Source: Bacteroides congonensis
Lineage (GTDB): Bacteria > Bacteroidota > Bacteroidia > Bacteroidales > Bacteroidaceae
Length of the DNA: 64,000 nucleotides
Reading direction: 5' to 3'
NCBI RefSeq assembly: GCF_900130125.1
Contig: NZ_FQXY01000010.1
Coordinates: 620,001-684,000 of the forward strand
Part shown: positions 1-64,000 of the stretch, piece by piece
Layout of the letters: each line of letters opens with the position of its first letter
Position numbering within the stretch: the stretch's first letter is position 1
The notes under the pieces: model-generated
Databases searched by the model: none
What the model saw: the letters and a program-made list of their open reading frames with translations, nothing else
Told to the model about the DNA's origin: nothing
Translations under genes and position numbers: made by a program

Positions 1-739
1 CGCGCAACGGCTTTTCCGCATAAATCTTTGCCAATAATGTACGGGCTACCGATTTGGTAAACAATGTCTTATTACCCGGCGTATTGTCCGGAGCATAAAG
101 CACTGCGTCCAGCAAGTCCTTCTCAATCTGCTGATAGGCTTCAAGTTCCGTGTTCTGCTCCGGGAAATATTGTGGATATACATCATCAATATTTTCAGAG
201 GTGATATCGTCCGCCACGGTGGTAATGACGGGGAAGTCTCCCCAAAGACGAACCATATCGAACATAACCATGGCACGGAATATCTTTGCTTCGGCTTTGT
301 ATTGTGCCCGTTCGGTGGTAGTCAACGAATTGTCGGTCACCAGATCGATGTTACAAATCAACTTGTTGGCACGGGCCACATCTTCCAGATAGCGGTTCCA
401 GTCACGTTCCAATACAGAGTTGGAACCTTCAATGGAGTTATTCTCAAACGGGACTACTTCTGCTCCCGTAGTGCCGGCATAGGCATTATCCGCGTGAGAG
501 TCTGATATCAGCAGCAAGTCCACATACCAGTGTTCCTGGCGGTCGCGCATCTGATTATAAAGCGTTGTAAGGTGGCTTTCAACCGCCGCTTTATCCTTGA
601 ACACAATCTTTGTACCATTGTCCGTTACTCCTTCCGTCACATCCGAATAAGTATCTAATGGCTCATAATTCAGTGAGCAGGAAGAAAGTCCCAACAGTAA
701 ACCGGATGTTAATCCGCAAAATAGATATTTTAGTTTCAT
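1..739 (-). CDS. SusD/RagB-like surface glycan-binding lipoprotein (partial, 3' end outside window)
   Basis: Reading the minus strand from the ATG at 739 gives an open frame running off the window edge, about 246 residues, under half the usual SusD length of 500-650. The N-terminus has a hydrophobic signal ending in a lipobox (GLSSC), so it should be lipidated and face the cell surface. The text after it (alternating helical segments with TERAQYKAEAKIFRAMVMF and FTKSVARTLLAKIYAEK) is the TPR-like scaffold of the SusD family, which binds glycan and caps the partner TonB-dependent porin. It starts 14 bp after the stop of the SusC-like gene and is clearly co-transcribed with it. Family assignment is firm; substrate unknown. 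Confidence 0.9.
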   Translation of the reverse strand, partial: MKLKYLFCGLTSGLLLGLSSCSLNYEPLDTYSDVTEGVTDNGTKIVFKDKAAVESHLTTLYNQMRDRQEHWYVDLLLISDSHADNAYAGTTGAEVVPFENNSIEGSNSVLERDWNRYLEDVARANKLICNIDLVTDNSLTTTERAQYKAEAKIFRAMVMFDMVRLWGDFPVITTVADDITSENIDDVYPQYFPEQNTELEAYQQIEKDLLDAVLYAPDNTPGNKTLFTKSVARTLLAKIYAEKPLR

Positions 740-753
740 AATCTTTCCTTTCA

Positions 754-3700
754 TTAGAATTCAACATTTATACCAAACACGTATGACCTGCAATGCGGAT
801 ACGTACCCCAGTCAATACCTTGTACCGTACCGCTATTTCCCCATTGGTTTACTTCCGGATCCATACCGGAGTAGCTGGTCCATGTCAGCAGGTTGCTGGC
901 GGTGAAATAGGGTTGCAGGCGGGTGATGCCCCATTTCTTCAGAAGTTTGCCTTTGAAGTTGTAGGATAAGGAAACATCTTTCAGCCGCAGGTAACTACCG
1001 TCTTCCACGAAATAAGTGGAGTTGAGCAGCTTGAAATTGGCTTTAGGTACATCTGTTATCTGTCCGGGGATTTTCCAACGGTTCAGGACGCGGGTCGACT
1101 GGTTCTTGCCGTCGTACATACCTTCCGTTTCAATGCGCGAAGCGTTATAGATGTCGTTTCCGTAAGAGCCCTGGATAAAGATACTCAGGTTGAAGCCTTT
1201 CCAGGAAAATGTATTCGTCATACCGTAGGTGAAATCTGGGTTCGGGTCACCTATATAGGTACGGTCGGACGACGAAATCTTTCCGTCATTATTCAAGTCG
1301 CGATACATCAGTTCACCGGTTTCGGGGTCTACGCCGTCACTGATATAACCGTAGAAACCACCCAAAGCGCGTCCCGGCTCATTACGTACCACATAGTCAT
1401 TGATTACGTCCGATGTTTTTGCGTCGTAATATACTTTTTGCAGTTCCAGTTTCGTTAGTTTATTACGGTTGAAAGAGATGTTGAAATCCGTATCCCAGGT
1501 AAAGGATCCGCCTCGGAAGTTCTTCGAGCTGATAGAAAGCTCGAAGCCTTTGTTCACCATCTCCCCCTCATTGCGGGCAATGGAAGTGGATGCGGCAGCA
1601 CCGGCAGGCAGTGAGACGTTCATCAACATATTCTTGGTTTTCTTATAGTAATAGTCGGCATTGAAAGTCAGCCGTCCGTTCAGGATTGTCAAGTCCAGAC
1701 CGATATTTGTCTGTGTAGTAGTCTCCCAGGTTAAATCGGATGTACGCAAGTTTGCCTGGCTGATAGTGGGGACGGCATTTGCATAGTCGGTCTTGTCCCC
1801 TTCCTCGCCTTTCTTGAACCATTCGATACGTCCGATATTGTAGCGTTGCAGGTAGGCATAATCCCCAATACCCGACTGGTTACCAGTCTGTCCCCAGCCA
1901 CCACGCAGTTTCAAGTCATCAATCCATGTAAGGTTCTGCATGAACTTCTCTGAAGAGATACGCCATGCGGCAGAGAACGACGGGAATACTCCCCAACGAT
2001 GGTCGGGATGCAGTTTGGAAGAGCCGTCGGCACGGAGATTGGCTGTCAGCAGATATTTACTGTCGAAATTATAGGCAACACGTCCGAAGAAAGACATGAT
2101 TCCCCATTGTGAAGCGCCTGTTCCGGTGTTGTCCCATGATATTTTATTGGCAGCATTCAACGTCGGAATCTGGTCGCTGCGATAATGCGAACCGTTAATC
2201 CAACTGTTAGAATAATCAGAGTCCGTCCAAGATGAACCTGCCATCACTTCCAGCCCGTGCTTCTTGAAGTTCTTATTGTAAGTCAGTACATTGTCAAATG
2301 TCAGAACGGTGTTCATATTCCGGTTGTCCGAAGCCTCACCGTATTGGTTACGTCCCCAAGTGGTAGAGACAGGGTCGAGAAAAGTAGTGTTGACAGCATT
2401 ACGGCGGTCAAAGGGAAGGGTGGACTTGAATTTCAAGTCGGGGGAAGGAGTCAGCAATACATTACCCGAAGCCAACAAGCGGGTCTCCTTATCCTTGTTG
2501 TTCTTTGCGCGTGCCATATTTTCCAACGGGTTGGTGATATTGCCCACACCATAAAAGTTATTATAGTATTGGTTGGGATTCAAGGCATCCCAAATAGGTG
2601 CGTAGGTCGGTGTATTGATAACCGCCAGGATGACGCCGCCGCGATTAGAACCGGTTCCCATGGCGCCACCGCCGTTGCTGGTATAATCCGAATAAGAGAT
2701 GTTGGCACTCACGGTCAGCCATTTGCGAACCTGATTTTCGAGATTCACACGGAAGTTATAGCGTTTGTAGTAAGAGATGTCGAGTACTCCCTGTTCTTTC
2801 AGGTATCCGGCGGAAAGGTAATATTTCATTTTCTCGTTACCGTTGGATACGGCTACCTGGTAATTCTGTGTCTTTCCGGTCGTATAGGTTTCATCAAACC
2901 AATCTGTGCGGTCGGGCAATCCGTCCGGCAAGGAAACAAGCCCGATTTCGTCCTGCAACTCTTTGTACTGCGCAGAGTTCAGGGATTCTACCTTATCCGC
3001 TACTTTGTTCAATCCGAACTGAGCCGTCAGAGATACTTTCGCATTTCCTGTCGCACCGGCTTTGGTGGTAATCAGGATTACACCATTGGCAGCTCGGGAA
3101 CCGTAGATAGAAGCCGAAGAAGCATCTTTCAGAATCTGCATACTCTCAATATCGTTCGGAGAAAGGAATTTGATGTTGTCTACGGGCACTCCGTCCACTA
3201 CATACAGCGGGTCGTTACTACCATTCATCGAAGTCGTACCACGCACACGGATAGACATTTCACCACCCGGCGTACCATTAGGCTGAATCACCGACACACC
3301 GGCTGCCTTTCCCTGGATAGCCTGACCTGCCGATACGATAGGGCGCATATCCAGGTCTTTGGTGGATACGGAAGAGATAGCGGTAGTGACATCTTTCCGT
3401 TTCACTGAGCCATAACCAATCACCACCACTTCGTCAAGCACCTCATTGTCTTCCTGAAGCGTGACTTTCATCTGGCGGACTGCCTTCATCTCCTGCGACT
3501 TGTAACCCACATACGAGAATATCAGAATGGCATTTTGTTTCACATTTAACGTGAAGTTACCATCCAAATCGGTGATTGCTCCATTAGATGTACCTTTCTC
3601 CTGTACACTGACACCAATAAGCGGCTCTTTTTGGGCATCCATGACCTGACCGGACGCGGTAATTTGCTGTGCATTTGCACTCAAAGATAAAAACATTGCA

Positions 3701-3759
3701 AGGATAGCAAAGAAAATCTTGCGACTCCCCGAAAGGATTTTTCGCCTGTTCTTTTTCAT
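754..3759 (-). CDS. SusC/RagA-like TonB-dependent outer-membrane transporter (locus B)
   Basis: About 1000 residues, normal for SusC. Order: signal peptide ending SLSANAQ, a carboxypeptidase-regulatory-like domain (residues about 30-110, motif GTSNGAITDLDGNFTL), the SusC signature EVVVIGYGSVKRKDVT, a plug domain (PLYVVDGVPV, ASSASIYGSRAANGVILITTK) and a 22-strand-type barrel ending in an aromatic residue (NVEF). There is no STN domain, so it is unlikely to signal through an anti-sigma factor. It imports oligosaccharide captured with SusD using TonB energy. An in-frame ATG at 3864 exists, but the -7 promoter element at 3834-3841 lies inside that extension, and only the ATG at 3759 gives a proper signal peptide. 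Regulator gene 3969-5612 lies just upstream on the same strand. Confidence 0.95.
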   Translation of the reverse strand: MKKNRRKILSGSRKIFFAILAMFLSLSANAQQITASGQVMDAQKEPLIGVSVQEKGTSNGAITDLDGNFTLNVKQNAILIFSYVGYKSQEMKAVRQMKVTLQEDNEVLDEVVVIGYGSVKRKDVTTAISSVSTKDLDMRPIVSAGQAIQGKAAGVSVIQPNGTPGGEMSIRVRGTTSMNGSNDPLYVVDGVPVDNIKFLSPNDIESMQILKDASSASIYGSRAANGVILITTKAGATGNAKVSLTAQFGLNKVADKVESLNSAQYKELQDEIGLVSLPDGLPDRTDWFDETYTTGKTQNYQVAVSNGNEKMKYYLSAGYLKEQGVLDISYYKRYNFRVNLENQVRKWLTVSANISYSDYTSNGGGAMGTGSNRGGVILAVINTPTYAPIWDALNPNQYYNNFYGVGNITNPLENMARAKNNKDKETRLLASGNVLLTPSPDLKFKSTLPFDRRNAVNTTFLDPVSTTWGRNQYGEASDNRNMNTVLTFDNVLTYNKNFKKHGLEVMAGSSWTDSDYSNSWINGSHYRSDQIPTLNAANKISWDNTGTGASQWGIMSFFGRVAYNFDSKYLLTANLRADGSSKLHPDHRWGVFPSFSAAWRISSEKFMQNLTWIDDLKLRGGWGQTGNQSGIGDYAYLQRYNIGRIEWFKKGEEGDKTDYANAVPTISQANLRTSDLTWETTTQTNIGLDLTILNGRLTFNADYYYKKTKNMLMNVSLPAGAAASTSIARNEGEMVNKGFELSISSKNFRGGSFTWDTDFNISFNRNKLTKLELQKVYYDAKTSDVINDYVVRNEPGRALGGFYGYISDGVDPETGELMYRDLNNDGKISSSDRTYIGDPNPDFTYGMTNTFSWKGFNLSIFIQGSYGNDIYNASRIETEGMYDGKNQSTRVLNRWKIPGQITDVPKANFKLLNSTYFVEDGSYLRLKDVSLSYNFKGKLLKKWGITRLQPYFTASNLLTWTSYSGMDPEVNQWGNSGTVQGIDWGTYPHCRSYVFGINVEF

Positions 3760-3833
3760 GCGTACTAATTTAAAAGTTAATAATAAACGTTCGTCTGCAA
3801 CGGAGCTTGTCCCATTGCTTTCGAAGCACAGGT

Positions 3834-3841
3834 CAAAAGTA
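3834..3841 (-). promoter_or_regulatory. Bacteroidetes -7 promoter element of the locus B susC
   Basis: On the minus strand the sequence reads TACTTTTG, a match to TAnnTTTG. It sits about 75 bp before the chosen start at 3759 and shows that the longer reading frame start at 3864 would be upstream of transcription. No good -33 TTTG is visible at the right distance, which may mean that an activator is needed. Confidence 0.5.
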
Positions 3842-3968
3842 TAAAGAAATCGAGGTGAGCTCACGAAGAGGGGTCAATAAGTGGATTATCAAAAGATTCA
3901 ACCCATTTATTACCAACGCATTACCTCTAGTTTACATCTCTAAAAAAGTGGATAGTTTACAGTTCCAA

Positions 3969-5612
3969 TCAGCGGATTTTTCGTACTAAATCTTCAAAAT
4001 CCTCTCGCGAACCACGAGCTTTATTCTTCACTTTCGCCCGGTAGTTATAAATTGTGTTCACCGAATAACGGAGAAATTCCGCAATCTGCGAACTGTCTTC
4101 AATGCCCAGGCGTATCAGGGCAAAGATTCGTAATTCGGTATTCAGCAACTCGTCTTTCTTCAGCACAATCCGTTCATTGTCCTGCAACAGATCATTGAAC
4201 TTCTTCACAAAATCGGGGAAGAGATGCAAGAAAGCCGTATCAAAGTTAGCATAAAGTTCTTCCAGCTCTTCATCAAGCGCATCTTGTGAGCGCGTTATCT
4301 TTAACAGTTCCGCTATCTGTCCGGCGGATACTTTCTTGTTCACCATGCGGCGATAGGCATCCAAACGGTTGATATAGGTAGAGCATAGCTTGATGAAGCG
4401 GGCGATATATTCTTCCTTAATCTGGTTGGATTCCGAAAGTTCGATATTGGTAGCGGACAGGCAACTGTTCATCTGTCTCAACTCTTCATTCAATCCATTT
4501 AATTGCCCGTTAGCCACCTGGAGATGATTACGGGCGTCTGCCAGCTTCTTCATCTGGCGGTAAATATAGCCTAAAGCTACCATCAACAAGACCAGCAATG
4601 CGGTAATCAGCAGCAGATTCTGTTGCAAACGGTCGTTCTGTTTCTCAATCATGGCCTGATAGGTCTTGTCAATCAACGAAAGTACATCGGCGCTTTGCCA
4701 GCTACGCAGGCGGGCATTATAGAATTTGGTCGCATTCCAGGAAAAGCGCATACACTGATATGCACGTTCCATATCGCCATCCTCGTAAAGCAACTGCGCA
4801 AGCATCCATAACGATGCATGGTCTTTAATGGCAGAACGAATATCGGAAATGGCGGAAAGGCACAGGTTCTCTTTCTCGCCTTGCCTGTCATTGCTATATT
4901 TATAAATGAGAGAACGGTGATAAGTAACCAATGCATATTGCGGGGTATTGGGTTCGGCTTCTGCCAGACGGATGTCGTTTATCTTCAAGGCTTCCTCATA
5001 CTGGTGACGGTCACGAAGCAGCGCTTCGTGCATCAGCAGGTATTCTTCGGATTCATGGGGTAATATAGCATACAAGGAGTCCTTATATGCCTGCGATATA
5101 CTCCAGTAATGTCCCGAAAGTGTCTTATCCTGTGTATATACGCTCAGTTCACCATATACATGGTCAAAGCAGGTGTAATAATCGGGAATCAGACGGGGAG
5201 CTACTTCTCTCCGGTCTACGGATTCTAAAACATCAATAGATTCCGTGTACATTCCTGTCGAGGACAATAGTAATGAAAGTTGCAATTTACTTTCTATTCT
5301 GCGGTCGGTATCATGCAAGCGTTCTGCAATCCGGATATTTTCATTCAAATAATGGATTGCAGAATCGCAGATAAAGGCTTTGTATTCTTTGTATATCTGA
5401 CTGTTCAGATTGTAATGTTCCGCAGAACTGGCTTCTATTCCGTGTACTAAATCTTTAAGATGCACGATGCGGGATTCACGTTGTACAACGTACTTTTCAT
5501 GTTCCTGAATGGTCAAATCAAGCACACTGAGCAGCGAATCCAGGGTCTTGCCGGCCCAGGTATATAGTGGAAAAGAAAGAATCAAAAAGAATAACAGGTA
5601 CTTTTTTTTCAT
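3969..5612 (-). CDS. Membrane-anchored TPR regulator with C-terminal LuxR-like HTH (DUF6377-type), locus B
   Basis: 547 residues. A signal peptide ([20 protein letters not shown]) leads into a helical TPR-like periplasmic half (residues about 20-330, including [14 protein letters not shown] and [13 protein letters not shown]). One transmembrane helix follows (about 337-355, [19 protein letters not shown]), then a coiled coil (about 355-400) and a cytoplasmic C-terminal domain. Its end, [19 protein letters not shown] with [14 protein letters not shown], looks like a LuxR/SusR-type helix-turn-helix. This architecture matches Bacteroides proteins grouped as DUF6377, found beside SusC/SusD pairs. 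I infer that it senses a periplasmic ligand and activates the susCD genes just downstream. It is a full-length paralogue of the protein at 20046-21695. Family call from memory; role inferred. Confidence 0.82.
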
Positions 5613-5655
5613 CGGAGTATTACACTTTAATAGAAGATTACAAGACTAATAAAGA

Positions 5656-5663
5656 CAAATGTA
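5656..5663 (-). promoter_or_regulatory. -7 element of the locus B regulator gene
   Basis: Minus-strand TACATTTG (TAnnTTTG), 44 bp upstream of the regulator start. The surrounding block, plus-strand AGACAAATGTAGAGAA followed by CTTCGTA, is repeated almost exactly upstream of the paralogous regulator (21741-21767). Confidence 0.6.
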
Positions 5664-5734
5664 GAGAAAATCTTCGTATTCTAAAGTATAAAACAGACAG
5701 AAATTAAAAGTACACCTATATACCTATCCGCTAA

Positions 5735-8266
5735 CTACCGCATATAAAGGCTGGTTACACTTTGCTTATCCTTAAAGAATAATTTAGCTTTCACCATAGC
5801 TGCCCCGCAAGCTACGGGAGCTTCCCAAAGTACTGATTCAACCGTTGGTTCCGTGCCATCCGTCGTATAACGTATCTGTCCGCCTGCGATAGGGGTATTG
5901 ACGTACAGAAGTCCGTCTTTGACAGAGAGCCCGGGATGAGGCAAACGGAAGTTTACCCCTATCCGGCTCCAGTAAGACATTTCCTTCACACTGATTTTTT
6001 CATAGAACAGTGCCAAATCCCGGTCAAAGGCTTGTTGTTCCGCCACGCCGGAAAGGGCTTCCCAATCCGGGTGCGCATTCCAACCGCGTTCTACCAGTCC
6101 CATTACTTTCGGGAACATATAATATTCTACCCATTGAAATCCTCGAATCGTTTCGGCAAACAGTTGTGCCTGCACGCCTTTTATATTTTCCCTGCCTGAT
6201 GCGGTCAGTGTTGTTTTTCCTTTTCCTGCGGCGCTTACATCGACCGGGTTGCCTGCCATGTCCGTACGGGAAGAACGGTAAACGTCATACGGAAGCATGG
6301 AGAATGCTTTGGACTCATCCACATATCCGCCCCAAAAATGTCCCGGTTCATCGGGATGGGCGTCATAAGCCAAATCCAGATAGAAGTTGTTCACGTTGCA
6401 GAGAATCACCGGATAGCCATTGTTGGCTATCTGATAAGGAATCTCGTCTTCTTTCCATTCAGGAACCGTTTTCCATGAGTTGATGCCGGCTGCATGCCGG
6501 GACAAATAGGCATGAGTCTCCGGTTTATGCTCCAAAGCTACTTCCTGCCAACCGTTAAAAGACAAGTTATACTGTTGCAGGCAGTCAACCACCCGGGTGA
6601 TGAAATACTCGGCCAAGTCATGCGCCTTTGCCATTCCATGTTCTTCCATCAATGCCTGGCACAAAGGAGAACCCATCCACGCACCCCGCGCTACTTCGTC
6701 ACCACCCAGGTGGATAGTAGTCAAAGGAACTTCGGCTTCCTTATACATCGCCACTATTTCCTGAATCACCTTTTCCATAAACCGATAGGTTGACGGCAAG
6801 GCTACATTCATTACATTATCCGTATAGGCTTGTGCGGAAATATAGCGGGAAGTGTCTTGCAAGTCACTCAAGAGATATTCCTTCGCTTTCTCCGGGTCAG
6901 TATCAATGTACTTATTATATCTTGCTTTCATCGAAACAATGGCTGCACGGGCATGGCCGGGAGATTCTATTTCAGGGATGACCTGTATATGCCTTTCCGC
7001 TGCATATTGCAGGAAATCAATAAATTCGGCACGGGTATAATAGCCGTTTCCCGTTGTAGCGGAAAAAGGGTCGTATCCACCGTTGTAGGCAGGGTATTGG
7101 CATTCCTGTTCATCGGTGGTATGTCCCCGTCGCGCACCGACTGTTGTCAGTTCTTCCAAGCCCGAAATTTCCAGGCGCCAGCCTTCATCGTCCGAGAAAT
7201 GGAAATGGAGCACATTCAGTTTATAGGAAGAAAGAATATCTATGAGTTTCTTCAGATTATCAACTGTTGTGTAATTGCGGGCAATATCAATCATCTGTCC
7301 CCGGTATACTAAATCCGGATAGTCTTGGATAGACATTGCTTCCAGGCGTAACGGGCTGTCCTGCCCTTTCAGCAGTCCTAACAGAGTTTGAGTTCCATTA
7401 AAAACTCCGTGCGGAGTAGCAGCGTTGATTCTGATTTGCTGTCCGGCAATATGAAGTTCATAATATTCTTCATTTACTGCCTTTTTATCGTCCGTGAGAT
7501 AATCAAGAACGATAGTCACCGGAGCTTCCGGTGCTATTTCCAGTCCGAACCATCCGGTCAGTTTCTCTTTCAGGAGCTTTGCTTCGTTTGCAAAATCGTC
7601 ATGGAATGTCAAGGCAAGTTGCTTCTCCAATAAGATTTCCCCTTCGGCGGGAAGTACTTTCTTTACGGAAGGTATGATATCTGCCGAACGGAATTCCGAG
7701 GTACGTGCGTTCGCCAAACGAAGATTGGTGTCGTAAGTCTTTTGTGCGGCAGACTTTTGCCATTCTGTAACGGGTAATGGAATGGCATCCAACACCACAG
7801 GAAGCGGCTTTCCTTTGGATGCACCCGACCAGCTTACCCAATAAGCGCCTTCGGGTGCGTGCGAGTTCTTCGGCACTTCGCCGTCACACTTGAAAATCAC
7901 TGTCAGGGAATCTCCCGGAGCTAATGAGGCAAAGCCCTCACCCGGATACATTTTAAAATAGGTAGCGTTTACCTGCTCTACTTTTACCAATGATGAAGCA
8001 TTCGGCAGGATTTTACGGGGAAACTGCGAGTAGAAAATCTCCCAGTCCTTTCCTAAAGGAGCAGCGGAAATGTTCTTCAATACAAATGAGTTCTCATAAT
8101 ATTTGCCGTTTTCATCGTAATTTCCCATTTCCCAGGTCAGAGATACCGGAGCTTTGGAATCATCCGCTGATTTACAACCGCCCGCCATGAGTAAGACACA
8201 CAGCCATCCCGCCAATAAAGAAAATCGTATATCGTTCATAAGTTTCGTTTCTTGGTGATTAGTCAT
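5735..8266 (-). CDS. GH20 beta-N-acetylhexosaminidase lipoprotein
   Basis: 843 residues; removes terminal beta-linked GlcNAc or GalNAc. A lipobox (LLMAGGC) shows a lipoprotein. Domains in order: an N-terminal carbohydrate-binding beta-sandwich (about 35-190, CHB_HEX type), the GH20 non-catalytic domain (about 200-330), and the catalytic barrel (about 330-700) with HFHFSDDEGWRLEI and the catalytic Asp-Glu pair in HLGGDEVARGAW. A chitobiase-type C-terminal domain ends it (RYTTDGTEPT). The ATG at 8266 overlaps the previous gene's stop by 8 bp and has AAGGA upstream. An ATG at 8239 gives a shorter, more usual signal peptide and may be the real start. Last gene of locus A, co-transcribed with the phosphodiesterase before it. 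Confidence 0.93.
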   Translation of the reverse strand: MTNHQETKLMNDIRFSLLAGWLCVLLMAGGCKSADDSKAPVSLTWEMGNYDENGKYYENSFVLKNISAAPLGKDWEIFYSQFPRKILPNASSLVKVEQVNATYFKMYPGEGFASLAPGDSLTVIFKCDGEVPKNSHAPEGAYWVSWSGASKGKPLPVVLDAIPLPVTEWQKSAAQKTYDTNLRLANARTSEFRSADIIPSVKKVLPAEGEILLEKQLALTFHDDFANEAKLLKEKLTGWFGLEIAPEAPVTIVLDYLTDDKKAVNEEYYELHIAGQQIRINAATPHGVFNGTQTLLGLLKGQDSPLRLEAMSIQDYPDLVYRGQMIDIARNYTTVDNLKKLIDILSSYKLNVLHFHFSDDEGWRLEISGLEELTTVGARRGHTTDEQECQYPAYNGGYDPFSATTGNGYYTRAEFIDFLQYAAERHIQVIPEIESPGHARAAIVSMKARYNKYIDTDPEKAKEYLLSDLQDTSRYISAQAYTDNVMNVALPSTYRFMEKVIQEIVAMYKEAEVPLTTIHLGGDEVARGAWMGSPLCQALMEEHGMAKAHDLAEYFITRVVDCLQQYNLSFNGWQEVALEHKPETHAYLSRHAAGINSWKTVPEWKEDEIPYQIANNGYPVILCNVNNFYLDLAYDAHPDEPGHFWGGYVDESKAFSMLPYDVYRSSRTDMAGNPVDVSAAGKGKTTLTASGRENIKGVQAQLFAETIRGFQWVEYYMFPKVMGLVERGWNAHPDWEALSGVAEQQAFDRDLALFYEKISVKEMSYWSRIGVNFRLPHPGLSVKDGLLYVNTPIAGGQIRYTTDGTEPTVESVLWEAPVACGAAMVKAKLFFKDKQSVTSLYMR

Positions 8267-9170
8267 GCCATCCTTTGCTTCTCAGATAATCGAGCATGTA
8301 AGCCGGAGCGTCTGTTTGCAGGATTCTTGCTCCTAATGTATTAATGAGATATCCATAGCTTGCGTCCGGGTCTTTTTTCGCGAATTCATCGTCATGTCCT
8401 CCCGCTAAAGAAGCCCATAAGGTATTATACCAAATCAGGCTCTTTCCCGCCAGTCGGCGTTCCATCCTGACAGGTACTGTGCTCGAAGGATTCCGGTAGC
8501 ACAATTCAAAAGCAACGGGATGCAACTGCTCCATATAGTCCTCGATAACTTTTACCGATTTCTCATCGTCAATCGTTACGACGGGCATATAGATTACTTT
8601 ATCCAGGTAAGAGCCGAATTCACGTTTCACCGTCTCTACCGGATGACCACCTTTCATAATAACTAAATCGGCAGTGCCGGTTTTCTCCAATATAGCATAT
8701 ACATCATCAAAGATGTTGTAAGCCTTGTCCAGATTCACCATGATTTGACCTTTGGCGGCCAATAATGCTTCTTCTAAAGTGGGAACGGTATATTCCGTCA
8801 GCCGGCCGTCTTTATCCTTCAACCGGAGTTGCTTGATTTCAGCCAATGTCTTATCCTTCACTTTGCCTGTACCATTGGTGGTGCGGTCTATCGTATCGTC
8901 ATGCATCAGTACTAATTGTCCGTCTTTCGTCTTACGGATATCTATCTCCACAATGTCGACTTTCATCTGGATAGCACTGTCGATGGCTGCCACGGAGTTT
9001 TCGGGGGCAATACTCCAATTTCCACGATGCGCCACCACCAATACTTTGTCCAGGCGCGGATTCAACACATCTTTACGAATAGCTTCCGCCCGTTGTGCAG
9101 CCAGGAAACCCGGCTGCAAACAGAACAGTAACAAAAGCACAATGAACTTGCTTTTCTTCATATCTTTCAT
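8259..9170 (-). CDS. Secreted glycerophosphodiester phosphodiesterase (GDPD family)
   Basis: 303 residues with a signal peptide ending FLAAQ; probably periplasmic. GDPD enzymes cleave glycerophosphodiesters to glycerol 3-phosphate plus alcohol. The hallmarks are present: VVAHRGNWSIAPENS (catalytic His-Arg-Gly), DIVEIDIRKTKDGQLVLMHD (metal-binding Glu/Asp and second His), DRTTNGTG, and the closing QTDAP followed by a final helix. Length is normal for a stand-alone GDPD. It lies between a beta-helix/fimbrillin lipoprotein and the GH20 enzyme; a second, divergent GDPD sits at the head of the same locus (18649-19779). The pairing with GH20 suggests a glycerophosphate-bearing glycan, which is inference. 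Confidence 0.92.
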   Translation of the reverse strand: MKDMKKSKFIVLLLLFCLQPGFLAAQRAEAIRKDVLNPRLDKVLVVAHRGNWSIAPENSVAAIDSAIQMKVDIVEIDIRKTKDGQLVLMHDDTIDRTTNGTGKVKDKTLAEIKQLRLKDKDGRLTEYTVPTLEEALLAAKGQIMVNLDKAYNIFDDVYAILEKTGTADLVIMKGGHPVETVKREFGSYLDKVIYMPVVTIDDEKSVKVIEDYMEQLHPVAFELCYRNPSSTVPVRMERRLAGKSLIWYNTLWASLAGGHDDEFAKKDPDASYGYLINTLGARILQTDAPAYMLDYLRSKGWHD

Positions 9171-9244
9171 CAGTTATTTAATTTTCTTACTTAATTATAT
9201 TCAACGTTCTACCTTTTTATTGCAGAACTACTTTTATGCTGCAA

Positions 9245-11392
9245 TTACAATCCGGCATCATAAGCTCCGGGCTGCATCTTGTTTGCATTACGAATTGCTC
9301 CACGCTGGTCTACGCCAAAGCCTTCTTCACCCACCCAATCTACAAATTGCTGTCCCACAGTCACATCGAAAGACTTCACCGCGTCAATAACAGCCTGTCG
9401 GGTTGCAAATTCGTCAATAATACTAGCCACAGTCCATTGGTAAACACCGTCAGTCAACGAAGCAGCCGGAAGAGTTTGAGATGAATAGTCCGTATCGGTA
9501 CCGATAGCCCCCCAATTGGGATCTGCCGCCTGATATACGTTGTATCCTTTGGAAGTTATATTACCGGCATAAATTGTCTTGGTTCCTGCTCCTTTGACGA
9601 AAAGGGAGTTGACTATAAGAGAAGCCCCCTTTCCTGCACGGAATACTCCGTTAGGATTGCCCGAATTACCAACAATCGTGGTATTGGAAAGCATAAAGCG
9701 AGCATCTCCGTTGACAGTAATACTATTCTTACTTGTACCCGTAGTGCCAAGTACAGTTGTATTATTCATACAAATATACCCATTTCCAGCATGTATAGCA
9801 GTACCCCAGGCTTCCGATGCATAATTTTCACGCAAAAGGCAATTGTTCATAAATAATAGAGGAGTATTATTATTACCTACCAGAATAGCTCCACCTCGAT
9901 TATTTGCCCAATTGTCTACAAGTTCTACACATTCCAAGAAAACATCTCCATTGGCTATCTTGATAGCCGAACCTGCATCAGAAGCACCTTTGCGGTTGAA
10001 GTTCTTCACAACACAATTTTTCAATTGCAGGCTGGCGTTGCCTTGACCTGCCGCCGCATAAAAACCATTCACATTTCCTTTATCACCTTGCTTATATTGT
10101 CCGTCAAAAGTACAACCGTCGAAAGTTATATCTATTTGGTTTCCAAGACAAAACATTGCGTCAGTTGTAGCAGATGCATTACTGCCCGTATTCCTGACAA
10201 AAGCAGTCGTATATTTGCCGGTGTCACGTTTCGTCAGGTCAGTTCCCGTACTCGCAGGGTCATATCCGCCTTCAACCGTTATTTCCACTTGTTTGCTGTA
10301 ACCACTATATTCTATCTTCACGCCAGAGTTTTCTTTCGCTATCTCATAAGAGCCTGCGGCTACATAAATCTTCTTGCCATCCAGTTTGACAGCATTAGCA
10401 TTGGAAACAGCACTGTTGCCATTCGTTTGCAACAAATTACGTAGCGCATCCACTCCCATGGCATTGTCCCAATCCATACCGGTTGCATTTCCGGCCGGCT
10501 GTTCTTTCACATAGTAGGCTGCAAACTGTAATTCTTCCGCGTCTCCACCCTGGATAGTACCGCTATCCCACGGGGAAACAATCGGTTCACTGATTGATAT
10601 TACCGAGCCTTCCACCTTCAGGGTGAACTCATAACACTTTCCGGGTTGCAGTTCCGGGATGCCGGGCATCACCAAGTCCTCACCGAGATAATTCAAAGAG
10701 ACGAATGTAGCGGTTGTCTCCGCTTTGCCGGGAGCTACAATAGCCGTATAGCTGCAACCGTTCTGTCCCGCCTTGCCGCCTTCGGGAATGGTGATGAACG
10801 GTGATATCAAAGAAGTACCCGATACCACTTCCCCATTCATATAGCCTTGATAAGAGCCTATTTTCACTCCTTGCACCTTACCTTGTCCGCTTACATCCGC
10901 CAGTGTCATAATGACTTTCGCCATTTTCCGGTTCATACCTAGGCGAAGGATACGGGAACCGTCGTCGGTGGCATTCGCCACAGTACAAGTCATATAATCG
11001 GCGTTTGCCAGGTTCTCCAGGCGTTGCTGATTGGCGGGAAGTGTAAAATTGAGCGTGCTTGCCCCGTTCACTACCGGATAAAAGGCAGAGTAAGTAACAG
11101 GTTCCGCTCCCCATCTCAAATAGTAGTTATCGGTCGGTGTCCATTTACCGCCGGAGAGCGCATAAGTCAGATACCCGTCTTCACAAGTCAACTGGATTTG
11201 GTCACCTTCATTAAATTGCTTCTGCTGTTCTCCCGCCGCACCGGGATTGCTACGGGTGAAAGCCGTATTAATGGCAGCTTCAATCTGAATAGCACCGGAA
11301 TCTTCACCGTACACTGCAATATCCTTATCTGTATCACAAGCTGCCATACCCGTCAGGATGCATGCAGCCATTATCAGTTTTGTAATCTTCAT
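9245..11392 (-). CDS. Fimbrillin-like (Mfa-type) lipoprotein fused to a right-handed beta-helix domain
   Basis: 715 residues. A lipobox (LTGMAAC) gives a lipoprotein. Residues about 30-290 follow the fimbrillin/Mfa-like pattern (AFTRSN, FNEGDQIQL, a Tyr-rich YYLRWGAEPVTYSAFYPV, MNRKMAKVIMTL, then a strand ending before SPWDSGTIQGGD). Residues about 300-715 form a parallel beta-helix (VDALRNLLQTNG, repeated coils such as FDGCTFDGQYKQG and FMNNCLLRENYASEAWGTAI) ending in FGVDQRGAIRNANKMQPGAYDA. The C-terminal half is clearly paralogous to the separate protein at 12324-13775, so this looks like a fusion of the two neighbouring protein types. Probably a cell-surface glycan-binding or adhesive protein of locus A; no catalytic signature recognised. 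Confidence 0.8.
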   Translation of the reverse strand: MKITKLIMAACILTGMAACDTDKDIAVYGEDSGAIQIEAAINTAFTRSNPGAAGEQQKQFNEGDQIQLTCEDGYLTYALSGGKWTPTDNYYLRWGAEPVTYSAFYPVVNGASTLNFTLPANQQRLENLANADYMTCTVANATDDGSRILRLGMNRKMAKVIMTLADVSGQGKVQGVKIGSYQGYMNGEVVSGTSLISPFITIPEGGKAGQNGCSYTAIVAPGKAETTATFVSLNYLGEDLVMPGIPELQPGKCYEFTLKVEGSVISISEPIVSPWDSGTIQGGDAEELQFAAYYVKEQPAGNATGMDWDNAMGVDALRNLLQTNGNSAVSNANAVKLDGKKIYVAAGSYEIAKENSGVKIEYSGYSKQVEITVEGGYDPASTGTDLTKRDTGKYTTAFVRNTGSNASATTDAMFCLGNQIDITFDGCTFDGQYKQGDKGNVNGFYAAAGQGNASLQLKNCVVKNFNRKGASDAGSAIKIANGDVFLECVELVDNWANNRGGAILVGNNNTPLLFMNNCLLRENYASEAWGTAIHAGNGYICMNNTTVLGTTGTSKNSITVNGDARFMLSNTTIVGNSGNPNGVFRAGKGASLIVNSLFVKGAGTKTIYAGNITSKGYNVYQAADPNWGAIGTDTDYSSQTLPAASLTDGVYQWTVASIIDEFATRQAVIDAVKSFDVTVGQQFVDWVGEEGFGVDQRGAIRNANKMQPGAYDAGL

Positions 11393-11410
11393 AGTTTATC
11401 TCCTCCTTCT

Positions 11411-12304
11411 TTAATTCCGGTCGACAAGCTGACCGGTTGCCCAATCTCTGGCTACCATGGCAGCCAATCGCGCAGTTGTATTTACATTGAGAGTCAAGGT
11501 ATGTTCCACTCCTTTTTCCAGTTCGACGGCTGCCTTGGCAGTCCATATATACAGTTTCCCGTCGTAGCTGAAGTTGATGGAGAAACCTTCCGCTATCGTT
11601 TGCGGGGGTAGGATACATTCGCAATACTCCGTTCCTTTATAGGGAGCCACAGTGGCTACTGCCGCATCCGCCGCAGGAACAACTACCGGAGCTGCTGCCG
11701 ACAAATCACAAGTGCCGTTAACGACAGCCCCGTTGACAGCCATGTCTCCCAACTTACCCATATCGGCATCCGCCGTTCCATTGACAGTGAGTTTAATAAT
11801 CAGCTTGCTCATGGCATGATTTAAGGAGATTTTCAGCTTTCCATCGGCAGTCAAATCCTTCTCCGGGTCGATTGTCTCTTTCATCAACAGAAAATCGGAT
11901 GCCATCACATTCGCTTCTGCCGACTGATTGGTCAGTGCGTTCACCGCTAACGGAGCGTCCGGAGTGGCTTCACCCGTGTAAGGCGCATAGGCTATCATCA
12001 TTACAGGCGTTCTTTCCGTATCCCAAAGCATTTGTTGCCCGTCAGACGTATTCCAGGTGTTTCCTGAGCCAACCATTTGTTTATGGTAGTTATAAGCGGC
12101 GTTTTCACTGTTCCGAATCATTAATCCGAAGCGTTCCAGATTCGTTGCGTCATATCCTGCACGCGACAGAGGTTCATTCACTTCTGTTATAACGCTGATT
12201 ACCCGTTCTCCGGGGAAAGTACCCGTCGGCAGCGATTCATCCTCGTTATTGGAGCATCCGGCCAGTCCGATGCCCAAAGCTAGTATATAAAATATCTTTT
12301 TCAT
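11411..12304 (-). CDS. Fimbrillin-like (Mfa-type) lipoprotein
   Basis: 297 residues with lipobox (IGLAGC). The body has the fimbrillin-family layout: EPLSRAGYD near the start, a strand with MMIAYAPYTG, then LKISLNHAMSKLIIKLTVNG, the conserved central motif of Mfa/FimA-like proteins, and ECILPPQT before KLYIWTAKAAVELEKGVEHT. Shorter than true fimbrial subunits and placed in a glycan locus, so I favour a surface accessory or binding role over a pilus. Downstream neighbour 9245-11392 starts 18 bp later and carries the same domain at its N-terminus. Confidence 0.82.
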   Translation of the reverse strand: MKKIFYILALGIGLAGCSNNEDESLPTGTFPGERVISVITEVNEPLSRAGYDATNLERFGLMIRNSENAAYNYHKQMVGSGNTWNTSDGQQMLWDTERTPVMMIAYAPYTGEATPDAPLAVNALTNQSAEANVMASDFLLMKETIDPEKDLTADGKLKISLNHAMSKLIIKLTVNGTADADMGKLGDMAVNGAVVNGTCDLSAAAPVVVPAADAAVATVAPYKGTEYCECILPPQTIAEGFSINFSYDGKLYIWTAKAAVELEKGVEHTLTLNVNTTARLAAMVARDWATGQLVDRN

Positions 12305-12323
12305 GTTACAGTCGTTTTACAGT

Positions 12324-13775
12324 TTAATTCGCCAGAACGGCATCATAAGCGCCAGCCTGCATCTTGTCGGCATTACGGGTCACTCCACGCTGGTCTACTC
12401 CGAAAGCATCCTCACCAACCCACTCTACAAACGCTTCTCCCAGATTAACAATGGGCGAAGCTACCGGATTGAAACTTTTTGCCACCTCTATCACCGCCTG
12501 CTTCGTGGCATATCCTTTTACCGTACCAAGCTGGTTGATGTCCCATACATAAACGCCTTCCTCATTCAGCGTGCCGTTCACAGGATTGGGATAAGCCGTA
12601 TCAAGCGTACTCATCGTAATGCCTATGACGCGTTGATAGACGTTATAGCCTTTTGATGAAGCTTCTTTATTGCTTCCGTTCAGATTGAAACTTGGAGCAG
12701 AAGGATTTTCGGTAATCAAAAGGTTATTGATAAACTTCGTATCCCCACCAATTCCTGTCTCGCAACGGACAGCCCCATGGCTATCACTTCCATTTCCCAC
12801 AATCGTACTATTGACAAGCAAGAAACTTCCCCCACCATTCAAGGCAGCACCCGTACCTTCATTCTCTATAATCGTAGTATTGTTCATGCAGATATGCCCT
12901 TCCGACATCTGAATTCCATTGCCCCATGAACCCGAATGGGAATTACCTTTCAGCAAACTATTATTCATTAATGCCACAGCAGTCTTACTATTACAACGCA
13001 CAGCTCCTCCACGACCTACCGACGTATTATCCAGAAGCTTTACATTATTCAGCCGGACTTGTCCCGACAGGATGAAGACAGCCGCTCCCCCTTGTTTAAG
13101 AGAAGTCGTCACTGTCGATTTACAATCCCTGATTACACAGTCAGTCAGTTCAACGGAAGTATCGCCCGCGCTGCCGCTTACATAAATACCACTTCCGCAT
13201 TCGGTGGTACTCGCGTCCGCTTCGGATACATATCCATACTGGAAAGTGACTCCCTCAATGCCGATAATCCCTTTCTTGACCAACAGCAATCCACAGTCTC
13301 CCGCATCCGCCTGCTTATTTCCGTTCACATCGCCACTGATAATCGTTGCATACGTGTCTATATCCCGTTCCGAAACGTCCGTTCCTTCGCTAAACTGGCT
13401 ATATCCGCCTTTAACCGCTTTCACATTCTTGCGGATAATCACGCCAAGCCCGCTCTCTTCGGACATCACATATTTGCCCTGGCTCATATAAATAGTGCTC
13501 TTGGAAAGGTCGACAGAGCCGCTCAACAGTTTGCGGAAACCTGCCGCGTCCATCGCCTGCTCCCAGGAACTACCGTCCATATCACCCTCACCGAACTGGG
13601 TTACAAAGTAACTTTCCAACCCTTTCTGCATAATCACTTCTTCGTCCAAATCATCGTCATAATCAGTCATCATAGGCGGGTCTATCATCTCATAATCTTC
13701 CTGGCATCCTTGTGCCAACAGAATAATGAAAGCCAACATACACAGCTTTGATATTATAAATAAACTATTTTTCAT
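12324..13775 (-). CDS. Right-handed parallel beta-helix lipoprotein
   Basis: 483 residues with lipobox (ILLAQGC) and an acidic linker (about 27-50, DYDDDLDEEV). The rest is a beta-helix of the polymorphic-outer-membrane-protein type: repeated short strands ending in Asn/Gly turns (VELTDCVIRDCKS, VRLNNVKLLDN, ALMNNSLLKGNSHS, CMNNTTIIENEG, LLVNSTIVGNGS). Its tail (WVGEDAFGVDQRGVTRNADK) is nearly the same as the tail of 9245-11392, showing common origin. Such folds host lyases as well as binding proteins, but I see no lyase active-site signature. It follows susD of locus A and likely forms part of its surface complex. Confidence 0.8.
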   Translation of the reverse strand: MKNSLFIISKLCMLAFIILLAQGCQEDYEMIDPPMMTDYDDDLDEEVIMQKGLESYFVTQFGEGDMDGSSWEQAMDAAGFRKLLSGSVDLSKSTIYMSQGKYVMSEESGLGVIIRKNVKAVKGGYSQFSEGTDVSERDIDTYATIISGDVNGNKQADAGDCGLLLVKKGIIGIEGVTFQYGYVSEADASTTECGSGIYVSGSAGDTSVELTDCVIRDCKSTVTTSLKQGGAAVFILSGQVRLNNVKLLDNTSVGRGGAVRCNSKTAVALMNNSLLKGNSHSGSWGNGIQMSEGHICMNNTTIIENEGTGAALNGGGSFLLVNSTIVGNGSDSHGAVRCETGIGGDTKFINNLLITENPSAPSFNLNGSNKEASSKGYNVYQRVIGITMSTLDTAYPNPVNGTLNEEGVYVWDINQLGTVKGYATKQAVIEVAKSFNPVASPIVNLGEAFVEWVGEDAFGVDQRGVTRNADKMQAGAYDAVLAN

Positions 13776-13830
13776 TTTCTTTCTTTTTTAACTTGTACAT
13801 TAGATAAGAATAATCGCAAATCTGCCGATT

Positions 13831-15606
13831 TCATCGGGCAATATCAGGATAACCCGGATTCTGTTTCAGATATTCGTTCTGCTCCAGTTGGGTCTGCGAC
13901 AAGGGGAACAACTCATAATGCTTGTCCGCGTCCCGTGGCTTGTCCCACCATGCCTCCTGATATCTGCCGAAACGAATCAGGTCTGTACGCCGGCGGCTCT
14001 CCGCCAGGAATTCACGTCCCCATTCATCAAGCATTTCTTTCAGGTCGAGCACGACATTGCCTTCCGGCTGATAAGCGATATTGGCGTTAAAGTTCTCATA
14101 GTTGCGCTTACGCACGCTGTTCAGCAGCTTGCCCGCTTCGCCTGCCTGTCCTTGCCGGAGCAGAGCCTCAGCCTGCGAATAGATAATCTCCGCCAGACGT
14201 ATCTCCGTATAGTCGGACTCGATATAATAGCCTCCGGTGAACGGATAGAACGGGTACTTCACACAATAGAGCCCGGAGTTAAAATCTCCATTACCCAATA
14301 TCGACTCCTTATAAGCCGGATTGGAAATATAGCCGGACTCTGCGTTTCCCTCGAAACGTCCTACCTGGTCACGCAGGTAAATCACATATTGATTATCCGG
14401 ATTCTTGGCATATCCCCCACTAACTGCGGAATTTGGAATCTTACCTTCAAGGAAGAACATGCCTTCGCGTGTATTGTTACCGGTATTTGTATATTGCTTA
14501 TACCGTATATCTCCCTGATATTTGGCAAACTTCCGGGTAACCATTCCCAATCCATAGTCAAACAGTTCACGCGGTTGCTGGTTGTCATAGCTCGGTGAAA
14601 GCGCGTATTTCGGATTCCGTTCGCCATTTCCTTCTATCTTCAGGTAATAGGCGCTGCCGTAAGGCAAGCCGCGCCCGTAGACCGTTCTCCTGTCATTTTG
14701 CAGATGCCAACTAGTAAGTCCGTAAGAACCGGGGAAACCGAAAATCACTTCATTACACGTTTCGTTGTTCCAGTCAAAAGGTTCGTACCAATTATCCGCA
14801 ATCGCATAATGCCCGAATTCTCCGCCGGTGATACGCTTGCACATGTCGATACATTCCTGCCATTTGGCCTGCCCAATCCACACTTCTGCATTCAAATAGA
14901 GACGGACTAGCAAAGAGGCGGCGGCAGCTTTCGTAAATTGCCCTTGTTGCGCGCCATTGCCGGACTGCCCGCTCTTGGAAGGCAGAGCTGCAAGACAGTA
15001 GTCTTTCAGTTCACTTTCGATGAAATCGAATAGTACCTGCGGTTCTACCTGTTTCCGGTTTTCCGGCAGTTCATTTACTGCCTGGTCGGATGTAGTAGTG
15101 AGGATGCAGTTACGATGTGTATTCAGCAGACGGAGATATCCCCAGGCACGCATACAGCGCAATTGTGCCTTGAAACTTTCAAATTCATTGTCACTCAAGC
15201 CAAAAGAGGACGGGTTCAACTGGTTCAAGTCATCCAGTACCATATTACATTGGGCAATGCCTACGTAAAAGTTTTCCCATTCACTCAACCAGTCGCCCTG
15301 ATTGATGTCATCGTATTGATGGCGGTGATACATTTCCCACAGACCGCCGTCGTACCACCAAGTGCCACGGGTAGGTGTAATCAACTGGTCGGCGGGCAAT
15401 TCCTCATTCTCATGGCGTATCCAGATACAGCAGTACATATGTTCGAAGGGGCGGAAGACGGCATTGATAACATCCTGTTTCGTATTGTAATAGTTCTTGG
15501 ACATCACTTGGTCGTACACCGTTTCCGACAGGTCGGTACAGGACGGCAAACCCAGCACAGCGCCCGCCATCATACCCAATCCTATGATATATTTTGTCAT
15601 TTTCAT
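13831..15606 (-). CDS. SusD/RagB-like surface glycan-binding lipoprotein (locus A)
   Basis: 591 residues, normal SusD length. Signal with lipobox LGLPSC; then the family's N-terminal TPR helices (FESFKAQLRCMRAWGYLRLLN, AAAASLLVRLYLNAEVW). The C-terminal part has TEIRLAEIIYSQAEALLRQG, LLNSVRKRNY and the characteristic WGREFLAESRRRTDLIRFGR, where the ligand-capping lipoprotein folds back, followed by LFPLSQTQLEQN. It caps the SusC partner encoded 14 bp upstream. Substrate not deducible from sequence alone. Confidence 0.95.
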   Translation of the reverse strand: MKMTKYIIGLGMMAGAVLGLPSCTDLSETVYDQVMSKNYYNTKQDVINAVFRPFEHMYCCIWIRHENEELPADQLITPTRGTWWYDGGLWEMYHRHQYDDINQGDWLSEWENFYVGIAQCNMVLDDLNQLNPSSFGLSDNEFESFKAQLRCMRAWGYLRLLNTHRNCILTTTSDQAVNELPENRKQVEPQVLFDFIESELKDYCLAALPSKSGQSGNGAQQGQFTKAAAASLLVRLYLNAEVWIGQAKWQECIDMCKRITGGEFGHYAIADNWYEPFDWNNETCNEVIFGFPGSYGLTSWHLQNDRRTVYGRGLPYGSAYYLKIEGNGERNPKYALSPSYDNQQPRELFDYGLGMVTRKFAKYQGDIRYKQYTNTGNNTREGMFFLEGKIPNSAVSGGYAKNPDNQYVIYLRDQVGRFEGNAESGYISNPAYKESILGNGDFNSGLYCVKYPFYPFTGGYYIESDYTEIRLAEIIYSQAEALLRQGQAGEAGKLLNSVRKRNYENFNANIAYQPEGNVVLDLKEMLDEWGREFLAESRRRTDLIRFGRYQEAWWDKPRDADKHYELFPLSQTQLEQNEYLKQNPGYPDIAR

Positions 15607-15620
15607 AATCGTTCCTTTTT

Positions 15621-18617
15621 TTAAAAACTTACTTGCAAACCTAAAATAAACTGGAAGGCAGACGGATAGTAGTTGTATCCTCCTCCGAAAGTACCCGGCG
15701 TCAATCCGTTCACTTCGTATGTAGAGGGGTCTACACCGGTGAACTTCGTGAATGTATAAAGATTGTTGGCTGTGCCGAACAGGCGTATCTTTTGGATATA
15801 CTTTTTATTCAGGTTCATCGTATATCCCAAAGTGATATTGTCTATCTTCAGGTAATCACCCGGCTCGATGAAATAGTCGGTAATCACGTTCTTGCCGGTC
15901 GTGATATGCGCATTCTTCGAATAAGCGGTCGTCAACTGATTGGTGCTCATGCTCTGCAATCCGAAATAGAAATCGTGCACGTTGAATATATCGAATCCGG
16001 CAGCGCCACGAAGGGCAACGGTCAGGTCAAAGTTCTTGTAAGTGAAGTTGTGCGTCATAGAACCAGTGAATTTCGGCAAGCCGTTTCCGGTCACTGCCTT
16101 GTCTTCTTCCGTTCCTTGAGCCACCGGAATGACATTTCCTTTCTTGTCATAAATCAGCCAGTCACCCTTTTTGTCTACCCCGGCATAGCGGTAGGTGTAG
16201 TAGTTACCGATGCGTTCTCCCTCTTCAATCCGTTGCAAGTATCCCGGATTGTTGGGATTCGCCATGTTGCAGGTCGAGTAATATTTCTGCCCTTTGTACA
16301 CGTCGTTTGAGAAGCTGACAAACTTGTTATTATTGGTAGCTCCCACCAATGTGAAGCTATAACTGAAGTCTTTTGTACGGACTGCATTCACCGTTATGTC
16401 AAGCTCGAAACCTGTGTTGCGGAGTGTGCCCACATTGGCATAAATAGTGGTAAACAAGTTGGGCGGAACGGATACGGAGTAGCTACCCAGCAAATCGCTC
16501 TGTTTACGGTGGAAATAGTTCAAAGAACCGGTCACTTTGTGCTTGAAGAGTGAGAAGTCCAGACCGATATTCTGATTATGCCCCTTTTCCCAACGGAGTT
16601 CCGAGTTTACGTTCTTGCTCGGCCCCCATACGTGGAAGTTGTTGCCGTTATACTGATACCAGCCATATGCCTTATAAGTAGCCAAAGACTGATAGTTTCC
16701 TATTTCCTGATTACCGGTGACACCGTAGTCATAACGTACTTTCAGGTCATCAAGCCAGGATAGTCCTTTCATAAATTTCTCGTCAGAGATACGCCATCCT
16801 ACGGATACTGCGGGGAAATTACCCCATTTATGATTCTCGCCGAAACGGGAAGAACCTTCATGACGCAGGGAGAAAGTGAACAGGTAGCGTTCTTTCCAGT
16901 CGTAGTTGACACGTCCGAAGAAGCTGATTAGCTTATGGTCGTTCTTGTAAGAGCTCATCATTGTTTTTCCTTCTTTCGCCGCTTCCAGGCCGGAACCGAG
17001 ATTGTTGTACATCAAGCCATCGGAAGAGAAGTCCCAGTTTTCCGCGCCCATGCCCGAACTTACACCGTAGTTATAGCTATATCCTACCATTGCACGGATT
17101 TGGTGGTCTTTGATGCGGGTAGAGAAGTTGGTCACCCACTCCAGGTTGTTGCTGGTGCTCTTGTCAAAGTCACGGCTTGCTTTTCCGGCAACGCTTGAGT
17201 TGACATTAGGGCCATAGGTGGACGGGGTGAACCATCCGTTGAACTTATCGACCTGGTATTGTGAAAGGGTCACCTGTGATTTCAGCACCATATTCGGGTT
17301 CTTCGGATTGAATAGGGGAAGCAGATTGACGGCAGCCGTAGCATTCCACTCCAACAGTTTGATTTCCGTTCCGTTCTCTTCCTCGTTCAGTTGCTCGACG
17401 ATATTGGAACTGTCTCCTCCGGAAGGGAAACGATAGTAGCCATTGGCGGATTCGGAATCGTAAATAGGCATGGTCGGGTTATTCTTGATAACACTGCCAT
17501 AGACGCTTGCCGATTTGTTCCGGTCGATTACGCGCGGAGTCATGTTGGCGGAGAATGTGAACAGACCGTCTTTCGTTGTGTGGCTGATAGTGGCACGTGC
17601 ACCGTATTCCCGGCGGTCTGAACGCAGGTCGATACCTTGTGCCTTGCGGTAGTCGGCAGTCACACGATAGTTGGTTCTCGCGTTTCCACCGGAGAAAGTC
17701 AATGTATGCATATGCGTCACACCCAGGCGGGTAACGGCATCGAACCAGTCTGTGGTAGCTCCCATATCGGAAAGCGGATTGGATACGGTGCGGTAGGCAC
17801 GATATTCTTCGGCGTTCATTATATCCAGTTCTTTCTTCGCCTTGTTGAAAGTAACGGCGGTGCTATATGTAGTATGCACTTCCCCGTCTCTTGTTCCTTT
17901 CTTCAGGTTTACCAGGATGACACCGTTACTCCCCCGTGTACCGTAGATAGCAGAAGCCGCACCGTCTTTCAATACGTCGATAGATTCGATATCGGCCGGA
18001 TTGATATTCGTCATATCACCGCCCGGCACTCCGTCAACAACAATCAACGGGCCCAGGCCGGCATTACGTGAAGATATACCACGAATCTGAATGCTTCCCG
18101 TACTGTTCGGATCGGCCAAAGCCGTATTTGAAACGGATACACTGGATACCTTGCCTTGCAGGAGCATGGAAGCATCAAGACTGGAAATCTGATTAAGGTC
18201 TTTAGCACCTACGTGCGAAATAGCCGAAGTCATTTCTTTCCTTTTCATCGTGCCGTAACCTATTACCACTACTTCATTCAAAGCGGTCGATTCTTCCTTC
18301 AACACGATTCTCAATGACTGGCGGTCTTTGATGGCTACTTCCTGTGTTTCGTATCCGATATAAGACACTTTCAAGCGACCGTTCTGCGGGGCATTCACAC
18401 TGAATTTTCCTTCTATATTGGTTATCGCTCCTTGTTTCGTCTCTACAACCACCACCGAAGCACCGATGACAGGCTCGCCCTTCTCGTCGATGACCGTACC
18501 GGATATTTTACGTTCCTGCTGCGCTTCCCACGAAGCTCCCCTTGCCTGGATACCGGAAAACAGCATCAGCAATATACCTAACAGACAGGTACACATTTTG
18601 CAATGAATATTTCTCAT
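15621..18617 (-). CDS. SusC/RagA-like TonB-dependent outer-membrane transporter (locus A)
   Basis: 998 residues. Signal peptide, carboxypeptidase-regulatory-like domain (about 37-120, GEPVIGASVVVVETKQG), SusC signature NEVVVIGYGTMKRKEMTSA, plug (LIVVDGVPGGD, AASAIYGTRGSNGVILVNLKKG) and a long barrel ending FILGLQVSF. No STN domain, in keeping with control by the adjacent DUF6377-type regulator and not by an ECF sigma/anti-sigma pair. Works with the SusD at 13831-15606 to import oligosaccharide. It starts 31 bp after the PKD-GDPD stop, so it is in the same operon. Confidence 0.95.
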   Translation of the reverse strand: MRNIHCKMCTCLLGILLMLFSGIQARGASWEAQQERKISGTVIDEKGEPVIGASVVVVETKQGAITNIEGKFSVNAPQNGRLKVSYIGYETQEVAIKDRQSLRIVLKEESTALNEVVVIGYGTMKRKEMTSAISHVGAKDLNQISSLDASMLLQGKVSSVSVSNTALADPNSTGSIQIRGISSRNAGLGPLIVVDGVPGGDMTNINPADIESIDVLKDGAASAIYGTRGSNGVILVNLKKGTRDGEVHTTYSTAVTFNKAKKELDIMNAEEYRAYRTVSNPLSDMGATTDWFDAVTRLGVTHMHTLTFSGGNARTNYRVTADYRKAQGIDLRSDRREYGARATISHTTKDGLFTFSANMTPRVIDRNKSASVYGSVIKNNPTMPIYDSESANGYYRFPSGGDSSNIVEQLNEEENGTEIKLLEWNATAAVNLLPLFNPKNPNMVLKSQVTLSQYQVDKFNGWFTPSTYGPNVNSSVAGKASRDFDKSTSNNLEWVTNFSTRIKDHQIRAMVGYSYNYGVSSGMGAENWDFSSDGLMYNNLGSGLEAAKEGKTMMSSYKNDHKLISFFGRVNYDWKERYLFTFSLRHEGSSRFGENHKWGNFPAVSVGWRISDEKFMKGLSWLDDLKVRYDYGVTGNQEIGNYQSLATYKAYGWYQYNGNNFHVWGPSKNVNSELRWEKGHNQNIGLDFSLFKHKVTGSLNYFHRKQSDLLGSYSVSVPPNLFTTIYANVGTLRNTGFELDITVNAVRTKDFSYSFTLVGATNNNKFVSFSNDVYKGQKYYSTCNMANPNNPGYLQRIEEGERIGNYYTYRYAGVDKKGDWLIYDKKGNVIPVAQGTEEDKAVTGNGLPKFTGSMTHNFTYKNFDLTVALRGAAGFDIFNVHDFYFGLQSMSTNQLTTAYSKNAHITTGKNVITDYFIEPGDYLKIDNITLGYTMNLNKKYIQKIRLFGTANNLYTFTKFTGVDPSTYEVNGLTPGTFGGGYNYYPSAFQFILGLQVSF

Positions 18618-18648
18618 AAATAGATGATTTTAATAGTAAATGATAAAG

Positions 18649-19779
18649 TTAACGCAGTCCTCTTGTCTGCAAGGCCGGAATTAACAAGTCCGGTACATCC
18701 GTCTGTATCATACATACCATCGGATAGATTTGCAGGAGTTCATCCAGATAGTCCTCGTTCAGTGTCCATTCGGATACACTGCTGCCGCTTGCAGGAAGCA
18801 TATTCACGGTAGCCAGCATTCCATCGTTGATGGAACTTCCCAACGGAGTACTTTTCCCGTTTGTCAGGTAGCTGTATTGCACGAAGTAGTTACCCGGCAG
18901 TCCCATCATCGGTTTGTGGTTGCCCGTCCACGTATAGACGTGCGCTTTGGCTGTAATTCCCAGCACTTCTTCCGCTTTCTGCGCGCTGTTACAGTAGAAG
19001 AATACGGACTCCATCATGTCAAGTTTCATCACGATGTCCACTACCTGTTGGGAAGAAGCCGTACGCGGGGAATAATCGAGGTTGTAGTAGATTCTGCCAC
19101 GTCCCGCTTTCAGGAACTCTTCAAGGGTGGGCATCTTTTCATCGGTTACCCGACCGTTCCGGTCTTTCAGGTTGTACTTTTGTAATTCCGCGTAGGTCAT
19201 TTTTGTGATGTCGCCCGTACCGTTCGTGGTGGCATTGATTGTCTGGTCATGGCATACCACTACCACTCCGTCACTTGTCACGTGGGTATCGCACTCTATC
19301 ACTTCCGCTCCCGACTCAATGGCATCTTCTACGGAAGATACCGAGTTTTCGGGGATAGTACGGTCGGTGGTATGCGCACGGTGTGTCATCACCCATACCT
19401 TCTTGTTCGACGGTTCCCTGAATTGCTTCATCGCTTCCGTCAGTGCCAACAGATTATAAATACGGATTCTTTTCTGTACCTCATACTGACCTGCCGTGAC
19501 GTGCATGGTATAGTCGCCACTTTGGGTATAGGCATGAGTAATGAGGGTAGCTGCTTTCCCCTCTTTCACCGTCCCGTCACCAAAATCGACAGTAATATCG
19601 GTATTTCCATCAATGTTGTTAAACTTGACCTCCACCACCTCTTTCAACATGGCGCGAGTACTTGTTTGCAGGTAAGGGTTCTTTTTCACAGAATCATCGT
19701 CAGAGCAGGCGATACAGACTATTCCGCATACGCATAGAATAGCCCAACACCATAACCAGCTCGCAAGCTGACGTTTCAT
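18649..19779 (-). CDS. PKD-domain glycerophosphodiester phosphodiesterase lipoprotein
   Basis: 376 residues from the ATG at 19779, which has a strong purine-rich ribosome site (AAGGAAGAAG); an in-frame ATG at 19827 would add 16 residues ahead of the signal. Lipobox VCIAC. Residues about 45-100 form a PKD-like Ig domain (VDFGDGTVKEG, HAYTQSGDYTMHV). The GDPD domain follows (about 125-376): THRAHTTDRTIPENS, AEVIECDTHVTSDGVVVVCHD, ATTNGTG, and the closing IQTDVPDLL. The usual HRG catalytic triplet reads HRA here, while the His-Arg and the second His remain. First gene after the locus A regulator, so the surface phosphodiesterase leads the operon, an unusual arrangement for a sugar locus. Confidence 0.9.
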   Translation of the reverse strand: MKRQLASWLWCWAILCVCGIVCIACSDDDSVKKNPYLQTSTRAMLKEVVEVKFNNIDGNTDITVDFGDGTVKEGKAATLITHAYTQSGDYTMHVTAGQYEVQKRIRIYNLLALTEAMKQFREPSNKKVWVMTHRAHTTDRTIPENSVSSVEDAIESGAEVIECDTHVTSDGVVVVCHDQTINATTNGTGDITKMTYAELQKYNLKDRNGRVTDEKMPTLEEFLKAGRGRIYYNLDYSPRTASSQQVVDIVMKLDMMESVFFYCNSAQKAEEVLGITAKAHVYTWTGNHKPMMGLPGNYFVQYSYLTNGKSTPLGSSINDGMLATVNMLPASGSSVSEWTLNEDYLDELLQIYPMVCMIQTDVPDLLIPALQTRGLR

Positions 19780-19868
19780 TCTTCTTCCTTTTTCCGGTAT
19801 GGAAAAATGCAACAAATCATTTTTCATGTGTGTTTTTATAAAGGTTAATAAAAAAAGAAGTTCCCGGG

Positions 19869-19888
19869 GCGGAATATGTTAGTTCCGC
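19869..19888 (-). promoter_or_regulatory. Dyad GCGGAA-N8-TTCCGC in the locus A operon leader
   Basis: Perfect 6-bp arms around 8 bases, located just downstream of the -7 element at 19899-19906 on the minus strand, near the predicted transcript 5' end. It could be an operator or a 5' stabilising hairpin. Confidence 0.4.
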
Positions 19889-19898
19889 TCGGTTATGA

Positions 19899-19906
19899 CA
19901 AAAATA
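19899..19906 (-). promoter_or_regulatory. -7 element of the locus A operon
   Basis: Minus-strand TATTTTTG (TAnnTTTG) about 120 bp upstream of the PKD-GDPD start; no clear -33 TTTG at the proper spacing. This is the likely promoter of the seven- to eight-gene operon that ends with GH20. Confidence 0.45.
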
Positions 19907-20045
19907 GATGGAAATGCTACGATAAAAAATAGCAAAGGGAATATAAGTGGATATTCACAATATCCCCCAAAAGGCAATTATTTGATAAACAATACATTAA
20001 ATTACATTATGCCCGTATCAAAAGGTAGATTTGATACAGACTTGT

Positions 20046-21695
20046 TTACCGTATTTTAGCTACTAATTCTTCGAAATCTTCGCGTGAAACACGTGCTTTG
20101 GCCTTCACTCTCGAGCGGTAATTATAAATCGTATTCACTGAGTAATGCAGAAGCTCCGCAATCTGTGAACTGTCTTTAATACCCAGACGTATCAGAGCAA
20201 AAATCCGCAGTTCCGTATTAAGTAATTCGTCCGGTTTCAAGACGATTTGTTCTTCGGGTAATAATAGTGCATTGAGGGACTCCACGAAGTTCGGGAAAAG
20301 ATGCAGGAAGGCGGAATCGAAGTTCGCATATAATTCCTGCACTTCGACTGTTACAATATCGTTACTAAGATGAGTCATTTTCAACAGTTCGGCCACTTGT
20401 CCTCGTTGCAATTTCTTGTTTACCAGCTTTCTGTATGCCTGCAAACGGTCTACATAGACAGAGCAGAGCTTGAAGAAGCGGGCGATATAGGCTTCTTTAA
20501 TAAGGTTGGATTCGGAAAGGTCTAAATTTGTGGAACGAAGATGCCGGTTCACCTCTTCCAGTTCTTCATTCAGTGAGAAGAGTCGTTCGTTCACTTCCTG
20601 CAATCCTTTCTTGGCAACGGAAAGGGCTTTCATCTGCCGGTAGATGTAGATTAACGCTATCACCAGTAATAACGCAAGCAGGGCTACACATACGATATAA
20701 ATCAGCAGTTCCTTGTTTTGTTTCCTGATGATATCCTGGTAATTCCCGTTTATCATGGAAAGCGGGGTTATATTCATCCAACTGCGCAACCGCGTTTTAT
20801 AGAATTGTGATATTTCCCAGGAGAAGTTGATATATGCATACGCACGTTTCAAATCTCCTTTGCCATGCAGTTCCTGTGCCAGTACCATCAACGAGGATTG
20901 TTCTTTGATGGCGGAACGTACATCGGAAATAGCGGAAAGAACCAAATAATATAAATGCTCGTCTTTCTTCCCCATACTTTCAAAAAGACGGAAGCGCTGA
21001 TAGGCCACCAATGCATATTGGGGAGTGCCGAATGGAGATTCCGAAAGCCGCCGGTCACTGAATTCAAGAGCTTCATTATACTTCCCTGCTTCTTTCAGTT
21101 GAGTTTCACGCAACCACAGGTAGGTATCCGAAGCGGGTTCCAGAACTACCAGCATGGAATCCCGATAAGCACGGCTCAACTTGAAATAATGCGATGAAAA
21201 CATCCGGTATCGCGGCTGCGCCGCTCCTGCTTCGGCATATACGTGTTCATAGCATGTATAGTAATATCCCAGAAGAGACTGTGGAAGTGTCCGGCGGTCT
21301 ATGGAATTAAGTATGTCCGCCGCTTCCATATACATTCCGATGGATGATAACAGATAGGACAGCTCCAACTGAATTTTAAGTTCACGTTCCCTGTCGTTCA
21401 ACTGCCGTGCCAGTAATTTGTTTTCATTCAGATAATGGAGTGCGGAATCGGAGCTATACGCCTTGTATTCAGAATAAATCCTATCATTCAGATTATATCG
21501 TTCGATGGAAACAGGTGGTGTCTTTCCGGCTTCTCTCTTTAGCTCACGAAGCCTGTTCTCCTTAATCTGCACATAAGTATCGGCTTCCTTAATGGTTTTA
21601 TCAAGTACATTCAGCAGCGAGTCCAAACGCTCATCGGCAAGGACTGAAGAACAAGAAAATAGAAGTAAAAGGTATAACAGGCAGTTCTTTTTCAT
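20046..21695 (-). CDS. Membrane-anchored TPR regulator with C-terminal LuxR-like HTH (DUF6377-type), locus A
   Basis: 549 residues. Signal peptide (LLYLLLLFSCSSVLA), TPR-like sensor half with the same landmarks as its paralogue (ERYNLNDRIYSEYKAYSSDS, HYLNENKLLARQL), a transmembrane helix at about 335-353 (YIVCVALLALLLVIALIYIY), a coiled coil, and a C-terminal domain ending [19 protein letters not shown] plus [14 protein letters not shown]. The C-terminal 60 residues are nearly identical to those of 3969-5612, while the sensor halves have diverged, as expected if both use the same DNA-binding mode but different ligands. Inferred activator of the operon starting at 19779. Confidence 0.82.
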   Translation of the reverse strand: MKKNCLLYLLLLFSCSSVLADERLDSLLNVLDKTIKEADTYVQIKENRLRELKREAGKTPPVSIERYNLNDRIYSEYKAYSSDSALHYLNENKLLARQLNDRERELKIQLELSYLLSSIGMYMEAADILNSIDRRTLPQSLLGYYYTCYEHVYAEAGAAQPRYRMFSSHYFKLSRAYRDSMLVVLEPASDTYLWLRETQLKEAGKYNEALEFSDRRLSESPFGTPQYALVAYQRFRLFESMGKKDEHLYYLVLSAISDVRSAIKEQSSLMVLAQELHGKGDLKRAYAYINFSWEISQFYKTRLRSWMNITPLSMINGNYQDIIRKQNKELLIYIVCVALLALLLVIALIYIYRQMKALSVAKKGLQEVNERLFSLNEELEEVNRHLRSTNLDLSESNLIKEAYIARFFKLCSVYVDRLQAYRKLVNKKLQRGQVAELLKMTHLSNDIVTVEVQELYANFDSAFLHLFPNFVESLNALLLPEEQIVLKPDELLNTELRIFALIRLGIKDSSQIAELLHYSVNTIYNYRSRVKAKARVSREDFEELVAKIR

Positions 21696-21742
21696 CGGGC
21701 GAACAGACTTTAGTATGTATAAGATTCAAGAGATTGATTAGA

Positions 21743-21750
21743 CAAATGTA
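21743..21750 (-). promoter_or_regulatory. -7 element of the locus A regulator gene
   Basis: Minus-strand TACATTTG, 48 bp before the start at 21695. It is set in the same AGACAAATGTAGAGAA block seen upstream of the paralogue (5654-5669). Confidence 0.6.
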
Positions 21751-21913
21751 GAGAATTTCTTCGTAATCTTACTATAAATAACTCACAAATTACAAAGGTT
21801 AATGGTCTATCGCAAAGAAAAAACGGCATAAAATAAGAACTATGTTACAATTCTTTTAAGAAATGAGTTCAAATTATATCCAATCAGGTTTTCATTTTAC
21901 AAAGAATAAAATG

Positions 21914-21921
21914 TAACTTTG
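21914..21921 (+). promoter_or_regulatory. -7 element of the alpha/beta hydrolase gene
   Basis: TAACTTTG matches TAnnTTTG and lies 48 bp upstream of the ATG at 21969. The T-rich stretch at 21889-21898 is a weak -33 candidate. Confidence 0.6.
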
Positions 21922-21968
21922 TAGCCTTTAGATTCTTATCTATTTCTAATATTCAAAATTTGATTAAC

Positions 21969-22850
21969 ATGATGAAAAAAGGTCGATTATTAGCGCTAAG
22001 CGCTTTGCTGATATTTACATGTACAACTATGAATGCTCAAAAGGTCATAAAACTGTGGGAGACAACTCCACCGACAAGTAATGAAATAACAGAAGCCGAG
22101 AAATCTGAGAGGAACGGCAACTGGGTAACTAATGTATCTTCACCTGAATTGACTATTTATCAGGCCAACAAAACAAAAAGCACAGGAATGGCAGTTGTGA
22201 TATGCCCGGGTGGCGGATATGCCGGACTGGCTATTCAGCACGAAGGCTCGCAGTTTGCAAAATGGCTGAACGGACAAGGGATAACAGCCTTCGTGCTTAA
22301 ATACCGGATGCCGAACAAACATAAGGAAGTACCATTGGATGATGCACAGCAGGCAATACGTTATGTACGCGAACATGCCAACGAGTTTGGTGTAGATACC
22401 AATAAAATAGGCATCGCCGGTTTCTCGGCAGGCGGACATTTGGCAGCTACCGCTTCTACCCACTATACTACAGAAGGAGTAAGCACAAGACCTGATTTCT
22501 CCATCCTTTTCTACCCTGTCATAACTATGGAAACAGCCACTCATGGCGGTTCCCGTTCTAACTTACTGGGTGATAAACCTCAGTCTGAAGACATTCAGTT
22601 CTTTTCTAACGAGAAGCATGTCAATACAAATACCCCGCCTGCCATCTTGTTATTGAGTGATGATGACAAATCCGTACCTACTACCAATAGCGTACTCTAT
22701 TATGAATCATTGAAGAAAAACAGTATCCCCGCAACCATGTATATATTTCCCAAAGGTGGTCATGGCTGGGGGATGAATATAGATTTTGAATATCATTCGC
22801 AGATGCTTGAGTTGCTTGGTATGTGGCTGAAGTTCACTCGTATAAAATAA
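21969..22850 (+). CDS. Secreted alpha/beta-hydrolase, esterase/acetylxylan-esterase-like
   Basis: About 293 residues with a signal peptide ending TMNAQ. The alpha/beta-hydrolase core is clear: oxyanion region VVICPGGGYAGLA, nucleophile elbow GIAGFSAGGHLAA (catalytic Ser), an acid in LLSDDDKSVPT and the catalytic His in FPKGGHGWG. This family includes carbohydrate esterases that deacetylate hemicellulose and other polysaccharides, usually as periplasmic enzymes in Bacteroides. It is monocistronic with its own promoter and transcribed away from locus A; a link to locus A is only positional. The reading frame extends to a TTG at 21960, but ATG at 21969 or 21972 is the likely start. Confidence 0.85.
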   Translation: MMKKGRLLALSALLIFTCTTMNAQKVIKLWETTPPTSNEITEAEKSERNGNWVTNVSSPELTIYQANKTKSTGMAVVICPGGGYAGLAIQHEGSQFAKWLNGQGITAFVLKYRMPNKHKEVPLDDAQQAIRYVREHANEFGVDTNKIGIAGFSAGGHLAATASTHYTTEGVSTRPDFSILFYPVITMETATHGGSRSNLLGDKPQSEDIQFFSNEKHVNTNTPPAILLLSDDDKSVPTTNSVLYYESLKKNSIPATMYIFPKGGHGWGMNIDFEYHSQMLELLGMWLKFTRIK

Positions 22851-22937
22851 TACCCAAAGGGCTCCGAACTATTCACCGCAAAAATATCGCTCTCTCCCTT
22901 TCTATCCCAATAGCTCTGCATATCTGAACAACCCTCG

Positions 22938-22986
22938 GATTCATGTAGCGAAAATATTTCTCCAATACATTTTCGCTACATGAATC
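22938..22986. repeat. Perfect 18-bp inverted repeat with 13-bp spacer
   Basis: Arms 22938-22955 (GATTCATGTAGCGAAAAT) and 22969-22986 are exact reverse complements. It lies 88 bp after the hydrolase stop. No T-run follows on either strand, so a simple intrinsic terminator is not well supported; it may be a structured RNA end or a protein-binding site. Confidence 0.7.
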
Positions 22987-23116
22987 ATAGTCCCATTCAA
23001 CGATTTCACTCACAATCCAAGTTACAAAATACCTTTTACTCTCTTTCTATTCGTCCAAATATGATTCACACAGAAAATAAACCTCTCCCGACACAAGATA
23101 TTTGATTTTATTTATA

Positions 23117-23529
23117 TATTTTTGTAGCGTTCTCTCACGCCGATACTCCAGTCGTGGAGTAAGGGAGGGATGGGGGAATGTTTATTTATATTATAAAGAA
23201 AGACGTTTACTTGACGTTTTGTCTTTGGCTTATCGAAACTTCGCAACTTTTGAACACTGCCCAAAGCAAAGCAACAGTAGGTGTCTGCGGGATATGTTTA
23301 TATCTTCTGCTTACCTTTTCATAAGAAAAGGTTTGTGGAATTACTATACATATCGGCGTGGGCTTCTGCGTTGCTCGTTCTGGCAGTGATGGGCAATGCG
23401 AAGGCCTCGATAAGCGGGATGAGTGACAGGTACAGATTCCCGCGCTTTTTCTTTATATATATTCATCAATTATTTTAATAAGAACCGTCCGGTTCGGGAA
23501 TCTGCGGACATTTATAAAACAAAACAATT
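23117..23529 (+). promoter_or_regulatory. Long, dyad-rich leader of the CsgG-family operon, with candidate -7 element
   Basis: The interval 22851-23529 has no convincing gene. A TATTTTTG (-7 type) at 23117-23124 would give a leader of about 400 nt. It contains perfect stems at 23145-23160 (ACTCCA-GTCG-TGGAGT) and 23313-23332 (ACCTTTTC-ATAA-GAAAAGGT). A distant 10-bp pair at 23433-23442 and 23495-23504 (CAGATTCCCG/CGGGAATCTG) encloses another dyad at 23482-23495 (GAACCG-TC-CGGTTC), only 35 bp before the start codon. Overlapping small frames (65-95 codons) are present, but they disagree with each other and lack support as genes. A regulatory leader or small RNA is the best reading. Confidence 0.4.
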
Positions 23530-24075
23530 ATGAAGAAGTTGTTTTTAGTATTAGTCACCTTATTCATGGTGGCAGGGGTGAATGTCGCTAACGCACAGAC
23601 AAAAGATGAAATGAAAGCTTCCCAGGAGCGTATGGAAAAATTGGCAAAACTATGCCAGAAAGAGCCGAAGTCTACCGGAGTAGGTGACGTGGACACCTAT
23701 GTCAAGAACGTCTATGATGCAGCTATCTTGTCAATGAGCACAACAGAACAATTACAGAATCTGTACTATCGCTCAATAGGTGAGACAAAAGACGGTGTGA
23801 CAGATGTAAACATCAAAAAACCGACAGTAGAAGAACTGACCGCACTCAGTGTGACCATTGCTGCACAAGCTTTGACAATCAAGGATGCCGCCGGTGCCGC
23901 AGATAAAGCTTTATCTGCCTCCAAAGCACAGAAGAATCCGATGAAAGCAGCTAAAATTGCCACAGCTCTAGGGTTTACAAAGGATGCGTATCCTATCTTG
24001 GTAGAAGAATCCGCTGCTCAAACAAAGGCCATTGCTGCAATGATAGAAACCGCAAAAACAGCTAAGAACCTATAA
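23530..24075 (+). CDS. Small exported alanine-rich helical protein, unknown function
   Basis: 181 residues. Clear signal peptide (MKKLFLVLVTLFMVAGVNVANAQ) without a lipobox, so periplasmic or secreted. The mature part is almost entirely predicted helix and rich in Ala, Lys and Thr (MKASQERMEKLAKL, TALSVTIAAQALTIKDAAGAADKALSASK, EESAAQTKAIAAMIETAKTAK). I do not recognise a family. It is the first gene of a five-gene run with gaps of 1-10 bp, followed by a CsgG-family protein, so it may be a periplasmic partner or exported substrate of that system. No amyloid-type Gln/Asn repeats as in CsgA are visible. Confidence 0.75.
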   Translation: MKKLFLVLVTLFMVAGVNVANAQTKDEMKASQERMEKLAKLCQKEPKSTGVGDVDTYVKNVYDAAILSMSTTEQLQNLYYRSIGETKDGVTDVNIKKPTVEELTALSVTIAAQALTIKDAAGAADKALSASKAQKNPMKAAKIATALGFTKDAYPILVEESAAQTKAIAAMIETAKTAKNL

Positions 24076-24077
24076 AC

Positions 24078-24911
24078 ATGCGTTTGAGTTTATTATTCCT
24101 AATGTTTGTGTATAGCCTTTATGGCTATACACAAAATCAGGCGGACACACGTCCCGTAGTGGGAGTTGCCAAATTTACGTGCGAAACAGACAGCCGGTTT
24201 TCCGGACTAGTCACAGAAAAGGTAGTGGAGATGCTGACCAACACGAAACGTTTTCAGGTAGTAGATCGTACCAGTAACGATAAAGTAAAAGCGGAACTGG
24301 AACTACAAAAAAGTGAAGCTTTCATGGACAGCAAGAATCTGGTAGAACAAGATATCGCCATAGCAGCAGAGAAACTGATTACCGGTCATATCAATAAGAT
24401 CCCTATTTATGCCATGAAGAATGCAGACGGTTCTGTCAAGGGGTATAAAGGAAGCGTTTCTTTCCAAATGAAAGTAGTCGATGTGGCCACAGGATTGAGC
24501 ACAGAGGCTGTAAGCTTCGACGGTAAAGCGAGTGATCTGATGCTTTCACCGGAAAGTGCCGTCACGCAAGCCATGCAATCATTGCAGGGACAACTGGAAG
24601 AATATTTTCGGAAGAATTTCCCTGTTTCCGGCAAGATACTCAAAATTCTGCAAGAAGATAAGACCGGTGCCAAAGTCGTTCTGCTAAATATCGGTAAGAA
24701 ACAAGGCGTGAAAGAAAGGGATAAATTCATTGTATCTATTGTGGAAATGCTTGAAGGGCAACCTTATCCGAAAGAACTCGGAGAGATAGAAGTACAGAAA
24801 CTTTCAGGAGAATCTTTCGCCGAATGTAAAGTCCCCAAGAAAATGGGTGGAGAAATAAAAGCCCGTTTCACGGGTAATGAGAAAATTATTTGTAACCTAA
24901 TTATTGAATAG
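24078..24911 (+). CDS. CsgG-family exported protein
   Basis: 277 residues. Signal peptide ends near LYGYTQ. Residues about 25-190 match the CsgG family: VVGVAKFTCETDSRFSG, VTEKVVEMLTNTKRFQVVDRT, a helix (VKAELELQKSEAF), DIAIAAEKLITGHI, and SVSFQMKVVDVATG before the final helix (AVTQAMQSLQGQLEEYF). The C-terminal 85 residues form an extra beta-rich domain (GAKVVLLNIGKKQGVKERDKFIVS), like those in FlgT/CsgG-related proteins. True CsgG is an outer-membrane lipoprotein pore exporting curli; this protein has no lipobox Cys after its signal, so it may be a periplasmic relative and not a pore. It starts 2 bp after the previous stop. Confidence 0.8.
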   Translation: MRLSLLFLMFVYSLYGYTQNQADTRPVVGVAKFTCETDSRFSGLVTEKVVEMLTNTKRFQVVDRTSNDKVKAELELQKSEAFMDSKNLVEQDIAIAAEKLITGHINKIPIYAMKNADGSVKGYKGSVSFQMKVVDVATGLSTEAVSFDGKASDLMLSPESAVTQAMQSLQGQLEEYFRKNFPVSGKILKILQEDKTGAKVVLLNIGKKQGVKERDKFIVSIVEMLEGQPYPKELGEIEVQKLSGESFAECKVPKKMGGEIKARFTGNEKIICNLIIE

Positions 24912-24914
24912 AAT

Positions 24915-25361
24915 ATGTTACGACACTGTTTATTAATTATATGCCTCCTGATTGCATATAATCTTTTCGGACAAAATAAAGTCAATTTTCTGTCCGACGG
25001 GCCAAACACATTATCACTCCGTGTAACTGCATACGGAAAAAAAGCAAAGGAAGCGATAGAGAACGCTGAACAGGCAGCAGTCAGAGCAATCCTGTTCAGA
25101 GGCATACCGGGCTCCAACCAGGTAGAGAATCCTTTAATTGGCGTAAATGAAGAAAAAATACAGAAAGAACACAAATCTTACTTCAAGGAACTTTTCGAAG
25201 AAAAGCGTTGCAGCAGTTTTATCTTATCTACTATACCCGTCTCCAAGTTCTCCAAAGACGCTACAAAAAAGAAATGTATTGTCACAGATATAAAAGTCAA
25301 TCTTCAGGCTCTGCGCAGTGATTTGGAACAACATAAAGTGATTCGGAAATTCGGGTTTTAA
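24915..25361 (+). CDS. Small exported protein, unknown function (LPP20/FlgT-like fold possible)
   Basis: 148 residues with a signal peptide (MLRHCLLIICLLIAYNLFGQ). The start of the mature protein, LSLRVTAYGKKAKEAIENAEQAAVRAILFRG, has the strand-helix pattern in which many alpha-helical Ala/Glu residues follow a beta strand, as in LPP20- and FlgT-N-like periplasmic domains; this resemblance is a guess. Gap to the gene before is 3 bp. Part of the CsgG-family operon. Confidence 0.65.
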   Translation: MLRHCLLIICLLIAYNLFGQNKVNFLSDGPNTLSLRVTAYGKKAKEAIENAEQAAVRAILFRGIPGSNQVENPLIGVNEEKIQKEHKSYFKELFEEKRCSSFILSTIPVSKFSKDATKKKCIVTDIKVNLQALRSDLEQHKVIRKFGF

Positions 25362-25371
25362 TTAAAAATAC

Positions 25372-26250
25372 ATGAATATGAGCAAATATATCCTGATGCT
25401 TTTACTGCTACTGTCTAACGTAGCAGGAGCTATCGCACAAAATGTAAATACTGTTCAGCCTAAAATTATGGTAATACCTTATACAAAGGAAGGTGAAGAT
25501 TTACGTACCGTATTGGAGGATGACGTCAACAAAAGAATTACATTGGCAAAAATCAGAGAGGCATTTGATGACCGGGGGTTTACAACCATTGATTTTACCG
25601 CACGGTTAAAAGCAATCTCTCAAAATGAAGTCTTTACCGCCGACAATCAAACCGATCTGAAAAGCCAGTTGATAGAAATGTCCGGAGCAGATATTTACGT
25701 GGAAGCAGAAATGAATGTCCTTCTATCTTCATCAGGAAACTCTGTGAAGGTGATTGTTACGGCTTATGATGTATCAACGGGAGCATCTTTGGCGAACAAA
25801 GTAGGCGATAGCGGAAAATTCTATACGGACGATATTGGAAAACTGGCAAGCAAGTCTATAGGGTCATGTGCTGAGGAATTTCTGAATACTATTCAGACTA
25901 AATTCTCCGACATTGTAGAGAACGGACGTTCAGTAATCATTAATTTCGGATTCGACCAGAATTCTTCTTATTCCATGTCTTCAGAAATAGGCGGACAAGG
26001 TTTACAATTATCCGACGAGCTGGAAATGTGGATGGAAGAACATGCTTATAAGAATAATTATCACATACAGGGAACGACTGATAAACAAATGATATTCGAT
26101 GACGTGCGTATTCCCTTGAAAGACCCTAAAAACGGCAATAACTACAACACCAATAAATTTGCTTTAGAAATCTTCAAATTCATGAGAAAACTAGGGCTAC
26201 AGGTACAGCGTGATATAAAAGGAACAACAATCTATATAACAATTAAATAA
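25372..26250 (+). CDS. Exported DUF6175-like protein
   Basis: 292 residues with a signal peptide (MLLLLLSNVAGAIAQ). The mature N-terminus, PKIMVIPYTKEGEDLRT, then LAKIREAFDDRGFTTIDFTARLKA and MSGADIYVEAEM, resembles the TolB-N/CsgG-type nucleotide-free Rossmann-like periplasmic fold seen in proteins grouped as DUF6175. The second half (VIINFGFDQNSSYS to TIYITIK) is a separate alpha/beta domain repeating a similar pattern. In the five-gene operon it is the second protein related to the CsgG/FlgT fold class, suggesting a multi-protein periplasmic assembly. Family name is from memory and moderate in certainty. Confidence 0.65.
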   Translation: MNMSKYILMLLLLLSNVAGAIAQNVNTVQPKIMVIPYTKEGEDLRTVLEDDVNKRITLAKIREAFDDRGFTTIDFTARLKAISQNEVFTADNQTDLKSQLIEMSGADIYVEAEMNVLLSSSGNSVKVIVTAYDVSTGASLANKVGDSGKFYTDDIGKLASKSIGSCAEEFLNTIQTKFSDIVENGRSVIINFGFDQNSSYSMSSEIGGQGLQLSDELEMWMEEHAYKNNYHIQGTTDKQMIFDDVRIPLKDPKNGNNYNTNKFALEIFKFMRKLGLQVQRDIKGTTIYITIK

Positions 26251-26251
26251 G

Positions 26252-27181
26252 ATGGAAAAACTTATCTTATCCTTTTTAATCGGCTTACTAGGCATTTCCT
26301 CCACTTATGCCCAGCACGATAATGACATCACAATCGGGATCGTCGTTCCTGAGCAACAAAAGGAAATGGACGCGAACGCTTTCCGTCTACTGGCTACCCG
26401 ACTAAATGCCGTAATGGGAGCGAACGGTGTATCGTCTGAGACAAACGGGACTTTCGTTATATATCCTGTAGTAAACATACTCGACCAGAAGTTGGTGGAA
26501 GGCGGACTACGTAATATAACAATGGTTGAAGTGGAACTTTCACTTTTTGTCAAACAAGTAGTTACTCATACACTTTTCGGTAGCTGTTCCAAAATTTTAA
26601 AAGGAAACGGTCGAAACTTATCAGATGCCATACGAAATGCTTTTTCCGGAATGAACACGAGAGATAATGTATATAGCCAGTTCCTGACACAAACGAAGGA
26701 AAAAATAGCTAACTATTATCTTGAGAATAAAGCTAATCTATTAAGCCAGGCACATCAATTGGCAGCAAACCAGCAATACGAGCAAGCATTGGCTTTACTG
26801 ACGACCTTTCCTCAAAATCTGAAAGGAGCAAAAGAGGTGCAGGCAGCAGCCATTGAGATTTATAAAAAATACCAGAATCAAGTCTGCGCCCAAATGATAT
26901 TAAAGGCTGAAGCTGCTATATCTTTGCAGAATTACGAGGAAGCTGCTTTTATTTTAGCATCTATTGATACAGAATCGGTCTGTCATTCTGATGCCGCGAA
27001 ATTAATAAAGAAAGTGGAAGATACCATCAAAGCAGACCAAAAAGCCGAACAAGAACTAGAAGAAAAACTATTAAACAAGAAAATAAGTCTGGAGAAAAGA
27101 CGTATTGATGCCATCAAGGAAATAGCAACTGCTTATTTGAGCAACCAGCCCCAAATCACTTATACACAGATTATCAAATAA
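26252..27181 (+). CDS. Exported CsgG-operon protein, unknown function
   Basis: 309 residues with a signal peptide ending STYAQ. N-terminal half (ITIGIVVPEQQKEMDANAFRLLATRLNAVM to YSQFLTQTKEKIANYY) has the alternating strand/helix layout of the preceding proteins. The C-terminal half is helical with a TPR-like pair (ANQQYEQALALLTTFP, SLQNYEEAAFILASID) and a charged coiled coil (about 262-290, QKAEQELEEKLLNKK). Last gene of the operon, one base after the previous stop, followed by a hairpin terminator at 27185-27225. TPR-like tail suggests a scaffold role; no homologue recognised. Confidence 0.7.
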   Translation: MEKLILSFLIGLLGISSTYAQHDNDITIGIVVPEQQKEMDANAFRLLATRLNAVMGANGVSSETNGTFVIYPVVNILDQKLVEGGLRNITMVEVELSLFVKQVVTHTLFGSCSKILKGNGRNLSDAIRNAFSGMNTRDNVYSQFLTQTKEKIANYYLENKANLLSQAHQLAANQQYEQALALLTTFPQNLKGAKEVQAAAIEIYKKYQNQVCAQMILKAEAAISLQNYEEAAFILASIDTESVCHSDAAKLIKKVEDTIKADQKAEQELEEKLLNKKISLEKRRIDAIKEIATAYLSNQPQITYTQIIK

Positions 27182-27184
27182 TTC

Positions 27185-27225
27185 AATAGCCTTGACTGAA
27201 TTTTCAATGTTCAGCCAAGGCTATT
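27185..27225. terminator. Hairpin terminator, probably bidirectional
   Basis: Arms 27185-27200 and 27210-27225 pair over 16 bases with one mismatch (AATAGCCTTG...CAAGGCTATT), just after the operon stop and 40 bp before the convergent HU-like gene's stop; AATTTCTCTTT follows on the plus strand. Confidence 0.75.
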
Positions 27226-27264
27226 AATTTCTCTTTATTCATGCAGTCCATGACTGCCCTATCT

Positions 27265-27879
27265 TTACTCTTCTTCTTTCTTCGACATAATGAAATGAGT
27301 CTGATTGCCCCACCCTTCTCTCTTGATGACTCCTTCGGATACAAAAGACTTGAGGTCGGCAAGTGCGGTATTCTTCAGCCGTCCCGTCAGTTGTGTATAA
27401 GTAGAACGTGTAATAAAGCCATGTTGCCTGATATATTGCAGGACAATCTTCTTCAAGGTTTCCTTATCCCATTCCCGTGAAGCTCTGAAATCAATGCATT
27501 TCTTACGCTCCAAATCCCCGCGAATACCTTCCCGGAAGCTCTTGGAAGCACGGAAGTTCACACCATTGAAAGCAACCGAGCTGGAACGAATATCATTCTT
27601 GTCTGCCACCAGACGGGAAGCTTTCACCTTGGCGGAAAAGAAGCCGAACTCACCCAGTTCGACACGGTACCCTTCGCCCAAGTACTGCAAGACGTCATCT
27701 TTCAATTCCGTGAGGATGCCGTCTATCACTCCTTCCTTAAATCCGGTTCTCTTGGCGACCATGTGAATCAATCGTTCTGCCGTAATCGTTCCATTATAAA
27801 CAACGTCAGCATACATCGTTTCTGTTTCCCCTTCTTTTGTAGTCAAGGCAGGTTTCTTCTTTAAGTTGTAATAAGCCAT
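27265..27879 (-). CDS. HU-like DNA-binding protein (HU-HIG type) with C-terminal winged-helix-like region
   Basis: 204 residues. Residues about 1-125 are the Bacteroidetes HU-like domain: MAYYNLKKKPA at the start, VYNGTITAERLIHMVAKRTGFK, LYLGEGYRVELGEFGFF-type core (GEGYRVELGEFGFFSAKV) and VNFRASKSFREGI. Residues about 140-200 add a helical segment (DKETLKKIVLQYIRQHGFITRSTYTQLTG, LKSFVSEGVIKREG) that reads as a winged helix. Such proteins are abundant nucleoid or regulatory factors in Bacteroides, often near capsule or accessory loci. It is transcribed toward the CsgG operon; the upstream region carries several phased dyads, which suggests control by a dedicated regulator or itself. Confidence 0.88.
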   Translation of the reverse strand: MAYYNLKKKPALTTKEGETETMYADVVYNGTITAERLIHMVAKRTGFKEGVIDGILTELKDDVLQYLGEGYRVELGEFGFFSAKVKASRLVADKNDIRSSSVAFNGVNFRASKSFREGIRGDLERKKCIDFRASREWDKETLKKIVLQYIRQHGFITRSTYTQLTGRLKNTALADLKSFVSEGVIKREGWGNQTHFIMSKKEEE

Positions 27880-27936
27880 AATCTTATAGTTCTATTTAAG
27901 AGTTTTCAGTGCAGCGAATAAGAATTTTGAGTGCAG

Positions 27937-27953
27937 TAAACTATAATAGTTTA
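27937..27953. promoter_or_regulatory. 17-bp perfect palindrome TAAACTAT-A-ATAGTTTA
   Basis: It lies 58 bp upstream of the HU-like start in a 395-bp gene-free interval (27880-28274). AT-rich palindromes of this kind are typical operator cores. Confidence 0.5.
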
Positions 27954-27980
27954 TGCATTCGGGTGGTTGTCCCGTTGCAA

Positions 27981-28056
27981 GGTGACAATAGTCACCCTAT
28001 AAGCAGACAAATGTCACCTTACAGGATGACATTTGTCACTGCATAAGGTGACCACC
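27981..28056. promoter_or_regulatory. Array of phased TGACA/TGTCA dyads
   Basis: Three dyads of one family stand 22 bp apart centre to centre: GGTGAC-AATA-GTCACC (27981-27996), GACAAATGTC (28006-28015) and GACATTTGTC (28028-28037). A related GGTGACCACC follows at 28047-28056. The second and third are also arms of an 11-bp inverted repeat. They fall between the candidate minus-strand promoter at 28089-28096 and the HU-like start, so they may act as DNA operators or as hairpins in its leader RNA. Confidence 0.55.
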
Positions 28057-28088
28057 TGTGTCTGAAGAGACAAAAACTTGTAAAGGTA

Positions 28089-28096
28089 CAAAATTA
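28089..28096 (-). promoter_or_regulatory. Candidate -7 element of the HU-like gene
   Basis: Minus-strand TAATTTTG (TAnnTTTG), giving a leader of about 200 nt that contains the dyad array. Confidence 0.4.
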
Positions 28097-28240
28097 ATCA
28101 GCGAAAAGCAAGAGCAGGTATAATAAAGCTAGATATATAAATGTAATATCATTGTCAAACAACATTTCTTTATACCCCCCCCGAACGGTGGTTTCGCTTT
28201 ATTTATCAGCATATACTTGGTGAAATAAAAATTAATTCAG

Positions 28241-28248
28241 TACATTTG
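28241..28248 (+). promoter_or_regulatory. -7 element of the ECF sigma gene
   Basis: TACATTTG (TAnnTTTG) 27 bp before the start codon, with an imperfect -33 (CTTGG, 28216-28220) 20 bp upstream. A C8 run lies further upstream at 28175-28182. Confidence 0.6.
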
Positions 28249-28274
28249 TCTACGCCTACATCTATATAGGAAAC

Positions 28275-28841
28275 ATGGAAATAAACGAAATACAGTGCAT
28301 AAAAGAACTACGCAACGGGTCTTACCAGGCTTTCACCCGAATTTATGAAGCCTATGCCGACCGACTTTACAGCTTCGTTCTAAAACAACTTAAAAATCGT
28401 TCCCTGGCACAAGATATTGTTCAGGACACTTTTCTACGCCTATGGGACAACCGCGAACAACTGAACTGTTTCGGCAATCTTCAAGCTTTCATCTTCACTA
28501 TTGCCAAACACCAGGTTATTGACCATTTCCGCCGGCAAGTCAACGAGCTGCAATTCGAGGACTTCATGGATTATTGTGAAAATCAAGCTACCGACGTATC
28601 ACCGGAAGACATCCTATTATACGACGAATTCCTGCAACAACTGAAGAATTCAAAGAGAGCCCTTTCGCAACGGGAATGTGACATCTATGAATTGAGCAGA
28701 GAAAAGCACATGCCTATCAAGCAAATTGCCGAACAACTGGAGCTTTCCGAGCAAACAGTGAAAAACTACCTGACTTCCGCCTTAAAAGTACTTCGCAGCG
28801 AAATGCTGAAATACAATATTATCTTCCTGTTCTTTTTATAA
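28275..28841 (+). CDS. ECF-family RNA polymerase sigma factor
   Basis: 188 residues. Region 2 (about 20-90): YEAYADRLYSFVLKQLKN, AQDIVQDTFLRLWDNREQL, FIFTIAKHQVIDHFRR. Region 4 (about 125-180): LSQRECDIYELSREK, PIKQIAEQLELSEQTVKNYL, the helix-turn-helix that reads the -35. It directs polymerase to the glycan locus when released by its anti-sigma factor. The FecR gene lies 152 bp downstream and an STN-bearing SusC follows, the standard trans-envelope signalling trio of Bacteroides. Confidence 0.95.
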   Translation: MEINEIQCIKELRNGSYQAFTRIYEAYADRLYSFVLKQLKNRSLAQDIVQDTFLRLWDNREQLNCFGNLQAFIFTIAKHQVIDHFRRQVNELQFEDFMDYCENQATDVSPEDILLYDEFLQQLKNSKRALSQRECDIYELSREKHMPIKQIAEQLELSEQTVKNYLTSALKVLRSEMLKYNIIFLFFL

Positions 28842-28993
28842 TATCACTGCCCACAACGCATCATAAGGATGACAAAGCAACATCCTGTCCCACAAAATAA
28901 TCCGCCCTACTTGATTTTTATGTTATAAAACACAAAGAAATCATAGTACCCTCTTATTTCATTTACGTATAACCAATAGAAATACCCGATAAT

Positions 28994-29941
28994 ATGACTG
29001 TACGTTTTAAAAATTTATACCGCGAATATATGGGGAAGGGAGTCCCTTCTTCTGATTTTGGAGAGTTCAAGAAAGAACTCGGCAATATGCCTGACGAAGA
29101 ACTATGGAATACCATGATGGATATGGAAAAAGAATCCGTAACGGAAATCGGGATGCCGCCCATGATGAAAAAGCAGATACGGAAAGAGCTGCATCAGATT
29201 ATATGGAGACGCCGTTGGATACAGTTTGCCAAGTATGCTGCTGTCATCGCTTTGCTTGTCACTTCTTCTTTCGGCATCTATTCCTTATTCGAGACTCCCG
29301 ACACGCAGCAGATGATTACCGCCAATGTGAAGCCGGGCAGTAAATCGGAAATCACATTGCCGGACGGGACAAAAGTGCAGTTGAACGGCGCCACTACAAT
29401 CACATATGATGTGAATAACTCCAGGCAACGACTGGTACATCTTTCGGGGGAAGCCTTTTTCGACGTAGCAAAGAATCCCGACTGTCCTTTCAGAGTGATA
29501 GCCAACGGCCTGCAAATAGAAGTACTGGGGACTTCTTTCAATGTAAACACCTATAAGAAGGATATCATCGAAACATCCCTGCTCACCGGACGGATTAAAA
29601 TATCCGGCGGCTCGCTACCGCAGGAGTATATCCTCACTCCCGGCGAAAAGGCGACCTATTCAGGCACGGACAAGGCACTTAGAATAACGAAAGCCGATGT
29701 CCATGTAGAAACCGGATGGTGTGACGATTATCTGATATTCGATTCCGAACCTCTGATTGATGTTATCGAAGAGATAGAGAGATGGTACGGAGTGGAGATA
29801 GAGCTAAGATACCCGCAAATCGGACAGGATTTACTGTCCGGCTCTTTCCGCCATGAAAGCATACAGAATGTAATCCGGTCACTGAGCCTGCAATACAAGT
29901 TCAGATATGAGATACACAAAGATAAAATCACTATTTATTAA
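28994..29941 (+). CDS. FecR-family anti-sigma factor
   Basis: 315 residues. Cytoplasmic N-terminus (about 1-75), transmembrane helix (about 78-98, FAKYAAVIALLVTSSFGIYSLF), then the FecR domain (about 110-205: VKPGSKSEITLPDGTKVQLNG, LVHLSGEAFFDVAKNPDCPF, VLGTSFNVNTY) and a C-terminal DUF4974 domain (about 245-315, FDSEPLIDVIEEIERWYGVEI, LLSGSFRHESIQNV). The periplasmic part contacts the STN domain of the SusC encoded next and controls the ECF sigma encoded before it. The layout is intact. Confidence 0.95.
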   Translation: MTVRFKNLYREYMGKGVPSSDFGEFKKELGNMPDEELWNTMMDMEKESVTEIGMPPMMKKQIRKELHQIIWRRRWIQFAKYAAVIALLVTSSFGIYSLFETPDTQQMITANVKPGSKSEITLPDGTKVQLNGATTITYDVNNSRQRLVHLSGEAFFDVAKNPDCPFRVIANGLQIEVLGTSFNVNTYKKDIIETSLLTGRIKISGGSLPQEYILTPGEKATYSGTDKALRITKADVHVETGWCDDYLIFDSEPLIDVIEEIERWYGVEIELRYPQIGQDLLSGSFRHESIQNVIRSLSLQYKFRYEIHKDKITIY

Positions 29942-29992
29942 CCCATTGAAAGAAAGGAGCCTATGGAGAACAGCCGGTAATTATATAAAAAA

Positions 29993-30024
29993 ACAACCAA
30001 AGAATCGCCCAATCCTTTGGTTGT
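29993..30024 (+). promoter_or_regulatory. Hairpin between fecR and susC
   Basis: Perfect 10-bp arms ACAACCAAAG (29993-30002) and CTTTGGTTGT (30015-30024). No T-run follows, so it is more likely an mRNA processing or stabilising stem separating regulator from transporter expression than a strong terminator. Confidence 0.5.
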
Positions 30025-30073
30025 ATGTAAGTCGATAAAATTAATCCATTAAACATGAAAAATAGTATCAACT

Positions 30074-33000
30074 ATGAATTACACAAAGTTAATTTATTCC
30101 TTTAGAAAGAGGAGACAGAATCTCCTTATTTTTAGAAACTTTACCATTTTATTTCTTGCGCTGGTTTTATTGCCCGCAGGGGTATTGGCGCAAAAAGGAA
30201 ATGTGTCGGTGAATATCAACAATGGCACGGTGAAAACGTTTATAAAGGAACTTGAGAAGCAAACCCGGTATACGTTTGTCTACCGCAACAATGTGCTCAA
30301 CGACCAGGCGAAAGTAACTGTCAATTGTCAGAATAAGCCTATCGACCAGATATTGTCACAGGTATTCACGCCGATGAATATATCCTGGTCGCTCAATAAC
30401 AATACCATCGTACTGGTAAAGAAAGAAGCGCCACAAAAGAAAAGTGAGAAGAAGACCCTCAAAGGTACGGTGACCGACAGCAGAGGTGAGCCAATCATCG
30501 GCGCCAACGTGATACAGGAAGGTGGCGTCGGAACCATTACGGATGTGGACGGAAACTTCACTGTTACCGCAGACCCGGCAAAGCCGTTGAATATATCCTA
30601 TATCGGGTATAAGAAAAAGGCAATCCGCATCGGGGCTTCCCCGACCATCCACATTGCACTGGAAGAAGACGCGCACGTGATGGATGAAGTAATTGTCATC
30701 GGATATGGCTCGAAAACCAAACGGGATGTCACTTCTTCCATCGGTACGTACAAACCGGGAGAAATCAATGTACGCCAGGCATTGGGAGTGGACGAGCTGT
30801 TGCAGGGACGTGTCTCCGGTGTCAACATCACCTCGGCATCCGGTGTGCCGGGAAGCAAGAACCGGGTAAGCATCCGGGGAATCGGGTCTATCACCGCAGG
30901 CAATGAGCCTTTGTATGTGATTGACGGAGTGCCTATCAACAATACTTCGGGAGATACCGGAGCATGGGGAGCGCAGTCAATGAACGGTCTTAATGATTTC
31001 AACCCTGCCGACGTGGAGTCCATACAGATTCTGAAAGACGCCGCTTCCGCCGCTATCTACGGTTCACGTGCTACGAACGGTGTAATTCTGATTACGACCA
31101 AGAAAGGAAGCAAAGGTCAGGCAAAGGTGAGCATCGACACGAATGTCAGCTTCTCCAACCTGACAAGAACCGACAAACTCGACATGGCGGATACCGACCT
31201 TTTCCTGGAAGTATTGAATGAAGCCATTGACAATTATAATCTCCAGACGAACAGTACGCAAAGCCGCATCGACAATCCGGCTCCGGGAAAGGCACAGACC
31301 AATTGGCTTGATTTGGTACTTCGTACAGCAGTCACTTACACTACTACGGCTTCCGTATCCGGCGGGACGGATAAAACCAACTATTACCTGTCAGCCAATT
31401 ACAAGCATAATGAGGGGGTGATTATCAATAATCAGCTCAAACGGTATAACTTGAAAGTCAACTTGGACACGGAAATCAAGAAATGGTTGAAAGTGGGTAC
31501 TTCGCTGAACTTGAGCTATTCACGCAATAACCGTGTGCCTACCGGTTATAATATCGGTACGAGCGTAATAACCCGCGCCATCGAACAGCGTCCCTGGGAT
31601 TCTCCTTACCGTCCCGACGGAGAGTATGCCGTAGGCGGAACGGAACTTGCCAATCACAACCCGATACAAGCGCTCAACGAAGAAGATGTATATATCGACA
31701 ACTACCGCGCCCTTGGTTCGCTCTATATGCTGTTCAACATCACGAAAGACTTGAACTTCAAGACAACTCTCGGAGAGGACTTCAACTACAAAGAGGAGCA
31801 TATTTACTATACAGACAAGCATCCGTATGGCAACAAGGTAGGCAAGCTGATTGACGGACGAAACTCCTACGCAAGTACTTTGTGGGAAAACGTGCTGACT
31901 TACAAGCATTCATTCGAGGAAGATTTCTCACTGGATGTCATGCTGGGACATTCCATACAGAAAGACGTATCGTCCTCGTCCGCACAGACGGGCATCGGAT
32001 TTCCTTCTCCCTCTTTCGATGTGAATTCCGTTGCCGCCGAATTCGCAGATGTAAGCACAGGACTTTCATCGTTCCTGCTTCAGTCATTCTTCGGCCGTGT
32101 GAGCTTGAACTATAAAAACCGCTATCTGCTGACCGGAACGATGCGTGCGGACGGTTCTTCCAAATTTATATCCAACAACCGTTACGGATATTTCCCATCG
32201 GTCAGCGCCGGATGGAACTTGGGAGAAGAATCCTGGTGGAAATTTCCGCAGACAGATGTCAAGTTACGTGCCAGTTGGGGTTGCACGGGTAATCAAGGCG
32301 GTATCGGTTCTTATGCCTATCAGGCACTGGCCGGCGGCGGTTACAACTACAACGGAGAGAATGGTCTGGGACTGACTACCGCAGGCAATCGCGACCTTAA
32401 ATGGGAGAAAGCACAGCAAGGGGATATCGGTGTAGACCTTTCATTCTTCAAAGGAGCTGTCACGTTCACAGCGGACGCATTTATAAAGGATACGAAGGAT
32501 TTGCTTTATCAGAAGCCCACTCCTGCCACATCGGGTTATACGAGCCAGGTATGCAATATCGGTTCCATGCGTAACAAAGGACTTGAATTTACCTTGGGAG
32601 CCAATTTAGGCAAAGGGGCTTTCTCGTGGCATTCAGACTTTAATATCTCTTTCATCAGGAACAAGCTGACCGCCCTTCTCGACAACAACGAGATATTGAC
32701 GACTAGTTCCATGCACGCCCTGAAAGTAGGCGAACCGATAGGTTCTTTCTATATGATTAAATGGAAAGGAATTTACCAGTCGGACGACGAAATCCCTGCC
32801 AAGATTTACGAACAGGGCGTAAGAGCCGGAGACTGTATCTACGAAGATGTGGACGGCAATGACGTCATCGACGAGAAGGACAAGCAGTTTGTAGGTTCTG
32901 CCAATCCCAAATTCACCGGTGGCTTCAACAATACATTCAAATATAAAGGGCTTGACCTGAGCGTATTCTTTACCTTCTCATCAGGGAATAAGCTGTATGA

Positions 33001-33409
33001 GCTTTGGACGGGTGGTCTGCGAATGGGCAACGGCACATGGCCGATACTGAAATCTTCCGCAGAATCCCGCTGGACAGAGCCGGGAAGTACGAACAAGAAT
33101 CCGCGTGCCATCTACGGCTATACATGGAACTCGACAAAATTTGTCAATACCCGGATGCTGCACGACGCGTCCTATATCCGATGCCGCACCGCTTCTATCG
33201 GTTATAGCCTGCCAAAAAGCTGGATTAACCGGATACATATTGATAATCTCCGTGTCTATTTCCAGGCCGACAACCTTTTCGTAATCACAAAATGGCCGTA
33301 CCTGGACCCGGAAGTTAATGTAAGCCTTAGCGCCACCAATATGGGATACGATTATCTCTATCCCTCACAGCCGCGTACGTTTACAATAGGTGTAAATCTT
33401 AAATTCTAA
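30074..33409 (+). CDS. SusC-like TonB-dependent transporter with STN signalling domain (locus C)
   Basis: 1111 residues. Long signal region ending AGVLAQ, then an STN domain (about 42-115: VSVNINNGTVKTFIKELEKQ, YTFVYRNNVL), a carboxypeptidase-regulatory-like domain (about 128-200, GEPIIGANVIQEGG), SusC signature DEVIVIGYGSKTKRDVTSS, plug (PLYVIDGVPINN, AASAAIYGSRATNGVILITTK) and barrel ending TIGVNLKF. The STN domain relays substrate binding to FecR, so this transporter both imports and signals. A 16-codon frame starting at 30055 overlaps the start in another frame. Confidence 0.96.
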   Translation: MNYTKLIYSFRKRRQNLLIFRNFTILFLALVLLPAGVLAQKGNVSVNINNGTVKTFIKELEKQTRYTFVYRNNVLNDQAKVTVNCQNKPIDQILSQVFTPMNISWSLNNNTIVLVKKEAPQKKSEKKTLKGTVTDSRGEPIIGANVIQEGGVGTITDVDGNFTVTADPAKPLNISYIGYKKKAIRIGASPTIHIALEEDAHVMDEVIVIGYGSKTKRDVTSSIGTYKPGEINVRQALGVDELLQGRVSGVNITSASGVPGSKNRVSIRGIGSITAGNEPLYVIDGVPINNTSGDTGAWGAQSMNGLNDFNPADVESIQILKDAASAAIYGSRATNGVILITTKKGSKGQAKVSIDTNVSFSNLTRTDKLDMADTDLFLEVLNEAIDNYNLQTNSTQSRIDNPAPGKAQTNWLDLVLRTAVTYTTTASVSGGTDKTNYYLSANYKHNEGVIINNQLKRYNLKVNLDTEIKKWLKVGTSLNLSYSRNNRVPTGYNIGTSVITRAIEQRPWDSPYRPDGEYAVGGTELANHNPIQALNEEDVYIDNYRALGSLYMLFNITKDLNFKTTLGEDFNYKEEHIYYTDKHPYGNKVGKLIDGRNSYASTLWENVLTYKHSFEEDFSLDVMLGHSIQKDVSSSSAQTGIGFPSPSFDVNSVAAEFADVSTGLSSFLLQSFFGRVSLNYKNRYLLTGTMRADGSSKFISNNRYGYFPSVSAGWNLGEESWWKFPQTDVKLRASWGCTGNQGGIGSYAYQALAGGGYNYNGENGLGLTTAGNRDLKWEKAQQGDIGVDLSFFKGAVTFTADAFIKDTKDLLYQKPTPATSGYTSQVCNIGSMRNKGLEFTLGANLGKGAFSWHSDFNISFIRNKLTALLDNNEILTTSSMHALKVGEPIGSFYMIKWKGIYQSDDEIPAKIYEQGVRAGDCIYEDVDGNDVIDEKDKQFVGSANPKFTGGFNNTFKYKGLDLSVFFTFSSGNKLYELWTGGLRMGNGTWPILKSSAESRWTEPGSTNKNPRAIYGYTWNSTKFVNTRMLHDASYIRCRTASIGYSLPKSWINRIHIDNLRVYFQADNLFVITKWPYLDPEVNVSLSATNMGYDYLYPSQPRTFTIGVNLKF

Positions 33410-33414
33410 CAGCT

Positions 33415-34701
33415 ATGAAGAATTTTATCATATCGCTAACAGCACTACTATTAGTATTTGCCACAAGTTGCAACGAAATGGATCAATATCCCCACAACGC
33501 AGTATCCAGTGACAACCTGACTGAAGAGGATGCACGGTTACTGCTTACAGGGCTCTACTTTTATATGCAGAACAAGCCGACAGCAAACGGTTATCTCACG
33601 CAGGATGTCGTGGGTGGTGAACTGGTGCGCGGCGGAGCTACCGGACTGAAAGACCCGATATTACTGGTCAAAGACCTTGTCACTCCCGAAAGCGGCTTTG
33701 TCAGCGGGCCATGGGACGGTTTTTACACGGCTCTCTATCAAGTCAATTCACTGATTGTCTCCCTGAATAAGTTACCTGACACATCTTCCAGGAATGAGAT
33801 ACTGGGAGTAGCCAGTTTCTTCCGGGGATTGCTTTATTACAATTTGGTCAGCCGCTATGGTGAAGTTCCTATCCTCGAAGCTCCCGTTTCAGGGGATATT
33901 GCCGCATCGTCAGAAGCGGAAGGATGGAGTTTTGTGGAAAAGAATTTCCAGACGGCCATCGACTACGCGCCTGTGTTTACAGATAAGAATTATGTCTCCA
34001 AGCAGGCGGCAAAGGCTTTGATGGCACGCACCAAGCTCGCCCAGGGGAAAATGACAGAAGCTGCGAAATTAGCAGAAGAAGTCATTGGGGACGCCAACTT
34101 CTCACTGGCGGATTTCGACCAGATTTTCCGGGGAAAAGCAAATAGGGAAGAAATCTTCACGTTTGCCAACCTGCTCAATGAATCCAGTGTCAATCTAAGC
34201 GCGTCTCTTTATTCGCGTTCGTCGGCAAATGGCGGCAGTTATACGTATGCACCGACTACCAAAGTGATGAATATGTTCGAGCCGGATGACAAACGTACCG
34301 CCATATCTGTCGACATGCAGGAAACGAACGAGGTCATTAACAAATATCCCGGTGGAGAAGTCACTACCGACCCGATTATCATCACCCGGTTGGGAGAAAT
34401 GTACCTGATTAGCGCCGAAGCACAAGGACTTGCCAAAGGGCTCGGCCGGCTGAATGAACTACGCAAATTCCGCGGACTTGCTGCCGTGCATCCCGCAACT
34501 GAGGGTGAATTTATTGATGCGATTCTTCAGGAACGTCGGGTAGAATTACTGGCCGAAGGATTCCGCTGGTTCGACCTGGTGCGCCTCAACCGACTGGAAA
34601 GTGACCTTGGATTCGAACGCAAATACAACCGTTTGCCTATTCCGGCAAAAGAGAGGTCTCTCAACAAACTTCTAAATCAAAATTCATATTGGGCTAACTA
34701 A
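33415..34701 (+). CDS. SusD/RagB-like surface glycan-binding lipoprotein (locus C)
   Basis: 428 residues, at the short end for SusD. Lipobox LVFATSC. Family landmarks: LLTGLYFYMQNK, PWDGFYTALYQVNSLI, LGVASFFRGLLYYNLVSRYGEVPI, AAKALMARTKLAQG, and the C-terminal LGEMYLISAEAQGLA, LNELRKFRG, ILQERRVELLAEGFRWFDLVRLNR, LPIPAKERSLN. Starts 5 bp after susC. The small size suggests a small or simple ligand; this is inference. Confidence 0.95.
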   Translation: MKNFIISLTALLLVFATSCNEMDQYPHNAVSSDNLTEEDARLLLTGLYFYMQNKPTANGYLTQDVVGGELVRGGATGLKDPILLVKDLVTPESGFVSGPWDGFYTALYQVNSLIVSLNKLPDTSSRNEILGVASFFRGLLYYNLVSRYGEVPILEAPVSGDIAASSEAEGWSFVEKNFQTAIDYAPVFTDKNYVSKQAAKALMARTKLAQGKMTEAAKLAEEVIGDANFSLADFDQIFRGKANREEIFTFANLLNESSVNLSASLYSRSSANGGSYTYAPTTKVMNMFEPDDKRTAISVDMQETNEVINKYPGGEVTTDPIIITRLGEMYLISAEAQGLAKGLGRLNELRKFRGLAAVHPATEGEFIDAILQERRVELLAEGFRWFDLVRLNRLESDLGFERKYNRLPIPAKERSLNKLLNQNSYWAN

Positions 34702-34714
34702 AAAAATAACAAAG

Positions 34715-35656
34715 ATGATGAACTTATTAAACTACATACAGATTCTGTCTTTCCTGTTACCGTTTGCATTTTTAAGCTGTTCAAACGATACAATCAAGGA
34801 CATTCCCTACACTCCGCAGACCGAGATAGGCAAGAAATTATTGGCTAACAGCGAGACTGTCGCACGTGTATATACTGATACGAGCTTTGTCGTGGCATTG
34901 GGAGTAACGGAGACGGATATTCACTTTCAGAAAGCGGACAGCCGCTCCACCCATCTATTTATAATCGACATTGACTTGAATGTGCCGGGAGTATCGCTCG
35001 AAGTCGGTATGCCGTATGATGCCGATGTACGCAATAATTTCCAGCGTCAGACGCTTACGGAAATGGCTGATTACGCCGACCGTCCGTGGCATCGGGTGGC
35101 TGCGATGGTTAATGCCGACTTCTGGGATGTCAGTACAATGGACATCAGAGGGCCGATTCACCGCAACGGCGTAATTCTGAAAAACTCGTTTATCTATAAA
35201 GAGTCACTTCCCCAACAGGCTTTGAGCTTCATTGCATTGACGAAAGACAATAAGATGGTGATTGCGGACTCGGTGGAATATCGGGGTATGCAGTACAATC
35301 TCAAAGAAGTAACGGGAAGCGGAGTCATCGTATTGCGCGACGGGGAAATATCCGGTGGAACTTACAAAGGTATCGACCCACGTACGTGTGTCGGATATTC
35401 AAATGATGGTCATGTCTACTTTATGGTGGTAGACGGACGTGTGGAGTTCTACTCATACGGATTTACTTATCCCGAAATGGGTTCGATCATGAAAGCGTTG
35501 GGCTGTTCCTGGGCTGCAAACCTGGACGGCGGCGGATCTACCCAAATGCTTATCCGTCACCCGATAGCGGATACATTCCAGATACGGAACCGTCCTTCCG
35601 ACGGCCAAGAACGTCCTGTCGTAAATGCCTGGATGGTAACAGTCAATGAACCTTAA
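34715..35656 (+). CDS. Phosphodiester glycosidase (NAGPA-domain) lipoprotein
   Basis: 313 residues with lipobox FAFLSC. The catalytic domain (about 65-310) carries the NAGPA (PF09992-type) landmarks: HRVAAMVNADFWD, GSGVIVLRDGEISGG, DPRTCVGYSNDGHVYFMVVDGR, MGSIMKALGCSWAANLDGGGSTQM and the closing RPVVNAWMV. The mammalian relative is the 'uncovering enzyme' that removes GlcNAc from GlcNAc-1-P-6-mannose; bacterial members act on sugar-1-phosphodiesters. Position right after SusCD makes this the main enzyme of locus C and points to a phosphodiester-linked glycan as substrate. Next gene begins 13 bp downstream. Confidence 0.9.
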   Translation: MMNLLNYIQILSFLLPFAFLSCSNDTIKDIPYTPQTEIGKKLLANSETVARVYTDTSFVVALGVTETDIHFQKADSRSTHLFIIDIDLNVPGVSLEVGMPYDADVRNNFQRQTLTEMADYADRPWHRVAAMVNADFWDVSTMDIRGPIHRNGVILKNSFIYKESLPQQALSFIALTKDNKMVIADSVEYRGMQYNLKEVTGSGVIVLRDGEISGGTYKGIDPRTCVGYSNDGHVYFMVVDGRVEFYSYGFTYPEMGSIMKALGCSWAANLDGGGSTQMLIRHPIADTFQIRNRPSDGQERPVVNAWMVTVNEP

Positions 35657-35669
35657 AAAACAAAAGAGT

Positions 35670-37457
35670 ATGAAGAATTCAATATTGATTTTATCCATTT
35701 TATTCTGTTGCAACCTGTTATGCGGGTGTTCAGATTCTGACGAGACAGATTCCCGGCAATTTCCCCCGAAACTCATATCCATCATTCCGAAAGCCGGTTC
35801 GACAGGGGGTACTGCCATCATTTCAGGAGTTTATTTCTCTGAGACAGTTACAGATAATAAAGTCTTTATCAATGGTGTTCAAGCGGAAATATCCGATGCG
35901 ACTATCAATCGCTTAGTCATCACTCTTCCCGATAATCCCAACGGAGAATACACGGTCAAAGTGAGTGTCAAAGAACAAACCGTGGAAGGACTAAAAATCA
36001 CCTATGCCACGGCACCCGCTCCGCCTGAGTTGGCAGTACTGCAAGTAATGCCGTCATCAGCTTATGCAGGTGACGAAGTACTCCTTATCGGACAATGTTT
36101 CAGCAGTTCTGTTGATGAAAACGAAGTTACCATCAACGGAATGAAAGCAGAAGTAAAAGAGGTTATTTCTTCCAGTCAACTCCGTATCATCATTCCAGAC
36201 ACCCAGGAAGGGACCTACCCTATCCGGGTAAAAGTCGGGAATAAAGAGGCAAACAGCCCGTTGTTTACCTACCTGCACATCATTACACTGACAACGACTT
36301 CCCTGACACCTATCACCGGAAATCCCGGAGACGAAGTGGTGCTGACAGGTGAAGGATTCGGCAGTAAGCCAAGTGACGTGAAAGTTACGGTGAATGGAAA
36401 AGAGGCAGAGGTAAAAGAAGTAACTCCAGGCACACTAACTATTGTGATGCCGGAAAACGAACCAGGAAGATATCCAGTCGTGGTGACCACAGAAGAAAAA
36501 ACAGTAGACAATCTGAGTTTCACCTACTTAGACAAGACTACGTATACGGTAGCTACCGTAGCAGGAAGTGGAACTGCCGGTAGTGCCAACGGGACAGGAG
36601 CCGCCGCTTCTTTCAAATTCCCGGAAACTCTTTCTCTCGCTCCGGATGGCAGTATCTGGATTGTAGAGCGCAACAATGCTGTTCGCCGTATGGACAAAGA
36701 CTTTAATGTAACCACCGTAGCTTCGGGCGCATCATTCAAATCGTCCTATTCCGGTGCCTTCGACAAAAATGGAAATCTCTACGTAGCCAATAAGGATTTA
36801 AAGAATATTGTCAAGGTTACGGCGAATGGTACCACCACTGTCTTCACATGTCAAACGACATTCTCAGCTCCCATGGGTATTGCTTTTGATAATGACAACT
36901 GTCTTTATGTAGCCGACCGAGACGCGAAAAAGATATTCAAACTGACTATCGACGGAGAACTTCGTATGACTTATGACATGTCAGACGAGAAGCAGGGGCC
37001 GTGCGCCATTGCCGTAGACAAGAAAGGACGCGTACTTGCAGCCAACGGTGCCTCTTTCAAGTTGTTTATGTTTGAAACAGACGGAACGAAACGAACCATC
37101 TTTGGAAACGGAATAAAGCCTGTAGCTGAGACTTACTCAGATGGAGAGCCGGGTGATTTATCCAAAGCCACCATGGGAATTGTATTCGGCAGTCTGTCAT
37201 TCGATGATTCGGGAACACTCTATTTCGGTGACTGGAATTGCCACACCATCCGCTCTCTGACACCTGACGCTAACGGCGACTATTCGAAAGGAACATTAAA
37301 AACAATTGCAGGCCTACCACTCAAGCCAGGCAAAACGGACGGGGCAGGTCAGAATGCCACCTTTAAAAATCCGGCCGGTTTATTGGTCAACGGCAATATT
37401 ATTTATGTTGCGGATGAACAAAACAATTTGATTCGTTCCATAACTATTAATAAATAG
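35670..37457 (+). CDS. IPT/TIG-repeat and NHL beta-propeller lipoprotein
   Basis: 595 residues from the ATG at 35670, which directly precedes a proper lipoprotein signal (lipobox NLLCGC); a frame start at 35646 adds eight residues and overlaps the previous gene. Three IPT/TIG immunoglobulin-like domains (about 33-110, 118-200, 205-285; each with a GDEVxLxGxxF-type core such as AGDEVLLIGQCF and PGDEVVLTGEGF) precede an NHL-type propeller (about 295-595, blades like FPETLSLAPDGSIWIVERNN, MGIAFDNDNCLYVADRDAKK). IPT proteins at this place in Bacteroides loci usually act as surface glycan-binding proteins that feed SusC/SusD. No catalytic motif seen. Confidence 0.88.
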   Translation: MKNSILILSILFCCNLLCGCSDSDETDSRQFPPKLISIIPKAGSTGGTAIISGVYFSETVTDNKVFINGVQAEISDATINRLVITLPDNPNGEYTVKVSVKEQTVEGLKITYATAPAPPELAVLQVMPSSAYAGDEVLLIGQCFSSSVDENEVTINGMKAEVKEVISSSQLRIIIPDTQEGTYPIRVKVGNKEANSPLFTYLHIITLTTTSLTPITGNPGDEVVLTGEGFGSKPSDVKVTVNGKEAEVKEVTPGTLTIVMPENEPGRYPVVVTTEEKTVDNLSFTYLDKTTYTVATVAGSGTAGSANGTGAAASFKFPETLSLAPDGSIWIVERNNAVRRMDKDFNVTTVASGASFKSSYSGAFDKNGNLYVANKDLKNIVKVTANGTTTVFTCQTTFSAPMGIAFDNDNCLYVADRDAKKIFKLTIDGELRMTYDMSDEKQGPCAIAVDKKGRVLAANGASFKLFMFETDGTKRTIFGNGIKPVAETYSDGEPGDLSKATMGIVFGSLSFDDSGTLYFGDWNCHTIRSLTPDANGDYSKGTLKTIAGLPLKPGKTDGAGQNATFKNPAGLLVNGNIIYVADEQNNLIRSITINK

Positions 37458-37463
37458 AAGATT

Positions 37464-38723
37464 ATGAGAAAGATATACATACTACTGCTTTCCTGCCTGC
37501 TTTTATCCACCTTTGCAGCATGCAGTGACAACGACTACAAAGCATCGGTAACAGAGCTCAGATTAGTTCTCGTAAAGCCGACCAATGTCTACTCCGGCGA
37601 AATAGCTACGATATTAGGACGTAACTTCAGCCCTATGCCGGAAGAGAACGCTGTCTTCATCAATGACAGGCAAGCGACGGTAATAGAAGCCGCCAAAGAC
37701 GAACTGAAAATCATATTGCCCGAAATGGCTCCGGGAAAGTATTCTATCCGCGTCAAATCCCCTTCAGGCGAACTGACAGGACTTGAACTTAATTATCTCA
37801 AGACTCCCGACCAAGAATATATCGTCCAGACCATCGTAGGCCAAAAAGGCATCTTCGAGATGAAGGATGGCGTAGGAACCGAAGCAACGACCAAACTACC
37901 CACCGGAATCGCCTTTGCTCCCGACGGCAGCCTTTGGTTTACAGAACGCGGGTATAACTGGATACGCCGGATTTCACCAGATTTCCTGGTCACTTCGCTT
38001 CTTGATGTGGCTGTAGACAGTAAAAGTGCCATCTGGCAAGGCGGATTTGACTCAAAAGGGGATTATTATTTTATTGATAAAGGAAAAGGAATGTTGCGGA
38101 AAGTTGAAGCCGGCAGCATGACCGTTTCAACTGTTGCAACCGATATGAAGAGTCCGATGAACGTAGCATTTGATGATGAAGACAACATATATGTATCGGC
38201 GCGTGACAACAAAGCGATTTATAAATTTACCCCTTCGGGTACGAAAACGACTTTCGCAACTCTCAATGCTTCTCCCAACTACATTGTATTCGACAAAAAC
38301 AAGAATATGATTGTCGGCACTTCCAGTAGCTATGTCCTGATTCAGATTAGTCCGGATGGCACACAGAAAACAATTGCGGGAGACGGTGTGAAAGGTCAGG
38401 AGTATTATGACGGGGAACCCGGGAATCCGCTTAGTGCCAAAGTAGGTGCGACATTCGGTATCGCTGCCGGCTCGGACGGATGCTTGTATATCTCTGATAA
38501 CACGTATCATTGTATACGCAAGTTAACTCCCGACGCAAACGGTGACTACTCGAAAGGAACATTAGAAACAATCGCAGGCTCCGGGAAAGCCGGTTTCGCT
38601 GATGGAAAAGGATTAAAAGCCACTTTCAACCAACCGTATGAAATCATCATTACGGAAGACTGCAAGACAATGTATGTGGCAGGTGCCGTTAACTATCTGA
38701 TTCGACGCATTACTGTCAAATAA
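37464..38723 (+). CDS. IPT/TIG and NHL beta-propeller lipoprotein, shorter paralogue
   Basis: 419 residues; lipobox STFAAC. One IPT/TIG domain (about 30-110, YSGEIATILGRNFSP) then an NHL propeller (about 115-419: LPTGIAFAPDGSLWFTERGYN, MNVAFDDEDNIYVSARDNKA, AAGSDGCLYISDNTYHCIRKL). The last blades are almost the same as in the gene before it (LTPDANGDYSKGTL occurs in both), showing duplication with loss or gain of two IPT modules. Last gene of locus C, followed by a strong terminator. Confidence 0.88.
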   Translation: MRKIYILLLSCLLLSTFAACSDNDYKASVTELRLVLVKPTNVYSGEIATILGRNFSPMPEENAVFINDRQATVIEAAKDELKIILPEMAPGKYSIRVKSPSGELTGLELNYLKTPDQEYIVQTIVGQKGIFEMKDGVGTEATTKLPTGIAFAPDGSLWFTERGYNWIRRISPDFLVTSLLDVAVDSKSAIWQGGFDSKGDYYFIDKGKGMLRKVEAGSMTVSTVATDMKSPMNVAFDDEDNIYVSARDNKAIYKFTPSGTKTTFATLNASPNYIVFDKNKNMIVGTSSSYVLIQISPDGTQKTIAGDGVKGQEYYDGEPGNPLSAKVGATFGIAAGSDGCLYISDNTYHCIRKLTPDANGDYSKGTLETIAGSGKAGFADGKGLKATFNQPYEIIITEDCKTMYVAGAVNYLIRRITVK

Positions 38724-38745
38724 TCAAATGTTCCTTGATAGGACA

Positions 38746-38782
38746 AAAGGTCAACTCGCCCTCATGAGTTGACCTTTCTTTT
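38746..38782 (+). terminator. Intrinsic terminator of locus C
   Basis: Perfect 12-bp stem AAAGGTCAACTC (38746-38757) / GAGTTGACCTTT (38766-38777) with an 8-base loop, followed by CTTTTATT. The SGNH gene converges from the other side, so it may serve both. Confidence 0.88.
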
Positions 38783-38809
38783 ATTCTCTATCCTTTTTAT
38801 TCACTCCTG

Positions 38810-39907
38810 CTATTCATCCTTGAACTTAATCTTCAGAATCTTGCCAATAGCCGGTTTATACTTCTTCAGCATCCGGTCGAACCCCAAATCATTGGGATGA
38901 GTTCCGTCGATGGTTCCCTCGTGATCTGTTCCCAAGAAACGGTCTTCTTTAATGAAATACAGGTTCTTTACACCTTTTTTACACAGTACTTCTACTTGCT
39001 CGGCAATAGCCTCATTCTGTTGCTTCACGTTCTCACGAGCTTTCTGATTAAAGTTTCCCGTTTCGCGTATCAATGTCTGTATGATAATAATAGGTGTATC
39101 CGGATGTTTTTCCCGCAAGGTCATTACAAAGTCTACAGCCCGTTCGGTAATCTCTTTCGGTGAAGGATTGGGAATACAATCCAAAATAAAAGCATCTGCG
39201 TCAATATTCGCCAACATTTCAGCAACTTCTTTCTCCATCTTTCCGTTACCGCTCAATCCTAAATTGATGAAATTATACCCGCTACTACGGGACAATCGTG
39301 CCGGATAAGCCATACCGGGACGACTGGCAGACGCTCCCTGCAAAATGCTCGACCCGTACACTACAATTTTTTCTTTGAAAGGGTTCTGCCCTTTACGTAT
39401 ATACGAATCAGCGGGCACTCCTATTTCAAGACTCTTCAGTTCATCGTACAAAGGCAGGTACAACAAGCATTCTTTCTCCCCAGTACCCATATTATCGACA
39501 AGCACTCTTTCTGTAGTCACGCCACCCGGCATTCCTACTCCGGCAAACTGCCATTTTCCGTCCCGCTTGATGTACAAGTCCAGGCCTTTCTGAGCAATAC
39601 GTGTCAGATTGGGTAACTGTGGGTTATCCGGAACTGTCCATTTGGCTTTTATCACCGGGCTGTTCGTAGTAAAAGAGATTGCCAGTCCGGCGGAATTTGT
39701 GAAAAGCTTCTTCACTTTGGGCGGCATTGAGTGATACTTCGCGGTGTCTACCCGATGGAAATATTCACCTTCTGACGTTGCCTTACCTACCAGCAGAAGT
39801 TCTTGAGCCGACGTATAGGTAAAATTGTTTTTCTGTTGTCCGGTCATGGCAAGGGGAAGCATCAACAAACCCAAGCAAATCCGGACTTTTCGTGTTAAGT
39901 TTTTCAT
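38810..39907 (-). CDS. Secreted SGNH/GDSL-family hydrolase (two-domain)
   Basis: 365 residues from the ATG at 39907 (the frame upstream reaches only a TTG). Signal peptide ends AMTGQ. An N-terminal beta-sandwich (about 25-170, VGKATSEGEYFHRVD, GLAISFTTNSPVIKAKW) precedes the SGNH domain (about 175-360): block I YGSSILQGASASRPGMAYP with the nucleophile Ser, block II GLSGNGKMEKEV, block III DCIPNPS, and block V DGTHPNDLGF with the catalytic Asp and His. These enzymes are usually carbohydrate deacetylases or related esterases. Placed 12 bp after the AAA/nuclease gene's stop on the same strand, but no functional link is evident. Confidence 0.9.
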   Translation of the reverse strand: MKNLTRKVRICLGLLMLPLAMTGQQKNNFTYTSAQELLLVGKATSEGEYFHRVDTAKYHSMPPKVKKLFTNSAGLAISFTTNSPVIKAKWTVPDNPQLPNLTRIAQKGLDLYIKRDGKWQFAGVGMPGGVTTERVLVDNMGTGEKECLLYLPLYDELKSLEIGVPADSYIRKGQNPFKEKIVVYGSSILQGASASRPGMAYPARLSRSSGYNFINLGLSGNGKMEKEVAEMLANIDADAFILDCIPNPSPKEITERAVDFVMTLREKHPDTPIIIIQTLIRETGNFNQKARENVKQQNEAIAEQVEVLCKKGVKNLYFIKEDRFLGTDHEGTIDGTHPNDLGFDRMLKKYKPAIGKILKIKFKDE

Positions 39908-39919
39908 AGCTAACAATAA

Positions 39920-41491
39920 TTATCTGTTTTCTTTCGTCACCAACCAACGTTCTACATTTCTTTTCTCCGCACTAAACTCTACACCTATCTTTATCACCTT
40001 TCTTCCTTCTACTGCATAAGGAAGAGCATACCCTTTTTCTTCCATCTGCCGCATAGCCTGTTCAACGGTTCCATTGAGTTTGAATTCAAAAATATAGATA
40101 AACTTAGGAGTCCGAACCACAGCATCCGCCCGTCCTCGAGAGCTGTGCACTTCCGCTTGCGTGAATTGTCCCATCAGTTTGAATATCAAATAAATGACTA
40201 CTTGATAATGACGTTCGGTCCGGTCATTCAATTCATAAGGGAAATCAGCAAAAAAAGCCTCAAAACGACGCATGAAAGCATCGGCATCACCCTCTTCGAG
40301 TTCACTGATGAAGTTGCCGATATAAAAGTTTCGTTCATCATCAGTCACGGATGTATAAAATGGGACTAAGAAATTGAGAAATCCATAACGTACTTCATCG
40401 TTAGGAAAACCAAGACAATACATTTTAAATCTTTTGTCATAATCCTTAATTGTCAAATAACCGCTCTGATATATCAAAGGAATCGGGTTTTTCTTATCTG
40501 CGCGATATTCGGTGAAAGCAGAAGCAGCAGCCTCTACCCCGTCCATTAATAAACGCAGGTCATAATCGCTCTCCTTCAGCAACTCGACAAGGAAAGTGGG
40601 AGTACCGGTTTGGAACCAATAGTTGCCAAACTCTTTATTGAAAAATGCGTTGAGAACGCTAAAGGGATTGAATACTCCTTCACCATTGTGGTGAAAATGA
40701 TAACCGTCATATTGCTGAGCCATCATATCCACGATTTCTTCCGTCCCCATACCATTCGCCCGTGCTAATGCTGCAATTTCCGGTTCGAAGTTAGCGAGAA
40801 GTTCCTCACGGGTAATGCCGCAAAGAGTAGAAAAATCATAATTCATACTTATATCATTCAGCTGGTTCAAGTCGCTGAACACGCTGACCTGAGAAAACTT
40901 GGTGACGCCCGTCAGAAATACAAAGCGAAGATAGCGGTCTGCACTTTTCAACACGCCATAGAATGCTTTCAAGGTGGCACGATAAGAGTCGAGAAGCGGC
41001 TCATTCTGAATAGCCTGCAACAAGGGTTTATCATATTCGTCCACCAGCACTACCGCCCCTTTCCCGGCTTGCTCGGAAGCACGACGAATAACACCCATAA
41101 AACGGGAAGACAAAGTTGTTTCATCATCTCCCACCCCATAGACAGCCTCCCATTGCGTCAGTTGGTTGCTCAAAACTGCATCCAGCCTTTCCGGCGAATC
41201 ATATTTCTCCGCATTCAAATCGAGATGTAACACTGGATATTCTTCCCATTTCTGCTCTAATTGTTCCACGGCAAGACCCGTAAAGAGTTCACGCTGTCCT
41301 TTAAAGTATGCCTCAAACGTGGAGATTAACAAACTCTTGCCAAATCGGCGGGGCCGGCTTAAAAAGAATGGTTTGCCGATATTCGCTATCGTCCACATCA
41401 ATGCCGTTTTATCCACATATAAGTATCCGTCAGTACGAATATCTTCAAAAGTCTGAATCCCGATAGGGAGTTTTCTGCCCATCATCCACAT
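39920..41491 (-). CDS. AAA-ATPase-like protein with PD-(D/E)XK nuclease-superfamily C-terminus
   Basis: 523 residues. The N-terminal AAA-like domain (about 7-200) starts LPIGIQTFEDIRTDGYLYVDKT, with a modified P-loop region FLSRPRRFGKSLLISTFEAYF and a Walker B-like VVLVDEYDKPLLQ. The C-terminal part (about 400-520) ends in the PD-(D/E)XK pattern RGRADAVVRTPKFIYIFEFKLNG. This pair (AAA-ATPase-like / PDDEXK_9) forms a large multicopy family in Bacteroidetes with no proven role. No restriction or toxin partner lies beside it. Has its own promoter at 41534-41541. Confidence 0.9.
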   Translation of the reverse strand: MWMMGRKLPIGIQTFEDIRTDGYLYVDKTALMWTIANIGKPFFLSRPRRFGKSLLISTFEAYFKGQRELFTGLAVEQLEQKWEEYPVLHLDLNAEKYDSPERLDAVLSNQLTQWEAVYGVGDDETTLSSRFMGVIRRASEQAGKGAVVLVDEYDKPLLQAIQNEPLLDSYRATLKAFYGVLKSADRYLRFVFLTGVTKFSQVSVFSDLNQLNDISMNYDFSTLCGITREELLANFEPEIAALARANGMGTEEIVDMMAQQYDGYHFHHNGEGVFNPFSVLNAFFNKEFGNYWFQTGTPTFLVELLKESDYDLRLLMDGVEAAASAFTEYRADKKNPIPLIYQSGYLTIKDYDKRFKMYCLGFPNDEVRYGFLNFLVPFYTSVTDDERNFYIGNFISELEEGDADAFMRRFEAFFADFPYELNDRTERHYQVVIYLIFKLMGQFTQAEVHSSRGRADAVVRTPKFIYIFEFKLNGTVEQAMRQMEEKGYALPYAVEGRKVIKIGVEFSAEKRNVERWLVTKENR

Positions 41492-41533
41492 ATTATTTCT
41501 GCTATTAGATTGTTATCAAATACATATATGATA

Positions 41534-41541
41534 CAAAAATA
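41534..41541 (-). promoter_or_regulatory. -7 element of the AAA/PD-(D/E)XK gene
   Basis: Minus-strand TATTTTTG, 43 bp upstream of the start at 41491. Confidence 0.5.
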
Positions 41542-41576
41542 CGAATTCCGGCAATGATAGCAAATCGGACGGTCAA

Positions 41577-42797
41577 TTATTTGTATATCAACGTAGACAA
41601 ATACTCTTCTGCAAACATTTCATTGGCAACTTCCAGCAATTGTTCTGCTGTCAGTGCCTCTATGCGCTTGAAAACAAGTTCGGATGATTCGTACTTGTGA
41701 TAGTGCAGATAGGATTTTGCCATTCCCAATGCATTATTTTCAAAATTATCGGATGCCACCCCTATTTGTCCGATAAGCTGCTTCTTGGCTGCCGCCAATT
41801 GTGAAGAGGTCATCTTCGTGTCGCGCATTCGCTTCAACTCTTTATAGGTCAGCCTCAGGCAAGTGTCCATATCTTCAACATCGGTTCCGAAGTAAATGCA
41901 AAAAGCTCCTGTATCGGTATAAGAAGTCAGGTTGGATTCAACATTATAAACCAGTCCCCTACGCTCACGGAGAGATACATTCAGTTTGCTGTTCATGCCG
42001 GGGCCGCCGAGCACGTTATTCAGCAGATAGAGGGCAGTACGTTTATCATCATAGGCGTTGTAGCCACGGCTGCCGATCATTACGTGTGCCTGATGCGTAT
42101 CTTTGGCAATCGTCAAATGCTCGGGGACGTAAAGTGGAGGGGGTACACGGTGATTGTTCACTTCCACGGCGGGAATATCCGACAGGTATTTCTCCGCCAG
42201 ACGGATTATTTTCTTGAAGTCGTATTGTCCCTGAACGAAGAAGACCATATTCCCCGGCTGATAGTAACGGCGGGTAAATGAAAGAACATCTTCGGTGCGG
42301 AAGCTCCGTAGCAGTTCCGGTTTGCCCAGGATATTTCTTCCCAACGGATGATTGCGGAAAATCATGTCTTCAAAATCATCGAATATCAATTCCGAAGGAG
42401 TATCCTCGTATGATTGGATTTCGTCAATAATGACTTCCGTTTCTTTTTCTATCTCGTGTTGAGGAAAGGTAGAATGGAATACAATATCCCCCAACAGTTC
42501 GAGTGCACGCTCCAAATGTTCAGTCAGGAAGGCGGAATAGACTACTGTTTCTTCTTTATTGGTGTAGGCATTCAGGTCACCGCCCACATTCTCCATCCGG
42601 TTGAGGATATGCCAGGCCTTTCGCTTCTCCGTTCCTTTAAAGATGAGATGTTCCACAAAATGAGCCATTCCCTGTTCGTTCTCAGCCTCATCGCGCGTTC
42701 CAGCATCAATGGCGAAACCACAATAAGCTACTTTTGAGAGAGTCGGTTCATGGATAATACGCAGGCCGTTGGGGAGTGTATATACGTTAGATTGCAT
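41577..42797 (-). CDS. M16-family zinc peptidase (single-lobe, processing-peptidase-like)
   Basis: 406 residues, one half of an insulinase-type clamshell. The inverted zinc motif HXXEH is in GMAHFVEHLIFKGTEKR (about residues 46-50) with the distal Glu in EKETEVIIDEIQSYEDTP. The C-terminal non-catalytic domain (about 200-400) has the RERRGLVYNVESNLTSYTD motif for substrate strand binding. No signal peptide, so cytoplasmic, and probably works as a homodimer like other bacterial processing-peptidase relatives. Divergent from the LOG gene. Confidence 0.92.
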   Translation of the reverse strand: MQSNVYTLPNGLRIIHEPTLSKVAYCGFAIDAGTRDEAENEQGMAHFVEHLIFKGTEKRKAWHILNRMENVGGDLNAYTNKEETVVYSAFLTEHLERALELLGDIVFHSTFPQHEIEKETEVIIDEIQSYEDTPSELIFDDFEDMIFRNHPLGRNILGKPELLRSFRTEDVLSFTRRYYQPGNMVFFVQGQYDFKKIIRLAEKYLSDIPAVEVNNHRVPPPLYVPEHLTIAKDTHQAHVMIGSRGYNAYDDKRTALYLLNNVLGGPGMNSKLNVSLRERRGLVYNVESNLTSYTDTGAFCIYFGTDVEDMDTCLRLTYKELKRMRDTKMTSSQLAAAKKQLIGQIGVASDNFENNALGMAKSYLHYHKYESSELVFKRIEALTAEQLLEVANEMFAEEYLSTLIYK

Positions 42798-42827
42798 TGT
42801 TTTCTAGTTCCTTATTGAATTATGGTA

Positions 42828-42835
42828 CAAAAATA
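42828..42835 (-). promoter_or_regulatory. -7 element of the M16 peptidase gene
   Basis: Minus-strand TATTTTTG, 31 bp upstream of the start at 42797. Confidence 0.5.
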
Positions 42836-42901
42836 CAATAAAACTTATTGCGGTTTATAGAAAATTGCAGATATTTGTGGACTATAACAGTTACAACGTA
42901 T

Positions 42902-43435
42902 ATGGAAAAGATAGGAATATTCTGTTCTGCCTCAGAAAACATTGACAAAATGTACTTCGAAAGCGCCCGCCGAATCGGCGAATGGATGGGGAAAACAGGT
43001 AAAACGTTGATTTACGGAGGAGCCAACCTCGGACTTATGGAATGCGTAGCCCGTGCCGTGAAAGAGAACGGCGGGAAAGTCATCGGGGTAGTCCCTTCCA
43101 AACTGGAAGAGAAAGGCAGTGTAAGCAACTGCCTGGACGAAGTGATTCGCACCCATAATCTAAGTGACCGGAAAGATGTGATAACCGAGAAATCGGATAT
43201 ACTGGTGGCATTGCCGGGTGGCGTGGGCACATTGGATGAAATATTTCATGTGATAGCCGCCGCTTCCATCGGATACCATCATAAAAAGGTGGTCTTTTAC
43301 AATGAATACGGTTTCTACGATGAACTGTTGAAAGCATTCAAAACATTAGAAGACAAAGGGTTTGCCCGGCAGCCTTTCTCCACCTATTACGAAGTAACAA
43401 ACACTCTGGAAGAATTGAAAGAAAAAATAAACTGA
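42902..43435 (+). CDS. LOG-family nucleoside 5'-monophosphate phosphoribohydrolase
   Basis: 177 residues from the ATG at 42902; the frame upstream only reaches a TTG at 42848. Family motifs: IGIFCSAS near the start, LIYGGANLGLMECVARA, and the signature LPGGVGTLDEIF (PGGxGTxxE) that binds nucleotide phosphate and ribose. LOG enzymes hydrolyse purine nucleoside monophosphates to base plus ribose 5-phosphate; many bacterial members were once called lysine decarboxylases in error. It is followed 4 bp later by a phosphosugar isomerase and then a sugar kinase, so released phosphosugar may be handled by its neighbours (inference). Confidence 0.92.
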   Translation: MEKIGIFCSASENIDKMYFESARRIGEWMGKTGKTLIYGGANLGLMECVARAVKENGGKVIGVVPSKLEEKGSVSNCLDEVIRTHNLSDRKDVITEKSDILVALPGGVGTLDEIFHVIAAASIGYHHKKVVFYNEYGFYDELLKAFKTLEDKGFARQPFSTYYEVTNTLEELKEKIN

Positions 43436-43439
43436 TTAT

Positions 43440-44045
43440 ATGATAGACTCCATCAAACAACTTTTGCAACAGGAAGCACAAGCCGTGCTCAACATCCCTG
43501 TAACAGACGCTTATGAGAAAGCCGTACAACTGATTGTAGAACAAGTACATCTGAAAAAGGGGAAATTAGTAACTTCCGGCATGGGAAAAGCCGGACAAAT
43601 TGCAATGAACATTGCTACTACTTTCTGTTCTACCGGTATCCCATCCGTTTTTCTGCATCCCAGTGAGGCACAACACGGTGACTTGGGTATCTTACAGAAG
43701 AACGATTTACTCTTGCTCATCTCCAACTCCGGCAAAACGCGCGAAATCGTAGAATTAACACGCCTTGCCCATAATCTGGACCCGGACTTGAAGTTTATCG
43801 TTATTACCGGAAACCCCGACAGCCCGCTGGCACACGAATCGGATGTCTGCCTGAGTACCGGCAAGCCGGCTGAGGTCTGCGTTTTAGGAATGACGCCTAC
43901 TACCTCAACCACCGCCATGACCGTTATCGGTGATATATTAGTAGTGCAGACAATGAAGGAAACCCAATTCACCATAGAGGAATATTCAAAACGTCATCAC
44001 GGCGGTTATCTGGGAGAAAAATCAAGATCGCTATGCGAAAAGTAA
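43440..44045 (+). CDS. SIS-domain phosphosugar isomerase (KpsF/GutQ-like, no CBS domains)
   Basis: 201 residues forming one SIS domain: GKLVTSGMGKAGQIAMNIATTF, HPSEAQHGDLGILQKNDLLLLISNSGKTREIVEL, FIVITGNPDSPLAHESDVCL, then MTPTTSTTAMTVIGD, all typical of KpsF/GutQ arabinose-5-phosphate isomerases. Those proteins normally carry two CBS domains after the SIS domain (about 320 residues in all); here the protein stops at the end of the SIS domain. Could act on ketohexose or pentose phosphates. Its 3' end overlaps the PfkB gene by 13 bp, implying translational coupling. Confidence 0.9.
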   Translation: MIDSIKQLLQQEAQAVLNIPVTDAYEKAVQLIVEQVHLKKGKLVTSGMGKAGQIAMNIATTFCSTGIPSVFLHPSEAQHGDLGILQKNDLLLLISNSGKTREIVELTRLAHNLDPDLKFIVITGNPDSPLAHESDVCLSTGKPAEVCVLGMTPTTSTTAMTVIGDILVVQTMKETQFTIEEYSKRHHGGYLGEKSRSLCEK

Positions 44046-44959
44046 TCGGCATCGGAGAGACAATCCTCGATATCATCTTTCGAGGTGACCAGCCTTCCGC
44101 AGCCGTACCGGGAGGCTCTGTGTTCAACGGCATCGTATCCTTAGGACGGATGGGAGTAAACGTCGGTTTCATCAGCGAAACCGGCAATGACCGTGTAGGG
44201 AACATTATCCTGCAATTCATGCGTGAGAATAATATCCCGACGGATCATGTGAATGTATTCCCCGACGGTAAATCACCGGTATCTCTTGCTTTTCTCAACG
44301 AACAAAGTGATGCCGAATATATTTTCTACAAAGATTACCCCAAGCAACGCCTGGATGTCCTGTTTCCAAAATTGGAAGAGGATGATATTGTTATGGTAGG
44401 TTCATACTATGCCCTGAATCCGGTATTACGGGAAAAGATTCTCGAATTACTCGACCAGGCAAGGGAGAAAAAGGCCATTATCTATTATGATCCGAACTTC
44501 CGCTCTTCGCACAAGAATGAAGCAATGAAACTGGCACCGACTATCATCGAAAACCTGGAGTATGCGGACATTGTGCGCGGTTCTTTAGAAGATTTCCTTT
44601 ATATGTATGGTATGCAGGATGCCGACAAGATATACAAGGATAAAATCAAATTTTACTGTCCACGGTTTATCTGTACCGCAGGCGGAGAGAAAGTTTCGCT
44701 ACGCACCAACCTGGTCAACAAAGATTATCCGATAGAGCCGCTGGAAGCTGTCAGCACCATCGGAGCAGGTGACAATTTTAACGCAGGACTGATTTACGGA
44801 CTATTAAAATATGATGTCCGCTACCGCGACCTGGATAATCTGAGCGAAGAAGTATGGGATAAAATTATCCGGTGCGGAAAAGACTTCGCAGCCGAGGTTT
44901 GCCGTAGTTTCAGCAATTCAGTTTCGGTGGAGTTTGCAGAAAGGTACATGCCGATATAA
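44033..44959 (+). CDS. PfkB-family carbohydrate kinase
   Basis: 308 residues. Ribokinase fold with N-terminal GIGETILDIIFRG, substrate loop VPGGSVFNGIVSLGRMG, FISETGNDRVG, and the ATP/anion-hole motif STIGAGDNFNAGLIYGL with the catalytic Asp of GAGD. Phosphorylates a sugar or sugar phosphate hydroxyl; fructokinase-like by general feel, but the substrate cannot be told from sequence. Overlaps the SIS isomerase gene, so kinase and isomerase probably act in one short pathway. Confidence 0.92.
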   Translation: MRKVIGIGETILDIIFRGDQPSAAVPGGSVFNGIVSLGRMGVNVGFISETGNDRVGNIILQFMRENNIPTDHVNVFPDGKSPVSLAFLNEQSDAEYIFYKDYPKQRLDVLFPKLEEDDIVMVGSYYALNPVLREKILELLDQAREKKAIIYYDPNFRSSHKNEAMKLAPTIIENLEYADIVRGSLEDFLYMYGMQDADKIYKDKIKFYCPRFICTAGGEKVSLRTNLVNKDYPIEPLEAVSTIGAGDNFNAGLIYGLLKYDVRYRDLDNLSEEVWDKIIRCGKDFAAEVCRSFSNSVSVEFAERYMPI

Positions 44960-45009
44960 CAACTATCAGCACTGTGGAGAAATCGAAGCAATTGCAATAA
45001 AGTGATAAC

Positions 45010-45969
45010 TTAGTTACCTTCGATTTTTCCATTGACATATACCGCACTTTTCATCAACTGACCGTCAGGATTATACATCTTGAGTTGACCATTAAGTTCT
45101 CCATCGACATAGGTTGCCGTTGCAGCGACGGTCAATTCATCCCCTGTGGTGTAATAAGAGCAGAAATCCCCATCAAACCGGCCATTGTTTACGAATACGG
45201 TATACAGATTGGGGAAAAGATATTTATAAACAATTCCGGTCTTATCGAGTTGCCCCGTAAACGGTTTGCCTGTGGCAATCACACAAACCACCCCTGTCGA
45301 ATCAAAGCAAAGAGTATAGTTTTTAGAACTAACCAGTTTACCTTCGGCGTAGGTACGTTCATCGTCCACACTGCCGTCTTTACGATAGTATATCCAGTCT
45401 CCGTCCTGGATTCCGATGAGTTCTCCATTATCCCACTCACCACCTTTATATCCACCTTTTACCATCAGTTTGCCGTCAAGGTAGTATGATTCGCAAGGAC
45501 CTGACGGCACACCTCTTTCGTAAGTGTTGACAGACTTTACCGTTCCATCCGGATAGTATTCGGTAATTTTGCCGTGCTTATTCTCAGAACTCCTTTGTCC
45601 TATATAATATCCTTTTTCGCGAATTATGCCGTTTTCATAGCACCTTTTATAGGGACAGAGTAAATTGTCTGCTTGATTCTTCTTATGAGCTTCTATTGCC
45701 GGAATGGCAACACCACCCACTATCAATGCGAAAACACCTATCCACCATGCCCGCACACACCAATGAGCGAGTATGGTTGAAAGCACGAACCAGATAATGA
45801 ATGAAAACAGGCACCCGTAATAGAATGAAAAACCAGCCGCCATACCCCCACCGGCAGGATCCGTTGATTCGCTAAAATCCTTGAATGAGTTACTCCACGG
45901 AACGATAACATAAAACAACGCTGGATAAACAGCCGAAGTAATAATGAAAAACACTATTCTTTGAATCAT
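45010..45969 (-). CDS. Membrane protein with MORN-like (YwqK-type) repeats
   Basis: 319 residues. Three N-terminal transmembrane helices (about 3-25, 48-68, 73-92: FSFYYGCLFSFIIWFVLSTIL, WWIGVFALIVGGVAIPAI) and then a series of short beta-hairpin repeats of the YYPDGTVK / YYLDGKLMVKGGYK / YRKDGSVDDERTYAEGKL / MYNPDGQLMKSAVYVNGK type. These are the MORN-variant repeats of so-called YwqK-family proteins; no toxin partner is nearby, so an antitoxin role is not supported. Function unknown. Converges with the PfkB gene. Confidence 0.85.
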   Translation of the reverse strand: MIQRIVFFIITSAVYPALFYVIVPWSNSFKDFSESTDPAGGGMAAGFSFYYGCLFSFIIWFVLSTILAHWCVRAWWIGVFALIVGGVAIPAIEAHKKNQADNLLCPYKRCYENGIIREKGYYIGQRSSENKHGKITEYYPDGTVKSVNTYERGVPSGPCESYYLDGKLMVKGGYKGGEWDNGELIGIQDGDWIYYRKDGSVDDERTYAEGKLVSSKNYTLCFDSTGVVCVIATGKPFTGQLDKTGIVYKYLFPNLYTVFVNNGRFDGDFCSYYTTGDELTVAATATYVDGELNGQLKMYNPDGQLMKSAVYVNGKIEGN

Positions 45970-46002
45970 TTGTATGCGATTATCTTTTTAGCCAATATTT
46001 TG

Positions 46003-46010
46003 CAAATATA
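46003..46010 (-). promoter_or_regulatory. -7 element of the MORN-repeat gene
   Basis: Minus-strand TATATTTG, 34 bp upstream of the start at 45969. Confidence 0.5.
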
Positions 46011-46111
46011 TACACAATAACCGATTTATCCTAATCTCATAAGACCTATATGGCATGTCACAAACAAGGCTCCGCACGTAAATTACTATTAACTTTGGCT
46101 AATTATCGCAA

Positions 46112-46147
46112 AGGAATTACCATATCTTCCGGTAATTCCTATCTTTG
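46112..46147 (+). promoter_or_regulatory. Operator-like dyad overlapping the promoter of the phosphatase gene
   Basis: AGGAATTACC (46112-46121) and GGTAATTCCT (46131-46140) are perfect 10-bp arms 9 bp apart. The -7 element TATCTTTG occupies 46140-46147, touching the right arm, so a protein on the dyad would block or position polymerase. Transcription should begin near 46154, which rules out an ATG at 46153 and favours the start at 46177. A second TAACTTTG stands at 46090-46097. Confidence 0.6.
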
Positions 46148-46176
46148 CGTATATGATTCACTCAGACAAAGAAACT

Positions 46177-47238
46177 ATGTACAAGAACCTGTTAAGCTGG
46201 CTTACCATCCTGTTAGTGCTTCCATCCTGCTCCGGCACTCCACCAACCATAGTAGTGGTATGTGAAGAAAACAACGTGGGAAACTGCGTGATTAAATGGG
46301 AAACGGCACCAGTACTGAAAGGACAGGTACGAGTATATGCATCTACTTCCCCCGAGTTGATTCCCGAAGACTCTCCCGTAGCGATGAGCAAAATATCCAG
46401 CGGCAAGATGACCATCGTCACCGACGACCCGTCCCGACGCTATTATTATTTGATGGTGTTCGATAATAAATACAGGGTCAAGGTGGCTACCCGCAACATT
46501 AATATTCCCGGTATCCAGAATTTCCGTGATTTAGGCGGATATAAATCCGTCGATACAGGGAAATCAGTCAGTTGGGGAATGCTCTACCGCTCTGCACAGA
46601 TAGATAGCATTCCGCCCTGTTCGCGTCGGGAACTGAAGAATATGGGCATACGGACTATCATAGACTTACGTGCCGAAGAAGAGCGGCATAACTATCCGCA
46701 GCTACATGATGATGAGTTTAAGATTGTGCATATTCCCATCCCGACAGGAAATATGGATAAAATCCTGCAAGGGATTCAGGAAGAGAAAATAAAAAGCGAT
46801 ACCATATATCGCCTGGTGGAGCGGATGAATCGTGAATTAGTGATGAACTATCAGAAGGAATTCAAAGAATTATTCTCTGTTTTGCTCAATCGTGACTGCT
46901 ATCCGGCTGTGATTCACTGTACATCGGGGAAAGGGCGCACGGGAATCGTTTCTGCCTTGTTGCTTGCCGCCCTGGGTGTCAATGAAGACGTGATAATGTC
47001 GGACTACCGGCTGAGTAATGATTATTTCAATATTCCCAAGGCTTCAAAATATGCTTATCAACTACCGGCAAATTCGCAAGAAGCGATCACGACGATCTAT
47101 TCGGCTAAGGAAGATTTTCTGAATGCTGCAAAGGAACAGATTGAGTCAGAGTATGGAAGCGTACAAGACTACCTGAAGAAAGGGATAGGACTTTCTGCCG
47201 AAGAAATAGAAGAGTTACGCAGTATCCTGCTGGAATAA
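46177..47238 (+). CDS. Tyrosine/phosphoinositide-type phosphatase lipoprotein (Y_phosphatase3 family)
   Basis: 353 residues from the ATG at 46177. Lipobox LVLPSC makes it a lipoprotein. An Ig-like segment (about 25-110) precedes the phosphatase domain (about 113-345): IQNFRDLGGYKS, MLYRSAQ, IRTIIDLRAEEE, and the CX5R active site VIHCTSGKGRTGIVSALLL with catalytic Cys and Arg. It dephosphorylates phosphotyrosine or phosphorylated small molecules outside the cytoplasm. Own promoter with an overlapping dyad, and a new promoter follows before the helicase gene, so it is monocistronic. Confidence 0.9.
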   Translation: MYKNLLSWLTILLVLPSCSGTPPTIVVVCEENNVGNCVIKWETAPVLKGQVRVYASTSPELIPEDSPVAMSKISSGKMTIVTDDPSRRYYYLMVFDNKYRVKVATRNINIPGIQNFRDLGGYKSVDTGKSVSWGMLYRSAQIDSIPPCSRRELKNMGIRTIIDLRAEEERHNYPQLHDDEFKIVHIPIPTGNMDKILQGIQEEKIKSDTIYRLVERMNRELVMNYQKEFKELFSVLLNRDCYPAVIHCTSGKGRTGIVSALLLAALGVNEDVIMSDYRLSNDYFNIPKASKYAYQLPANSQEAITTIYSAKEDFLNAAKEQIESEYGSVQDYLKKGIGLSAEEIEELRSILLE

Positions 47239-47274
47239 ATGGCAAATCGTAATTAATAATTCGTAATTATTCTC

Positions 47275-47282
47275 TATCTTTG
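47275..47282 (+). promoter_or_regulatory. -7 element of the DEAD-box helicase gene
   Basis: TATCTTTG (TAnnTTTG), 30 bp upstream of the ATG at 47313, in an AT-rich stretch with two copies of TCGTAATTA. Confidence 0.6.
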
Positions 47283-47312
47283 TGCCCGAAATAAAAGATA
47301 TACAGAGATTTA

Positions 47313-49238
47313 ATGAAGACATTTGAAGAGCTTGGCGTTTCTCCGGAGATACGTAGAGCAATTGAAGAAATGGGATACGAGAATCCCATGCCGGTACAAG
47401 AGGAAGTGATTCCGTACCTTTTAGGAGAAAATAATGATGTAGTAGCTCTTGCACAGACAGGAACAGGTAAAACAGCCGCATTCGGACTGCCCCTGCTCCA
47501 ACAGATTGACGTAAAAAATCGAATTCCGCAATCGCTTATCCTCTGCCCTACCCGTGAGCTTTGTCTCCAGATAGCGGGAGATTTGAACGATTATTCCAAA
47601 TACATTGACGGACTGAAGGTGCTGCCTGTATATGGTGGTTCTTCTATTGACAGCCAGATACGCAGCCTGAAACGGGGTGTACATATCATCGTTGCCACTC
47701 CCGGACGTTTGCTGGACTTGATGGAACGCAAAACCGTATCCTTATCTACCATCCGCAACGTAGTGATGGACGAAGCAGACGAAATGCTGAACATGGGATT
47801 TACGGACAGCATCAACGCTATCCTGGCTGATGTGCCGCAGGAACGTAATACATTGCTTTTCTCGGCTACTATGAGCCCGGAGATTGCGCGTATTTCAAAG
47901 AATTACCTGCGCAATGCCAAAGAAATCACTATCGGCCGTAAGAACGAAAGTACCAACAACGTAAAACACGTTGTCTACACCGTACAGGCTAAAGATAAAT
48001 ACGAGGCGCTAAAACGTATCGTAGATTACTACCCGCAAATATACGGTATCATTTTCTGCCGTACCCGTAAGGAAACTCAAGAAATCGCCGACAAATTAAT
48101 GCAGGAAGGCTACAATGCTGACTCGCTGCATGGCGAACTTTCACAAGCGCAGCGGGACGCTGTTATGCAAAAGTTCCGTATCCGTAATCTGCAACTGCTC
48201 GTTGCTACGGACGTAGCTGCCCGCGGTCTGGACGTGGACGATTTGACTCACGTTATCAATTACGGCTTGCCTGATGATACGGAAAGCTACACTCACCGTA
48301 GCGGACGTACGGGACGTGCCGGAAAGACCGGTACTTCTATTGCTATCATCAATCTCCGCGAAAGAGGTAAGTTAAGAGAAATAGAACGAATCATCGGCAA
48401 GAAATTCATTGCCGGAGAGATGCCGACTGCGGCAGGCATTTGCCAGAAGCAGTTGATTAAGGTTATTGATGACCTTGAAAAAGTAAAAGTAAACGAAGAA
48501 GAAATCGCGGACTTCATGCCGGAAATCTATCGTAAACTGGAATGGTTGAGTAAGGAAGACCTGATAAAACGAATGGTTTCGCACGAATTCAACCGTTTCG
48601 CAGAGTATTACCGTCACCGCCCGGAAATAGAACAACCGACAAGTGAAAGCCGCGGTGAACGTGCCGGAAGAGGTGACCGCAAAGAGGGTGGCTTCGAAAA
48701 GAGAAGCCGGAAAGCTGCTCCGGGCTTCAACCGTTTATTTATCAATTTAGGTAAAACGGACAGTTTCTTCCCAAGTGACCTTATCGGTTTGCTGAATAAT
48801 AACACACGCGGACGCATCGAGTTGGGACGCATTGACTTAATGCAGAACTTCTCTTTCTTCGAAGTGCCTGAAAAAGAAGCAATCAATGTAGTGAAAGCCC
48901 TAAGCCGTGCGAAATGGAACGGACGCAAAGTTGTTGTGGAAATATCCAGCGAGGAAGGCGGAAAAGGACGCGAAAACGGTTCAGGAGAACGCAAAGACGG
49001 TAAGCGATTCGGTAAAGGAGAAGAACGTGCGCCACGCTATGAGAATAAAGACAGAAAATCTAAGGATGCGTCTGCCAAAGGTTCAAAACCCGGAAAGAAA
49101 GAAAAACCGAGCCGTGCGGAACGAGGATATTCGGATGCCCGCGGACCGAAAAAGAAAGATGACTGGCAGGAGTTCTTCAAAGATAAGGAACCTGACTTCA
49201 GCGAAGAAGGATGGGCACGCAGAAAACCGAAGAAGTAA
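47313..49238 (+). CDS. DEAD-box ATP-dependent RNA helicase with DbpA-type RNA-binding domain
   Basis: 641 residues. Q motif (about 3-28), Walker A AQTGTGKT (about 47-54), PTRELCLQ, VATPGRLLD, Walker B MDEADEML, SAT (FSATMSPEI), then the second RecA domain with IIFCRTRKETQEIA, ATDVAARGLDVD and HRSGRTGRAG. A DbpA-like RNA-recognition domain lies at about 475-550 (FNRLFINLGKTDSFFPSDLI), followed by a basic, disordered Lys/Arg/Gly-rich tail. Unwinds structured RNA in ribosome assembly, mRNA turnover or cold growth; resembles CsdA/DeaD. Complete and monocistronic. Confidence 0.95.
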   Translation: MKTFEELGVSPEIRRAIEEMGYENPMPVQEEVIPYLLGENNDVVALAQTGTGKTAAFGLPLLQQIDVKNRIPQSLILCPTRELCLQIAGDLNDYSKYIDGLKVLPVYGGSSIDSQIRSLKRGVHIIVATPGRLLDLMERKTVSLSTIRNVVMDEADEMLNMGFTDSINAILADVPQERNTLLFSATMSPEIARISKNYLRNAKEITIGRKNESTNNVKHVVYTVQAKDKYEALKRIVDYYPQIYGIIFCRTRKETQEIADKLMQEGYNADSLHGELSQAQRDAVMQKFRIRNLQLLVATDVAARGLDVDDLTHVINYGLPDDTESYTHRSGRTGRAGKTGTSIAIINLRERGKLREIERIIGKKFIAGEMPTAAGICQKQLIKVIDDLEKVKVNEEEIADFMPEIYRKLEWLSKEDLIKRMVSHEFNRFAEYYRHRPEIEQPTSESRGERAGRGDRKEGGFEKRSRKAAPGFNRLFINLGKTDSFFPSDLIGLLNNNTRGRIELGRIDLMQNFSFFEVPEKEAINVVKALSRAKWNGRKVVVEISSEEGGKGRENGSGERKDGKRFGKGEERAPRYENKDRKSKDASAKGSKPGKKEKPSRAERGYSDARGPKKKDDWQEFFKDKEPDFSEEGWARRKPKK

Positions 49239-49298
49239 GATTCTAACTAATATATCTCCCGGAATGATTTCCATTCAGCCCGGGGATTACCAAAGTTT

Positions 49299-49340
49299 AG
49301 CCCAGGGCTCACATGAGATGAACCCTGGGCTTATTTTTAT
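49299..49340 (+). terminator. Intrinsic terminator of the helicase gene
   Basis: Stem AGCCCAGGGCTCA (49299-49311) / TGAACCCTGGGCT (49319-49331), 12 of 13 paired, followed by TATTTTTAT. Related GCCCGGGG-type arms occur on both sides (49277-49284, 49333-49340, 49365-49373). Confidence 0.85.
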
Positions 49341-49414
49341 TAGCCCGGGGCATACGGTCGTTCTCCCCTGGGCATAATTCCAGTAAATGCATATGTAAGA
49401 CTACATGAGCTATC

Positions 49415-51556
49415 TTATCGGGCTATTTTCAATTCTTGTACAAGATTTCCCGCCTTTCCGTATTTCTCCATAATGAAAAGCATATACCGGACATCCACTC
49501 CGATACAACGTTGCAAATCGGGTTCAAAAACAATATCACTGCTCATGGCTTCCCAGTTTCCATCGAAAGCCAGGCCAAGCAATTCTCCTTTGCTGTTAAA
49601 CATGGCACTGCCGGAGTTTCCGCCTGTAATATCATTATTAGAGATGAAGCAAACGCTCATATCGCCTTGTTCATTGGCATATCTGCCGAAGTCACCGGAA
49701 GAAAGCAGGTTCAGCAACTCCGGTTGGACGGCAAAGTCAATATCACCGGCATGCTCTTTCACCTTTTCGAATATGCCTTTTACAGTCGTATAATAGTCAT
49801 AGGTAGCTCCGTCAAAAGGTGAGTAGCCATCCACTGTTCCAAAACTCAAACGCATGGTAGAATTGGCGTCGGGATAGAAATTACGGTCGGCATACATGCG
49901 ACGCATGGCGGCATTGAACAGCCGCTCGCCTTGTTCTATCTGCTCGGAAGCTTCGGAGATACTTTGGTTCATCTCGTAGTATTTCACAATCAGGTCGAGA
50001 CTCAAGGAAACGGCAGGGTCTTCAATCAGATTATAAGTCGTATCCCGTTCCAGGAAACGTTTCAAGCCTTTTGGAGAAGTTATTTGAGACGTTGCGTATA
50101 AAGAATCGACATAAGTTTGAATATTCCCGTTGTAAAGCGTATCTATCCTCTGATACATGGCGGGGAGATATTTCTTGTCGACTTTCTCCTGATACTCCTT
50201 GAGCATGGCAGCAAAGACCTCTTTATCAATGGAAAGGTCAAGATTATCATACTTTGCCAATAGTTTCTTCATGCGGCTTACTACCTGTTTTTCTTCTGCC
50301 TCAAAGTCGAAGTTCAGGATTTCAAGGGCAAGCTGAACCAATTCAGGGCCATTAATAAACGCCTCGCCGAAATAAGCCAAAGCGTGGTTTGTCTCGCGGC
50401 GATTGCTATAATCCAATTCCAAAGAAGAGAATAAACGAAGGAGTTTTTCCCGTTCTGACGGGTGCGATTGAATCCATTCACGGAGTGCAGCCTCAGCAAT
50501 ACGTTTCTTTTCCAAGACTTTCAGATGTCTGATGGCTTTATTCGTTCCGATGCTATTCTTCCAGTAATTGGAGCTTTCATCATATTTTGAGGCATATTTG
50601 ATACGGATATCCGGACGGCGATCCATTTCTCGCTTCCAAACAGCCTGTTTCACTCCACGCACGTCAATCATGGCCTGATTGATGCCATTCATCATTTCCT
50701 CAATGCCATACGAGGAAAGATAACGCTCCGTGCTTCCCGGATAACCAAGCGTCATGCAGAACGAGCCTTCCTTATATCCATCCAAAGAGATGGGAGCTAC
50801 ATATTCAGGGTGATATGGGACATTCTCAGGAGAATAATCCGCCGGACCGTTCTTGCTATTAGCATAGATACGAAATACGCTAAAATCACCGGTATGACGC
50901 GGCCACATCCAGTTATCCGTATCCCATCCGAATTTTCCGACCGAAGAAGGGGGAGCAAATACCAGACGGACATCATTATAATCCCTGTAAACAGAAAGCC
51001 AGAATTCATTTCCTGCGTAATAAGCATCTACTATCCCGGTCAATGTGGAGTCCTTTTCCGAAATCTCCATGCCGATTACATTCATGACAGAATCGACAGC
51101 TACCCGGCGTTCTGATTCCGTTTTAGCATGTTTGGCAGCGGACAATACCCGTTTGGTCACATTCTCCGTACGAAGCAGGAAACGAACATACAACTCCGGA
51201 TTCGGCAGTTCTTCTTCAAGACTACGTGCCACAAAACCATCTTTCAGATAGTCGTGCTCCACTGAAGAATGTTGCTGGATACTGCTGAATCCGCAATGAT
51301 GGTTGGTAAACACTAAGCCGTCTTCGGAAACAACGACTCCCGAACAAAAGCCGCCAAAGCTGACAACGGCATCTGCAAGACATGGTTTCTTCGGGTCATA
51401 TAGTTTCTTTACAGGCATCTGCAAGCCAAGTTGTTTCATCACTTGTTCTGTCTGCTTGTTCTTATTGAGATTTCCCAACAACCACATTCCCTCGTCGGCA
51501 AAAGCTTTCGAGAGACAGATAGAGAGAAGTACGATGGCGGTTAGTCTGAATTTCAT
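49415..51556 (-). CDS. S46-family dipeptidyl-peptidase, DPP7-like
   Basis: 713 residues, normal S46 length, with signal peptide ending SKAFA and the family's conserved DEGMWLLGNL start. Catalytic triad visible: His in FTNHHCG, Asp in HTGDFSVFRIY, Ser in ITGGNSGSAMFN. After the Ser, GLAFDGNWEAMSSD has Gly-Asn where DPP11 enzymes carry an Arg, so specificity should be DPP7-type (hydrophobic P1) and not acidic. It releases dipeptides from peptides in the periplasm for amino-acid nutrition. Same strand and 19 bp downstream of the DUF389 gene. Confidence 0.93.
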   Translation of the reverse strand: MKFRLTAIVLLSICLSKAFADEGMWLLGNLNKNKQTEQVMKQLGLQMPVKKLYDPKKPCLADAVVSFGGFCSGVVVSEDGLVFTNHHCGFSSIQQHSSVEHDYLKDGFVARSLEEELPNPELYVRFLLRTENVTKRVLSAAKHAKTESERRVAVDSVMNVIGMEISEKDSTLTGIVDAYYAGNEFWLSVYRDYNDVRLVFAPPSSVGKFGWDTDNWMWPRHTGDFSVFRIYANSKNGPADYSPENVPYHPEYVAPISLDGYKEGSFCMTLGYPGSTERYLSSYGIEEMMNGINQAMIDVRGVKQAVWKREMDRRPDIRIKYASKYDESSNYWKNSIGTNKAIRHLKVLEKKRIAEAALREWIQSHPSEREKLLRLFSSLELDYSNRRETNHALAYFGEAFINGPELVQLALEILNFDFEAEEKQVVSRMKKLLAKYDNLDLSIDKEVFAAMLKEYQEKVDKKYLPAMYQRIDTLYNGNIQTYVDSLYATSQITSPKGLKRFLERDTTYNLIEDPAVSLSLDLIVKYYEMNQSISEASEQIEQGERLFNAAMRRMYADRNFYPDANSTMRLSFGTVDGYSPFDGATYDYYTTVKGIFEKVKEHAGDIDFAVQPELLNLLSSGDFGRYANEQGDMSVCFISNNDITGGNSGSAMFNSKGELLGLAFDGNWEAMSSDIVFEPDLQRCIGVDVRYMLFIMEKYGKAGNLVQELKIAR

Positions 51557-51575
51557 GTTCTTATTTTTAGATTCA

Positions 51576-52931
51576 TTATTCTGTAATCAGTCGCAACTGC
51601 TTGGCTCCTACACGGGCTTTCAGCCATTCGCTGATTTTTTGTTTTTCTGTTGTGGACGGATGTTTGGTAAATTTCAGAACAGCCAGTGTCACTGTATCTG
51701 CTTTCATCGAATCTACCCGCACTTCGAGCGAATGAGCGATAGAAAGTGTAGTGACAGTAGGATAAAGCACCTTCAATTCGGGCACTAACGTACGGCTCAT
51801 CGCATCGTACGTCCTGTATTGTTCGAGCGTTGTCTCCAGTTGGGATATCTTTACTTTCTGCTCTTGGAGACGCTGTTCGCTGTTCTTGTAGAAATCTTCC
51901 ATCACCATAGCACGGATAGAAGAGACATCCACCGCTTCGTTATTCATACCCTGCAATACAATAAGCTTGGTATCTTCGAGCTTATACTCTTTCAACTTGC
52001 TACGAGCTATGGAAATGGAAGCATCCGGCACTTCAGACCCAATCAGAACAACACGAAGTTCCTTATGTTCATAACTGATCTTCTTGTCAAGTACCTGTGT
52101 ATTCTCAAATCCTAATTGTTCAGAAATAAACCGATTGGCAGCAGCTTCGTAGAAGGTACTTTTAATGATACCGAACGTCAGATAGACAGCCGGGCACATC
52201 GTCAGAATCACAATCAGGATGATATATTTACGTACTGTCTTCTCACGGGTCTTATCTACAAACTCTTTCCGTTGGAAGTGCATCACGCGAACTCCGAGGA
52301 AGGTAGCCAGACTGATGAATACAGAGTTGATAAAATACAGATAGAAAGCTCCGAGAAAATAGATCAGATTACCTGACGCTAATCCGTATCCCGCCGTACA
52401 AAGCGGCGGCATCAATGCGGTAGCGATGGCAACGCCCGGAATCACGTTCCCTTTTTCTTTAGTAGAAAGGGCTACTACACCCGCCAAACCACCGAATAAT
52501 GCGATGAATACGTCATAAATAGTAGGCGATGTGCGTGCCAGCAATTCTGATTGTGAACCGGCAATAGGGGCAAGAAGAAAGAAAATGGTTGCTGTCGTCA
52601 CACTGAAAGCTGTCGTAATAAGAAAACTCTTCAAAGAGCGTTTCATCAGTTCGAAGTCATTCAGCCCGACAGATAACCCCACACCCATGATAGGCCCCAT
52701 CAATGGAGAGATCAACATGGCACCAATAATGACAGCGGTAGAGTTCACGTTCAATCCAAGTGATGCCATAAAGATGGCGAAGATAAGAATCCATAAGTTG
52801 GCACCTTTGAATTCTACTCCTTTACGGATGGAATCGACTGTTGCCAATTCGTTATCCTTATCCTTTTTCAAGTCCAGATATTCGTTCAAAAAGGACTTGA
52901 TGGCAAATTTATTACGCTCATCTGTCTTCAT
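51576..52931 (-). CDS. DUF389-family membrane protein
   Basis: 451 residues. A soluble N-terminal stretch (1-40), then at least five transmembrane helices (about 47-250) with the family's conserved NSTAVIIGAMLISPLMGPIMGVGLS and GVAIATALMPPLCTAGYGLA, and a cytoplasmic or periplasmic C-terminal half with a coiled coil (about 345-370). Family function is not established. It starts 2 bp after the flippase stop, so the two are co-transcribed. Confidence 0.9.
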   Translation of the reverse strand: MKTDERNKFAIKSFLNEYLDLKKDKDNELATVDSIRKGVEFKGANLWILIFAIFMASLGLNVNSTAVIIGAMLISPLMGPIMGVGLSVGLNDFELMKRSLKSFLITTAFSVTTATIFFLLAPIAGSQSELLARTSPTIYDVFIALFGGLAGVVALSTKEKGNVIPGVAIATALMPPLCTAGYGLASGNLIYFLGAFYLYFINSVFISLATFLGVRVMHFQRKEFVDKTREKTVRKYIILIVILTMCPAVYLTFGIIKSTFYEAAANRFISEQLGFENTQVLDKKISYEHKELRVVLIGSEVPDASISIARSKLKEYKLEDTKLIVLQGMNNEAVDVSSIRAMVMEDFYKNSEQRLQEQKVKISQLETTLEQYRTYDAMSRTLVPELKVLYPTVTTLSIAHSLEVRVDSMKADTVTLAVLKFTKHPSTTEKQKISEWLKARVGAKQLRLITE

Positions 52932-52933
52932 GT

Positions 52934-54430
52934 TTATTTCTTTTTTATAAATCGGTTAATAACAGGAATCCGGCTCAAAGGCAAGTCCCGCTTGATAATA
53001 TAACTTACAAACAACAACAAAAGCACTGTGCGGAAAGCAAGGCGAAGCACAAGATTGGAGATTGGCACTTGTTCTCCAATCACATAGAGTACCGCCGCAA
53101 GCAGCACATAAAGTCCAAGGCTTTTCAAATCATATTGAATCGGATACTTCTTCTGTCCCATCCAATAAGACAGCAGCATAATTACTCCATATCCGGCAAC
53201 GGAAGCCCAGGCAGAAGCAATATAGCCGTAAGTAGGAACGAACATAATATTCATCACTACGATTATAGCACAACCTATCAGGGAGAAATAAGCTCCCCAA
53301 CGTGTCTCGTCCGTCAGCTTATACCAAAAGGAGAGATTGAAATAGATGCCTTTGCAGATTTCCGCAAGCATCACAATAGCCACGACTCCCAAACCTTCCC
53401 AATATCCTTTCGCTACCAGATAACGCAGCAAATCAAGATAGAACATTACGGCAAGGAAAGCCAGTAACGAGAAGATAAGGAAATACTTCATCGCAGCCGC
53501 ATACATTTTCCGGTTGTCCCCTTCACGATCCTTGCCAAATACAAACGGTTCGTAAGCATAGCGGAAAGCTTGCGTAAACATTGCCATTACCATTGCTATT
53601 TTACTGGTAGCCGCATAAATACCCAGTTGCACCAGCCCTTCTTGCCGGTTTTCGAAAAGGAACGGATAAATCATCTTATCCACCGTCTGATTCAGAATAC
53701 CGACCAAGCCAAGAATCAGTACCGGGAAGGAATAAACAACCATACGTTTCAGCAATGCCCTATCCAGTTTGTAGGCAAACCCTCTCAGTTCAGGGATAAA
53801 GAAGAACATCTGGGCAACGGAGACTATCAGGTTACTGATAAAGATATAGCCTATCAGATAATCGGGATCATAGAACCATGAGATTATTTCCGGGCAATGC
53901 ACATTCAGCCAGGGACACAGCAATAAGAAAAACAGGTTCAGGCCGATTCCGCCAATGATAGAAAGCAGTTTGATAGCCGCAAACTTTATCGGTCGTTTTT
54001 TATAGCGTAGATAAGCGAAAGGAATACACTGAAAAGAGTCTAAAGCCACTACAATAGCCATCATCGCTATAAATTCCGGATGGTTACCGTAATCCAGCAG
54101 ATTGGAAATCGGCTGTAGGAACAACAGGCAGAGAAGAACGAAAATCAACGATACCCCGCCTACCGAAAGCAGAGAGTTGGCGTATACCTTCATCGGATCT
54201 TCTCCCGATTTGTTGGCAAAACGGAAGAATCCGGTTTCCATACCGAATGTAAGCAGTACCAGCATCAAAGCCGTAAAAGCATATACATTGGATACGACTC
54301 CATATCCCCCCGTAGAAGCCGGTAAAACAGCCGTGTACAACGGCACCAGCATATAGTTAAGGAATCGTCCGACAATGCTACTCAACCCATAAATTGCAGT
54401 ATCTTTTGCTAATGATTTTAGTCCAGCCAT
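52934..54430 (-). CDS. Polysaccharide flippase-like MOP-superfamily transporter (Wzx-type)
   Basis: 498 residues with about 14 hydrophobic helices throughout; starts LAKDTAIYGLSSIVGRFLNYMLVPLYT, the MOP/Wzx-type N-terminal helix, with PASTGGYGVVSNVYAFTALMLVLLTFGMETGFFRFAN, and ends with a Lys-rich tail. It should move lipid-linked oligosaccharide across the inner membrane, but no glycosyltransferases surround it, so it is an orphan flippase outside a capsule cluster. Co-transcribed with DUF389; DUF559 gene lies 12 bp upstream. Confidence 0.88.
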   Translation of the reverse strand: MAGLKSLAKDTAIYGLSSIVGRFLNYMLVPLYTAVLPASTGGYGVVSNVYAFTALMLVLLTFGMETGFFRFANKSGEDPMKVYANSLLSVGGVSLIFVLLCLLFLQPISNLLDYGNHPEFIAMMAIVVALDSFQCIPFAYLRYKKRPIKFAAIKLLSIIGGIGLNLFFLLLCPWLNVHCPEIISWFYDPDYLIGYIFISNLIVSVAQMFFFIPELRGFAYKLDRALLKRMVVYSFPVLILGLVGILNQTVDKMIYPFLFENRQEGLVQLGIYAATSKIAMVMAMFTQAFRYAYEPFVFGKDREGDNRKMYAAAMKYFLIFSLLAFLAVMFYLDLLRYLVAKGYWEGLGVVAIVMLAEICKGIYFNLSFWYKLTDETRWGAYFSLIGCAIIVVMNIMFVPTYGYIASAWASVAGYGVIMLLSYWMGQKKYPIQYDLKSLGLYVLLAAVLYVIGEQVPISNLVLRLAFRTVLLLLFVSYIIKRDLPLSRIPVINRFIKKK

Positions 54431-54441
54431 GCAGATAATGA

Positions 54442-54918
54442 TTAGTGATTAACGGACGAATGATTAGCGATTAATATCGAACAGCCGGTAGTATCTCCAC
54501 TCTCCTCCTTCTGGAAGGAGGAGTCCCCGCAGGGGGAGGTGGTAGGATTCCCTCTCCTCTTCCTCACAGCCTCTCGAATCTCCTCCACTATTTGCGAAGG
54601 ATTCTCAAATACCACCCTATTCTCAAACCGAATGACCCATATACCCTTCTCATTAAACAGGAAACGTGCACGAGTATCCGCATAATCCATTGCCGCCGAA
54701 GTAGAATGTACTTCTCCGTCCAATTCTATACCCAATCGGAATTGCGGACAATAGAAATCTAAAATATAAGGACCGACACTCTGCTGCCGACGAAATTTAA
54801 GTCCATCAATTTGCTTTCCTTTGATTAGTTTCCAAAGAGTGGCTTCGGCAGAGGTGCCCCCATTTCTTAAATCTTTTCGAACTGATTTCAGTTCAGACTT
54901 ATTCATTGTATCGTGCAT
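54442..54918 (-). CDS. DUF559 / Vsr-like endonuclease-fold protein
   Basis: 158 residues. The core (about 10-118) is the DUF559 family, a PD-(D/E)XK-like fold related to Vsr mismatch endonuclease: SAEATLWKLIKGKQIDGLKFRRQQSVGPYILDF read in parts, then DFYCPQFRLGIELDGEVH with the acidic residues, and FNEKGIWVIRFEN. The tail from about residue 125 to 145 (GNPTTSPCGDSSFQKEESGD) is encoded by a copy of the inverted repeat at 54484-54546, not by conserved family sequence, so the original stop was probably overwritten. An ATG at 54906 is a second possible start. Gene sits between facing repeats; see the mobile-unit entry. Confidence 0.88.
   Translation of the reverse strand: MHDTMNKSELKSVRKDLRNGGTSAEATLWKLIKGKQIDGLKFRRQQSVGPYILDFYCPQFRLGIELDGEVHSTSAAMDYADTRARFLFNEKGIWVIRFENRVVFENPSQIVEEIREAVRKRRGNPTTSPCGDSSFQKEESGDTTGCSILIANHSSVNH
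54484..54546 (+). repeat. Left 63-bp inverted repeat of the DUF559 unit
   Basis: It contains a nested palindrome (54502-54523, CTCCTCCTTC-TG-GAAGGAGGAG) and a CCCC-GCA-GGGG stem (54525-54535). Its 45-bp inner part (54502-54546) matches the reverse complement of 54942-54986 at 43 of 45 positions; the outer 18 bp match less perfectly. Confidence 0.9.
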
Positions 54919-54941
54919 AGATCATTTGTTTTATGTATTCA

Positions 54942-55004
54942 CCTACCACCTCCCCCTACGGGTACTCCTCCTTCCAGAAGGAGGAGAATGGGAATACTAC
55001 CGAC
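54942..55004 (-). repeat. Right 63-bp inverted repeat of the DUF559 unit
   Basis: Reverse-complement partner of 54484-54546. It lies in the non-coding gap before the DUF559 start, so on this side the repeat does not enter a gene. Confidence 0.9.
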
Positions 55005-55056
55005 TATTAACTCTCGGAGATTCCCCTAATGAGATATGACTTACTACTAATTTACA

Positions 55057-55094
55057 CTAACTTTATATTAACATTCTGCTAACTTTACATTAAC
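55057..55094. repeat. Direct repeat, 16 bp with 22-bp period
   Basis: CTAACTTTATATTAAC (55057-55072) and CTAACTTTACATTAAC (55079-55094) differ at one base. A similar pair with the same 22-bp period, ATGATTAGYGATTAA, lies on the other side of the DUF559 unit (54438-54452, 54460-54474). Confidence 0.6.
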
Positions 55095-55100
55095 CTTATA

Positions 55101-56135
55101 TTAATCATTAAATAACGTTTTCTGATTACTGTTATACAGGCTACGCCCGAGATGCTTGTAAGCAAGTTCCGTCACTTCACGACCACGGGGAGTACGCTTC
55201 ATAAATCCTTCTTTTATGAGGAAAGGTTCATATACTTCTTCAATGGTTCCCGCGTCTTCGCCCAAAGCGGTTGCAATGGTCGTCAATCCCACAGGGCCGC
55301 CTTTAAACTTGTCTATGATGGTACAAAGTATCTTGTTATCTATCTCGTCCAGACCATATTTGTCGATATTCAATGCTTCCAACGCAAACTGGGAGATTTC
55401 CGTATCAATAGATCCGGAACCTTTCACCTGCGCAAAGTCGCGTACACGACGAAGCAAAGCATTGGCAATACGCGGTGTTCCACGACTGCGGGAAGCAATC
55501 TCCGATGCTGCACGCACCGAGCAGGGTACATCCAGGATGGATGCGGAACGACGGATAATGTTACTCAAGATATCATCATCGTAATATTCCAAATGCAGGT
55601 TAATACCAAAACGTGCACGAAGCGGAGCCGTTAGCAGGCCGCTGCGTGTAGTGGCACCCACTAACGTAAAAGGATTCAAATCAATCTGAATACTACGTGC
55701 CGAAGGCCCCTTATCAATCATAATATCAATGCGATAATCTTCCATGGCAGAGTAAAGATACTCTTCCACTACCGGTGACAGACGATGGATTTCATCAATA
55801 AAAAGCACGTCATTCGGTTCGAGACTGGTCAGTACACCTGCCAGGTCGCCCGGTTTGTCGAGTACCGGACCGGAAGTCACTTTAAAGCCGACATTCAGTT
55901 CATTGGCGATAATATTCGAAAGAGTTGTTTTTCCCAAGCCGGGAGGGCCATGAAGCAGGACATGGTCTAGTGCCTCGCCACGCAAGCGTGCCGCCTTCAC
56001 AAAAATGCGAAGGTTCTCCACCACCTTATCCTGTCCGCTAAAGTCCTCAAAGCTCAACGGGCGGAGTGCATTCTCAAAATCCCGTTCCTTTGAAGTTAGC
56101 TGATGTTCGCGTATGTTAAAATCTTCTTGTTCCAT
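55101..56135 (-). CDS. ruvB: Holliday junction branch-migration helicase RuvB
   Basis: 344 residues, normal length. RuvB landmarks: [19 protein letters not shown], Walker [20 protein letters not shown], Walker [26 protein letters not shown], sensor 1 [19 protein letters not shown], arginine-finger region, and the C-terminal winged helix ending [19 protein letters not shown]. It is the motor that drives branch migration with RuvA. Own promoter at 56157-56164; no ruvA or ruvC neighbour is in the window. Confidence 0.97.
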
Positions 56136-56156
56136 TTATTTCTCGAAAGTAGGAGA

Positions 56157-56164
56157 CAAAGATA
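56157..56164 (-). promoter_or_regulatory. -7 element of ruvB
   Basis: Minus-strand TATCTTTG, 22 bp upstream of the start at 56135. Confidence 0.55.
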
Positions 56165-56240
56165 GAGAAATACATTCATTTTCAATATAAGAAAGATGAA
56201 TAAAAAAAGCCCGGTAGCATGAAAAGCAACTATAAAATAT

Positions 56241-56263
56241 TACTTTTGCACGATATATATCGT
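56241..56263 (+). promoter_or_regulatory. -7 element and overlapping 14-bp palindrome before the nucleoside-gate gene
   Basis: TACTTTTG (56241-56248) is followed at once by the perfect palindrome ACGATATATATCGT (56250-56263), placed where transcription should start. A repressor or nucleotide-binding regulator could act here. Confidence 0.55.
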
Positions 56264-56303
56264 ATATATGATATATATAAATCTATAATACACGCAATCG
56301 ACT

Positions 56304-57536
56304 ATGGTTCTAAATTATATCTGGATAGCTTTCTTCCTTATAGCCTTCGTCATCGCCCTCGCAAAAGTGATTTTCCTGGGAGATACGGAGATATTCACCG
56401 CTATCATGAACTCGACATTCGACTCTTCAAAGACAGCTTTTGAGATTTCTCTCGGGCTTACCGGAGTATTAGCCCTTTGGCTGGGTATTATGAAAATCGG
56501 CGAGAACAGTGGATTAATCAGTGCATTGGCACGTTTCTTGAGTCCGGTACTCTGCCGTTTGTTCCCGGATATTCCTAAAGGGCATCCTGTACTGGGGTCT
56601 ATCTTTATGAATATGTCCGCCAATATGCTCGGACTAGATAATGCCGCCACTCCGATGGGACTGAAAGCAATGAAAGAATTGCAGGAGCTGAATCCGAAGA
56701 AAGACACGGCTTCCAATCCGATGATTATGTTCTTAGTCATCAATACTTCGGGACTGATTCTTATCCCTATCAGTATCATGGTATATCGTGCACAAATGGG
56801 GGCTGCGCAACCGACAGACGTGTTTATCCCTATTTTGCTAAGTACTTTCATTTCTACTTTGGTGGGAGTTATAGCTGTCAGCATTGCCCAGAAGATAAAC
56901 TTAATCAATAAGCCGATTCTGATATTGATGGGTGTAGTCTGCCTCTTCTTTTCCGGATTGATTTATCTGTTTATCAGTGTCTCCCGTGAGGAAATGGGAA
57001 CTTACTCCACACTGATAGCCAACATCATTCTGTTCGGTGTTATCATCCTGTTTATTCTAACAGGGATCAGAAAGAAAATCAATGTCTATGATTCTTTTGT
57101 GGAAGGGGCTAAAGAAGGTTTTACCACGGCTGTGCGTATCATTCCCTATTTGGTGGCTTTCCTTGTAGGTATCGCTGTATTCCGCACTTCGGGAGCGATG
57201 GACTACTTAGTGGGTGGAATCGGTTATTTAGTAGGATTATGCGGAGTGGATACCAGCTTTGTAGGAGCATTGCCTACGGCATTGATGAAATCACTTAGTG
57301 GAAGTGGTGCAAACGGTTTGATGATTGATACAATGAAAGAGCTAGGCCCGGATTCATTCGTAGGACGTATGAGTTGCGTGGTACGTGGAGCTTCGGATAC
57401 TACTTTCTATATTCTGGCTGTGTATTTCGGTAGCGTAGGTATCAGTAAAACCCGCAATGCGGTAACTTGTGGTTTAATCGCCGATTTCTCCGGTATCATA
57501 GCCGCTATCTTAATCAGTTATTTATTTTTCTTTTAA
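56304..57536 (+). CDS. Nucleoside-recognition (Gate) domain membrane protein, fused SpmA/SpmB-like
   Basis: 410 residues with about eight to ten transmembrane helices. Two Gate domains: the first contains FDSSKTAFEISLGLTGVLALWLGIMKIGENSG (read in parts) and MSANMLGLDNAATPMGLKAM; the second contains VYDSFVEGAKEGFTTAVRIIPYLVAFLVG and SGSGANGLMIDTM. SpmA and SpmB are separate proteins in Bacillus; here both halves are in one chain, as is common in Bacteroidetes. Gate domains are transport-like; substrate unknown. Followed 16 bp later by ybeY. Confidence 0.9.
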   Translation: MVLNYIWIAFFLIAFVIALAKVIFLGDTEIFTAIMNSTFDSSKTAFEISLGLTGVLALWLGIMKIGENSGLISALARFLSPVLCRLFPDIPKGHPVLGSIFMNMSANMLGLDNAATPMGLKAMKELQELNPKKDTASNPMIMFLVINTSGLILIPISIMVYRAQMGAAQPTDVFIPILLSTFISTLVGVIAVSIAQKINLINKPILILMGVVCLFFSGLIYLFISVSREEMGTYSTLIANIILFGVIILFILTGIRKKINVYDSFVEGAKEGFTTAVRIIPYLVAFLVGIAVFRTSGAMDYLVGGIGYLVGLCGVDTSFVGALPTALMKSLSGSGANGLMIDTMKELGPDSFVGRMSCVVRGASDTTFYILAVYFGSVGISKTRNAVTCGLIADFSGIIAAILISYLFFF

Positions 57537-57552
57537 ATCATAACATTCAATT

Positions 57553-57966
57553 ATGGCTGTAACTTATCAAACAGAAGGCGTCAAGATGCCTGATATTAAA
57601 AAACGTGAGACAACGGAATGGATAAAAGCCGTAGCCGCTTCCTATGGAAAAAGACTCGGTGAAATCGCCTATATTTTCTGCTCGGATGAGAAAATCCTGG
57701 AAGTAAACCGGCAATATCTGCAACACGACTATTATACGGATATCATCACCTTCGACTATTGCGAAGGCGACCGTCTGTCCGGGGATTTATTCATTAGCCT
57801 GGATACAATACGTACTAATGCCGAACAATTCGGTGCGGCCTATGATGATGAACTACATCGTGTTATCATTCACGGAATACTTCATCTATGCGGAATCAAC
57901 GATAAAGGTCCCGGAGAGCGGGAAATTATGGAAGCGGCAGAAAATAAGGCATTATCTATGCGGTAA
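57553..57966 (+). CDS. ybeY: Endoribonuclease YbeY (16S rRNA maturation)
   Basis: 137 residues, normal. Conserved LGEIAYIFCSDEKILEVNRQYLQHDYYTDIITFDY, GDLFISLDTIRTNA and the metal motif HRVIIHGILHLCGINDKG. In E. coli the zinc ligands are three His (HGxLHLxGxDH); here the first two are present but the third position is Asp followed by Lys, a variant I believe is common in Bacteroidetes. Required for rRNA 3'-end processing and ribosome quality control. Co-transcribed with the Gate protein. Confidence 0.94.
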   Translation: MAVTYQTEGVKMPDIKKRETTEWIKAVAASYGKRLGEIAYIFCSDEKILEVNRQYLQHDYYTDIITFDYCEGDRLSGDLFISLDTIRTNAEQFGAAYDDELHRVIIHGILHLCGINDKGPGEREIMEAAENKALSMR

Positions 57967-58030
57967 ATAAAAAAACTTACACATGGTTCTTATTTAAAGC
58001 CAGTTAAAATTCGACTCTTCCGTGAAGCAC

Positions 58031-58049
58031 TTTTCTCTATAAGAGAAAA
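58031..58049. terminator. Possible bidirectional terminator hairpin
   Basis: Perfect 8-bp arms TTTTCTCT/AGAGAAAA with a 3-base loop, between the convergent ybeY and hybrid-sensor genes. A/T-rich and short, so of limited strength. Confidence 0.45.
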
Positions 58050-58053
58050 TGTC

Positions 58054-61000
58054 TTACTTCTTTCTTTTCGCTAGATAAGACGAAGGGGTTTCATTATAGT
58101 AGCTTTTAAACAATTTATTAAAATAAGAACTACTACTGATGCCAACAGCATCCATCACTTCCTGTACGCGGTCACATCCATCGTCAAACAGTTTACGGGC
58201 ATGTTTCATCCGGATCAGGTTTACATAAGAAGTAGAAGTTTCTCCTGTGATACCTTTGATTTTCCGGTGCAAATGCATACGGCTGATACCCAATTCCTTG
58301 CTTAAGAAGTCGATTGTCATTTCACTGTTATCCAGATTGTCCTCGATCAATGTGTTCAACCTGTCCATTAACTTACGGTCATAAGAAGTAAAGTTTGTCT
58401 CTATCTCCATCACAACTTTTCCGGTGAGAATATGATTTCTATACGCGGTTTGTTGCTCGATAAAGTTTTCTATTTTCTTGAGAAGTATCTTGGTATTGAA
58501 AGGTTTGCAAATATAGTCGAAAGCTCCTGCTTCAAAACCCTCTGTCTGATTATCAATATCTGTTTTCGCAGTCAGCAGAATAATAGGGATATGCGACAGA
58601 GATTCTTCCTCCCTTATTTTCCGCAACATCTCCAGACCATCCATTTCAGGCATCATCACATCGCTGACAATCAGATCAGGTACAATCTCCAATGCTTTCC
58701 GGAGTCCCTCTACCCCATTGCGGGCTTCGGAAATAATATAACGTGATTCAAGGCATTTTCGCAGATATAACCGAAGATCCATATCATCCTCCACAATCAG
58801 GAGTTTATCTCTCGAATCGGTTGCGGAAGCACCGGCCATTTCTTCTTTTGAAATCATTTCTTCAGAAAGCCACATCTGTTTTTCTTCCTGATAAGGTTGG
58901 AACTCCTTCTCACTATAAGCATCGGCCAGTCCGGGAAAGCTGATGATAAACTCCACACCGTTGTAAACGCTATCGGCAATGTTAATTTCGCCATGATGTT
59001 CTTTCATCAATGTGTCACTCAGATGTAGTCCAATGCCTGAGGAATAACGGCTGGTACCGTGATAGAAACGCTCGAACACATGCGGCTTCATATCGTCGGC
59101 TATACCGGGCCCGTTGTCCGCCACAGCTATCTCGGCAACTAACTGGCCGTTTTTCCATACGCTACGGACTATCAATTCTACAATTCCTCCGGTTTTAGTA
59201 TAGCGGAAAGCATTGGACAGTATATTGTACAATACCTTTTCGATAATATCGGGATCGAACCAGCAAATCAATTCTTCGGGAGTATTCACATTAAAGTTCA
59301 CCTGTTCATTACCGGCTTCCCACGCAAAAGCTTTTGCCACTTGACGGACAAACGCAGCAAGATCCATTTCTGCCACTCTAAGTGAATAACGTCCTTTCGT
59401 TATCTTTCTGAAATCCAGTAACTGATTCACCAAAAACATCATACGGCGAACATTTCGGGAAATAACTTTGAAGCGGAAATTCTGTTCCTCATCTGCCGGC
59501 CCCTTCTCCACCAAGTCATTGACCGGCCCTACAATCAGTGAAAGAGGTGTTTTAAACTCGTGAGCTATGTCAGTGAAGAACATCAGCTTCATCTCATTCA
59601 TCTTCTCTTCCTGTTCCAACAGTGATTTATCTTGTTCTAACTGATATTTCAATTTCCGGTGACGATCATAAACGCGCCACACGATGAACACAACGGAAAG
59701 GAAAGCTACGGAATATAAAAGATATGCCCACCATGTATCCCACGGAGCAGGTTTTATGCAAATATCTATAGCGCGTGACACTACTTTGCCCACTACATTG
59801 GCATCGTAACCCTCTACGATAAATGTATAATTCCCCGGAGGCAAATTCTTGTACCATACTATCATATCGGTATGTGAAGCATTCACCCAGTCTTTATCCA
59901 TTCCTTGCAGCATATATCTAGTTCTGTATTTCTGTATGCTGTAAAAGGGAACAGTAGTGTACTCCAGTGTAAAATCATTCTGAAAATAGGCCAACGTCAA
60001 AGACGTTTTCATATTAATAGTGGTGTCGAGCAGTACTTTATTATGCCCTTCCACAAGTGGGGTAACATACTCATTATTCACCATAAATCCGGTAAACAGG
60101 ATATGAGCAGGGGGATTATTCGGAATAATCTCGGTAGGACTGAACCAATTTATTCCATTCAGTCCACCGAAAAATAGAATACCTTCCTCCGATTTGGAAG
60201 AGGCTTCGGTAAAGGTATTGGACTGTAGCCCATCGTCATAGGTGAAACGCTGAGCCAGATTGGTGGAAGGAGAATATTTGATAAGCCCTTGTGTATTCCC
60301 CATCCAAAGATTTCCAGCAGCATCTTCCTGGATAGACATGATTTTCTTATCAAGGATTTCTTCGTTCTGTATATGCTCAAAACTTTCATTGTCACTGCTT
60401 TTACGTAGCAATCCTGCATCCGTCCCCAACCACAAAGTGCCGCTGGCAGAACAAAAGATAGTCCATATCTGATTGCAGGGGATGTAAAAACTACCATTAG
60501 CCGTCACGCTGAAATTTTGTAACCCTAGTATATCACCGGAAGCATCAAGATTAATTCTAAACAGCCCGCTCGAAACAGTACCTACCCATACGCTTTTTGA
60601 ACGGGCATCATAATAAAGGTCGTATATCCCTTCATTGCGCAATACTTCCGCTTTGGTATTCCAATAATCAACCCAATCTGTCCGCCCGTCCATCTTTTCA
60701 ATAATCAACCCGCGCCAGGTCCCTATATACTTATTACCAAAATCATCAACAACCAAAGATGTATAGAGATTCGAACGTCCTTTTTCATTACGTGTACTGA
60801 GTGTATAAGGGACATAGGCATGGCTATCGGCGGAAGTTTGAATATAAATGCCGGAACCTGTTGCGATATAATTTCTTCCGCCAATCCCAACTACCTTCTT
60901 CATATCAAGCGGTAGACAAGCGGGAACAGACTGATATCCCTCCGGAGTAGAAAGATAGCAGATACTCTCCTTTATTCCCCGACTGACATATACATAATTC

Positions 61001-62043
61001 TTTCCCGCATAAATAAAGCCGATTTGCCCGGTTCCTCCATCCTGGGGAAAAGTATGGAAAGGCAAGCCATCAAGGTTGGTAAAATAAAAACCGGAGTTGG
61101 TTCCCACCCACATAATACGCTGCGCATCTACCAGTAATGCAGTGACACAATTCGATTTCAATCCGCGAGGATCGTCTGCCCGAGCCACCACCGAATCTAA
61201 GAGCGACATATTCCGGGCATCATAGGTAAGAATACCATCCGTTTCAGTTCCAACAAGAAGTTGTCCCGAATGGTCATAATGAAGCGAACGAATAACGTTG
61301 TTCACTCTTATATCGAATGTTTTGCTCTCGCCGGAAGTTGTCGGAAGCGTCTGTTTGATTACATTCACCCGAGTCGCAAACCATATATTTTCTTTCCCGT
61401 CAGATTCTACGAAAACATAATTATCCTGAGGTATGGAGCTTAGCAGTTCGCACTTTTTGCCGTCAAAAGTCCAAATACCTTGTTCTGTGGAGATATACAA
61501 GTCATTTTTTAACGTTGCAATATTGGAAACCATCAAGCCGGCAATAGGAAGTTGCAGCAATTCTGCCGTATCTCCATTTTCGTCTATACGAACAAGTCCA
61601 TTGTTAGTTCCTGCATATATATTCCCATTCTTATCTTCGGCAAAAGAATAGATAACTTTGCAGTCTGATGGAGTTTTTACCCGCACAATGCGTTCTTCTG
61701 CCAAAGAGTAATAGTTAATACCATATCCGTCGGTTCCTATCCACAGGCGACGCCTCGAATCTTCCATAATACACATGATACGATTCCCCGACAAGGAATT
61801 CTCATCGCCTGTACTATGCCTGAAAATACGTATCCGCTTGCCATCATAACGGTTCAGACCATCATAAGTAGCAATCCAGATAAAGCCGAATGAATCTTCC
61901 ACGATATCGGTAATATCATGCTGTGAAAGTCCGTCATTCACGCTGAGGGAATGGAATTTCAGTTGTCCCTGACTATCGGCAGAAACATAAAAGCTAGTGA
62001 TAATTGCTGTCATCAGCAGGATAATACGATAAAGAGGTTTCAT
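58054..62043 (-). CDS. Hybrid two-component system regulator (HTCS)
   Basis: 1329 residues; sensor, kinase and response regulator in one chain, the standard Bacteroides glycan sensor. Order: signal peptide (to about 22), two-component-regulator propeller repeats (about 30-640, e.g. GLSQHDITDIVEDSFGFIWIATYDG, LWIGTDGYGINYY), Y_Y_Y domain (about 700-770, LPPGNYTFIVEGYDA), transmembrane helix (about 780-800), HisKA with the phosphorylated His in FFTDIAHEFKTPLSLIVGP, HATPase (DNGPGIAD, SSGIGLHLSDTLM), receiver (about 1079-1195, Asp in LIVSDVMMPEMDG) and an AraC HTH (about 1225-1329, SKELGISRMHLHRKIKGIT). Periplasmic propeller binds a released oligosaccharide; AraC domain activates nearby genes, presumably the GH110 gene upstream. 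Confidence 0.96.
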   Translation of the reverse strand: MKPLYRIILLMTAIITSFYVSADSQGQLKFHSLSVNDGLSQHDITDIVEDSFGFIWIATYDGLNRYDGKRIRIFRHSTGDENSLSGNRIMCIMEDSRRRLWIGTDGYGINYYSLAEERIVRVKTPSDCKVIYSFAEDKNGNIYAGTNNGLVRIDENGDTAELLQLPIAGLMVSNIATLKNDLYISTEQGIWTFDGKKCELLSSIPQDNYVFVESDGKENIWFATRVNVIKQTLPTTSGESKTFDIRVNNVIRSLHYDHSGQLLVGTETDGILTYDARNMSLLDSVVARADDPRGLKSNCVTALLVDAQRIMWVGTNSGFYFTNLDGLPFHTFPQDGGTGQIGFIYAGKNYVYVSRGIKESICYLSTPEGYQSVPACLPLDMKKVVGIGGRNYIATGSGIYIQTSADSHAYVPYTLSTRNEKGRSNLYTSLVVDDFGNKYIGTWRGLIIEKMDGRTDWVDYWNTKAEVLRNEGIYDLYYDARSKSVWVGTVSSGLFRINLDASGDILGLQNFSVTANGSFYIPCNQIWTIFCSASGTLWLGTDAGLLRKSSDNESFEHIQNEEILDKKIMSIQEDAAGNLWMGNTQGLIKYSPSTNLAQRFTYDDGLQSNTFTEASSKSEEGILFFGGLNGINWFSPTEIIPNNPPAHILFTGFMVNNEYVTPLVEGHNKVLLDTTINMKTSLTLAYFQNDFTLEYTTVPFYSIQKYRTRYMLQGMDKDWVNASHTDMIVWYKNLPPGNYTFIVEGYDANVVGKVVSRAIDICIKPAPWDTWWAYLLYSVAFLSVVFIVWRVYDRHRKLKYQLEQDKSLLEQEEKMNEMKLMFFTDIAHEFKTPLSLIVGPVNDLVEKGPADEEQNFRFKVISRNVRRMMFLVNQLLDFRKITKGRYSLRVAEMDLAAFVRQVAKAFAWEAGNEQVNFNVNTPEELICWFDPDIIEKVLYNILSNAFRYTKTGGIVELIVRSVWKNGQLVAEIAVADNGPGIADDMKPHVFERFYHGTSRYSSGIGLHLSDTLMKEHHGEINIADSVYNGVEFIISFPGLADAYSEKEFQPYQEEKQMWLSEEMISKEEMAGASATDSRDKLLIVEDDMDLRLYLRKCLESRYIISEARNGVEGLRKALEIVPDLIVSDVMMPEMDGLEMLRKIREEESLSHIPIILLTAKTDIDNQTEGFEAGAFDYICKPFNTKILLKKIENFIEQQTAYRNHILTGKVVMEIETNFTSYDRKLMDRLNTLIEDNLDNSEMTIDFLSKELGISRMHLHRKIKGITGETSTSYVNLIRMKHARKLFDDGCDRVQEVMDAVGISSSSYFNKLFKSYYNETPSSYLAKRKK

Positions 62044-62112
62044 TGAAAGTCTACTTATAAAATGAGCTATGTTTTCCTGGCGGTAAATATAATAAATTCC
62101 CCCCTGTTCCGG

Positions 62113-63858
62113 TTATTCCCATATGTTAATATGGTCGGAATCGCTGATTTTGAAAGGAGATTCATAGGTTCTTGCCGGAGGATAGTCCGCCGTTCTCTCT
62201 ATTTTATTGTTTCTCCACAACAATCCGTCCACTCCATAGGCATGCAGTAACAATCCTTTATCAAATGTACGGAAAGTATTATTCGTTATGCGTATGTTCT
62301 TATTATAGCGACTTTTCTCACATTCTTCATGAATACCAGCGGCAACATCTATCACAGCCTCTCCCCAAACTCCATAAAGACAGTTATCAAAGATATTGTT
62401 ACGAATCACACAATCACTTACCCCTCCCTGCTCGAACCAGAAACTAGCATCCCCTTCGAACAATATCGCTGCACCGGGATTATGGAAGTAGTTGTTCTCC
62501 ACCACTGTCTTACCACGACAGTTGAGCAGCATACCGCGTGCGCGGTTCCGGCGAATAGTATTCCCATAAATATGTATTTCCGGATAGGCACGTATCTCGG
62601 CGATTGCATCACCCACTCCTGCACCGACAGACAAAGGTTCAGTGAGCTTTATACGGGTAAGGCTTTTATTTATACGTTCCGCTTCGAGCACTTTATTTCT
62701 TGATTTAGTGATAAGACTCTTCCCGCCTACTATTTCTATTTCCTTCCCTTCTTTCAGGAAGTCAAAACCGAATTGCTGGCTGTGTTTGAGTTCAGCAACG
62801 ACTATATCCGGCGCTTCAACGGCAACAATCTGCACATAAATACCGTGTATATTGGTAGCATCATCTTTCTGATTTTCAAAAAGATTATTCCCCAGTTCAA
62901 TCTTACCTGTACAATTGGAGAAGTGAGTCGCGTCGGCTGTGCAACTTACCAACCGCCCTTCGGACGGAGTGACCCGACAACGAAGAACAGACACATTGTC
63001 TGTTCGTTGTCCCACTATTCCCATTCCACCCGAATGGTATATTGTCACTTCTTCGAACTTTATATTTCTGCTGTCGGTCAGGATAAAACCCGGATAATTG
63101 CGATGAGACGGAGCAAAAGTCATCACATTGCCGGGTATTCCTGTAAGACCGTCAAGATATACCCGAACTCTGCGGCCTCCCAATGAGTCGGCAGGCAACG
63201 GATTGCCATCAAGATAATAATCATGCACCATATAAGCAGTTTCTTTCTTCACCGGATCATATTCCAGTAGAGAGCCATAGGGGTAAACGCTCACCTTACT
63301 TACAGTGGTTTTCCGTTGTTCCTCACCCTGTCCGTCTGTAAACAGAAGTACCCCATTACTAATCCGGTAAGGATAGTTCTCCGGTATCTCTATATCAATA
63401 CCACGGGCGTGATTGGCAAGAATGATAGATTCCGAATGGAAAGAACGACTGCAATCTATCGAGAAATTACGAAAGAGAATGTTCGAAGAGTGTTCCACAA
63501 TAAAGGGATTCACAAATCCATGAAACACGAACTGTGAACCTTCTCCTTCAATAGTCAACTCCCTGAAATCCTCCAACAGGAATATTACACGCTTCAAGCC
63601 TTCGTCGTTATTGCTGACAAAAACATACTTATCTTTCCCATAGGCCGGATAAAAATGATAGTCCCCTTTCGGAAAAAACAAAGTAGCCCCCGGATAATGC
63701 CGGCACTCTTCAAGCGCTTTCTGCAAAGCCTGTACACAATCACTGCCACCAGATGAAGCCCCATAATCGAGTATATTGACCGTTTTACTTCCCAAACAGG
63801 AAACACTCCACACAAAAAGGAGTGCCCCTATCAACATTATCTTTGTTCTCATTATCAT
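62113..63858 (-). CDS. GH110-like alpha-1,3-galactosidase (right-handed beta-helix)
   Basis: 581 residues, normal for the family, with signal peptide ending SVSCLG. Beta-helix enzyme matching my recall of Bacteroides GH110: opening NILDYGASSGGSDCVQALQKAL, ATLFFPKGDYHFY, the catalytic-region YHSGGMGIVGQRTDNVSVLRC, CTADATHFSNCTGKI, and FENQKDDATNIHGIYVQI with the acidic pair. GH110 removes alpha-1,3-linked galactose from blood-group B and linear alpha-Gal glycans. Next to an HTCS, which fits a host-glycan locus. Polygalacturonase (GH28) is less likely because its NTD/DD/GHG motifs are absent. The next gene's stop is only 7 bp upstream. Confidence 0.85.
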   Translation of the reverse strand: MIMRTKIMLIGALLFVWSVSCLGSKTVNILDYGASSGGSDCVQALQKALEECRHYPGATLFFPKGDYHFYPAYGKDKYVFVSNNDEGLKRVIFLLEDFRELTIEGEGSQFVFHGFVNPFIVEHSSNILFRNFSIDCSRSFHSESIILANHARGIDIEIPENYPYRISNGVLLFTDGQGEEQRKTTVSKVSVYPYGSLLEYDPVKKETAYMVHDYYLDGNPLPADSLGGRRVRVYLDGLTGIPGNVMTFAPSHRNYPGFILTDSRNIKFEEVTIYHSGGMGIVGQRTDNVSVLRCRVTPSEGRLVSCTADATHFSNCTGKIELGNNLFENQKDDATNIHGIYVQIVAVEAPDIVVAELKHSQQFGFDFLKEGKEIEIVGGKSLITKSRNKVLEAERINKSLTRIKLTEPLSVGAGVGDAIAEIRAYPEIHIYGNTIRRNRARGMLLNCRGKTVVENNYFHNPGAAILFEGDASFWFEQGGVSDCVIRNNIFDNCLYGVWGEAVIDVAAGIHEECEKSRYNKNIRITNNTFRTFDKGLLLHAYGVDGLLWRNNKIERTADYPPARTYESPFKISDSDHINIWE

Positions 63859-63865
63859 CTTGCCT

Positions 63866-64000
63866 TTATTTGTTTATCTTAATCAAATTATCCTTGTAAA
63901 CCAAATTCTTGTTATTTATCAGCCATACTGTACCAGCTTGGGTATTTTTCAATATCCGCCCATGTGTTCTACGAATGCTATCACTCACCACTACTGTATT
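63866..64000 (-). CDS. C-terminus of a further gene, possibly beta-helix type (partial)
   Basis: An open frame from the window edge to a TAA at 63866 encodes the last 44 residues of a protein. The text (TVWLINNKNLVYKDNLIK) looks like the final strand-turn coils of a parallel beta-helix, as in the GH110-like neighbour, but 44 residues are too few to identify it. Only 7 bp separate it from the GH110-like start, so the two are in one operon. Confidence 0.55.
   Translation of the reverse strand, partial: NTVVVSDSIRRTHGRILKNTQAGTVWLINNKNLVYKDNLIKINK

Follow-up and report, generated by a model that had tools for sequence, protein, structure and literature searches.

Operon organization

The window, a 64,000-nucleotide stretch of a Bacteroides congonensis contig, contained an operon of eight co-directional minus-strand genes running from a glycerophosphodiesterase with a PKD domain (PKD-GDPD) down to a GH20 beta-hexosaminidase (Table 1). 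The gene content was confirmed, and intergenic gaps were 31, 14, 55, 19, 18, 74, and -8 bases. The adjacent SusC and SusD genes (14 bases apart) and the GH20 linked to them in the operon fit a Sus-type PUL. Pfam matches bore out the preliminary description of a SusC/SusD pair with two GDPDs, one GH20, and no other glycosidase: the Pfam search matched only GH20 among glycosidases in the operon, and this family is exo-acting. Like Sus-type PULs (SusR/SusC/SusD) generally, the locus combined a SusR-type regulator and a SusC/SusD pair with lipoproteins and a glycosidase for degradation, but it carried two GDPDs and a single glycosidase instead of a set of polysaccharide-cleaving enzymes.

Table 1 Features of the operon, its leader, and the adjacent SusR-type gene, in window coordinates.
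Feature	Position	Strand	Evidence
SusR-type gene (DUF6377)	20046..21695	-	DUF6377 293.6 bits; 53% identity to 3969-5612
Leader between regulator and operon, 218 bases	19828..20045	-	Conserved block contains TATTTTTG
PKD-GDPD	18649..19827	-	GDPD 98.9 bits, PKD 28.7 bits (Pfam)
SusC-type outer membrane transporter	15621..18617	-	TIGR04056 688.9 bits
SusD-type protein	13831..15606	-	SusD_RagB 68.2 bits (Pfam)
Binding-type protein, probable parallel beta-helix	12324..13775	-	33% identity to C-half of 9245-11392; low-confidence model, regular short strands
Fimbrillin-like (Mfa_like_1) lipoprotein	11411..12304	-	PF13149 107.1 bits; lipobox LAGC
Lipoprotein, fimbrillin-like N-half and beta-helix-type C-half	9245..11392	-	PF13149 72.4 bits; C-half homologous to 12324-13775; lipobox MAAC
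GDPD + DUF4996 enzyme with signal peptide (second GDPD)	8259..9170	-	GDPD 91.6 bits, DUF4996 108.9 bits (Pfam)
GH20 beta-hexosaminidase, chitobiase type, lipoprotein (AGGCKSADD)	5735..8266	-	GH20 287 bits, CHB_HEX domains (Pfam); lipobox pattern

Two SusR/DUF6377 genes occurred in the window. The left one (3969-5612) matched NF058541 (SusR_regulator, 625.2 bits) and was rejected as an operon member because it heads the adjoining PUL (SusC at 754-3864), which in locus L009 continues from SusC to GH30 and DUF5016 proteins. Only the right SusR-type gene thus likely belongs to the operon, and it is the likely regulator; among the relatives compared, a SusR-type gene stood ahead of both class A and class B operons. 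The leader was alignable in 5/5 class A operons with a mean column identity of 90%. A pattern search of the window located TATTTTTG within it, and this block may have a promoter role; the full Bacteroides promoter pattern had no match in the 218 bases.

Three binding-type proteins, absent from the preliminary description, were encoded between SusD and the second GDPD. The fimbrillin-like lipoprotein at 11411-12304 is a probable surface binding protein. The protein at 12324-13775 had no Pfam family at E values up to 1, and its structure model (mean pLDDT 49.6) was too weak for use. A fold search returned mostly beta-helix proteins, none at an E value of 0.001 or better, and the protein is probably a parallel beta-helix.

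The two GDPD enzymes

The PKD-GDPD had been placed at 18649-19779; its left boundary stands, and the open reading frame extends to 19827. The second ATG, at position 19779, leads straight into the signal peptide, so translation may in fact begin there. That signal ends in CIACSDDDS, judged by eye to be of the surface lipoprotein type. The lipobox pattern left the window enzyme unmatched and matched its class B orthologues (FTACSDED). The enzyme would sit at the cell surface; its structure model (mean pLDDT 54.0) was too weak for use. The second GDPD was 69% identical to PDB 3i10, gave no lipobox match, and is probably periplasmic.

For GlpQ, catalytic His residues, E-x-D metal ligands, and Glu-152 as third calcium ligand have been described (PMC7086022). 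Both window GDPDs share the family of this Bacillus subtilis teichoicase, and the alignment showed that they retain the HR, E-x-D, and HD motifs as well as PEN. They differ from GlpQ in having PKD or DUF4996 parts, in belonging to a SusCD operon, and in the metal site, where alignment to other GDPDs and not to GlpQ itself placed Asn at the Glu-152 position and Asp at the Lys two places on. The same Asn/Asp change occurred in 50/50 relatives with a readable metal-site pattern (21 of the 71 relatives were unread). With a metal site unlike that of GlpQ, its specificity cannot be transferred to the window enzymes.

The GH20 beta-hexosaminidase

GH20 enzymes are beta-specific. The window GH20 had the GGDE motif, and its best PDB matches were 9joq and 1qba. 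This genome had 15 GH20 and 5 GDPD matches, so pairing of the two families in one genome is weak evidence. By its sequence relationships, the enzyme is of a generic type: it was up to 68% identical to GH20s standing alone or in GDPD-free loci, those at 67-68% identity sat in a SusCD locus with another GH20, and a GH20 of the class C type occurred without a GDPD in G082 (L057). A single exclusive clade of the eight operon GH20s was rejected by the tree, which needs three changes, two of them forced by the starred branches, and the operon GH20s grouped together in 0% of 200 bootstrap trees. They may either have been gained more than once, or once with later separation. GH20 was fused to an SGNH esterase in G157, and an SGNH esterase gene directly followed GH20 in G106.

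Related operons and other GDPD loci

Related operons, defined by a SusD at least 60% identical, were present in 10/158 Bacteroides genomes. PKD-GDPD was present in 9/9 scorable operons, GH20 in 8/9 scorable operons, and the second GDPD in 9/10. Recurrence of the set in other Bacteroides points to more than chance. G110 kept the operon except for GH20, which suggests that GH20 is an accessory; the core common to scorable relatives was PKD-GDPD and SusCD. Of the families that could strip substituents from polyglycerophosphate and depolymerize it, the window operon has GDPD and GH20; an SGNH esterase occurred in class B operons only. A scan of named genomes with the second GDPD gave three loci; those of Bacteroides sp. 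GM023 and of B. acidifaciens DSM 15896 were class A operons.

Of 63 stretches surrounding other second-GDPD relatives, 33 had a GlpT-like gene within 4 kb; it often followed genes for sigma, FecR, SusC, and SusD, and most of these loci had no recognized glycosidase. One such locus (C1) lies in the same genome. Its second GDPD is homologous to that of the window operon (51% identity), and it also resembles the operon in having a PKD-containing GDPD, in C1 a larger PKD/propeller-GDPD. C1 has GlpT and no GH20; the window operon differs by its GH20, its SusR-type gene, and a SusCD pair from another lineage. The second GDPD of both class B operons was 58–60% identical to that of C1 and 50–51% to the window enzyme, and belongs to a lineage found beside GlpT. 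With the operon GH20s not one clade and the second GDPD of another lineage in two operons, the pairing persists, and the role is retained, through gene exchange. GlpT was absent from the window operon, and G009 lacked it at an E value of 1e-30.

The GH20 of the operon type was found within 9 kb in 0/51 other SusC-bearing stretches with a second-GDPD relative; flags in L093 and L108 were not counted, since the GH20 there is of a different type and lies on the other strand or beyond an oppositely oriented gene. Outside the operon type, the nearest relatives of the second GDPD (L049, 66%; L050, 58%; L018, 55%) had no SusC in the stretch examined, or, at 64–65% identity, shared their locus with GH43 and GH3 (L015, L032).

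The G036 locus (L020/L113) resembled the window operon in its SusR-type gene, SusCD, two GDPDs, and dedicated glycosidases, and differed in having GH31 and GH65 in place of GH20, together with two metallophosphoesterases and GlpT. Its GH65 was kojibiose-hydrolase-like (best PDB match 7fe3, 607 bits). Enterococcus faecalis lipoteichoic acid (LTA) bears kojibiose (PMC4012979), and GlpQ halts at glycosylated or alanylated units (PMC7086022), so a debranching hydrolase beside GDPDs is chemically sensible.

Predicted substrate

On balance we favor a SusCD glycan-utilization operon whose substrate carries both glycerophosphodiester groups and beta-linked N-acetylhexosamine. The substrate class would be either a glycerophosphate polymer resembling teichoic acid or a glycan whose side groups carry glycerophosphate, for instance as GlcNAc-6-glycerophosphate, and the operon probably lets the cell feed on polymers that bear glycerol phosphate, such as the teichoic acids of bacteria. 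The polymer would be held by the surface binding proteins and SusD, its exposed phosphodiesters cut by the surface PKD-GDPD, and the fragments imported through SusC. In the periplasm, the DUF4996 GDPD would remove glycerophosphate and the GH20 terminal beta-HexNAc, with a product sensed by the SusR-type protein. Gene content, families, layout, and conservation were observed directly; cell location, step order, and substrate are our predictions from them.

The operon could instead scavenge small glycerophosphodiesters as a carbon or phosphate source, for example the phospholipid head groups glycerophosphocholine and glycerophosphoinositol, with GH20 as a passenger; we consider this unlikely. 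The many GlpT-bearing loci with few recognized glycosidases, including C1, and the GH20-free operon of G110 favor it, yet GH20 was present in nearly all scorable operons, and three binding-type proteins with a surface-type enzyme do not resemble a system for taking up small solutes. Lineage also argues against it: the next nearest relatives of the window SusD (41–54% identity) were in loci without GDPD, the one scanned having SusE/F, GH97, and GH31, whereas the SusDs of other GDPD loci, as far as BLAST matched them, were only 22–26% identical, except for 30% in G036.

Somewhat less likely still is a PUL for a HexNAc glycan with a non-glycerophosphate diester (sugar-phosphate, phosphoethanolamine, or phosphocholine) and GDPDs of changed specificity. 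The altered metal site would suit it, and NAGPA phosphodiester glycosidase domains in four related GDPD stretches suggest that such loci may encounter sugar phosphodiesters as well, but Pfam gave no NAGPA match in the window operon and the frequent GlpT-like neighbors point to a glycerol-phosphate type of product. We regard as improbable an ordinary PUL for host or dietary HexNAc glycans with the GDPDs in a minor or stress role; the close GH20s paired with a second GH20 in a SusCD locus agree with it, and the conserved core of PKD-GDPD and SusCD, to which GH20 does not belong, and a lone exo-acting glycosidase disagree.

The preliminary proposal of glycerophosphate-polymer utilization held in part. 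It gained from the recurrent GDPD pair and GH20, and the GlpT-like neighbors and the GH31 and GH65 of G036 fit substituted glycerophosphate polymers; its polymer specificity was weakened by a generic, accessory GH20 and a metal site unlike that of GlpQ. GlcNAc-6-glycerophosphate is present on streptococcal rhamnan, and for an enzyme with the beta specificity of GH20, glycerophosphate-decorated glycans would be no less suitable than polyglycerophosphate; no enzyme for rhamnan or another backbone was found in the window operon. Staphylococcus aureus LTA bears alpha-GlcNAc (PMC4012979). The GH20, given its specificity, should not remove this residue, which counts against a polymer-specific claim. 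Also counted against the glycerophosphate–HexNAc reading were the generic GH20, the GH20-free G110, the nearest outside relatives of the second GDPD (without SusC or beside GH43 and GH3), the changed metal sites of both GDPDs, the lack of GlpT in the operon, and the lack of a backbone enzyme.

A wider view, possible but doubtful, is that gut Bacteroides carry modular SusCD loci for consuming the teichoic acids of Gram-positive bacteria or other glycopolymers with glycerophosphate. A GDPD pair would cut the chain, and exchangeable GH20 (HexNAc), GH31/GH65 (alpha-glucosyl/kojibiosyl), and SGNH esterase (esters) would match the substituents that each prey carries. Gram-positive bacteria have teichoic acids and glycerophosphate-decorated wall glycans in abundance, and we found no report of a PUL for them in open-licence PubMed Central literature, covered partly through top matches only. 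If right, the operon names a transporter, enzymes, and species for direct tests of feeding on such polymers, and would assign functions to GDPD families that are common in this genus. In B. thetaiotaomicron, one table entry places the GDPD BT4727 near the SusC/SusD pair BT4724-25 (PMC10434189).

Operon organization and conservation

The eight successive minus-strand genes, separated by gaps of 31, 14, 55, 19, 18, 74, and -8 bases, belong to G000, a genome of 6.37 Mb in which the window spans C11:620001-684000. On balance, and with moderate confidence, the operon was best read as a PUL whose substrates are glycopolymers bearing glycerophosphate; sequence does not separate true teichoic acid polymers from glycans decorated with glycerophosphate. 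We found no report of a PUL for such polymers among the matches listed in the open-licence literature. The B. thetaiotaomicron GDPD BT4727 is listed near a SusC/SusD pair (PMC10434189).

Features of the operon and its neighboring regulators
Feature	Coordinates	Strand	Position
PKD-GDPD	18649-19827	-	operon gene 1
SusC	15621-18617	-	operon gene 2
SusD	13831-15606	-	operon gene 3
Protein without Pfam family	12324-13775	-	operon gene 4
Fimbrillin-like lipoprotein	11411-12304	-	operon gene 5
Fimbrillin-like lipoprotein	9245-11392	-	operon gene 6
GDPD+DUF4996 (second GDPD)	8259-9170	-	operon gene 7
GH20	5735-8266	-	operon gene 8
SusR-type gene	20046-21695		218 bases upstream of operon
Other SusR-type gene	3969-5612		head of next PUL, not of the GDPD operon

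The gene 4 product shared 33% identity with the C-terminal half of the gene 6 product. The next PUL contained SusC (754-3864) followed by GH30 and DUF5016 proteins (in stretch L009) and, further along, presumably a GH3-like protein, recognized by eye only; we take this PUL to resemble a beta-1,6-glucan locus. Elsewhere in the window, 23530-27181 held five small co-directional genes, including an LpoB/CsgG-like gene (24078-24911) and a DUF6175 protein (25372-26250).

A SusD with at least 60% identity was encoded by 10/158 Bacteroides genomes, a count that takes in the genome of the window, and by none of the 392 other genomes of an order sample, few of them Bacteroides. Five genomes (class A: G000, G012, G086, G009, and G021) had the complete operon, GH20 included, and the second GDPD was 94–98% identical to the window enzyme in the operon copies of Bacteroides sp. 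GM023 and B. acidifaciens DSM 15896. Class B (G106 and G157) comprised a SusR-type gene, PKD-GDPD, SusCD, one binding-type protein, the second GDPD, and a GH20 with 53–54% identity; its second GDPD was closer to the GlpT-linked lineage (58–60%) than to the window enzyme (50–51%). In class C (G044) the PKD-GDPD was placed after SusD, binding proteins were present, the GH20 had 66% identity, and no second GDPD was found within the locus. The gene set from which the preliminary description proposed a candidate teichoic-acid-like utilization system recurred, with PKD-GDPD in 9/9, GH20 in 8/9, and the second GDPD in 9/10 scorable operons, five of the scored operons being close class A copies and hence not independent. 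The class A-like operon of G110 had no GH20 and carried a hybrid two-component regulator. The G043 operon was cut by contig ends and left out of GH20 and PKD-GDPD scoring.

GDPD metal site and predicted protein location

Where ordinary GDPDs have an E-x-K strand, both window enzymes had N-x-D when aligned to 1zcc and 4oec, as did 50/50 relatives readable by pattern (21/71 were unread). The class C PKD-GDPD had Ser in place of Asn, and a GDPD on contig C7 of the window's genome retained E-x-K. The calcium ligands of GlpQ are Glu-70, Asp-72, and Glu-152 (PMC7086022). Because of the N-x-D change at the metal site, activity and stereospecificity should not be presumed from GlpQ.

Locations of operon proteins were predicted from a lipobox pattern and the rules for Bacteroides lipoproteins. 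The pattern matched both class B PKD-GDPD orthologues, both fimbrillin-like proteins, and GH20, with no match in the window's PKD-GDPD, SusD, or gene 4 product. From a signal read by eye, with final residues CIACSDDDS, we infer that the PKD-GDPD is a surface-type lipoprotein. The second GDPD is probably periplasmic, since it had a signal and, by pattern, no lipobox.

GH20 and neighboring esterases

The window GH20 was of the chitobiase type. Among its relatives with 62–68% identity, some stood alone next to a gene we take by eye to be malic enzyme; others shared a SusCD locus with another GH20 and a gene presumed, also by eye, to be HGSNAT-like. The eight GH20s of the operons did not form one group in a 28-sequence tree of the family (0/200 bootstrap trees grouped them); parsimony gave 3 changes, of which starred branches force 2. 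Several gains may account for this scatter, or a single gain with later separations. The GH20 nearest to the class C enzyme (G082, L057) had no GDPD in the 20 kb viewed. By keeping the operon without a GH20, G110 shows that the enzyme is dispensable to it.

In G157 the class B GH20 was fused to an SGNH esterase (GxDLY + Lipase_GDSL_3; L034:5231-8728), which in G106 was a separate gene directly after GH20. Esterases of the same kind adjoined GDPDs on the same strand in stretch L107 and on the other strand in L103, L104, and L106. Such esterases are common in PULs, so their proximity to GDPDs is no more than suggestive.

GDPD relatives and transporter lineage

The sample comprised 63 stretches, each centered on one relative of the second GDPD and chosen without L010-L013, L030, L031, the window, and C1; there is overlap within two pairs, and contig ends truncate some stretches. 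SusC was present in 55/63 and a GlpT-like gene lay within 4 kb in 33/63. The window's genome has such a locus on C1 (L006, G000:C1:1378000-1397000), with sigma, FecR, SusC, SusD, an 843-residue PKD/propeller-GDPD, GDPD+DUF4996, and an MFS gene (MFS_1 by Pfam) that, by its sequence, we take to be GlpT-like. The eight SusC-free stretches, among them L049, L050, and L018 (GDPDs 55–66% identical to the window's), speak against a fixed link between GDPD and glycan uptake. The L015 and L032 GDPDs (64–65%) had GH43 and GH3 neighbors. GlpT-like genes occurred in 8/10 operon-bearing genomes, with none at E 1e-30 in G009 (99% complete) or the incomplete G043; GlpT is therefore not the necessary exit for the operon's product.

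The window SusD shared 41–54% identity with SusDs of GDPD-free loci (13 stretches, L036-L048, 20 kb seen), versus 22–26% where BLAST matched, and 30% in G036, with those of other GDPD loci. L037, the sole GDPD-free locus scanned, encoded SusE/F, Melibiase_C, GH97, and GH31 proteins. By these identities the window SusCD belong to a different lineage from those of GlpT loci, and we read the operon as coupling GDPD enzymes to a glycan-type transporter.

L026 and L086 (G042, G047) were GDPD-rich, with five GDPD-family genes by BLAST within 20 kb. Operons that hold GDPD relatives in L103, L104, L107, and L108 (G043, G110, G012) also encoded NAGPA phosphodiester glycosidase domains (by Pfam in L104 and L107, by BLAST in L103 and L108, with L109 a weak fifth case), suggesting loci for sugar-phosphodiester glycans. 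A GDPD-GlpT set with a propeller protein, an AP_endonuc_2 TIM-barrel protein, and a Lactamase_B_3-type hydrolase recurred in L028, L087, L088, L089, L091, L098, and L110.

A sister locus and known wall polymers

G036 (L020, L113; C20:30126-65000) contained a SusR-type gene, GH31, SusC, SusD, a metallophosphoesterase, a GDPD, GH65, a second metallophosphoesterase, the second GDPD, and GlpT, with GH31, SusR, and GlpT assigned by BLAST only. Its SusC and SusD were 37% and 30% identical to the window's. Aligned over 642 residues, the GH65 scored 607 bits against PDB 7fe3; 7FE3 is named in a paper on FjGH65A, an alpha-1,2-glucosidase acting on kojibiose, in the context of branched dextran (PMC8626586). 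S. aureus LTA is substituted with alpha-GlcNAc and E. faecalis LTA with kojibiose, the latter on the C-2 hydroxyl of glycerol (PMC4012979). GlpQ acts on unsubstituted polymer only, halting at glycosylated or alanylated units (PMC7086022). The possible connection of the G036 GH65 to teichoic acid is drawn here and is not that of the FjGH65A paper.

GH20 is a beta-specific family, and the GlcNAc side chains of the streptococcal group A carbohydrate are beta-linked. These side chains bear glycerophosphate at C-6 of GlcNAc (PMC12282279). Compared on linkage, a beta-specific GH20 would fit the group A carbohydrate structure well and alpha-GlcNAc LTA poorly.
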